NCBI GenBank assembly: GCA_003560875.1
Contig: PWJQ01000040.1
Span: forward strand, 1 to 36,819
Direction of reading: 5' to 3'
DNA length: 36,819 bases
Source: Methanomassiliicoccaceae archaeon
Lineage (GTDB): Archaea; Thermoplasmatota; Thermoplasmata; Methanomassiliicoccales; Methanomethylophilaceae
Of the stretch, positions 1 through 36,819 are shown in pieces. Below the pieces are notes generated by a model that worked only from the letters and a program-made list of their open reading frames with translations, was not told the DNA's origin and ran no database searches. Both the position numbers and the translations under genes were made by a program. Each line of letters starts with the position of its first letter. Positions within the stretch are counted from its first letter, which is position 1.

Positions 1-2
1 CC

Positions 3-485
3 ATGCGTTGTGAGTTATGCGGAAAGGAGACCGGCGCCTCCAAGCCGATTTTCGTGGAGGGAACGAAGCTGAACGTCTGCCCCGCCTGCACACGCTTCGG
101 CGACAGCTTCCGCGGCGGCTCATCCACGGCCACCTCCAACAAGTCCATCATCGAGGAGAGGCTTGAGAAAAGGAAGAGGCGCATGAGCAACAAGGACGTC
201 TTCTCAGGCGACAGCGAAGAGCTGGTGCTTGATTATCAGGAGAGGATACGTTCTGCCCGTCGCCGTCTCGACTGGGACCAGGACAGGCTGGCGGCGGAGA
301 CCAAGGAGAAGAAGAGCATAATCGCCAAGGTGGAGGTAGGGGACATAACTCCTCCTGAGGCCTTGGTGCGCAAGCTGGAGAAGGCCTTGGACATAACATT
401 GAAGGAGAAGGTCCTCTCCGGTAGCGAGATAAAGGGCCAGGGTGGACGAGGTCTCACGTTGGGAGACTTCATCAAGAAGGAATGA
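3..485 (+). CDS. Multiprotein bridging factor 1 (MBF1-like: N-terminal zinc ribbon + HTH_XRE)
   Basis: ORF 160 aa: N-terminal CxLC...CPAC zinc-ribbon pattern (MRCELCGKETG...VCPAC) and C-terminal HTH (DYQERIRSARRRLDWDQDRLAAETKEKKSIIAKVEVGDITPPEALVRKLEKALDITL), typical of archaeal MBF1. Confidence 0.9.
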   Translation: MRCELCGKETGASKPIFVEGTKLNVCPACTRFGDSFRGGSSTATSNKSIIEERLEKRKRRMSNKDVFSGDSEELVLDYQERIRSARRRLDWDQDRLAAETKEKKSIIAKVEVGDITPPEALVRKLEKALDITLKEKVLSGSEIKGQGGRGLTLGDFIKKE

Positions 486-968
486 TCAGCGGGATGAGGC
501 CAGTTCCGTCGCCTCGTTCACGAGGGGCATCACGTCATGGCCCTCTTCGCGGAGAACAAGCATGCCCGCCACCTCTATCTCGACATCGAGACGGTCCTGA
601 AGGCTGTTGCAAGTGGAGATGAACCTCCGTCTCTCCATCCCGCCCGTCTCTGCCATCGACATCAACTTGGGGAACAGCCCCTCCATCTCCTTGGGCTTCT
701 TGCCGGGTTTACGTTTCAGTATGTCCCGTGAGGGCTTGAAGGCCACCGGGACATCCACCGAAGCCATGTCGAAATCCGGCCTCAGATAATCATTCTCCAA
801 TTTCAGAAGGCCCTCGGAGCGGCATATATCGAGCAAGCTCTGGGCATCGGCGGGGGGGAACCAATGCAGGTCGATGGATGCACTGAAGAGGAACTCCTTC
901 TCGCTAAGCTCGTTACGCCCCTTGCGTCGGAACAGCATCGTGACGCATCTCTCAAGCTCCTCCTTCAT
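486..968 (-). CDS. DUF2240-family conserved archaeal protein
   Basis: ORF MKEELERCVTMLFRRKGRNELSEKEFLFSASIDLHWFPPADAQSLLD..., recognised as DUF2240-like; tail-to-tail with MBF1. ATG at 968 preferred over the upstream TTG. Confidence 0.6.
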   Translation of the reverse strand: MKEELERCVTMLFRRKGRNELSEKEFLFSASIDLHWFPPADAQSLLDICRSEGLLKLENDYLRPDFDMASVDVPVAFKPSRDILKRKPGKKPKEMEGLFPKLMSMAETGGMERRRFISTCNSLQDRLDVEIEVAGMLVLREEGHDVMPLVNEATELASSR

Positions 969-1035
969 GGTCAATCGAGAGCCGCCGCGAATAGATAAAA
1001 GTTGCTTACATATACATACTGGCGGCTAAGATAAA

Positions 1036-1104
1036 CCTTATATAGAAGAACAAACTTTAGCATCGATTAGCAACGCTAATCTTGCAATTAAGGAGGAATG
1101 AGAC
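1036..1104 (+). promoter_or_regulatory. Thermosome promoter: TATA box (TTATATA, 1038-1044), inverted repeat 1065-1081, SD AAGGAGGA just before the ATG
   Basis: Read directly: ...ataaaccTTATATAgaag...cGATTAGCaacGCTAATCttgcaattAAGGAGGAatgagacATG. Confidence 0.7.
1065..1081. repeat. Perfect 7-3-7 inverted repeat GATTAGC-AAC-GCTAATC
   Basis: Reverse complement of GATTAGC is GCTAATC; lies about 25 bp downstream of the TATA box. Confidence 0.85.
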
Positions 1105-2733
1105 ATGGGTATGGGAAACGCCCCGATATTTATACTAAAAGAAGGCACGAAGAGGGAAAGAGGAAAGGATGCTCAGTACAACAACATCACTGCAGCCCGC
1201 GCTATAGCTGACTCAGTGAGGAGCAGCCTCGGACCCCGTGGAATGGACAAGATGCTCGTGGACTCCATGGGTGATGTGATCATCACCAACGACGGTGTCA
1301 CGATTCTCAAGGAGATAGACGTACAGCACCCCGCCGCCAAGATGCTGGTGGAAGTGGCCAAGACCCAGGACGCCGAGGTAGGCGATGGGACCACCACCTC
1401 CGTCATTATCGCCGGCGAACTGTTGAAGAAGGCCATAGACCTCATCGACTCCAACGTCCACCCCACCATAATCGCTGGCGGTTACCGCTTGGCCAACATC
1501 AAGGCCCAAGAGATCCTCAAGGATGTCGCCATCAAGGTGGACATCGACAACCTCGAGTTGCTGAAGTTCATCGCCTCAACCTCGATGATCAGCAAGCAGG
1601 TCTCAGGCTCCAAGGAGTTCTTCGCCGAGCTTATCGTCGACGCCATCAAGACCGTCGTCGAGGATGACGAGGGCACACTCAGCGCCGACCTGTCCAACGT
1701 GCAGATGGTCAAGAAGACCGGCGGCTCGATGGAGGACACCACTCTGGTGAAGGGACTCATAATCGACAAGGAACCCGTCCACTCCTCCATGCCTCACAAG
1801 ATCAAGGACGCCAAGATCGCACTGCTCGACGCCGCTTTCGAGGTCAAGAAGACCGAGATAGACGCCAAGATCGAGATCACCGACCCCAGTCAGCTGAGTG
1901 CTTTCCTCCAGGAGGAGGAGAACATGATCAGGCAGATGGTGAAGAAGGTCAAAGAGACCGGCGCCACCGTCGTCTTCTGCCAGAAGGGCATCGACGACCT
2001 CGCCCAGCACTTCCTCGCCAAGGAAGGCATCTTCGCCTGCCGCAGGGTCAAGAAGTCCGACATGGAGAAGCTCGCTCGCTCCACTGGCGGTAACATCATC
2101 AACAAGTTCGATGAGTTGGAGGCCGAGGATCTCGGTAAGGCCGACATCGTCGAGCTGAAGAAGGTGCAGGACGAGGAGATGACCTTCATCACCGGTCTGA
2201 CCGAACCCAAGACCGTCTCCCTGTTGATAAGGGGCGGAACCGGTCACGTCCTGGACGAGATCGAGCGCTCCTTGATAGACGCCATGAGCGTCACCAAGGT
2301 GACCATCGAGGACGGATTGATGGTGACCGGCGGCGGTTCCACCGCCACCGAGCTCGCCCTGCGCCTGAGGGAGTACGCCTCCTCAGTGGGTGGACGTGAG
2401 CAGATAGCCATCGACGCCTTCGCTTCCGCCATGGAGATCATACCCACCACCCTCGCTGAGAACGCAGGTCTGGACCCCATCGATATCCTTATCGAGACCA
2501 GGGCCCAGCACAAGGGCGGTAAGGTCCACGCTGGACTGAACCCCTTCTCGGGAGAGGTGGAGGACATGCTGAAGCTGAACGTCATCGAGCCCTACAGGAT
2601 CGGCAAGCAGGCCATAAACTCGGCCACCGACGCTGCCGTCATGATCCTGAGGATCGACGACGTCATCGCCTCCCGTGGTATGCCCATGCCCTCCGGCCCG
2701 CCCGGCGGCGGCATGGAAGATTTCGACGAGTGA
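1105..2733 (+). CDS. Thermosome subunit (group II chaperonin)
   Basis: 542 aa: [54 protein letters not shown]...[10 protein letters not shown]-terminal GGGMEDFDE tail. Confidence 0.98.
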
Positions 2734-2740
2734 ACAAAAC

Positions 2741-2755
2741 AGGGGGAATCCCCCT
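2741..2755 (+). terminator. Possible hairpin terminator after thermosome gene: AGGGGG-AAT-CCCCCT followed by a T-rich stretch
   Basis: Perfect 6-bp stem, 3-nt loop 8 bp after the stop, followed by ttaaatctctttta. Confidence 0.5.
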
Positions 2756-2787
2756 TTAAATCTCTTTTAATCAACGGGGCGATTGCT

Positions 2788-3309
2788 GTGAACGAAGAGT
2801 CTCGAGAAAAGAACCCGCAGGATCCTATCGAGGAATGTGAGATGGAAATGGAATCATTGTTGCAGGCAGCGGAAGCTCAGGCCGCTGAGAACCTGGACAT
2901 GGCTAAGAGGATCCAGGCGGATTACGATAACTATCGCAAGAGGTCGCAGAAGGAGATGGAGGAGTTCCGCAAGTTCGCCACAGAGGGCATGGTCCTCGAG
3001 CTGCTCGAGATCCTCGACGACCTCGAACGCGCGCTTCAGACCGAGGACGCTGTCGGACCGTTCGCCGATGGTGTTCGCGGCATACACATCAATCTCAAGA
3101 AGCTGTTGGAGTCCAAAGGTCTCAAGGAGATAGCGACCGACGGCGTTTTCGACCCCCGCATCCACGACTGCCTGATGACCTGCGAAGGTGATGAGGACGG
3201 CAGGATCGCGGAGGTCTATCAGAAAGGATACTACCTCGGACCGAGGGTTATAAGGTATGCTAAGGTCAAAGTGACCACAGCAAATAAGGAAAATGGAGAA
3301 GGTGAGTGA
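2788..3309 (+). CDS. grpE: Nucleotide exchange factor GrpE
   Basis: 173 aa, [40 protein letters not shown]..., GTG start; immediately upstream of dnaK. Confidence 0.95.
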
Positions 3310-3311
3310 AA

Positions 3312-5156
3312 ATGTCACGTACAATAGGAATAGATCTAGGAACAAGCAACTCCGCTGCAGCCATAATGGAGGGCGGAAGGCCCAGCATGATACCCAGCGC
3401 CGAAGGCACCAGTGTGGGCGGCAAAGCCTTCCCCTCCTATGTGGCCTTCACCGAGGATGGACAACTGCTCGTTGGTGAGCCCGCCCGTCGACAGGCGGTC
3501 ACCAACACCGAGGGTACCATCAAGAACATCAAGCGCAAGATGGGTACCGACCACAAGGTCAAGGTGCGCGGTAAGGAGTACACCCCGCAGCAGATATCGG
3601 CTTTCATCCTGCAGAAGATCAAGGCCGATGCCGAGGCCTACCTCGGTGAGAAGGTGGAGAAGGCGGTCATAACCGTCCCCGCCTACTTCAACGACAACCA
3701 GAGGCAGGCCACCAAGGATGCCGGTGCCATCGCTGGCCTCGAAGTGGTCAGGATAATCAACGAACCCACCGCCGCTGCCCTGGCATACGGCTTGGACAAA
3801 GGCTCCGAGGAGCAGAAGATCATGGTCTTCGACTTCGGAGGCGGAACCCTTGACGTCACCATAATGGAGTTCAGCGACGGTGTTTTCGAGGTTCTCAGCA
3901 CCAGCGGAGACACCAACCTCGGCGGCTCCGACATGGACGAGACGTTGATGAACCACGTGCTGTCCAACTTCAAGAATGAGACCGGAATCGACCTGAAGAC
4001 GGACAACATGGCCCTCTGGAGGGTCCGCGAGGCTTGTGAGAAGGCCAAGATCGAACTGTCCACGACCCAGGAGACAGAGGTCAACCTGCCCTTCATAACC
4101 GCTGACGCCACTGGTCCGAAGCACCTCACCCAGAAGATCTCCCGCTCCAAGCTGGAGGAACTGGTTCATCCCATAGTGGAGAAGTGCCGTGAGTCGATGT
4201 CCATCGCCATCAAGGACTCGGGCTTGAAGTACGAGGATGTCAAGAACATAATCCTCGTGGGCGGTCCCACCCGGATGCCTATCGTGCAGAAGTTCGTCGA
4301 GGGCATAGTCGGCCCCAAGATCCAGCGCGGCATCGACCCCATGGAGTGCGTCTCCATGGGCGCATCGGTACAGGCGGCGGTCATATCCGGCGAGGTCAAG
4401 GATGTCCTTCTCCTCGACGTCACGCCACTCTCCTTGGGCATCGAGACCCTGGGGGGCATAGCCACCAAGCTGATCGAGAGGAACACGACCATACCCACCC
4501 GTAAGACCCAGGTATTCTCCACCGCCGCTGACAACCAGCCTTCAGTGGAGATCCACGTGGTCCAAGGGGAGAGGGAGATGGCCTCCGACAACACCTCGCT
4601 GGGCAGGTTCATGCTCGACGGCATCCCGCCGGCACCCCGTGGCGTGCCGCAGATCGAGGTCACCTTCGACATCGATGCCAACGGCATAATCAACGTCTCC
4701 GCCAAGGACAAGGGCACCGGCAAGGAGCAGAAGATAACCATCAGCACCTCCAACAAGCTGAATCAGGAGGAGATCGACGAAATGGTCCGCCAGGCTGAAC
4801 AGTTCGCCGATGAGGACCGCGCCCGTAAGGAGCGCATCGAGACCATCAACCAGGCTGACACCACCGTCTACACCACCCGCCGTTCCCTGGAGGAACTCGG
4901 TGACAAGGTTAGCGATGACGAGCGCAAGACCGTCGAAGCTGCCATAGACGAGCTGGAGAAGGCCAAGGAAGAGGAGGATCTGGAGAAGATCAAGGAAAAG
5001 ACCGAGGCGGTCTTCAAGGCCATGGGTCCCATATCGCAACGCATCTACGGCGAGATGGCCCAGGAGCAGGAGGCGGCCGGCGCCGCTGGTGGACAGGCCC
5101 CCGACGGAGAGGACTTCGTCGATGCTGACTACAAGATCGTCGATGATGAAGAGTAG
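3312..5156 (+). CDS. dnaK: Molecular chaperone DnaK (Hsp70)
   Basis: [67 protein letters not shown]. Confidence 0.98.
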
Positions 5157-5161
5157 GTATC

Positions 5162-6301
5162 ATGCCTGAAGACTACTACCAGGTGCTGGGCCTGGAGCGT
5201 GAGGCCACCAAGGACGAGATCAAGAAGGCCTACCGCAAACTGGCTCGCCAGTACCACCCTGATGTGACGACCGAGGACAAGGAAGTCGCCGAGGAGAGGT
5301 TCAAGACCGTCTCCGAGGCGTACGAGGTCCTCGTGGACGATGAGAAGCGCAAGGTCTACGACCAGTACGGTCACGCCGGCCTCTCGGGCAGCTTCAGCGG
5401 CGGTTCTTTCACCTGGGACGACTTCTCCCACTTCGAAGACCTGAGTGACATATTCGGAGGGATGGGGGGATTCGGCGGTAGCATCTTCGACATGTTCTTC
5501 GGGGGCGGCGGACAACAACGCCGATCCCGGGGCCCCCGCCAGGGGGACTCGCTCCGCTACGACATAGAGGTGACCTTGGAGGATGCCTTCAAAGGCCTCA
5601 CCAAGGAGATCGACGTGCCCCACACCGTGCAGTGCAGCGACTGCAAGGGCACCGGCGGCAAGGGCGGCGATGTGCAGACATGCAGTGAGTGCGGCGGTGC
5701 CGGACAGGTGCAGTCCATACGCAACTCCGGCTTCGGCCGTTTCGTGTCCGTCTCCGTCTGTCCCAAATGCCATGGCGAGGGACGCACCTACAAGGAGCGT
5801 TGCCCGTCCTGCAACGGTGCTGGCAGAGAGCAGCGGAGCTCCAAGATAACCATAAACATCCCTGTCGGGGTGGAGGAGAGCACCCGTCTCCGTGTGCCCG
5901 GGGCAGGGGATGCTGGGGCCCAAGGCGGACCGCCCGGCGACCTCTTCGTGGTTATTCACGTCAGGCCGCACAAGGTCTTCCGCCGTGATGGTTCCAACCT
6001 CTGGCTGGAACTCACCACCACCTATCCCAAGCTGGCCTTGGGTGCCGAGGTGGAGGTGCCGACCATACAGGGGGAGAGCGCCATGCTGAAGATCCCCGCC
6101 GGTACCCAGGTCGACACCGTGCTGCGCATGCCTGGTCAGGGACTCCCCCGTATGGGTGGAGGCCCCCGCGGAGACCAGTTGGTGAGGGTCCGTATCCAGG
6201 TGCCGAAGAAACTCAGCAGCCAGGAGAAGGAACTCCTACGCAAGCTGGACGGCGAGGACGGTAACAAGGGCGGCATCTTCGAAAACATATTCCGCAAGTG
6301 A
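5162..6301 (+). CDS. dnaJ: Molecular chaperone DnaJ
   Basis: J-domain (DYYQVLGLEREATKDEIKKAYRKLARQYHPDV), four CxxCxGxG-type zinc repeats, C-terminal domain. Confidence 0.98.
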   Translation: MPEDYYQVLGLEREATKDEIKKAYRKLARQYHPDVTTEDKEVAEERFKTVSEAYEVLVDDEKRKVYDQYGHAGLSGSFSGGSFTWDDFSHFEDLSDIFGGMGGFGGSIFDMFFGGGGQQRRSRGPRQGDSLRYDIEVTLEDAFKGLTKEIDVPHTVQCSDCKGTGGKGGDVQTCSECGGAGQVQSIRNSGFGRFVSVSVCPKCHGEGRTYKERCPSCNGAGREQRSSKITINIPVGVEESTRLRVPGAGDAGAQGGPPGDLFVVIHVRPHKVFRRDGSNLWLELTTTYPKLALGAEVEVPTIQGESAMLKIPAGTQVDTVLRMPGQGLPRMGGGPRGDQLVRVRIQVPKKLSSQEKELLRKLDGEDGNKGGIFENIFRK

Positions 6302-6338
6302 GCAAACCTCTTATCCCTCTTTTACCAATGGAGTGACG

Positions 6339-7098
6339 ATGGACGGCCCCATCGCCATATCAACCGAGGATTTCGCCTTATATCACGACTTGATCCGCAT
6401 ACTGCGGGACAGGAAAGAGGCATTCGTCTCCGTCCCCTTGGGGCAGCCGGTGCCTGACAACGTCTCGGTCCTGATATGCGCCCCCGCCGAGAATGCGCTC
6501 ACCCCCTTCCCGCGTAAGGTGAGTGCCGTCGATGCCTGGTCGGCGGTTATCAAGGCCTTGTGTATGAGGGATGGTACAGACGGAGGGCTGCTGGTGATCG
6601 GAGTGGACCCCGGCATGATGTCCGGCTATGCCCTGGTCCTCCGCGGTCGTACCATCGATTCCGGAACGGTATCCAAGCCCGAGGACCTCCGTCCCCTTCT
6701 CTCATCGACCATGGACTCCATCTCGCCATCACGCACAGTCCTGCGCATCGGCCACGGCGATCCAGAACCGTGACCGTTGCACACGTTCACTCTACGCGCT
6801 GGTGGACGAGGTGCAGGTCGTGGATGAGAGCCGTACCAGCGGTAAGAGTCCCACCGACCACATCGATGCCGCCGAGACCATCGCCCGCTGCGAGGGCGAA
6901 GGGTTGGCCGACGTGCCGGTCATCCGTCACTCCCCGGGATCGTTGCGCGAGCTCCAGAGGGTGAGCCGCCGGATCAGCGGTCATGTGACGATCAGCACAG
7001 CTCTGGCTGAGGACGTCGCCCACGGCCGTCTCTCCATGGAGGAGGCCATAAAGGCTCAGCGTCTCAGAGCTGAGGCACACCGCCGGGGATCTTCGTAA
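6339..7098 (+). pseudogene. RNase H-fold/RuvC-like archaeal protein gene split by an apparent frameshift near 6762
   Basis: Upstream frame ends ...GGLLVIGVDPGMMSGYAL...RTVLRIGHGDPEP* (stop 6771-6773). The +1 frame continues ...QNRDRCTRSLYALVDEVQVVDESRTSGKSPTDHIDAAETIARCEGEG... to 7098. The two halves read as one protein. Confidence 0.7.
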
Positions 7099-8581
7099 TG
7101 AGCATTCCCTCGATGGTCAGCGGCTGCAGACGCTTGGCGGTGTCGACGGCCCTCTGAAGTTTGGCCTCATTGTCGGCATATATGGTGAACAGCGTGTCAC
7201 CCAGTTCGACCCTGTGCCCCTTCTTGGCGTGCAGCAGTATGCCAGCACCCTTGTCGTTCGGCGATCCGGCGGCACGGGCCACGACCACCAGGTCCTTGTT
7301 CCTGATGCCGTTGACGTAGCCGAAGCGGGAGGCTTGGAAGTCGAATGTGAACTCTCCGGGTTTGATGTCATCCGCCGTCAGTTCCGGGTTCCCGTTCTGG
7401 GCGGCGACGATCTCACGGAACTTCTTCAATGCCGCCCCGGAAGACAGTATCTCCCTCGCTTTGCGGGAACCGTTGTTATGGCCTCCCATCTCCAGTACCA
7501 TCCCCGCCAACTCGCAGGCCTTCTCCACCACGCTTGATGGATGCTCGGCCCCCTCCAGGATGCGTATGCACTCCCGGGCCTCGAGGGCGGGACCTATGGC
7601 CGAGCCCACGGGCTGGTCGCCGTATGTTATGGCACACTCGACATGCATGCCCAGCATATCCCCTAGGGTCATGAAGTCGCGGGCGTAGGCCCGGGCTTCT
7701 TCCACGTTCGATATCTTGGTGCCCTCCCCGGTGGGGAGGTCGATGAGGAGGTAATCGGCACTGATGGCCTTCTTCTTGCTCATGATGGATGCCAGCATCT
7801 GTGCCCGGGGGTTGATCGACAGCGGATACTCGACTTTGATGACGATATCGTCCACCGGGGCCAGATTTATGGACCCTCCCCATGTGAAGGCTCCGCCGAT
7901 GGTCTCTGTTATCTCCTTGAGACGCAGCGCGTCGATGTCCACATCGCAGAAGACCTCCACGAAGTCCGATGTCCCGGCGGCGCTGCTGATAGCTCTCGAA
8001 GAGGTCTTCGGTATCAGAAGCCCCGCTTCGGCTATTATCGACACCACGATGGGGGTGATCTTGTTACCAGGCACGCCGCCGATACTATGGAAGTCGAAGA
8101 CCGGACCGCGCTCGAATTGCAGCACATCACCGGTCTTGACCATGGCATTGGTCATGGCCGCTATCTCCTCCAGGTTCATTCCGTTGATGTACAGAGAGGT
8201 GAGCCAGGCGGAGACCTCGATGTTGGAAAGGCGGTATTCCACGATGTCCTGAATGATGGAGTTGATATCGTCCTTGTTCAGTACCTTCCCGTCCATCTTG
8301 GAGCGGATGTGACGCACGGACTCCGGTTTGGGGGCGTAACTCACGACCACCACGTCACCCTGCTTGACCTTGAGCCCCTGGAAGGTGTCCTTCATGAGGC
8401 CGATCTCGCCTCGCTTCAGGACGCTGTCGCTACGCTCCACGATGGCCACCATCGTTTCGGTGGAGGTCATTATCTTGACCCTGTCCATCTCTTGGACGCC
8501 CAGCTCAATACAGTCCTCTTCATGCAGGATCACCTCGTTCTCCAAGGTGTCGACATCGAAATACTTGACTTTCAATTTCAT
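7064..8581 (-). CDS. deoA: AMP phosphorylase (archaeal DeoA-type)
   Basis: Long ORF with thymidine/AMP phosphorylase motifs (FDFHSIGGVPGNKITPIVVSIIAEAGLLIPKTSSRAISSAAGTSD); ATGA overlap with upstream rbcL. Confidence 0.95.
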   Translation of the reverse strand: MKLKVKYFDVDTLENEVILHEEDCIELGVQEMDRVKIMTSTETMVAIVERSDSVLKRGEIGLMKDTFQGLKVKQGDVVVVSYAPKPESVRHIRSKMDGKVLNKDDINSIIQDIVEYRLSNIEVSAWLTSLYINGMNLEEIAAMTNAMVKTGDVLQFERGPVFDFHSIGGVPGNKITPIVVSIIAEAGLLIPKTSSRAISSAAGTSDFVEVFCDVDIDALRLKEITETIGGAFTWGGSINLAPVDDIVIKVEYPLSINPRAQMLASIMSKKKAISADYLLIDLPTGEGTKISNVEEARAYARDFMTLGDMLGMHVECAITYGDQPVGSAIGPALEARECIRILEGAEHPSSVVEKACELAGMVLEMGGHNNGSRKAREILSSGAALKKFREIVAAQNGNPELTADDIKPGEFTFDFQASRFGYVNGIRNKDLVVVARAAGSPNDKGAGILLHAKKGHRVELGDTLFTIYADNEAKLQRAVDTAKRLQPLTIEGMLITKIPGGVPQL

Positions 8582-9822
8582 ACCGATCCCCATTTATCCA
8601 ATGCCGCCGCCAGCTCGGGATGCTCACGTGCGTACTCCGCCAATTCCATGCCCATGAAGGCGGCATCGACTGCCTGTGTCATCGCCATGGCCCCGCCGCG
8701 GATGCCGGCAGGATGTCCGGCGACCCCTCCTCCTGCTTGTATCTGGGAGTCATTACCGGCAATGTCCACCAGCTTCTTGACCATTCCGGGATGCAGTCCG
8801 CCGGAGCAGACGGGCATCATACGGCGATAGGGCACCGAGTCGTCGATGCAGGCGTCACGGTTGATAAGGTCATCTTGACAGGTCCCTCCCATCTTGCCCA
8901 CTCCCATCGTGCCGATGTGCAAGGCATCCCCTCCACACATCCTCACCAGTTTGGTGATGGGCAGCATAGCGATGCCCAGGTCGGGGTTGCGGGTGATGGC
9001 TCCGTGCATGGTACGGTGCACATGAACCGGGAGCTTTATGGAAGGGTCCTCGGCCAGAGCCTGCACGGCGGCGAAGCCGGCCGTGAGGACGTCGACCATT
9101 ATCTGTGTCGCCCCCAGCTCCTGCACCCTCTCCGCCAGTTCCACGATGCGGTGCCCGGATGTGCTGACGTTGATGGCGTGTATCATGTGATGACCCTCCT
9201 GACGGAGGGTGTCGATGGCCTCAGCGATGGCCACGGTACGGTCCTCGATGGGACAGAAGACCTGGTCCACCAGGGTCTCATCGTCCTTGCTGTTGGTCAG
9301 GCCTCCGCGACCGCATTCCAGTATGTAATCGGCGGTGTCCTTGGGAGAGAGGCCTATCTTAGGCTTCACGATGGTCCCCACCAAAGGCTTTTCGGGGCGT
9401 TTCACCCGCTTGCGCAGGTCATCGATACCATACTTAGGCCCCTTGTACTGCTCCACTATGCTCTTGGGGAAGACGACGTCCTCCAGCCTCACTCCCTGCA
9501 GGTCGCTGAGGCCGAACAGGTTACCGGCGATGATGCTCAGGATCTGAGGCACACCTCCGATGTCTATGCTGAAATCCTCTTCCGGGAAGGCTATGGTGGC
9601 GACATTGTCCTCCAAGCCGATGACCTTGGCGCCGTAGCGCTCGAAGATATCGTCCTTGAGGGTCACCAGGTCTGTCCATGTGCCAGTGGACTGCTCGGTG
9701 GCTATGGCCGCCGCCGCCTCCTCCATGGACATACAGTCTGTCTTCATGCGGTACGTGCAGATGACGTGGGAGTCCACGTCGATCTTCTCTCCCAGATGGA
9801 GGTATCGTTCGGAATATTGCAT
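8578..9822 (-). CDS. rbcL: Ribulose-bisphosphate carboxylase large chain, form III (archaeal)
   Basis: 414 aa: KPLVGTIVKPKIGLSPKDTADYILECGRGG...SKDDE, VHVHRTMHGAITRNPDLGIAM, GVGKMGG loop; gene context with DeoA and R15P isomerase. Confidence 0.97.
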   Translation of the reverse strand: MQYSERYLHLGEKIDVDSHVICTYRMKTDCMSMEEAAAAIATEQSTGTWTDLVTLKDDIFERYGAKVIGLEDNVATIAFPEEDFSIDIGGVPQILSIIAGNLFGLSDLQGVRLEDVVFPKSIVEQYKGPKYGIDDLRKRVKRPEKPLVGTIVKPKIGLSPKDTADYILECGRGGLTNSKDDETLVDQVFCPIEDRTVAIAEAIDTLRQEGHHMIHAINVSTSGHRIVELAERVQELGATQIMVDVLTAGFAAVQALAEDPSIKLPVHVHRTMHGAITRNPDLGIAMLPITKLVRMCGGDALHIGTMGVGKMGGTCQDDLINRDACIDDSVPYRRMMPVCSGGLHPGMVKKLVDIAGNDSQIQAGGGVAGHPAGIRGGAMAMTQAVDAAFMGMELAEYAREHPELAAALDKWGSV

Positions 9823-9826
9823 TTTT

Positions 9827-10753
9827 TCACTCTCTGTTCTCGAAGATGAAATCGTGACCGAGAATCTTCACAATGACCTCGTAGGCTGCGAAGGGCGGTA
9901 TCATCCCTATATCGGTCACTATCGAATCAATGTACTCGGGAGGGGTGGCATCGAAGACGGGGTTGCGGACCCCCACGCTCTCCGGGACCTTGGCGTCACC
10001 GATTATCTCCTTGCGGTCCCTCTCCTCTATCTCCACCAGATCCCCGAATAGGGATATGGGGGAGAACTTGTAGGTCTCACTGCACACCAGGAAGGGGACG
10101 CGGGCCTCATTGGCGATCAGTGCTATCTGCGAGGTGCCTATCTTGTTTATCAGAACGCCGCTGGATGTGATGGTGTCGGCACCCACCAGTACAAGGTCCA
10201 CCGACCGCATCACGCTCCTTACGGCGCTGTCGACGATCAAGGTCACGGGGATGCCCTCCTCGGAGAGCTCATTGACGGTGATGATCCCCTGCCGCCACGG
10301 TCGGGACTCGGTCGCTATGACCTGGACCTTCTTACCCTGCCGATGCGCCTCTTTGATGACGCTCAGGGCGGCGTGGCTGTTGCAATGCGTCAGTACCGTG
10401 TTACCATCTCTGATGCGTTTGGCACCGATGCGGCCGATGGTCTCCATGGCCTTTTCAGAGCGTTGGATGAAGGCCTGTGAATTGGCCATGACCTTGGCCT
10501 TCACGGCCTCAGCATCCTCCAGCCCCTCAATCCCATTCATGGCGGCCTGGACGCCGTTCCACAGTGAGATGGCGGTGGGCCGGGAAGCGAGTATGCGGAC
10601 CTTGGCCGCATCCAATTCTGAAAGCAAGGCATCAAGGTCCCCCGTCGATTCCGATGCCACATCACAGATGGCATTCACACCGGAGCGGGCGATGCGCCCC
10701 GCACCGCGGATCTCCATGGACTCGATGGCCTTGGCGACATCTTCAACAGTCAT
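9827..10753 (-). CDS. Ribose 1,5-bisphosphate isomerase (eIF2B-like)
   Basis: eIF-2B family ORF (VLTHCNSHAALSVIKEAHRQGKKVQVIATESRPWRQG, VDLVLVGADTITSSGVLINKIGTSQIALIA), adjacent to rbcL and deoA. Confidence 0.93.
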   Translation of the reverse strand: MTVEDVAKAIESMEIRGAGRIARSGVNAICDVASESTGDLDALLSELDAAKVRILASRPTAISLWNGVQAAMNGIEGLEDAEAVKAKVMANSQAFIQRSEKAMETIGRIGAKRIRDGNTVLTHCNSHAALSVIKEAHRQGKKVQVIATESRPWRQGIITVNELSEEGIPVTLIVDSAVRSVMRSVDLVLVGADTITSSGVLINKIGTSQIALIANEARVPFLVCSETYKFSPISLFGDLVEIEERDRKEIIGDAKVPESVGVRNPVFDATPPEYIDSIVTDIGMIPPFAAYEVIVKILGHDFIFENRE

Positions 10754-10767
10754 GAACAACATCAATC

Positions 10768-10784
10768 TATTGAGCTGCTCAATA
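10768..10784. repeat. Perfect 7-3-7 inverted repeat TATTGAG-CTG-CTCAATA upstream of the R15P isomerase/rbcL/deoA operon
   Basis: Read directly at 10768-10784, immediately downstream (on the minus strand) of a TATA-like AT-rich stretch. Confidence 0.85.
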
Positions 10785-10873
10785 CTAAATGCTTTTCAGC
10801 ATACCCTCTAGGCGTTCTCCGGCCTGCTGAAAGGTTTTATATAGACAATGATTTCTTTTTCGGAAGGATCGCC

Positions 10874-11110
10874 ATGATAGCCACCCCTAACGTTCCAGCA
10901 TCCGAGCTCGGTTGGATGACCGAGGTCACCGACGGGGTGGCGGGCGGGACCATAGCGTTGATACTCATCGTGACGCTGATATTCTTGGAGCTCTACCGTG
11001 CTTACGGTGAGACGGAAATAAAGATTGTGAAGGACCTCTACTACGTGGTCATACCTCTCCTTTGGGTGTTCTCCCTGGGCATAATATTCGCCGTTGTGGA
11101 TGCCCTGTGA
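10874..11110 (+). CDS. Small two-TM membrane protein, unknown function
   Basis: 78 aa with two hydrophobic spans; TATA-like ttttatatag and SD GGAAGGA upstream. Confidence 0.65.
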   Translation: MIATPNVPASELGWMTEVTDGVAGGTIALILIVTLIFLELYRAYGETEIKIVKDLYYVVIPLLWVFSLGIIFAVVDAL

Positions 11111-11169
11111 GCCGTTTTGACGGGAAACCGATTTAAAATCATGCGACCATGTTCGAATCGGAGTCCTCG

Positions 11170-11448
11170 ATGTCACCCGACAACGTCGTATTCATAGGAA
11201 AGAAGCCTACCATGAACTACGTGCTGGCAGTCGTAACGCAGTTCAACAGCGGCAACAGCACCGTCAACATCAAGGCGCGTGGAAAGGCCATCGTCCGCGC
11301 CGTCGATGTGGCCCTCATCACGCAGAGGAGGTTCCTGCAGAACGTGGTGGTCGAGGACATCAATATTTGGACCGAGGAGATGTCCGTGGGGGAGGATGAG
11401 TGGACCAACGTCTCCTCCATGGAGATCGTGATGACGATCAAGGAATGA
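11170..11448 (+). CDS. albA: DNA/RNA-binding protein Alba
   Basis: MSPDNVVFIGKKPTMNYVLAVVTQFNSGNSTVNIKARGKAIVRAVDVALITQRRF; TATA-like gatttaaaatca at about 11130 favours this ATG over 11149. Confidence 0.93.
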   Translation: MSPDNVVFIGKKPTMNYVLAVVTQFNSGNSTVNIKARGKAIVRAVDVALITQRRFLQNVVVEDINIWTEEMSVGEDEWTNVSSMEIVMTIKE

Positions 11449-11451
11449 TTC

Positions 11452-11931
11452 TCAGGATAGATCCAACAGTCTTCTGCAGGCCGCACGGGCGGCCACCATC
11501 CCTGCTCCCAGGTACAGCGCGCCGACCATGGCCTCAAAGGCGCCGGACAGCATCCGGTCACTGAGTGCACTGTGTCCCTCCCCGGTGAGGACCAGGGCCT
11601 CAAGGTCCAACCCCTGTCTCAGTCTCGAGGCCAATGAGGCGTTGGATATGAGTGACTGCAGGGCGACGGTCATCTCACCTTCGCGCATTTCACTGCGGAG
11701 GAACAGATGCTCCCTGACGATAAGCTCCAGGACGGCGTCACCGAGGAATTCCAGTCTCTCGTTGTCACGTAATCCGTTGGCCGGCTCCCTGTCCCGGATC
11801 TCGTTGACGTAACTGTCGTGCATCAAGGCTATGTCGCAGAGGTCCACGAGCAGGTCGCTGGCCCCTTTGATGAGGAAGGGCCACTCCGCCAGGGCTCTCC
11901 TGATACGGTCCCGTCTCTGCGCCGGGGGCAT
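11452..11931 (-). CDS. RNase III-domain protein (RIIID only, no dsRBD)
   Basis: 159 aa: ALMHDSYVNE...NERLEFLGDAVLELIVREHLF (RNase III signature)...MLSGAFEAMVGALYL. Confidence 0.85.
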   Translation of the reverse strand: MPPAQRRDRIRRALAEWPFLIKGASDLLVDLCDIALMHDSYVNEIRDREPANGLRDNERLEFLGDAVLELIVREHLFLRSEMREGEMTVALQSLISNASLASRLRQGLDLEALVLTGEGHSALSDRMLSGAFEAMVGALYLGAGMVAARAACRRLLDLS

Positions 11932-11963
11932 GTGCCGGGAATGGATGGTATGCTAATTATTGA

Positions 11964-11975
11964 TTGCTATAGCAA
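11964..11975. repeat. Perfect 12-bp palindrome TTGCTATAGCAA in the divergent intergenic region
   Basis: Self-complementary 12-mer between the RNase III gene (minus) and the 12008 gene (plus). Confidence 0.8.
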
Positions 11976-12007
11976 AGTATTAGGTAGACGACAAATATCT
12001 GTCGCCG

Positions 12008-13516
12008 ATGGCCCGAGGACTGAGGATAAGGGGTGCTAAACACACCTCCAAGCGGCAGGAGAAGGAGCTCATGCAGAGGGCCGTCGACCTCGCCAAGGAT
12101 CCGGAACTGCTGAGACCACGTTGTATCGGTTCCTGCCGCCGATGCCATTTCGACAAGCCGTTGAAGAAGATCGCGTCCATGGCCTCCTACATCGATGACT
12201 CGGAGAAACTGGTCAAGGCGGCTTCGCGTGGCTCCGACGCAATGGTCAAAGCCTATGCCGGCACCGTGTCCTTGGCCGCAGCCGGGAAGATACCCTACCT
12301 CGCCACTGCCAAGATGCCGTCCGGAGACATATCTTTCGCGGTCCGGGGTAAGGTGAAGCACGACAAGCTCATCGGCGTCCAGTACTATGACGACCCTGAC
12401 ATGAGGCTCCTCGCTTACACCGACGTCAGCAAGAAGAGGAAGCTCAGGATGTACTCGATGGAGGACGAGGTGCTGTGCTGTGAACGCTCCGGCTTCCCGG
12501 ACGAGTACGTGGAAGAGCGCCTGGCCTCCAGCCCTTATGAGCTGGACGAGGACGCCACCTGCCCCCATGAGGCCTCACGGGGTCATCTGGTGCTGTCATT
12601 GAACGACGGGCGAAGAACGATCAAGATATGCCGGTCCTGCGCCGGCGACCGTAACATGCTGCATCATATGATAAGCCGCATGACATCGCCGGAACCCATG
12701 AAAGAAATCGAGGTGCACGTTGTGCACAGCTTCCACGACATGGAATCCCCCTCCTTGGCGGATTTCCGTATCGATGATGACCACCATGAAGCCTACAAAA
12801 CCGGAAAGCTGAACGACCGTAAGTTGATCGACGAGGTGATCAAGCGCCGCTCGAACGAGATGAAGTCCTCCGGCTCGGCGGTCCTCATGATCGGCGACCG
12901 CAACTACGGCCGGGACATGGAATCCTTCCTCAAGGATCTGCGCGGTTCCGAGGAGGAGAAGGCGATACTCAGGCGGTTCCTGGAGACGGAGTTCGTGGCG
13001 GTGTTGGTCAAAGGTGACCGTTGTAGCGAAGCGATCAATCAGTTATGGTCCGAGCATCATGACGCCCTCATCATGGCGGCCTCCTCCTCCGAGGTTCTGG
13101 AGGAGATGGGTGATGTCTCTGCGAAGAACCCCAACAAGGCGGTGTCCGAAGCGGTGATGCGCCAACAGGCGAAGGGCATCCTGGCGGATATACCGGTCTA
13201 CAGCGACCTGGGGGAGGTGGGAGGATATGCCGACCATCTCGCCAGGGCCTACAAGGTCGGAGGCCCCGCCGCGGTGAAGCGTAGTGTGGAGTCCGAGACC
13301 CGTGGCTACCGCAACCGCGCCGTCGGACTGGCCTTCCTGCGGGCCGTGGGGGAGACATCCAACACCTGGCAGTACAACAAGGAGGAGATGGAGTTCTCCA
13401 GCTATCTGGAGCAGTTCGCCAATGCGATGATGGAGAACAAGGGCGATTCCTACCACGACGCGTTGGCCAACATGATAGTGGCCTCCGGGTCGGGGGAGCA
13501 GCCGCCTCAGTCGTAG
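12008..13516 (+). CDS. Uncharacterised protein with two Cys-rich putative zinc motifs
   Basis: 502 aa ORF with CIGSCRRCHFDK and CPHE...CRSCAGD; coding-like codon usage; no family recognised. Confidence 0.7.
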   Translation: MARGLRIRGAKHTSKRQEKELMQRAVDLAKDPELLRPRCIGSCRRCHFDKPLKKIASMASYIDDSEKLVKAASRGSDAMVKAYAGTVSLAAAGKIPYLATAKMPSGDISFAVRGKVKHDKLIGVQYYDDPDMRLLAYTDVSKKRKLRMYSMEDEVLCCERSGFPDEYVEERLASSPYELDEDATCPHEASRGHLVLSLNDGRRTIKICRSCAGDRNMLHHMISRMTSPEPMKEIEVHVVHSFHDMESPSLADFRIDDDHHEAYKTGKLNDRKLIDEVIKRRSNEMKSSGSAVLMIGDRNYGRDMESFLKDLRGSEEEKAILRRFLETEFVAVLVKGDRCSEAINQLWSEHHDALIMAASSSEVLEEMGDVSAKNPNKAVSEAVMRQQAKGILADIPVYSDLGEVGGYADHLARAYKVGGPAAVKRSVESETRGYRNRAVGLAFLRAVGETSNTWQYNKEEMEFSSYLEQFANAMMENKGDSYHDALANMIVASGSGEQPPQS

Positions 13517-14523
13517 ACCCTTATGTCCGCCACATAGTGTGACACCGAGGGTGCGAAGGACTTCACCTCTCTGATGTCCTCGATGGAAAACCCCCGGACC
13601 GCACTCGCCATGGCGACGTCCATCTCCAAAGCCTGGGGCATCTCCCACACCGGATACGTGTCGTGGAAGTGGATCATCCCCCCCGCCACGACGAGGTCGA
13701 AACCTTTCCACAGGAACTCCCTGGTACCGCGGACATAGCCCATCACCACCCTGTCGGCCACTCCGGCGAGGGGGAGGTCACGGTTGTCACCCAGTACCGG
13801 TCTGACATTTTCCCCCACGTTGTTGAGGGCGATGTTCTCGTTCAGATAACGGAACGACTGCGGGTTCTTCTCGCAGGCATAAACCAACTCCGCCCGGGAG
13901 CGTTTCGCCAGCGGCATGGTGAAATAACCGATCCCCGCGAACATGTCCACCACCGTCTCGCCCTCACAATCGAGCGAACCCATCCGCGCCCTCTCATCCA
14001 CGTTGCCGGACGCGAACATCAGCTCTCTGACGTCCAGCTTGTAGAGGATCCCGTTCTCCAGTCGTACGGATTCCGATGATTCGCCGTGTATCAGGTCCAC
14101 CTCGGGTCTTCGCAGCTCCCCGCTGATCCCGCCGCGGTCGACGCATACCGAGGACACTTCCAAGGCAGCGGCGTAGGCCGCCCCGATCTCCCTCTCATAA
14201 GGTCGCAGACGCTCATCCAATCTGATTATCGCCACATCCCCCACGAACTCCCATCTCTGCGGCAGTAGCCTCCTCAACCCCTCCGGCAGGGGGAGTGACC
14301 GGTCGATCAGTTGTTGCGGGCTACGGTCCTTGCGCCCATGTACTTCGCCCTCGACAATATCCAGTCCCAAGGAGAGGGCGTAGGCCTCGCCTTCGGCCTT
14401 GATCGGCACCAGGGTCCCGTCCGCGGACTTGCTGATCTTGGCGGACCTGAAGACCATGTCCCGCTGTAGAAGGTCGGGGATGATCTCGGAGGCGTGACGA
14501 TGAGGTACAACAGCCAGGCGCAT
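13507..14523 (-). CDS. taw2: TYW2/Taw2-type tRNA(Phe) 4-demethylwyosine aminocarboxypropyltransferase (Trm5/TYW2 family)
   Basis: GETVVDMFAGIGYFTMPLAKRSRAELVYACEKNPQSFRYLNENIALN, DRVVMGYVRGTREFL, GGMIHFHDTYP; a GY rather than NLP motif favours Taw2 over Trm5. Confidence 0.75.
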   Translation of the reverse strand: MRLAVVPHRHASEIIPDLLQRDMVFRSAKISKSADGTLVPIKAEGEAYALSLGLDIVEGEVHGRKDRSPQQLIDRSLPLPEGLRRLLPQRWEFVGDVAIIRLDERLRPYEREIGAAYAAALEVSSVCVDRGGISGELRRPEVDLIHGESSESVRLENGILYKLDVRELMFASGNVDERARMGSLDCEGETVVDMFAGIGYFTMPLAKRSRAELVYACEKNPQSFRYLNENIALNNVGENVRPVLGDNRDLPLAGVADRVVMGYVRGTREFLWKGFDLVVAGGMIHFHDTYPVWEMPQALEMDVAMASAVRGFSIEDIREVKSFAPSVSHYVADIRVYD

Positions 14524-14526
14524 GCC

Positions 14527-15690
14527 CTACCTCGAAAGCATAGCGGATATTAGTCGGGGTGAGAAACGCAGCAGTCCCGGCGATTTGCGCAGAAGACGCG
14601 GAGCCAGCTCCGCAGGGTGGTCGATGTCCCCGTAGTTGAGGATCTCGTGTATATCGGGGCGGTCTATCAGAGCGGCGGCCTTTCCGAAGTCGGCATCGGA
14701 CATGCCGGTGAAGACCCGGCGGAGCCGATAGGTGCGGGCGAGCTCCTTCCCCACCTCTTTGGTCCAGGCTTTCTCGTAGCTCCTGAGGAACGAGGCGTCC
14801 ATCCGATCCTGCGACAGGGCCTCGTCGGCGGTCTTCGCCAAACAGCGTGCCGAGATCAGTCCGGGGTGCAGTCCCCCTCCCGATGCTGGTTTCACCTGAC
14901 CGGCGGCGTCGCCGACCAGCATTATTCCGTCCGAGTAGGTCGGACCCCGGCCTCCTAAGGGTATCTTACCACAGTGCTTGGCGATCGGTTCCTCGTCCTG
15001 TAGTCCCAACTTCTTCAGGAAGGCCCTCAGGTAATGGGACGGAGGTCCACTCTCCCATGAGACGCAGAGCCCCACCCGGGTGAACTCACCGCAGGGCAGC
15101 CTCCAAGCGAAGAATCCCGGCGACACCTCGTTCCCCACGTGGATGTCGACCATGTCGGAATCATCTTCGATGGGGAGGTCGACCTGCAGTCCGCGGACCC
15201 ATTCGCGTGCCTCTCCGGCACCTATCTCTCGACCGACCCGCGAGTTCTGCCCGTCGGCACCCACCAGCAGACGGCATTCCATTTCGCCGATCTGGTTGTC
15301 CTCACAGTAGTGGAGGCGGTGCTTGCCGCTCCATATGTGCTTAAGGTATCGGCGGTTGTAGAAGAATCCAGCACCGGCGTCGGCGGCCCTCTCGGCCATC
15401 TGTTGGTCGAGGAGGGCCCGGTCTATGACCACCGCCTTCGGTTCGGAGGAACGTACGGATATGTCCCTGCCGCCGGGGAAGTGGAGTCTCGCACCATGGA
15501 GGACGTTCTTCGGCCTCTGGTCCACTCCTGACATCTCCAGGACACGGGGTGAGATCAGGCCCGTGCATTGCAGAGGGAGGCCGCTGACCTCATGCTCCTC
15601 TAGAACGGCCACCTCCCAGTCGGGGGAGAGCAGCTCGGCGACCCTGCTTCCGGCCGGACCGCCGCCAGCGACCACGACGTCGTATAGCAT
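14527..15690 (-). CDS. Geranylgeranyl reductase family FAD-dependent oxidoreductase
   Basis: N-terminal Rossmann MLYDVVVAGGGPAGSRVAELL, LLVGADGQNSRVGREIG, GIMLVGDAAGQVKPASGGGLHPGLISAR. Confidence 0.88.
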   Translation of the reverse strand: MLYDVVVAGGGPAGSRVAELLSPDWEVAVLEEHEVSGLPLQCTGLISPRVLEMSGVDQRPKNVLHGARLHFPGGRDISVRSSEPKAVVIDRALLDQQMAERAADAGAGFFYNRRYLKHIWSGKHRLHYCEDNQIGEMECRLLVGADGQNSRVGREIGAGEAREWVRGLQVDLPIEDDSDMVDIHVGNEVSPGFFAWRLPCGEFTRVGLCVSWESGPPSHYLRAFLKKLGLQDEEPIAKHCGKIPLGGRGPTYSDGIMLVGDAAGQVKPASGGGLHPGLISARCLAKTADEALSQDRMDASFLRSYEKAWTKEVGKELARTYRLRRVFTGMSDADFGKAAALIDRPDIHEILNYGDIDHPAELAPRLLRKSPGLLRFSPRLISAMLSR

Positions 15691-15693
15691 CTC

Positions 15694-16341
15694 TCAGAGG
15701 TTCTTCACTTTCTCCCAGTCAGCGAGGAAGGCCTCTATGCCCTCATCCGTCTTGGGGTGGGAGACCATCTTCTTGAGGATATCATAGGGTATGGTCGCAA
15801 TGTGGACGCCTATGGATGAGGCCTGGCTCACATGCAGGGGGTGCCTGATGCTGGCGGCGATCACCTCGGCGTCGAAATCGTAGTTGTCCAGTATGTCCAT
15901 GATTTCCGAGACCACGTCCATGCCCACATGACCTATGTCATCCAGGCGTCCGATGAACGGGGAGATGTAGCGGGCACCGGCCTTGGCGGCCAGAAGGGCC
16001 TGCTGGGCGGAGAAGACGAGGGTCATGTTGACGTCTATCCCCTCGTTGTAGAGGGCCTTGGTGGCCTTCAGGCCTTCGATGCACATCGGCAGTTTGATGT
16101 TTATGTTGTGGTGGATCGCCGACAGCTCCATGCCCTCGTTGAACATCCCCTCTGCATCCAGGCTCATGACCTCGGCGGATATCGGGCCGTCCACTATCTC
16201 AGCTATCTCCGCGACCACGGTCTTGAGGTCCTTGCCCTCCTTGACTATCAGGCTGGGATTGGTGGTCACGCCATCCAATATCCCCCAGCTGTGTATCTCC
16301 TTGATCTTGTCGATATTAGCGGTGTCTATGAAAATCCTCAT
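15694..16341 (-). CDS. Transaldolase (short, F6P aldolase/TalC type)
   Basis: 215 aa: [36 protein letters not shown]. Confidence 0.95.
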
Positions 16342-16342
16342 A

Positions 16343-17308
16343 TCATTTCCTCCATAGGAATCCTTTCTTCTTGCGCTTACGGTCGATGACCTTACGGGCA
16401 GCGAAGACGATGTCCTCCTTGGTAAGGCCGTATTTGATCATGAGCTCCTCCGGTTCCCCGGACTCACCGAAACTGTCACGGACCCCGACACGGGACAGTG
16501 GCTGGTTGTCGTTCTCGCTGAGACATTCGGCCACGGCCGATCCCAGGCCGCCGATTATGCTGTGCTCCTCGGCGGTGACCACGCAACGGGTCCTGTCCGC
16601 CGATTCCAACAGGGTATCGGCGTCCAAGGGCTTGACCGTGGACATGTTGATGACCTCGGCGGAGACGCCATCCTCTTTCAGCATCTCCGCAGCCTCCAGG
16701 CATACGGAGACCATCTGCCCGCTTCCCACGAGCGTCACATCCTTGCCCTTCTTGAGGACTGTGGCCTTGCCTATGATGAATACATCCTCCTCCCCGGTTA
16801 TGACCGGGAAGTCGGCACGGCCCATGCGCATGTAGCAGGGTCCGTCATGTTCCGCCATGGCCATGGTGGCCTTGTAGGCCTCGTTGGCATCGGCGGGGCA
16901 TATGACCGTCATGTTCGGTAGTGAGCGCATCAATGAAACATCCTCCAGGGCTTGATGGGAGGCGCCGTCGCCACCCACGCTGATGCCGCAGTGTGTGGCC
17001 ACGATCTTGACGTTCAGGTCGGGATAGGCGACGGACTGTCTTATCTGATCCCAACATCTCCCAGTGGCGAAAACAGCGAAGGTCGATGCGAAGACCTTCT
17101 TGCCGGAGACCGCGAGCCCGGCCGCGGTGCCGATCATGTTCTGCTCCGCGATGCCGCATTGGAAGAAACGCTCCGGATACGACTTGGCGAAGTCACTGGT
17201 CTTGGTCGAACTGCCCAGGTCGGCATCGAGTACCACGATTTCCGCGTCCTTACCGCCCAGGTCGGCGAGGGCCTTTCCGAAGTAAGCTCTCTGCGCCACG
17301 TTCTTCAT
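16343..17308 (-). CDS. Transketolase C-terminal subunit (split)
   Basis: [70 protein letters not shown] overlap with the N-subunit gene at 17305-17308. Confidence 0.95.
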
Positions 17309-18123
17309 AGACACTCCTCCAGTTCGCACATGGCCTTCTCCTTCTGTTCCGGGTTGCAGCACTTGCCATGGAAGTCGGCGTTGTTCTCCATGAACGAAAC
17401 GCCGCGACCCTTGACGGTGTTGGCTATGACCACGGTGGGACGTCCGCGGAAACGCTTCGCGTCCTCGCAGGCCTTGATTATCGCGGCGAAATCGTGTCCG
17501 TCTATCTCCAAGACGTTCCATCCGAACGCCGTCCACTTGTCGGCCAGAGGCTCGATGGAAAGCACATCCTCGGTATCGCCCATGATCTGCAGTTTGTTCC
17601 GGTCTACGAAGACGGTGATGTTGTCCAACTTGTAATGCGCAGCGAGCATTGCGGCCTCCCAGTTCTGTCCGCTCTGCAACTCGCCGTCCCCGCAGAGACA
17701 GTATATGCGATGGTCGGAGGAATCGAGTTTAGCTGCCAGGGCCATGCCGTTGGCGATGCTGATGCCCTGACCCAATGAGCCGGTGGACATCTCTATACCC
17801 GGCAATTTACCGTATGACGGGTGGCCTTGAAGGCGGCTGCCCAGTTCACGAAGGGTGCGCAGCTCCTCCACGGGGAAGTATCCCGACTCCGCCAGAACGG
17901 CGTACAGGCCGGGGGCGACATGTCCCTTGGAGAGAACGAAACGGTCCCTTTTCTTCCACTGTGGCGCCTCCGGGTCGTGTTTCATCACATGGAAGTAAAG
18001 GGTGCAGAGTATCTCCGTGGCTGAAAGAGACCCCCCTGGGTGACCGGATCCGGCCGCGCAGGTCATATCGATAACATGGCGTCTTATGGTACGCGCCCTC
18101 TCCTTCAGAAAATCGAAATCCAT
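17305..18123 (-). CDS. Transketolase N-terminal subunit (split, TPP-binding)
   Basis: CAAGSGHPGGSLSATEILCTLYFHVM, SLGQGISIANGMALAAKL, CLCGDGELQSGQNWEAAMLAAHYKLDNITVFVDRN. A TTG at 18147 is an alternative start. Confidence 0.95.
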   Translation of the reverse strand: MDFDFLKERARTIRRHVIDMTCAAGSGHPGGSLSATEILCTLYFHVMKHDPEAPQWKKRDRFVLSKGHVAPGLYAVLAESGYFPVEELRTLRELGSRLQGHPSYGKLPGIEMSTGSLGQGISIANGMALAAKLDSSDHRIYCLCGDGELQSGQNWEAAMLAAHYKLDNITVFVDRNKLQIMGDTEDVLSIEPLADKWTAFGWNVLEIDGHDFAAIIKACEDAKRFRGRPTVVIANTVKGRGVSFMENNADFHGKCCNPEQKEKAMCELEECL

Positions 18124-18265
18124 TTCTTCATTGGGCAATTGAAACACTCCTGTATTGAATGGTATTGTATTTTGTAAGATGATGGTGTAAAAAAGATTTA
18201 CCTAGCGACTCCTTTAACAAAAGGGGGAGGCAAAAGGGTTCAGGACAACGGGTTTTCATGTGGCC

Positions 18266-19003
18266 TCAGTCGCTCTCGATACGCGGAGCGAGCAGGTATC
18301 CCACTTGACCGTTGCCATCGGCAAGGTTGAACATGATCTTCACAGGGTAGTTGTTGCCGAGGTTGATGCGCACGTTGGTATCCGACGGTATGGCCTTCAC
18401 CAGGTTGGAGAAGTAGTCCAAGGGGAACAGGCTGCGCGCCTTCCCATCCGTTTTGATCTCAACCAGCTGGTTCTTCTCCAGCTTCAGATTGACCGAGTCA
18501 GTGTCGCCTTCCGAGAACAGTTCGAATGTATCGCCGTCAGCGGAGAGGGCGATGTGGTCGGACACGCTCTCGGCGGCCTTGATACCCTTCTGTATCTCAC
18601 CGACGGCCAACTCCACGTAAGCCGGGAGGTTGAGTTCCGGGACCCTAGGGTCGGCCATGCTCGATGTGTCGACGAGGTTCATCCGGCGGACGATGTTGCC
18701 CACCTTCAGAACCAGGCGGCTCTTCTCCTCATCCTGGGTCATCTCGATGATGTCACCGGAGGAGGCCAGTTTGAGCACGTCCTTGATCTTGTCAAGGTCC
18801 ACGCCGATATTGGTCTCATCGGCCACGTACTCCTCGAAAGCCTCCTTCTTGATGTTCAAATCGATCATTGCCACGTGGGCGGGGTCAACCGCTTTGAGGT
18901 TGATTCCGTCCGGCTGTATGTTGAATTTGGCCTCGTCCACCAATGTGGATATGATGTTGACGATGCCTTTCAGTGTATCCGACCTAATCTTTGCCTGAAA
19001 CAT
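18266..19003 (-). CDS. pcn: DNA polymerase sliding clamp (PCNA)
   Basis: 245 aa: MFQAKIRSDTLKGIVNIISTLVDEAKFNIQPDGINLKAVDPAHVAMIDLNIKKEAFEEY. Confidence 0.97.
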   Translation of the reverse strand: MFQAKIRSDTLKGIVNIISTLVDEAKFNIQPDGINLKAVDPAHVAMIDLNIKKEAFEEYVADETNIGVDLDKIKDVLKLASSGDIIEMTQDEEKSRLVLKVGNIVRRMNLVDTSSMADPRVPELNLPAYVELAVGEIQKGIKAAESVSDHIALSADGDTFELFSEGDTDSVNLKLEKNQLVEIKTDGKARSLFPLDYFSNLVKAIPSDTNVRINLGNNYPVKIMFNLADGNGQVGYLLAPRIESD

Positions 19004-19056
19004 GTTTCCCCTTCCTCCCTTGACACAGTCGTTTTAGATAATAAATGTTCACACTT

Positions 19057-19362
19057 TCAATATTCGCGCCAGGTCACACTGCACTTGCAGCATCTGTATA
19101 TCCGGGTCTCCGGCTCATCGGCGGCACGGGTCTGCCTCAGGGTGAAGAAGGCCTCGGTGTGTTTACACTCTGGGCACTCGATCCTGGTCTTGGGCAGGGT
19201 GGCCGCGGTATTCTCATCGTTTATGACCGCCGTCTCCTTGTCACGGCCGCGGGTCACAAAGCTCTGTGAATCACTTTCGCTATTCTTCTCATAGGTGCAA
19301 CGGCTACATTTGAAAGTCGGGCCATTACGGAACATCAGGGAACCACAGTCGGGGCAGAACAT
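19057..19362 (-). CDS. tfs: Transcription factor S (TFS, TFIIS/RPB9-like)
   Basis: MFCPDCGSLMFRNGPTFKCSRCTYEK; C-terminal ribbon CPECKHTEAFFTLRQTRAADEPETRIYRCCKCSVTWREY with the DE catalytic loop. Confidence 0.95.
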   Translation of the reverse strand: MFCPDCGSLMFRNGPTFKCSRCTYEKNSESDSQSFVTRGRDKETAVINDENTAATLPKTRIECPECKHTEAFFTLRQTRAADEPETRIYRCCKCSVTWREY

Positions 19363-19423
19363 GTATTATCCTCCCTCTACCCCAACAAATGGATGTATAA
19401 AAATTGTTAGATTGGATTCCGGC

Positions 19424-20227
19424 TCAAACGTAATCCCAGTCATCCTTGTGTGGCCGCGCGGCGGGCTTGTCCTTGTTGGGGTCGTTGGCCTCGGCGCGAT
19501 GGAACAGGCCGCTGAATGTGGTCTCCCCAGCCGTGTTACGATTTTTGCGTCGAGGGTTGCGGGCTTTCGAGGTGGTCTCACCGCGCACCGCACGGCCCTT
19601 GACGGGCATGCATTCGTCGAAGCTCTCGAAATTGGCCCTCGGAGCAGTCCTGGCGGTCGGTGCTGCGTACTGACGGACATAATCCATCTCATTGCGGTTC
19701 TGTTCGGCGAGTATCCCGCCGACGTAGGCGAAAGCGACCGTTATGATGTAACTGTTGATGTTCAAGGACGTGGTGCTACCGACCGCCGCCAGGAACGACT
19801 CCAGATATCCGACCACGGCCCCCATCATGGCTCCCAGCGCCGGCAGGTCCTTGCTGAAAGCGGCTATCAACGGCCCATTGCTGTCGCAGAGGAAGGAGAG
19901 ATGCGGTAAGAGGCCGACCTCGGCGCCGTAGATCATGAATGAGAACAGACCGACGGGGATCAGGGCTGCCAACATCCCTCTGTTGGGGGATCCCGCCTTC
20001 CTGCCGCCGACGTATCCCGCGATCATCTGACCGAATATCGGGAGCCACCACAATAGAAGGGAGAGAACGAAAGTGACCTTCACGGCGGCATAGAAGCTGA
20101 AGGGCCTACTATCCCCCTCGGCATATTGATGGCCTGGTCTGCCTCTTGTTGACCTGCCGCGTTGGCTACCGTCATCCCTGTATTGGTAGCCACGGCTGGT
20201 CATACCAAACCCTGACTTCATGTGCAT
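19424..20227 (-). CDS. Polytopic membrane protein with charged cytosolic tails, unknown function
   Basis: About 267 aa with several hydrophobic segments (VTFVLSLLLWWLPIFGQMIAGYVGG; MLAALIPVGLFSFMIYGA; INSYIITVAFAYVGGIL) and an Arg/Lys-rich C-terminus. Confidence 0.7.
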   Translation of the reverse strand: MHMKSGFGMTSRGYQYRDDGSQRGRSTRGRPGHQYAEGDSRPFSFYAAVKVTFVLSLLLWWLPIFGQMIAGYVGGRKAGSPNRGMLAALIPVGLFSFMIYGAEVGLLPHLSFLCDSNGPLIAAFSKDLPALGAMMGAVVGYLESFLAAVGSTTSLNINSYIITVAFAYVGGILAEQNRNEMDYVRQYAAPTARTAPRANFESFDECMPVKGRAVRGETTSKARNPRRKNRNTAGETTFSGLFHRAEANDPNKDKPAARPHKDDWDYV

Positions 20228-20249
20228 CCCTGTCAGACGCGAGTCCGAC

Positions 20250-20272
20250 AATTTTGTATGTAACACAAAATT
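20250..20272. repeat. Perfect 8-7-8 inverted repeat AATTTTGT-ATGTAAC-ACAAAATT at the promoter of the 19424-20227 gene
   Basis: Arms are exact reverse complements; the repeat overlaps the AT-rich TATA-like region for the minus-strand gene. Confidence 0.8.
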
Positions 20273-20430
20273 ATTTAATGGTTGTCTATGCCGCAGAACG
20301 CGGAATGTTTAAAAAGCCGGGAGGCTGGGAAAAGGTTGCCACGACACCATCCAGACATGTTTTTTCCGTGATTTTGTACATTCCGGTCTCAGGGGAAAAT
20401 AAATAAAGGTGTGCATGTTAGACTTCAGCG

Positions 20431-20847
20431 ATGGGGACCTACAGGAAGGTTCTGAACTATGAGATGAAGAGCGGAGGGGTTCGTTACGTATGCGACGACG
20501 CCCGTGCCGTTCTGAAGGAGAGTGGCATCCAAGAGGGACTACTCTGCCTTTTCATCAAAGGTTCCACCGGATCACTGGCGTTCATGGAGAAGGACGCCGA
20601 TCTGGAACCCGACCTCATGGATGCCCTGGAGAGGGTCGCCCCCTCCGACGCCACCTACCGGCATGACCGGAAATGGGGCGATGGGAACGGGCACTCCCAC
20701 ATCCGCGCCAGTATCATGGGCGGATCGATTACCATTCCTTTCGCGGATGGCGAGATGGACCTGGGCCGATGGCAACAGGTGGCCCTGGTCGATAACGACG
20801 TAAGGGATCGCCAACGCGAACTGACCATACAGATAGTAGGTGAATGA
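20431..20847 (+). CDS. YjbQ/UPF0047 family protein
   Basis: 138 aa: LLCLFIKGSTGSLAFMEKDADLEPDLMDALERVAP...NGHSHIRASIMGGSITIPFADGEMDLGRWQQVALVDND. Confidence 0.93.
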   Translation: MGTYRKVLNYEMKSGGVRYVCDDARAVLKESGIQEGLLCLFIKGSTGSLAFMEKDADLEPDLMDALERVAPSDATYRHDRKWGDGNGHSHIRASIMGGSITIPFADGEMDLGRWQQVALVDNDVRDRQRELTIQIVGE

Positions 20848-20851
20848 CCTA

Positions 20852-22087
20852 ATGACAGTGAATATAAAATTCCTAGGAGGAGCAGACATAGTTGGCAGGA
20901 TGGGCATGCTGATGGAGGCCGGAGGTCGCAGCATGGTCTTCGAATACGGGATGAGCCCCACGAAGCCACCGAGCTATCCGCTGCCCGCCCCCAAGGTTGA
21001 CCACGCGTTCCTGACGCACTGCCACCTCGACCACTGCGGTATGATACCCTGGTTGACCAGCAGGTACGACAACGACGTGTTCACCGCGCCGATAACCGCT
21101 GAGATAGCCGAGATCATGATGTTCGACTCCCTAAAGATCGCCAAGGCGGAGGGATATCCCGAACCCTATAACGAATCGGACATAGACCGCACCATGAGGA
21201 ACGTGATACCTCTGGAGTTCGGTGATGTAATCGAGGTCGGGGACCTGGAGGTCGAGACCCACCGTGCCGGGCATGTGCCGGGGGCGATGATGTTCGAGGT
21301 CATAGACGATCGCACCACCCTTTACACCGGTGACATACACACGATCAACACCCGGCTCGTCGAGGCCGCGAAGCCCGTGAAGTGCGACAACCTCATAATC
21401 GAGGGCACATACGGAGGCCGTCTCCACCCCGACCGCAAAAAGTCCGAGAAGGACTTCCTGGACAAGATCAAAGAGGTCGTCGACCGTGGCGGCAAGGTCC
21501 TGATACCCTGTTTCGCCGTCGGTCGGACACAGGAGATCATGATGCTCCTGAACGGTGCCAACTTTGACAAATGGGTGGACGGCATGGGCCGCTCCATCGC
21601 ACGTCTGTACATGCAATACCCGGAGTACCTGATCAACCCCAAGAACCTCCGTGCCGCCCGCCGCTCATTCAATGAGGTGAAGAACGCACAGATGCGCGGG
21701 AAGGCCCGCAAGGGCGAGGTCATCGTGACGACCGGGGGGATGCTCGACGGAGGTCCGGTGCTAAACTACATGAAGAGCATAAAGGACGACCCACTATCGG
21801 CCATACTGATCACCGGCTACCAGGCCGAGGACACCAACGGCAGGTTGCTGCTGGAGTCTGGATGCGTCAACATCGACGGCAGCTTGGAGAAGGTGAACTG
21901 CGAGGTGCAGAGATATGACTTCTCCGCCCACGCCGACCACGACCAGCTGATGGAGTTCATCAGGGGATGCGACCCTGAGAACATCGTGATAATGCACTCC
22001 GAGAGCCGCGAACCACTCCAAGATGCACTGGCCGAGGAGTACAACGTCATACTTCCGGAACTGGATAAGAGCTATACCTTGGAGTGA
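20852..22087 (+). CDS. Beta-CASP metallo-beta-lactamase ribonuclease (archaeal CPSF-like)
   Basis: LTHCHLDHCGMIPWL (HxHxDH), FDSLKIAKAEGYPEPY, GKVLIPCFAVGRTQEIM, TTGGMLDGGPVLNYM, FSAHADHDQLMEFI. Confidence 0.93.
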   Translation: MTVNIKFLGGADIVGRMGMLMEAGGRSMVFEYGMSPTKPPSYPLPAPKVDHAFLTHCHLDHCGMIPWLTSRYDNDVFTAPITAEIAEIMMFDSLKIAKAEGYPEPYNESDIDRTMRNVIPLEFGDVIEVGDLEVETHRAGHVPGAMMFEVIDDRTTLYTGDIHTINTRLVEAAKPVKCDNLIIEGTYGGRLHPDRKKSEKDFLDKIKEVVDRGGKVLIPCFAVGRTQEIMMLLNGANFDKWVDGMGRSIARLYMQYPEYLINPKNLRAARRSFNEVKNAQMRGKARKGEVIVTTGGMLDGGPVLNYMKSIKDDPLSAILITGYQAEDTNGRLLLESGCVNIDGSLEKVNCEVQRYDFSAHADHDQLMEFIRGCDPENIVIMHSESREPLQDALAEEYNVILPELDKSYTLE

Positions 22088-22905
22088 GAGGCGTGGATGG
22101 TCTGAGGGCTTTCCTGGAGGAGGATGCCCCCGCCGGGGACGTTACCAGTGATGTCCTCATCCCTCCCGCCACGACGTCCAAGGCCATCGTCACCAGTGGT
22201 GGCGACGGCATCCTCGCCGGTGCCGAGGAGGCCGCCTGGCTCTTCACCGATGGCGGACTAGAGGTCAGGCTCGTCAAGAATGACGGCGACCTCGTCTCGG
22301 CAGGTGACGAGGTCATGGTTGTAGAGGGTCCGCTCCGAGAGATAATGCTACGCGAGCGGGTCTGCCTGAACATAATGATGTTCATGTCCGGTACCGCCAC
22401 CGAGACCTCCAAGGTGCTGGCGGCATGCCACGCGGTGAATCCCCATGTCAGTGTCGCCGCCACGCGCAAGACCCTCCCCGGCCTCCGTGGCCTGCAGAAG
22501 AAGGCCGTGAGATTGGCGGGCGGGGAGTCACACCGCGACACGCTCTCCCATCATATACTGGTGAAGGACAACCACATCCAAGCCGTCGGTGGCATGGACA
22601 ATGCGCTCAGGGCGCTCAAGGACGCCCCGTCGACCATAATCGAGGTGGAGGCGGAAACAGAACATGATGCGCTGTCGGCGGCCGCGGCCGGTGTGGATGT
22701 CGTACTCCTCGACAACATGTCCCCCGCGGAGGCGGGGATCTGTTACCGTTCCATCAAGGAATCGTACCCGCATGTCCTCGTGGAGGTGTCGGGCGGTATC
22801 GGCCCGGAAGACGCCCCCGTATACGCGAAATGCGCCGACCGTATCTCATTGGGTTATCTGACCCATTCCGCACCGTCCTTACAGTTCTCGTTGCACCTGT
22901 CCTAG
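22084..22905 (+). CDS. nadC: Nicotinate-nucleotide pyrophosphorylase (carboxylating)
   Basis: EEDAPAGDVTSDVL, NIMMFMSGTATETSKVLAACHAVNPHVSVAATRKTLPGLRGLQKKAVRLAGGESHRDTLSHHILVKDNHI. Confidence 0.95.
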   Translation: MRGVDGLRAFLEEDAPAGDVTSDVLIPPATTSKAIVTSGGDGILAGAEEAAWLFTDGGLEVRLVKNDGDLVSAGDEVMVVEGPLREIMLRERVCLNIMMFMSGTATETSKVLAACHAVNPHVSVAATRKTLPGLRGLQKKAVRLAGGESHRDTLSHHILVKDNHIQAVGGMDNALRALKDAPSTIIEVEAETEHDALSAAAAGVDVVLLDNMSPAEAGICYRSIKESYPHVLVEVSGGIGPEDAPVYAKCADRISLGYLTHSAPSLQFSLHLS

Positions 22906-23684
22906 TCACGGGTGCGATGATGGGACATGTAGTCGATGTCCCATCCCATACAACTGGCGACCAGCTCCGCCACATGGATCACCTTCTTGCCCCTCGTGAT
23001 AGTGTCGAACTGCAGGAAACAGAAGGGGCATGACGTTATCAACACATCCGCGTCGGAGAATTCATCGAGTGCCTCTTGGCTGACCCTTCTTGCAACCTCG
23101 TCGTTGACCGATGTCAGACTCCCGCCGCAACACACCTTGGCCTTTGGCAGCACCGCCTCCCCTCCCAGAGCCTCGACGATGTCCGCCAGCATGCGCTGTG
23201 CGCCCTCAGGCCCGCCCGCCATATGGTCCCCGTGACAACCGGGGTGTATGCCGAACCTGAGGTCCGTATCACGCACCGACGATGCGACGATAGAATCCAG
23301 TTCCGAGTGCAGCAAGGGCAGGAATCCCACGACCTCGGCCGGGCGGGCGTAGTTCATACCCATCTCCTTCAACACCTCGTTCGCCGTCTCAGCCCCACCG
23401 GAGTCCAGCACCTCTGAGACCTCATTCAGGGACAGGGTGCATCCATCGCAGAGGGTGAGGATGGAACCGTCCTGCTTCGAGGCGATGGAGTGCAGACGGG
23501 CGCCCGCGACCATCCACGTCTCAAGACCCAACGACCTCAGCCCCACCGGTTCGACGCAACATGTGAAACCGGGGAAATCCGAGAACTGGATTCCGAGGGT
23601 ATCGAGCACGTACCGGGCGGCGGATTCCACGAATGGGAGCTTTGAGGGTATGGCACATCCCGGATATAACAGCATTTCACTCAT
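22902..23684 (-). CDS. HdrB-like CCG-domain heterodisulfide reductase subunit
   Basis: MSEMLLYPGCAIPSKLPFVE; two CCG-type cysteine motifs (CCVEPVG...LCDGC; VCCGGSL...TSCPFC). Confidence 0.88.
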   Translation of the reverse strand: MSEMLLYPGCAIPSKLPFVESAARYVLDTLGIQFSDFPGFTCCVEPVGLRSLGLETWMVAGARLHSIASKQDGSILTLCDGCTLSLNEVSEVLDSGGAETANEVLKEMGMNYARPAEVVGFLPLLHSELDSIVASSVRDTDLRFGIHPGCHGDHMAGGPEGAQRMLADIVEALGGEAVLPKAKVCCGGSLTSVNDEVARRVSQEALDEFSDADVLITSCPFCFLQFDTITRGKKVIHVAELVASCMGWDIDYMSHHRTRD

Positions 23685-24138
23685 GTGTGAACCTCGTTCT
23701 GGAAACGACCTTTCCAAGCTCCCTCATGGCCCTGTCGCCGTTCTGCATTTCCGGTAAACCCATCTCCTCCCGTAGCTTGGCTGTCCGAGGTCCGGCCGGG
23801 AATCCTCTGCCCTCCTTGAGGAAAGACTTGGCGCCGCGGACGAACCTCTGCGGAGCCTCCCCCGATATAGCTGAACGGTAGCGCAGGTGGGTGATCAGAA
23901 GGGGAAGATGAATCCCGACGGGGCAGACGTCATCACAGATGTAGCACAGAAGACAATCCCAGACATCCTCTTCCGGTCTTCCGTCGATGAGGCCTCTGAC
24001 GACCTCATGGGGGTCGATCCCGCCATGCCTGGTGCTGGGGCAGGATTGGGAACACAGCCCGCAATCACGGCAGCTATCCAATGAGAAACGCACTGCAAGC
24101 CGCTCGTCCGATAGTTCCGCAGGGTCGAAATCGTCCAC
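23677..24138 (-). CDS. HdrC-like 2x[4Fe-4S] protein
   Basis: CRDCGLCSQSCP and CLLCYICDDVCP ferredoxin motifs; overlaps the start of the HdrB-like gene. Confidence 0.88.
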   Translation of the reverse strand: MDDFDPAELSDERLAVRFSLDSCRDCGLCSQSCPSTRHGGIDPHEVVRGLIDGRPEEDVWDCLLCYICDDVCPVGIHLPLLITHLRYRSAISGEAPQRFVRGAKSFLKEGRGFPAGPRTAKLREEMGLPEMQNGDRAMRELGKVVSRTRFTHE

Positions 24139-24212
24139 TCCGGCAAATCATACAACGGGGTTATCAAATTTCCGTAACAAAAATGATAATGCTAATCGAC
24201 GATAGGGTTGAC

Positions 24213-24392
24213 ATGAACATTGAGGACCACAAGTGCCAGATATGCGGTTCGCCCGCCAAGCACTTCGTATTCGCCGCTTTCACCTGCTACAGTGAGGAAT
24301 GCATCGAGGCCGCAAGGAAGGAGAGGGGCGGCCCTGGCGGCCATATGAAGAGGAAGGCCGAGGGCCGTCCTATAATCCCCCTCGACGAATGA
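24213..24392 (+). CDS. Small putative zinc-binding protein
   Basis: 59 aa MNIEDHKCQICGSPAKHFVFAAFTCYSEECIEAARKERGGPGGHMKRKAEGRPIIPLDE; CxxC plus CxxxxC. Confidence 0.55.
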   Translation: MNIEDHKCQICGSPAKHFVFAAFTCYSEECIEAARKERGGPGGHMKRKAEGRPIIPLDE

Positions 24393-24395
24393 CCC

Positions 24396-25976
24396 CTAGT
24401 GTCTGAACACGCGACAGCCGGTGAACACCATGGCCATGCCGTGCTCGTCGGCGGCCTGGATGACCTCCTCGTCCCTTATCGAACCTCCAGGTTGGATAAT
24501 GGCCGTGACGCCGGCCTTGGCGGCCTCGTCGACCCCATCGCGGAACGGGAAGAAGGCATCCGAGGCCATGACGCTGCCTTGGGTGGCGTCCCCTCCCTTG
24601 ATGCGGGCGATCATCGCCGAGTCGACCCGGCTCATCTGGCCGGCCCCGATGCCGACCGCCCTTTCCTCCTTCACATAGACCACGGAGTTCGAGGAGACAT
24701 GCTTCACGAGTTTCCATGCGAACTGCAGTGCCCTCTGCTCCTCCTCGGTGGGGGGGCGCTTGGTGACGACCTTGAGGTCCTCATCGGAGATCCGAAGGCC
24801 CTCATCGGTCTGAACCAGCATACCTCCTTGGACCTTCTTCATCTTCAATTCCCTCGTCCGCACCTGCGGTCCGATGGGGGAGTTCGTGCGTAGCAGACGG
24901 ACGTTCTTCCTCTGCAACAGTATGTCCAATGCCTCGGGCTCGAAGTCCGGGGCGATGATGGCCTCTACGAAGTACTTGTTGTCGCGTATCTCCTCAGCGA
25001 TCGACCCGGGGCACTCGCGGTTGAGGCAAATGACGCAACCGAAGGCCGATTTGGGGTCGACAGCGTACGCGGTGACAAAGGCCTCATGGACATCATCGGC
25101 ACTGGCCAGTCCACAGGGGTTGGTGTGCTTCATGATGACCGCGGTGGGCCTGTCGAAATCCATGGCGATGTCCATGGCCTTGTCGAGGTCGAGGATGTTG
25201 TTGAACGACAACTGTTTACCGTGCAACTGCTCCGCCTTGGCCACCGTGGGCCCGGGCGTGAAGGGGTCGGCGTAGAACGCGGCCTTCTGGTCGGGGTTCT
25301 CGCCGTAACGCAGCTCCATGACCTTCTCGGTGGGTATGGGCATGGATTCCGGGAACAGTTCCCCATCGAAGCGCCGACGCAATTGGTCGGCTATCATGGC
25401 GTCATAGTTGGCGCTGACCACGAACGCGTCAACCATCAATTCCGCCCGCAGCGACTCGTCCATGCCGCCCGCCCGTAGCGACTCGATGACCTTGGGGTAT
25501 TGGGAGGGCGCGGTCACGACCGCCACGGACTTGTAGTTCTTGGCCGCGGCGCGTACCATGCTGGGGCCGCCGATGTCTATGTTCTCGACTATCGCCTCCA
25601 GATCCCCGGGGCTGTCGAGGACGGTCCTCTTGAAAGGGTAGAGGTTGATGACCACCATGTCGATGGGTCCGATGTCCAGAGCGGATATAGCATCCATGTG
25701 CTCCGGCAGGTCACGACGCGCCAGGATCCCGGCGTGTAGGCGGGGGTGCAGGGTCTTCACCCTCCCGTCGAGCATCTCGGGGAAACCGGTTATCTCCGCG
25801 ACCTCCACAACGGCGATGCCGTTGTCCTTGAGGAGCTTGGCCGTGCCTCCGGTGGATATAAGCTCCACGCCCAAGGAGGCCAACTCCATGGCCAACTCCA
25901 CTATCCCTTCCTTATCAGATACACTTAGAAGCGCCCTCTCGATTTTTGTCAGTGAGATTCCTCCGGATGTGGGCAT
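24396..25976 (-). CDS. purH: Bifunctional AICAR transformylase/IMP cyclohydrolase
   Basis: 526 aa: [75 protein letters not shown]. Confidence 0.97.
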
Positions 25977-26090
25977 ACAGAAGGTATACCATGCCTATAT
26001 TGCTAGGTCAATCATAAATGTAATGCATCGCCGCACTGAAGACGACTAATCAATTTTTTAATAATGTCGCTATATCAAGACCCGAAGGAC

Positions 26091-26870
26091 ATGATGATTA
26101 TCAGTGAGAGGATCAACGGCCTTTTCCGTTCGGTGGGCAAGGCCATAGACGATAAGGACTCGACATTCATCCAGTCCCTTACACAAAAACAGATAGAGGC
26201 GGGCGCAACCGCATTGGACGTCAACGTCGGTCCTGGAAGGGGCGCCGATGGTCCTGAGGACATGCGTTGGTTGGTCAGGACCGTGCAGGAGGTCACAGAC
26301 CTCACCCTATGCATCGACACGCCGGGACTGAAGACCATGTCCGCCGGGCTCGAGGTCTGTGAGAACCCCGCGATCATAAACTCCACCACCGCCGAGATGG
26401 AGAAGATGCAGGGATTCTTCCCCCTCGCCAGTGAGCATGATGCGGACATCATCTGCCTGACCATGGACGAGAGGGGCATACCCAATGACGCCGACAGCCG
26501 TGCTGAGATGGCCATGCTCATGCTCACCACGGCGATGGAGTACGAGGTAATGCCGGACCGTATAATATTGGACCCGCTGGTGCTCCCTGTCGTGGCGGCC
26601 CAGGACCAAGGTGCGAAGGTGATCGAGGCCCTGAGGATGTTCCAGATGCTCAACGACCCCGCTCCGAGGACGGTCGTCGGTCTCAGCAACGTTTCCAACG
26701 GCTGTCGCGACCGCAGCCTGCTCAACAGCACCTATCTGGCGATGCTCATGGGCGCCGGCCTATCCGCCGCCATCCTCGATCCCGAGGACAAGGACACCAT
26801 GGACACCATCAAGACGGCCCAGGTGCTGTTGGATCAGAAACTGTACTGTGAGGACTACCTGCGCGCCTGA
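26091..26870 (+). CDS. Methyltetrahydrofolate(pterin):corrinoid protein methyltransferase (MeTr/AcsE-like)
   Basis: MMIISERINGLF...QIEAGATALDVNVGPGRGADGPEDMRWLVRTVQEVTDLTLCIDTPGLKTMSAGLEVC...; pterin-binding TIM-barrel pattern. ATG 26064 is an alternative start. Confidence 0.88.
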   Translation: MMIISERINGLFRSVGKAIDDKDSTFIQSLTQKQIEAGATALDVNVGPGRGADGPEDMRWLVRTVQEVTDLTLCIDTPGLKTMSAGLEVCENPAIINSTTAEMEKMQGFFPLASEHDADIICLTMDERGIPNDADSRAEMAMLMLTTAMEYEVMPDRIILDPLVLPVVAAQDQGAKVIEALRMFQMLNDPAPRTVVGLSNVSNGCRDRSLLNSTYLAMLMGAGLSAAILDPEDKDTMDTIKTAQVLLDQKLYCEDYLRA

Positions 26871-27778
26871 GGCCGCGGTAGGAGTCCCGCCCTCTCGACT
26901 ATCTCGGGCACAGCGCTCTCCCAGTTCACCGGCATCAGATGGACGCCCTTGATCCCGGGCAGGTCGCGGAGCTCGTCGATGGTCTCCAGGCAGATCCTCA
27001 TCCCCTCCGCCTTCTCATCGCTGGCGTTGGCCATCCTCCGCAGCAGTTCATCGGGTACGCTCATACCCGGTACCTTGTCGGCCATGAACCTTGCCGCTCT
27101 ATAGGAGCGTAATGGAAGCACGCCCGCGATGATGTGCGTCCTCTCGTCCAACTTCTTGGAGAGAACCGACCGGTGCCATTCACGGAAACGGTCGAGGTCG
27201 AATATCGCCTGCGTCTGGATGAAATCAGCGCCCGCCCCGACCTTCTTACTCAGTCGGATGACCCCCATCTCGAGAGGGTCGGCGAAGGGGTTCGCCGCCG
27301 CCCCGAGGAACATATGGGGCGGGATCTTGATGGAATCCCCGCACCACATCTCCCCTTTGTCGCACATGCGGCGGAAAACCATCAACTGCTGCGTGGAGTC
27401 GAGGTCGAAGACGTTGCGTGACTGGGGCTGATTGCCGAACTTCTGATGGTCGCCGGTTATACACAGCATGTTACGGACGCCCAGCGCGGCGGCGCCCAGC
27501 ATCTCGGACTGCATGGCGAGACGGTTACGGTCGCGGCAGGTCATCTGCATGATGGGCTCCACGCCCTCCTGGATGCAGAAGAGGCTGGCGGCCAATGAGG
27601 ACATCCTCACTATCGCCGTCTGGTTATCGGTGACGTTGAAGGCATCGGCGTAACCCTTCATCACGCGGGCCTTCTCCCTCACCGGTCCGCCATCGGCGGA
27701 CTTGGGGGGGCCGATCTCGGAGGTGACCACGAACTCCCCGGCCTCGAGAAGGGCCTGCAGGGAACTGCCGTCGTTCAT
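26855..27778 (-). CDS. metF: Methylenetetrahydrofolate reductase
   Basis: VTSEIGPPKSADGGPVREKARVMKGYADAFNVTDNQTAIVRMSSLAASLF...QMTCRDRNRLAMQSEMLGAAALGVRNMLCITGDH; ATGA overlap with metV. Confidence 0.95.
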   Translation of the reverse strand: MNDGSSLQALLEAGEFVVTSEIGPPKSADGGPVREKARVMKGYADAFNVTDNQTAIVRMSSLAASLFCIQEGVEPIMQMTCRDRNRLAMQSEMLGAAALGVRNMLCITGDHQKFGNQPQSRNVFDLDSTQQLMVFRRMCDKGEMWCGDSIKIPPHMFLGAAANPFADPLEMGVIRLSKKVGAGADFIQTQAIFDLDRFREWHRSVLSKKLDERTHIIAGVLPLRSYRAARFMADKVPGMSVPDELLRRMANASDEKAEGMRICLETIDELRDLPGIKGVHLMPVNWESAVPEIVERAGLLPRPQARR

Positions 27779-28449
27779 CTCCGTTCCTCCTTCTTCACCA
27801 CTATGCGCGAGCCGCCGTCACGTCCCTTGGACCAATCCTTCGGCGGCAGCATTATCTCCAGAAGGTCGAGCCTCCCCTTGCTTCTGACCTGGTCGTATAT
27901 GAGCTGCCAGGCGCAATCCCTTTCCGGCGAGAGCTCGCATTTGCCTCCTTGTGATCCACCGCAAGGGCCGTTCTGCAGCATCTTCGAACAACGGGCGATG
28001 GGGCATATGCCGCCACTCAGATGGATGGTGCAGTCCCCGCAGCCGGCGCAGCGTTCCTTCCATCTCCCCTTCCCCTCCGGGGAACCCATGGCGGAGGTGT
28101 CTATCCCCGGTATGACGACCCTTTCGGGATAGACCTCCGACAGCACCTGTGCACCGACCCCGCATCCCAGGGAGACGACGACATCGCTCTCCTTCACCAC
28201 TCCCGCTATCTCCTGGTCGAAGTCCTTCTCGCACTGACGTTGTAGTGTCACGGTGGAGACCGTCCAACCCAGTTCCTGGGAGGCGGAGTGATCTTCCAGC
28301 GATGAGGCCAGTTCGGTGACCTCCTTCTCACCTCCCGCGAGACAGACGGCCACACAGGAGCGGCATCCCACCACTAGTATCCTGCCGCCTCCCTCGGACT
28401 CCACCATGCTGATGATGTCCGCCAATGGTTTCTGCTCGCCGATTATCAT
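27775..28449 (-). CDS. metV: MetV-like methylene-THF reductase zinc/C-terminal domain protein
   Basis: MIIGEQKPLADIISMVE...ILVVGCRSCVAVCLAGGEKE...CAGCGDCTIHLSGGICPIARCSKMLQNGPCGGSQGGKCEL; directly upstream of metF. Confidence 0.9.
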   Translation of the reverse strand: MIIGEQKPLADIISMVESEGGGRILVVGCRSCVAVCLAGGEKEVTELASSLEDHSASQELGWTVSTVTLQRQCEKDFDQEIAGVVKESDVVVSLGCGVGAQVLSEVYPERVVIPGIDTSAMGSPEGKGRWKERCAGCGDCTIHLSGGICPIARCSKMLQNGPCGGSQGGKCELSPERDCAWQLIYDQVRSKGRLDLLEIMLPPKDWSKGRDGGSRIVVKKEERR

Positions 28450-28566
28450 GGTCGCACCCTCCTCCCCTCGGGAAGGACAATCCAATCAAGAATAAGGGCG
28501 ATATAACCTTTATGTCCTGAGGGCTTGTTGTCAATGACACGATGATATCGGGAGGCGGGAAGTGAT

Positions 28567-29391
28567 ATGAGGGTACTGGCATTCACCATAGACCTCGACC
28601 GGGACTGCAACACCGCCGTGCGCGGTGAGACGGCGGCGGCATCGCGATCCTGCGGCGTCATGACCGCCCCCTGTCATGACGCCTCCTCGCAGGGCATGGA
28701 GCTCCTCGCTGACATGCTGAGGTCGATGGCGTTCCCCGCCACGGTCTTCTCCGAGGGGGACTCGTTGCGCAGCCTGCCCGAACCATCGCTGCTGCGCGGT
28801 CTTGAGCCCGCCTGCCATGGGATGGAGCATGAGGACCTCACCGGCGAATCCACCGGCATAATGTTGGAAGACGACCAGCTGGCGGACATAATCGCACGGT
28901 CCTGGGACGCGGTGGTCTCCACCACCGGCGCCGTGCCGCGCGGTTTCCGTGCTCCATACTTGAACATAGACCCCCGCGTGCTCGGCCTCGTGAGGGAACA
29001 AGGGTTCAGCTACGACTCATCGATGACCGAGGAGGTCGTCAACGGGGCGCTCAAGCCCCACTTCCTGCCCCAGGGCCTGTGGGAGTTCCCCCTGGCGCGC
29101 GACACCGATGCCGATGGCAAGGTGATCGATTCATACCTCTGGGCCATGCACGAGGGCCGAAGGCCAGAATCGGATTACATCCGCATGATCGACCGTTTCC
29201 AAGAAGGCGTCCTGGTGATGGCTACGCATAGTTGGCACGTGATGGAGAGCGTAAGGGGAGGCGCCAAGGACTCCAGGCAGACCTCCGCGGAGCTGGACGC
29301 CATAAGCAGGATGCTGGGGCACGCCCAGGACTCGGGGTTCGAGCTGTTGACGCTGTCCGCGGCCGAGGACCTGCTCAACGCAGGCCGGTGA
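28567..29391 (+). CDS. Polysaccharide deacetylase family protein
   Basis: MRVLAFTIDLDRDCN...HGMEHEDLT...GAVPRGFRAPYLNIDPRVLGLVREQGFSYDSSM...LVMATHSWH. Confidence 0.85.
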   Translation: MRVLAFTIDLDRDCNTAVRGETAAASRSCGVMTAPCHDASSQGMELLADMLRSMAFPATVFSEGDSLRSLPEPSLLRGLEPACHGMEHEDLTGESTGIMLEDDQLADIIARSWDAVVSTTGAVPRGFRAPYLNIDPRVLGLVREQGFSYDSSMTEEVVNGALKPHFLPQGLWEFPLARDTDADGKVIDSYLWAMHEGRRPESDYIRMIDRFQEGVLVMATHSWHVMESVRGGAKDSRQTSAELDAISRMLGHAQDSGFELLTLSAAEDLLNAGR

Positions 29392-31045
29392 CCTGCCCGC
29401 ATTCATCGAGGTCTATGGTCATCGCCGACGGCTTCTTCGGCAGCCCGGGCATGAGGTTCATCTGCCCGCAGACCGGGACCACGAACCCGGCTCCGCTGGA
29501 GATGGTCATCTCCCGCACGGTCAGCTTCCATCCCTTCGGCGCCCCCCGTTGCCGCGGGTCGTCGCTCAGGGAGGCTTGCGTCTTTGCCATGCAGACCGGC
29601 AGATGACCGTAGCCGTGAGCCTCGATGGACTCCAGCGACTTCTCCGCCGCGCTGAGGAATATGACCTGCCCGGCACCGTATATGAGCTTGGCAACGGTCT
29701 CGACCTTCTCCCTGATGGGGAGGGTGGTGTCATACAGCATGCGGAAGTCGCCATCATTGCGGTCGATGGCCGCCAGGACCTTGCGCGCCAACTCCTCGCC
29801 GCCTGCACCGCCGTCCTCGAAGACGGTGGACACCGCCGCCTCCACGCCGAGTTCGGCACAATGCTCCATCACCGCTGCGAGCTCCTCGGGACTGTCTCCG
29901 GGGAAGCGGTTGACGGCGACCACCGCCGGAAGTCCGAAAAGTCCTATGTTGGATATGTGACGGTCAAGGTTACCGAATCCCTGTCGCAGAGCATCCATGT
30001 CCGCCTGTTGGCAATCCTCGACACATTTGCCGCCATGCATCTTGAGCGCCCTGACCGAGGCCACCAGCACCACGCAGTCCGGCACCAGGCCCGATTGTCT
30101 GCACACTATGTTGAAGAACTTCTCCGCCCCCAGGTCGGCGGCGAAGCCGGTCTCGGTGACCACATAGTCCCCCATTTTCAGGGCGTAGCGGGTGGCGAGG
30201 ACCGAGTTCGTACCATGGGCGATGTTGGCGAAGGGGAAACCGTGCACGAACACCGGCTGACCCTCAAGGGTCTGCACCAGGTTGGGGCATATCGCGTCCT
30301 TGAGGAGCGCCATCAGGGCCCCGACGCATCCCAGTTGGCGGGCCAATACGGGATTGCCCTCGTGGTCGTACGCCACCGTGATCCTCTCCAACCTCTCCCG
30401 GAGGTCCTCCTGGCCGTTGGCGAGTGCGAGTATGGCGCTTATCTCCGATGCCGGAGTTATCATGAAGGAGCTCTCATGAGGGACACCGCCCCTCACCTTC
30501 CAGCCCAGGCCCATGACGATGTGCCTCAGCTCACGGGACCCGATGTCCATGGCCTTGCCGAGCAGGATGCGGGTGGGGTCTATGTCGAGATCGTTGCCTT
30601 TGGCGATATGACTCTCCAATATCGCCGAGAGGAGATTATGCGCCGCTCCCACGGCATGGATGTCGCCGGTGAAATGAAGGTTGATGTCCACCATGGGATG
30701 CACCTGGGCCTTGCCGCCGCCGGTCGCTCCTCCCTTGATGCCGAATATCGGCCCCAACGACGGCTCCCTCAAGGTCCCTATGGCATCGGCACCTAGCCGA
30801 CCGAGCCCCTGCACGAGGCCGATGGTGGTGACCGTCTTCCCCTCTCCCGCGGGGGTGGCGGTTATGGCCGTCGTGACGATGAGCTTACCGTTGGGGCGTC
30901 CGTCGAAACGGGTCAGTGAGGTCAAGGGCACCTTGGCCGCATCCCTGCCGTAGAGCAGCACGTCTTCCCAGCCCAGTCCCAGGGACTCCGCAACCTCCAA
31001 AATGGGGCGTACGCCGCCGCTTGCACCGTCGTTTTCCGAGCTCAT
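29375..31045 (-). CDS. fhs: Formate-tetrahydrofolate ligase
   Basis: 556 aa: TAITATPAGEGKTVTTIGLVQGL, REPSLGPIFGIKGGATGGGKAQVHPMVDINLHFTGDIHAVGAAHNLLSA. Confidence 0.97.
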   Translation of the reverse strand: MSSENDGASGGVRPILEVAESLGLGWEDVLLYGRDAAKVPLTSLTRFDGRPNGKLIVTTAITATPAGEGKTVTTIGLVQGLGRLGADAIGTLREPSLGPIFGIKGGATGGGKAQVHPMVDINLHFTGDIHAVGAAHNLLSAILESHIAKGNDLDIDPTRILLGKAMDIGSRELRHIVMGLGWKVRGGVPHESSFMITPASEISAILALANGQEDLRERLERITVAYDHEGNPVLARQLGCVGALMALLKDAICPNLVQTLEGQPVFVHGFPFANIAHGTNSVLATRYALKMGDYVVTETGFAADLGAEKFFNIVCRQSGLVPDCVVLVASVRALKMHGGKCVEDCQQADMDALRQGFGNLDRHISNIGLFGLPAVVAVNRFPGDSPEELAAVMEHCAELGVEAAVSTVFEDGGAGGEELARKVLAAIDRNDGDFRMLYDTTLPIREKVETVAKLIYGAGQVIFLSAAEKSLESIEAHGYGHLPVCMAKTQASLSDDPRQRGAPKGWKLTVREMTISSGAGFVVPVCGQMNLMPGLPKKPSAMTIDLDECGQVTGLR

Positions 31046-31077
31046 CCGAACCCCAATCGACTCTCCATAGATTATCT

Positions 31078-31093
31078 TTTTCAGTTATGAAAA
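31078..31093. repeat. Perfect 6-4-6 inverted repeat TTTTCA-GTTA-TGAAAA in the fhs/folD divergent promoter
   Basis: Read directly; followed by a TATA-like aatatatat at 31095-31103 about 28 bp upstream of the folD ATG. Confidence 0.7.
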
Positions 31094-31130
31094 GAATATA
31101 TATCGACCTAGCATAGTGCAAAAAGATAGG

Positions 31131-32015
31131 ATGAGTCACCGTCTGATTAACGGCAGGGATGTGGCCGCCCAGGTCACAGAGGCATTGGAGGACAGGCTGC
31201 AGGCCTTGAGGGCCCAGGACACCAATCCCGGATTGGCGGTGGTGGTCGTCGGTGACGACCCCGCGTCCCATGTCTACGTGCGGATGAAGGGCAAGGCCTG
31301 CGAGAGGTTGGGCATGCTGTCCCGCACGCACATCCTCCCTTCAACGACATCCGAGGATGACCTCCTCGACCTGATCGACGCTCTCAACGCCGACGGAGAG
31401 ATTCACGGCATTCTATGTCAACTGCCGCTCCCGCCGCACATAAATGAACGCAAGGTGATCGAGCGCATCGACCCCCGCAAGGACGTGGATGCCTTCCATC
31501 CTTACAACGTCGGCCGCATGCTCATCGGGGACCCTCTGTTCCTCCCCGCCACGCCGGCGGGCGTTCAGCGTCTCCTCATCAGTCACGACATCGAGACCCG
31601 TGGAAAGCACGTGGTGGTCCTCGGTCGCAGCAACATCGTGGGCAAGCCCATGGCCTCCATCCTTATGCAGAAGGGGGAGGGCGGCGATGCCACGGTGACT
31701 GTGGCCCACTCCCGTAGCACCGACCTCCCTGGCCTCTGCCGACAAGCGGACATCCTCATCGCCGCGGTGGGCATACCGTTCTTCGTCAAGGCGGACATGG
31801 TCAAGGAGGGGGCGGTGGTCATCGATGTGGGCACCAACCGTGTCGACGACCCCGGGAGCGAGAAAGGCTACCGCCTCGTGGGGGATGTGGATTTCGACAA
31901 CGTCAAGGAGAAGGCGGCGGCGATCTCACCCTCACCAGGAGGTGTGGGTCCCATGACCATCGCCATGCTCATGGAGAACACCGTCAAGGCCGCCGAGATG
32001 ACATTGCGCCCTTAA
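31131..32015 (+). CDS. folD: Bifunctional methylene-THF dehydrogenase/methenyl-THF cyclohydrolase
   Basis: VVVGDDPASHVYVRMKGKACERLGM, ILCQLPLPPHINERKVIERIDPRKDVDAFHPYNVGRML, VVLGRSNIVGKPMASILMQ. Confidence 0.97.
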   Translation: MSHRLINGRDVAAQVTEALEDRLQALRAQDTNPGLAVVVVGDDPASHVYVRMKGKACERLGMLSRTHILPSTTSEDDLLDLIDALNADGEIHGILCQLPLPPHINERKVIERIDPRKDVDAFHPYNVGRMLIGDPLFLPATPAGVQRLLISHDIETRGKHVVVLGRSNIVGKPMASILMQKGEGGDATVTVAHSRSTDLPGLCRQADILIAAVGIPFFVKADMVKEGAVVIDVGTNRVDDPGSEKGYRLVGDVDFDNVKEKAAAISPSPGGVGPMTIAMLMENTVKAAEMTLRP

Positions 32016-32054
32016 ACAATCGAAAGGTATTTCTTGCTATCACTGCCTTCGGGG

Positions 32055-32696
32055 ATGAACATGCTGAGGGAATGTGAAGAACACGGATATTTCCGCGATG
32101 AGCGTTGCCCGGTCTGCGATGAAGAGGGCAAGTTCCTCATGAGCACCGAGGAGATGGACAAGGTCGGACGTACCATGGCCGGCATATTGCGCCATTTCCC
32201 GGAGAGGTTCGAGTTGGAGATGGATGACCAGGGTTTCGTCTCCTTACGGGAGATGGTATCCGCGATGAGGGATAACAACCGACGCATGCATTGGTTGCGC
32301 ACCCATCATGTCATCGCCTTGGTGGAGAGCGACCCCAAGGGCAGGTACCAGGTGAGCGGCGACAACGTCCGCGCCACCTACGGCCACACCTTGGAACTCG
32401 ATCTCAGACACCCCTCGGACAATATACCTGACGAACTGTTCTACCCCGCCACGTCCGAGGAGGCGGAGATCATCCTGGAGACCGGCATAATACCCGCCGA
32501 TCGACGCATGGTGCATCTGTCGAAGACCTATGAGGACGCCTTCTCCGCCGGATCGGTCAGGGTCGATGAGCCGGTGATATTGGCCGTGGACACTGTCAGG
32601 GCGAGGGCCGACGGCATCGAGATCGGTCGGGCCGCCCGTACCGTGTATCTTTGCAGCCAGGTCCCTCCGGAGTACCTGAGCGAAAGTCAGCGCTGA
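32055..32696 (+). CDS. kptA: RNA 2'-phosphotransferase (Tpt1/KptA) with N-terminal zinc-ribbon-like segment
   Basis: CEEHGYFRDERCPVCDEEG; LRHFPERFELEMDDQGFVSLREMVSAM...LVESDPKGRYQVSGDNVRATYGHT. Confidence 0.92.
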   Translation: MNMLRECEEHGYFRDERCPVCDEEGKFLMSTEEMDKVGRTMAGILRHFPERFELEMDDQGFVSLREMVSAMRDNNRRMHWLRTHHVIALVESDPKGRYQVSGDNVRATYGHTLELDLRHPSDNIPDELFYPATSEEAEIILETGIIPADRRMVHLSKTYEDAFSAGSVRVDEPVILAVDTVRARADGIEIGRAARTVYLCSQVPPEYLSESQR

Positions 32697-32697
32697 G

Positions 32698-33531
32698 ATG
32701 TTCCGTAACGCGTCCGAGCTGATGGAATCCTCGCCGCAGGATTGTTACCGCTCGCATGTGACGTCCTTCGCCTGGGAGGGCTTCCAGCCGGTGCTCACCG
32801 AGAGGGTGATGGCCACTGCTGAGCTCCGCAGCTTGTCCTTGGAGCCCTTGGACATGTTCGTGTCCGAGGCCCGCCGTTGCGTCGGCAGCGGCGATGAGGT
32901 CTGCGGCACCGTCCTTGAGAACCGTATGCCCCGCTGCCGGGGATGCGACAGTTTCCCGGTGCAGGAGTGCCGTTTCCAACCGCGATGCCGTGGCAACATG
33001 TGCGAGGACACGGTGTGTGGCGATCCCCACGTGGTCTACATCGCAGTGTTCGCCTCCAATCTCAAAGTGGGGATGACACGGTCATCACGCCTACGGGAGA
33101 GGGGGATCGAGCAGGGTGCGGACATCATGGCCTCCGTGGGCGAGTACGGTTCCCGTATGCAGGCCCGGTCGGCGGAACAGTCCCTGTCAAGGTCCCGGGG
33201 CATCCCGCAGACCATGTCATCGGCGACCCTGGCCAATTGCTTGGGGGACGGCTCCCTGGATCAGGCCCAGGCCCTATGGGAGGATGTCGGGAAGACGTTC
33301 GAAACGTCCACGGAGACAATCCTCGACGGATATCCTCTCAAAGGATTGGAGGGCGTGCCGCGGGTGATGCCCACCGCTGGAAAGCACCGTGGCGAGTTCT
33401 TGGGCGCCAAGGGGCGCCTGGCGGTATACCGTGACGAACTGGGGATGCTCAAGGCCATAGACCTCAAGGACCTAGTGTCCCGCTTCATCGGCACCGCCCC
33501 CTCGCTCTGCGCCCAGTCGACGCTCTTCTAA
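32698..33531 (+). CDS. DUF2797-family protein
   Basis: CRGCDSFPVQECRFQPRCRGNMCEDTVCGDPHVVYIAVFASNLKVGMTRSSRLRERGIEQGADIMASV...RSAEQSLSRSRGI; starts 1 nt after the KptA stop. Confidence 0.75.
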   Translation: MFRNASELMESSPQDCYRSHVTSFAWEGFQPVLTERVMATAELRSLSLEPLDMFVSEARRCVGSGDEVCGTVLENRMPRCRGCDSFPVQECRFQPRCRGNMCEDTVCGDPHVVYIAVFASNLKVGMTRSSRLRERGIEQGADIMASVGEYGSRMQARSAEQSLSRSRGIPQTMSSATLANCLGDGSLDQAQALWEDVGKTFETSTETILDGYPLKGLEGVPRVMPTAGKHRGEFLGAKGRLAVYRDELGMLKAIDLKDLVSRFIGTAPSLCAQSTLF

Positions 33532-33582
33532 AACAATAAAAACGTTGACTGTGTTCACCGGCCAAAGAATCGGTGTACTGCA

Positions 33583-34533
33583 ATGACCGAGACATTGAGA
33601 CCAGACCAGGTCAAGGACCGTTACGGCAAGTTGTTCTGTAAGGGATTCTTCACCATTGTCGACGAGAAGAACGGCATAGCTCAGGTCATAGAGAGATGCA
33701 TCGCCCGCGGCCCTCCCGAGTGGGACGCGGTGAACCGTAAGCGTGCCGGGGGCGTCGTGAAGGATGTCCGCGTCGACGGTCACACCCTCATAATGGACAC
33801 CATTATCGGTGAGGGCGAACTCTCGTTCGGACCGGTGACCAAGGACCTTGGCGGTCAAGGCCTGAGGTCACTCTTGGTCGAAGGGGGCCAGGTTGTGACC
33901 AGTTGGGTGGGACTCGCCGGCGCCTCGGTGGGCGTGGGCGCCTGCATCCCGCAGGCCCCTGAGGTCATATCGACCACCTACCCCGAAGGCTTCAAGCTCG
34001 GTGGCGCCCACCGTGCCGAGGTCGAGGTCCGCAGCCCCAAGATGGTCAGGGTCATCATCGGTGCCGATGACACGGACACCAAGGAGAAGGGGGCATCATG
34101 GTCGTTGATGATGAGGATGGGCCAAGACTGTCCGGTGGGCCGTTTCCTGGACCACAAGATCATCCAGCTCAACCCCCTGGTCCCGAACAAGACCACCAAC
34201 TGCTGTTCCACCGCCGTATCGTTCGCGGTGGAGGAGAGACAGATCGATGAGCTCCTGGATTACGCCAAGGCCTATCTCCAAGAGCACACCTACTCCGACG
34301 ATACCGTTATGACCTCGTACGTGGGTTTGAAAGTGCCCGGGTCGTTGGAGGATTTCGGCTGGAAGTCGAAGAGCATAATATTCACCATCGACGATGCCCT
34401 CGAGGTCGCCAAGAAGTCCGGCGTCGGGGTGCACGAGATAACCGGTCCCAAAGGGACCATAGGCGCCGTCGCCGCCATCGGCTGCTTCGACATGGGCCTC
34501 AAAGCGGCGGGCCTGCCCCAGGACTTCGAGTGA
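33583..34533 (+). CDS. Methanogenesis marker protein 11 family (TiaS-related DDT motif)
   Basis: VRVIIGADDTDTKEKGASWSLMMRMG...PLVPNKTTNCCSTAVSFAVEE...VGVHEITGPKGTIGAVAAIGCFDMG. Confidence 0.82.
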   Translation: MTETLRPDQVKDRYGKLFCKGFFTIVDEKNGIAQVIERCIARGPPEWDAVNRKRAGGVVKDVRVDGHTLIMDTIIGEGELSFGPVTKDLGGQGLRSLLVEGGQVVTSWVGLAGASVGVGACIPQAPEVISTTYPEGFKLGGAHRAEVEVRSPKMVRVIIGADDTDTKEKGASWSLMMRMGQDCPVGRFLDHKIIQLNPLVPNKTTNCCSTAVSFAVEERQIDELLDYAKAYLQEHTYSDDTVMTSYVGLKVPGSLEDFGWKSKSIIFTIDDALEVAKKSGVGVHEITGPKGTIGAVAAIGCFDMGLKAAGLPQDFE

Positions 34534-34542
34534 GTTGCAACC

Positions 34543-35331
34543 ATGACCCTCCAAAAAGGAATCTCGAGGATAATCTCCGACACCGCTTACAACACCTACG
34601 AGGCTAAGCTGGAGAAGGAGGTCCTCGCCTATCCCGCCCCCAACCACGTGGCCATAATCATGGACGGTAACCGTCGTTTCGCCCAAGAGATGGGCATGGC
34701 GGGCGCCGGTGGCCATGAGAAGGGCAGGGAGAAGCTGGAGGAGGTCATGGAATGGTGTCAGGAATTGGGTATAAAGATACTCACCGTCTACGCATTCTCC
34801 ACCGAGAACTTCAACCGCGCCGGGGAGGAGGTCGAGCTCCTCATGGAGCTCTTCGAGGAGAGCTTCCGCACCTTGGCGGAGGAGAAGAGGGTGCATGAGA
34901 ACCGCATACGCATAAAGGTCCTCGGCAACCGCGAACTGCTCTCACAGAGCATACAGGACGCCATCGCGGAGGTGGAGGAGGCCACCAAGGACTACGACTC
35001 CAACTTCTACAACATAGCCATCGCTTACGGCGGCCGTGAGGAGTTGGTGCATGCCTTCCGACGCATCGCCGCCAAGGTCGAGGAGGGCTGCATCAAGGCC
35101 GAGGAGATCGATGAGGACCTGATATCCAACCACATGTACACCTCCCACGTGCCCGATCCCGACCTGGTGCTCCGCACCAGCGGCGAGGTGAGGATATCCA
35201 ACTTCCTCCTGTGGCAGATGGCTTACTCCGAACTCTACTTCACCGACATATACTGGCCTGGTTTCAGGCGTATAGACTTCATGCGGGCCGTGAGGGCATA
35301 CCAGCAGCGTAAGAGACGCTACGGGGTGTGA
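34543..35331 (+). CDS. uppS: Isoprenyl (undecaprenyl/polyprenyl) diphosphate synthase, cis-type
   Basis: PNHVAIIMDGNRRFAQEMG, LTVYAFSTENFNRAGEEV, DPDLVLRTSGEVRISNFLLWQMAYSELYFTDIYWPGF. Confidence 0.97.
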   Translation: MTLQKGISRIISDTAYNTYEAKLEKEVLAYPAPNHVAIIMDGNRRFAQEMGMAGAGGHEKGREKLEEVMEWCQELGIKILTVYAFSTENFNRAGEEVELLMELFEESFRTLAEEKRVHENRIRIKVLGNRELLSQSIQDAIAEVEEATKDYDSNFYNIAIAYGGREELVHAFRRIAAKVEEGCIKAEEIDEDLISNHMYTSHVPDPDLVLRTSGEVRISNFLLWQMAYSELYFTDIYWPGFRRIDFMRAVRAYQQRKRRYGV

Positions 35332-35350
35332 GCTCACAACCTTTATGTAT

Positions 35351-35375
35351 CCTCTCGGCTTAGAGCGCCGAGAGG
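35351..35375. repeat. Perfect 9-bp-stem inverted repeat CCTCTCGGC-TTAGAGC-GCCGAGAGG upstream of the B12/radical SAM gene
   Basis: Arms are exact reverse complements; just downstream of TATA-like ctttatgtat. Confidence 0.85.
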
Positions 35376-35383
35376 GAACACCA

Positions 35384-36819
35384 GTGCCCAGATCGGACAT
35401 CATATTGCTGCACGCCCCGAGCGTATACGACTTCCGTAAGAAGCCCATCTTCTACGGTCCGGTGAGCGATGTCGTGCCGTCATCCCCGGTTTTCGAGATG
35501 TATCCCATCGGCTTCATGACCATCTCCACCCACCTGGAGAAGGCAGGGTACCGCACCCGGATAGTGAACCTGGCGGTGCAGATGCTGGCCGATGAGGAAT
35601 TCGACGTCGAACGCCGCATCCGCAGCCTGGATGCCGAGGTGTTCGCCATAGACCTGCACTGGATGCCGCACGCCCATGGGGCCTTGGAGATCGCCAAGTT
35701 GGTGAAGTCCATACATCCCCATGCCAAGGTCCAGCTGGGCGGTTTCTCGGCGACCTATTTCCACGAGGAGCTGATGCAGCGGCCCGAGGTCGACTTCGTC
35801 ATGCGCGGTGACTCCACCGAGCTACCGCAGGTGGAGTTCATGGACGCCCTGACCGGCGACGGCGACTTCTCCCAGGTCCCGAACCTGTGCTGGAAGGACA
35901 AGGACGGCAAGGTGGTCATCAACCCTCTGAGTTTCATACCCGATTCATTGGACTATGTGGAGTTCGACTACGGCACCATGATCAAGAACACCATGAGGAA
36001 CATGGACATCAAAGGCGCCCTCCCTTGGCTGGGATGGGACAAGCTGCCCCTTACCTCGGTGTTCACCGTGCGCGGCTGTTGCTACAACTGCTCCCAATGC
36101 GGCGGTTCCGCCGCCGCCGGCAAGACATTCCTCTGCCGTCGTCGTCCCGCCTTCCGCAGCCCCGAGAAGCTGGCCGAGGACATCGAGCGCATAGGGGAGT
36201 ACCTGGCATCACCGGTGTTCATAATCGGGGACGTGCGCCAGGGAGGGAAGGATTACGCTGAACGCCTTTTCAAAGGCATCAAGGAGAGGGGTGTGGACAA
36301 CCATATAGCCATGGAGATGTTCCACCCCGGCGACCGTGACTTCTACCGCATGGCCGAGGATGCCCTGGGCGAGTACTCGCTGGAGTTCTCCCCCGAGTCC
36401 CAGGACCAGTCGGTGCGCAGCAACATCAGCCCCCTGGGCGATTTCGACAACTCGGAAATGACCAAGACGATACGCAAGGCCTTCGATCACGGATGTCAGC
36501 GTTACGACCTGTTCTTCATGATAGGCCTCCCCGAACAGACCAGGGAGTCGGCCCTCGGCATCTCCGATTACTCCCGCAGCCTATGGAACAGCCTCGACAA
36601 CGACCAGCGGCTCTTCGTCTACTCGGCGCCCTTCGCGCCCTTCGTGGACCCGGGCAGCAAGGCCTTCGAGGACCCGGAGAAATACGGCTACCGCTTCTTC
36701 GCCCGCACATTGGAGGAGCACCGTCAGCTGCTCGACTCACCGTCATGGAAGTACGTGCTGTCCTATGAGACCGAGTGGTTGACTAGGGACGAGATCGCAC
36801 GGACATCCTACGACGTGGC
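35384..36819 (+). CDS. B12-binding domain/radical SAM protein, Ta0216-like family (truncated by window end)
   Basis: Open frame from GTG 35384 with no stop to 36819: PRSDIILLHAPSVYDFRKKPIFYGPVSDVVPSSPVFEMYPIGFMTISTHLEKAGY..., CxxxCxxC motif in RGCCYNCSQCGGS. Absent from the supplied ORF track. Confidence 0.82.
   Translation, partial: MPRSDIILLHAPSVYDFRKKPIFYGPVSDVVPSSPVFEMYPIGFMTISTHLEKAGYRTRIVNLAVQMLADEEFDVERRIRSLDAEVFAIDLHWMPHAHGALEIAKLVKSIHPHAKVQLGGFSATYFHEELMQRPEVDFVMRGDSTELPQVEFMDALTGDGDFSQVPNLCWKDKDGKVVINPLSFIPDSLDYVEFDYGTMIKNTMRNMDIKGALPWLGWDKLPLTSVFTVRGCCYNCSQCGGSAAAGKTFLCRRRPAFRSPEKLAEDIERIGEYLASPVFIIGDVRQGGKDYAERLFKGIKERGVDNHIAMEMFHPGDRDFYRMAEDALGEYSLEFSPESQDQSVRSNISPLGDFDNSEMTKTIRKAFDHGCQRYDLFFMIGLPEQTRESALGISDYSRSLWNSLDNDQRLFVYSAPFAPFVDPGSKAFEDPEKYGYRFFARTLEEHRQLLDSPSWKYVLSYETEWLTRDEIARTSYDV

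What the first reader, a model, noticed from the sequence alone, without database searches (positions are those of the whole stretch)
24396..32015. Complete bacterial-type tetrahydrofolate C1 (methyl-branch) island in an archaeal genome
Sequence: purH, a MeTr/AcsE-like pterin:corrinoid methyltransferase, metF, metV, fhs and folD lie within about 7.6 kb, interrupted only by a polysaccharide deacetylase gene. Established: archaeal methanogens normally carry C1 units on H4MPT, whereas Fhs, FolD, MetF/MetV and MeTr form the THF methyl branch of the Wood-Ljungdahl pathway in acetogenic bacteria. No H4MPT enzyme (Ftr, Mch, Mtd, Mer, Mtr) is in this window. Inference: the organism has a physically clustered THF methyl branch linking formate to methyl-corrinoid. 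It could run reductively (acetyl-CoA synthesis), or in reverse, drawing methyl groups from methylotrophic corrinoid proteins into methylene-/formyl-THF for purines (PurH) and other biosynthesis. THF genes have been discussed for some Thermoplasmatota, so novelty must be checked against the literature.
Basis: partly seen in the sequence, partly recalled or inferred. Interest (0 to 1): 0.78.

Follow-up and report, generated by a model that had tools for sequence, protein, structure and literature searches.

The report
Folate one-carbon island in methanogen
A salt-lake methane-making archaeon carries the enzymes that pass one-carbon units from formate, via folate, to a vitamin-B12 protein; this is the methyl half of an acetyl-CoA pathway already reported for its order, and the newer observation is how the pieces are kept together or lost.

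Summary
The island is real: purH, a CH3-H4F:corrinoid methyltransferase (MeTr), metF, metV, fhs and folD at the stated coordinates, with a HdrBC-like pair beside it. The host is a Methanomassiliicoccales methanogen (McrA present), nearest to MAGs from hypersaline soda lakes. MeTr is an AcsE-type enzyme: its best solved matches are Moorella and Carboxydothermus AcsE, and the pterin/transfer residues are kept. In related genomes the same genes sit beside acsB-acsD-acsC-cooC-mesB-acsV, so the window holds the methyl half of a Wood-Ljungdahl superlocus; the acs half lies on another contig of this genome. All 34 MeTr+ genomes of the order also encode CoFeSP. MeTr and MetFV come and go together, whereas Fhs and CODH do not follow them. 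Mch (H4MPT) is absent from 61/61 genomes. Trees show one Thermoplasmatota clade, not a recent bacterial import or a chimera. Presence of an H4F branch in this order is published (PMC6147122, PMC10804542). What seems less documented: the AcsE-CoFeSP assignment, the conserved superlocus, and eight near-complete genomes with ACS/CoFeSP/MeTr/MetFV but no CODH. Direction of flux is not shown; I favour reversible anabolic use (formate to methyl-CoFeSP, then acetyl-CoA and methionine).

The parts
22902..23717 (-). HdrB-like protein with two CCG domains (below the cut-off for canonical heterodisulfide reductase B); candidate electron-transfer partner
   Evidence: TIGR03288 120 bits (cut-off 345), two PF02754 domains, solved HdrB E 5e-33; neighbour of purH in genus g1 and in family f4
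23677..24138 (-). HdrC-like 4Fe-4S protein, overlaps hdrB
   Evidence: TIGR03290 68 bits (cut-off 160)
24396..25976 (-). purH, AICAR formyltransferase/IMP cyclohydrolase (uses 10-formyl-THF)
   Evidence: PRK00881 708 bits, cut-off 402
26064..26870 (+). MeTr, AcsE-type CH3-H4F:corrinoid methyltransferase
   Evidence: PRK07535 above cut-off; solved AcsE of Moorella (2e7f, E 3.5e-74) and Carboxydothermus (2yci); D85, N106, D170, N209 invariant
26855..27778 (-). metF, methylene-THF reductase catalytic subunit
   Evidence: PF02219 E 4e-40; convergent with MeTr, 16-base overlap
27775..28485 (-). metV, Fe-S subunit of MetFV-type MTHFR; 4-base overlap with metF
   Evidence: PF12225 E 4e-33; NGPCGG motif (motif defined in PMC8515935)
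28567..29391 (+). polysaccharide deacetylase (NodB-like), conserved neighbour of unknown relevance
   Evidence: PF01522 E 2e-6; conserved place in all six families
29375..31045 (-). fhs, formate-THF ligase
   Evidence: 751 bits, cut-off 652; solved FTHFS E 7e-190
31116..32015 (+). folD, methylene-THF dehydrogenase/cyclohydrolase
   Evidence: PF02882 E 8e-67, PF00763 E 7e-42

Best explanation
The island is the tetrahydrofolate methyl branch of an acetyl-CoA (Wood-Ljungdahl) pathway in a Methanomassiliicoccales methanogen. Fhs and FolD turn formate into 10-formyl- and methylene-THF (10-formyl-THF also feeds PurH). MetFV reduces methylene-THF to CH3-THF, probably with electrons from ferredoxin or from a HdrA/HdrBC-type module encoded next to it. 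MeTr, an AcsE orthologue, moves the methyl group between CH3-THF and the corrinoid iron-sulfur protein AcsCD (CoFeSP), which is encoded with ACS, AcsV and MesB on another contig of the same genome. From CoFeSP the methyl group can go to acetyl-CoA (ACS, with CO from CODH where CODH is present) or to methionine (MesB). Shown: gene identities, gene order, co-distribution, tree placement. Inferred: substrate specificity, the CoFeSP partnership, the electron donor, and the direction. I think the most likely role is anabolic and reversible, mainly formate to methyl-CoFeSP.
For: MeTr aligns full length (47% identity) with the solved Moorella and Carboxydothermus AcsE, far ahead of methionine synthase domains, with pterin/transfer residues kept. 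All 34 MeTr+ genomes encode CoFeSP. In named relatives the same genes are contiguous with acs genes: L227 has acsB-acsD-acsC-cooC-mesB-acsV-purH-MeTr-metF-metV-HdrA-like-deacetylase-DUF3786-fhs-folD within 20.8 kb; in other Thermoplasmatota MeTr follows cooS/acsB-acsD-acsC-cooC-acsV and in bacteria it follows acsD in the acs operon. This genome has AcsV, MesB, AcsC, AcsD and ACS on C15. MeTr, MetF and MetV come and go together (34/33/32 genomes; none in the other 27), 5 of 5 independent changes on the aEF-2 tree, while Fhs stays in 21 of 27 MeTr- genomes. Mch absent in 61/61.
Against: The more specific NCBIfam AcsE model (NF040758) is not passed (181 of 370 bits). No biochemical data. Co-loss of adjacent genes may be single deletions, and 5 of 5 pairs gives only p = 0.0625. 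CODH was not found in this 81%-complete genome, and is absent from eight near-complete MeTr+ genomes, so net CO2-to-acetyl-CoA synthesis is not general. Nine MeTr- genomes keep CoFeSP, so CoFeSP does not need MeTr.
Confidence: 0.72

Rival explanations
1. Same enzymes run in reverse: ACS cleaves acetyl-CoA, the methyl group goes by CoFeSP and MeTr to THF, and MetFV/FolD oxidise it to methylene- and formyl-THF for serine, thymidylate and purines, with CO released. This resembles the incomplete pathway of Dehalococcoides mccartyi, but with MeTr and MetF added.
For: Eight MeTr+ genomes of at least 90% completeness (G007, G011, G023, G041, G044, G048, G058, G060; G048 is one contig) lack CODH by two models but keep CoFeSP, and ACS with an intact A-cluster signature in G048. 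D. mccartyi: PMC7005905, PMC7857596. Formate dehydrogenase reported missing in the order (PMC6147122).
Against: Fhs remains in nearly all genomes, so formate can already supply formyl-THF; the genus mates of the window (G001, G002, G005) do have CODH.
Confidence: 0.28
2. MeTr takes methyl groups from methylotrophic corrinoid proteins (methanol, methylamines) into THF for purines, as the first reader and Lang 2015 (quoted in PMC6147122) suggest.
For: The organism is a methyl-reducing methanogen by its order; MT-III-type THF methyltransferases of this fold exist in acetogens (own knowledge).
Against: MeTr sits with acs genes, not with mta/mtb genes, across the order, phylum and bacteria; it is missing from many genomes of the same family that lack CoFeSP although that family too is methanogenic, and it never occurs without CoFeSP.
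Confidence: 0.12
3. The island is a recent bacterial acquisition or an assembly chimera.
For: Enzyme classes are typical of acetogenic bacteria.
Against: Same gene order in 20 of 20 relatives read; thermosome, aMBF1, Taw2 and other archaeal genes on the same contig; GC 0.61 against 0.59 and GC3 like the neighbours; MeTr and ACS of the order are monophyletic and lie with other Thermoplasmatota.
Confidence: 0.02

Closest known systems
THF (H4F) branch reported in Methanomassiliicoccales (Speth and Orphan 2018, PMC6147122; Xie et al. 2024, PMC10804542)
   Same: Complete C1-THF pathway without H4MPT; metF absent in part of the order; same order of archaea
   Different: Those reports list genes; they propose MtrAH as the methyl-THF transferase, or do not name MeTr in the passages read. 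Here AcsE-type MeTr, its synteny and its link to CoFeSP are shown for a soda-lake genus
Bacterial Wood-Ljungdahl operon of acetogens (Moorella, Carboxydothermus; AcsE, AcsBCD, MetFV, Fhs)
   Same: Same enzymes, same partners in one cluster; MeTr 47% identical to Moorella AcsE
   Different: Archaeal clade, different gene order (acsB-acsD-acsC), MesB and purH in the cluster, no formate dehydrogenase reported, CODH optional
Thermoplasmatota sister orders with acsA-E and H4F genes (Ca. Gimiplasmatales, PMC11264602)
   Same: Same branch; sister Thermoplasmatota MeTr 51-61% identical and mostly next to acs genes
   Different: Non-methanogenic; CODH and ACS fused in one protein in the loci read; purH/deacetylase/folD arrangement is specific to the order
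Incomplete Wood-Ljungdahl pathway of Dehalococcoides mccartyi (PMC7005905, PMC7857596)
   Same: ACS and CoFeSP with MesB, no CODH
   Different: D. mccartyi lacks MetF and AcsE; MeTr+ CODH- genomes of this order have both

Membership tests
AcsE (CH3-H4F:CoFeSP methyltransferase) | passes PRK07535 family cut-off | tested here: met
   284.7 against 259 bits
AcsE (CH3-H4F:CoFeSP methyltransferase) | passes the narrow NCBIfam exception model NF040758 CODH_ACS_meth | tested here: not met
   180.9 against 370 bits; this model is an 'exception' type narrower than the family, so the result lowers certainty about strict equivalence
AcsE (CH3-H4F:CoFeSP methyltransferase) | pterin-binding and transfer residues (Moorella D75, N96, D160, N199; roles from own knowledge) | tested here: met
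   D85, N106, D170, N209 invariant in 12 sequences
AcsE (CH3-H4F:CoFeSP methyltransferase) | encoded with CoFeSP/ACS | tested here: met
   in the window's own genome the acs genes are on another contig (C15)
AcsE (CH3-H4F:CoFeSP methyltransferase) | transfers methyl between H4F and AcsCD | not testable with these tools
   needs purified proteins
Dihydropteroate synthase | best match to DHPS rather than corrinoid methyltransferase | tested here: not met
   no DHPS model hit in NCBIfam; a chain labelled DHPS (4o0q) 160 bits against 253 for AcsE
MetFV-type methylene-THF reductase | adjacent metV-metF, NGPCGG motif in MetV | tested here: met
   and sequence; definition in PMC8515935
MetFV-type methylene-THF reductase | 6S form with HdrABC-MvhD | tested here: inconclusive
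   HdrBC-like pair in window; HdrA-like genes beside metV in families f2, f3, f5, f6; MvhD not sought
Complete Wood-Ljungdahl pathway | ACS and CoFeSP in the genome | tested here: met
   G000:C15
Complete Wood-Ljungdahl pathway | CODH in the genome | tested here: inconclusive
   not found in this 81%-complete genome; found in three genus mates
Complete Wood-Ljungdahl pathway | formate dehydrogenase | not tested
   reported missing from the order in PMC6147122
H4MPT methyl branch | Mch present | tested here: not met
   0 of 61 genomes, controls ring; Ftr, Mtd, Mer, Mtr not searched here

The most novel reading that the evidence does not exclude
In several Methanomassiliicoccales the CODH half of an ancestral fused CODH-ACS was lost while ACS, CoFeSP, MeTr and MetFV were kept, giving a methanogen that uses ACS as an acetyl-CoA-cleaving, CO-releasing source of methyl groups for folate and methionine, with MeTr-MetFV as the valve between CoFeSP and the folate pool.
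Probability: 0.28. Interest if true: 0.65.

Novelty: new member of a known kind. Interest (0 to 1): 0.45.

Why it matters
It replaces a loose list of folate genes in a methanogen order by a testable circuit with a named methyl acceptor (CoFeSP), and shows which parts are separable: formate-to-purine genes are general, MetFV-MeTr is an optional add-on found only with CoFeSP, and CODH is lost repeatedly. If the CODH-less genomes really run ACS backwards, that would be an unusual carbon economy for a methanogen, bearing on how acetate, formate and CO are shared in gut and sediment communities.

Tried and rejected
Pfam Meth_synt_2 (PF01717) gave only weak hits and missed MesB; MesB was assigned by its place beside CoFeSP and by PMC7857596, not by a profile, and the 351-aa protein has no Pfam or NCBIfam match. 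The first aEF-2 tree was spoiled by six antisense frames and was rebuilt. The phyletic link MeTr-CoFeSP is nested (34 of 34) but not significant by independent pairs (p 0.5). MeTr-CODH association was tested and not found. Chimerism, recent bacterial import and DHPS identity were considered and rejected. MetV has no match in the PDB. Papers by Lang 2015 and Borrel 2016 are not in the library; they are quoted second hand. No structure prediction was run, because MeTr is 47% identical to solved AcsE.
Full report
Observation. metF and metV overlap by four bases; MeTr and metF are convergent and overlap by 16 bases; deacetylase and fhs are also convergent and overlapping. A HdrB-like/HdrC-like pair lies directly beyond purH.

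Host. The window is contig 7 of a 1.05-Mb, 71-contig genome, 81% complete, with McrA. The closest named MeTr relatives are Candidatus Methanomethylophilaceae/Methanomassiliicoccaceae MAGs CSBr16_211 (94%) and CSSed10_308 (93%), then three further MAGs at 85%. A published survey of Kulunda Steppe hypersaline soda lake sediments describes three Mcr-encoding Methanomassiliicoccales-affiliated MAGs (PMC6146748); that these MAGs belong to that project is my inference from their isolate names. Thermosome, aMBF1, Taw2 and other archaeal genes lie on the same contig, the island has ordinary composition, and 20 of 20 relatives read have matching gene order, so chimerism is excluded for practical purposes.

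What MeTr is. It is 47% identical over its length to Moorella AcsE and 47% to Carboxydothermus AcsE, far above methionine-synthase domains, and keeps the pterin and transfer residues. It passes PRK07535 but not the narrow exception model NF040758. In a tree of 83 sequences the order is one clade (99/98) inside one Thermoplasmatota group that is separated from all bacterial sequences sampled (100/99). Some rows carry the submitter label 'Euryarchaeota' and are counted as Methanobacteriota by the tool, which I take to be a labelling matter. ACS shows the same split (99); MetF of the order is one clade (98). No outgroup was used, so whether the ancestor got the genes from bacteria is open. Fhs is different: families f3 and f5 carry another Fhs lineage at the same place, that is, replacement in situ.

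What it works with. In named relatives the island is continuous with acetyl-CoA synthase genes: L227 shows acsB-acsD-acsC-cooC-mesB-acsV-purH-MeTr-metF-metV-HdrA-like genes-deacetylase-DUF3786-fhs-folD in one 20.8-kb stretch; other Thermoplasmatota show cooS/acsB-acsD-acsC-cooC-acsV-MeTr-DUF3786; bacteria show cooS-acsB-acsC-acsV-cooC-acsD-MeTr, in some with metV-metF and fhs. In the window's own genome AcsV, MesB, AcsC, AcsD and ACS are on contig 15. The simplest reading is that MeTr serves CoFeSP, as AcsE does in acetogens.

Distribution over 61 genomes of the order. MeTr 34, MetF 33, MetV 32. No MeTr- genome has MetF or MetV. The two mismatches are G046, where the contig ends 72 bases past MeTr, and G039, where metF lies next to the deacetylase with no metV between. 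CoFeSP is in all 34 MeTr+ genomes and in nine MeTr- genomes. Fhs is in 54, including 21 of the 27 MeTr- genomes. Mch is in none. On an aEF-2 tree MeTr changes five times, and MetF changes with it in 5 of 5 independent pairs (p 0.0625, the least that five pairs can give); the two genes are neighbours, so single deletions may explain this. CODH changes 11 times and does not follow MeTr. Of 34 MeTr+ genomes 19 have CODH; eight of the 15 without it are at least 90% complete, one (G048) being a single contig. G048 keeps ACS with the cysteines of the A-cluster signature (CxxC...C...C and CGC) and AcsC, AcsD, CooC, MesB.

How it works. Shown by sequence: enzyme identities, order, co-distribution. Inferred: formate to 10-formyl-THF (Fhs), to methylene-THF (FolD), to CH3-THF (MetFV), to CH3-CoFeSP (MeTr), then to acetyl-CoA (ACS) or methionine (MesB). 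Purified MetFV of C. ljungdahlii uses ferredoxin, and Moorella MetFV forms a complex with HdrABC-MvhD (PMC8515935); HdrA-like genes beside metV in families f2, f3, f5 and f6 and HdrBC beside purH in the window's genus make a Hdr-linked MetFV plausible here. The direction is not settled by genes. Because Fhs stays in most MeTr- genomes, purines do not need MeTr-MetFV, which argues against 'methyl groups to purines' as the essential role. Where CODH is missing, net synthesis of acetyl-CoA from CO2 is not possible without outside CO, and the branch should serve methionine, or run from acetyl-CoA towards folate with CO released, as discussed for D. mccartyi, which however lacks MetF and AcsE (PMC7005905, PMC7857596).

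Known or new. Speth and Orphan 2018 (PMC6147122) state that the complete C1-THF pathway is in M. luminyensis, M. intestinalis and MALP and that other members lack only metF, cite Lang 2015 for an oxidative role in purine synthesis, and propose MtrAH as a methyl-THF:CoM transferase. Xie et al. 2024 (PMC10804542) report an H4F branch and the absence of ftr and mch over 243 genomes. Price et al. 2021 (PMC7857596) report MesB as the only methionine synthase of the order. PMC11264602 reports acsA-E and H4F genes in sister orders. The finding is therefore a new member of a known kind. I found no paper in the held library that ties MeTr to CoFeSP in this order, or that describes the superlocus or ACS without CODH there, but the library lacks most subscription journals.

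Noticed in passing
L180:3983-8086(+), L175:12774-16850(-), L254:620-4756(+), L262:720-4886(+), L250:3569-7678(+), L274:731-4885(+): CODH (CooS) and ACS (AcsB) are fused in one open frame of about 1360-1390 aa in four sister Thermoplasmatota and in at least four genomes of the order (G038, G057 read; G040, G043 by frame length); elsewhere in the order ACS stands alone and CODH, if present, is unlinked. One paper search found no description.
   Followed up: partly
G048 (one contig), G041, G044, G058, G060, G007, G011, G023: Near-complete genomes with CoFeSP, ACS, MeTr and MetFV but no CODH by TIGR01702 or Prismane; ACS was read in full only in G048.
   Followed up: partly
L095, L097, L111 (families f3, f5): fhs replaced in situ by another Fhs lineage that groups with bacterial sequences while the gene order is kept.
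   Followed up: partly
window 28567-29391: NodB-like polysaccharide deacetylase keeps its place between metV and fhs in all six families but diverges faster (about 32-44% between families) than its neighbours.
   Followed up: no
L093:19230-19859(+): DUF3786 protein recurs in acs/MeTr clusters of Thermoplasmatota and several bacteria; function unknown; missing beside the deacetylase in the window's genus.
   Followed up: no
L096:10421-11338: G039 (family f4) has metF but no metV, with an unusually long metF branch.
   Followed up: no
window 7064-10765: AMP phosphorylase, type III-like RubisCO and ribose-1,5-bisphosphate isomerase in a row, the AMP pathway; RubisCO scores below the type III equivalog cut-off (368 of 497 bits).
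   Followed up: no
window 15694-18147: Split transketolase (two genes) next to a fructose-6-phosphate aldolase/TalC-like gene.
   Followed up: no
window 1105-6301: Thermosome followed by a GrpE-DnaK-DnaJ set.
   Followed up: no
window 20840-22087: Short beta-CASP protein (415 aa) related to aCPSF1 and to the type VII Cas14 nuclease model but below both cut-offs.
   Followed up: no
L092:11599-12720(+): URO-D-family protein (MtaA/MtbA-like fold family) with cysteine desulfurase and IscU-like genes inserted between metF and MeTr in one genome of family f2.
   Followed up: no
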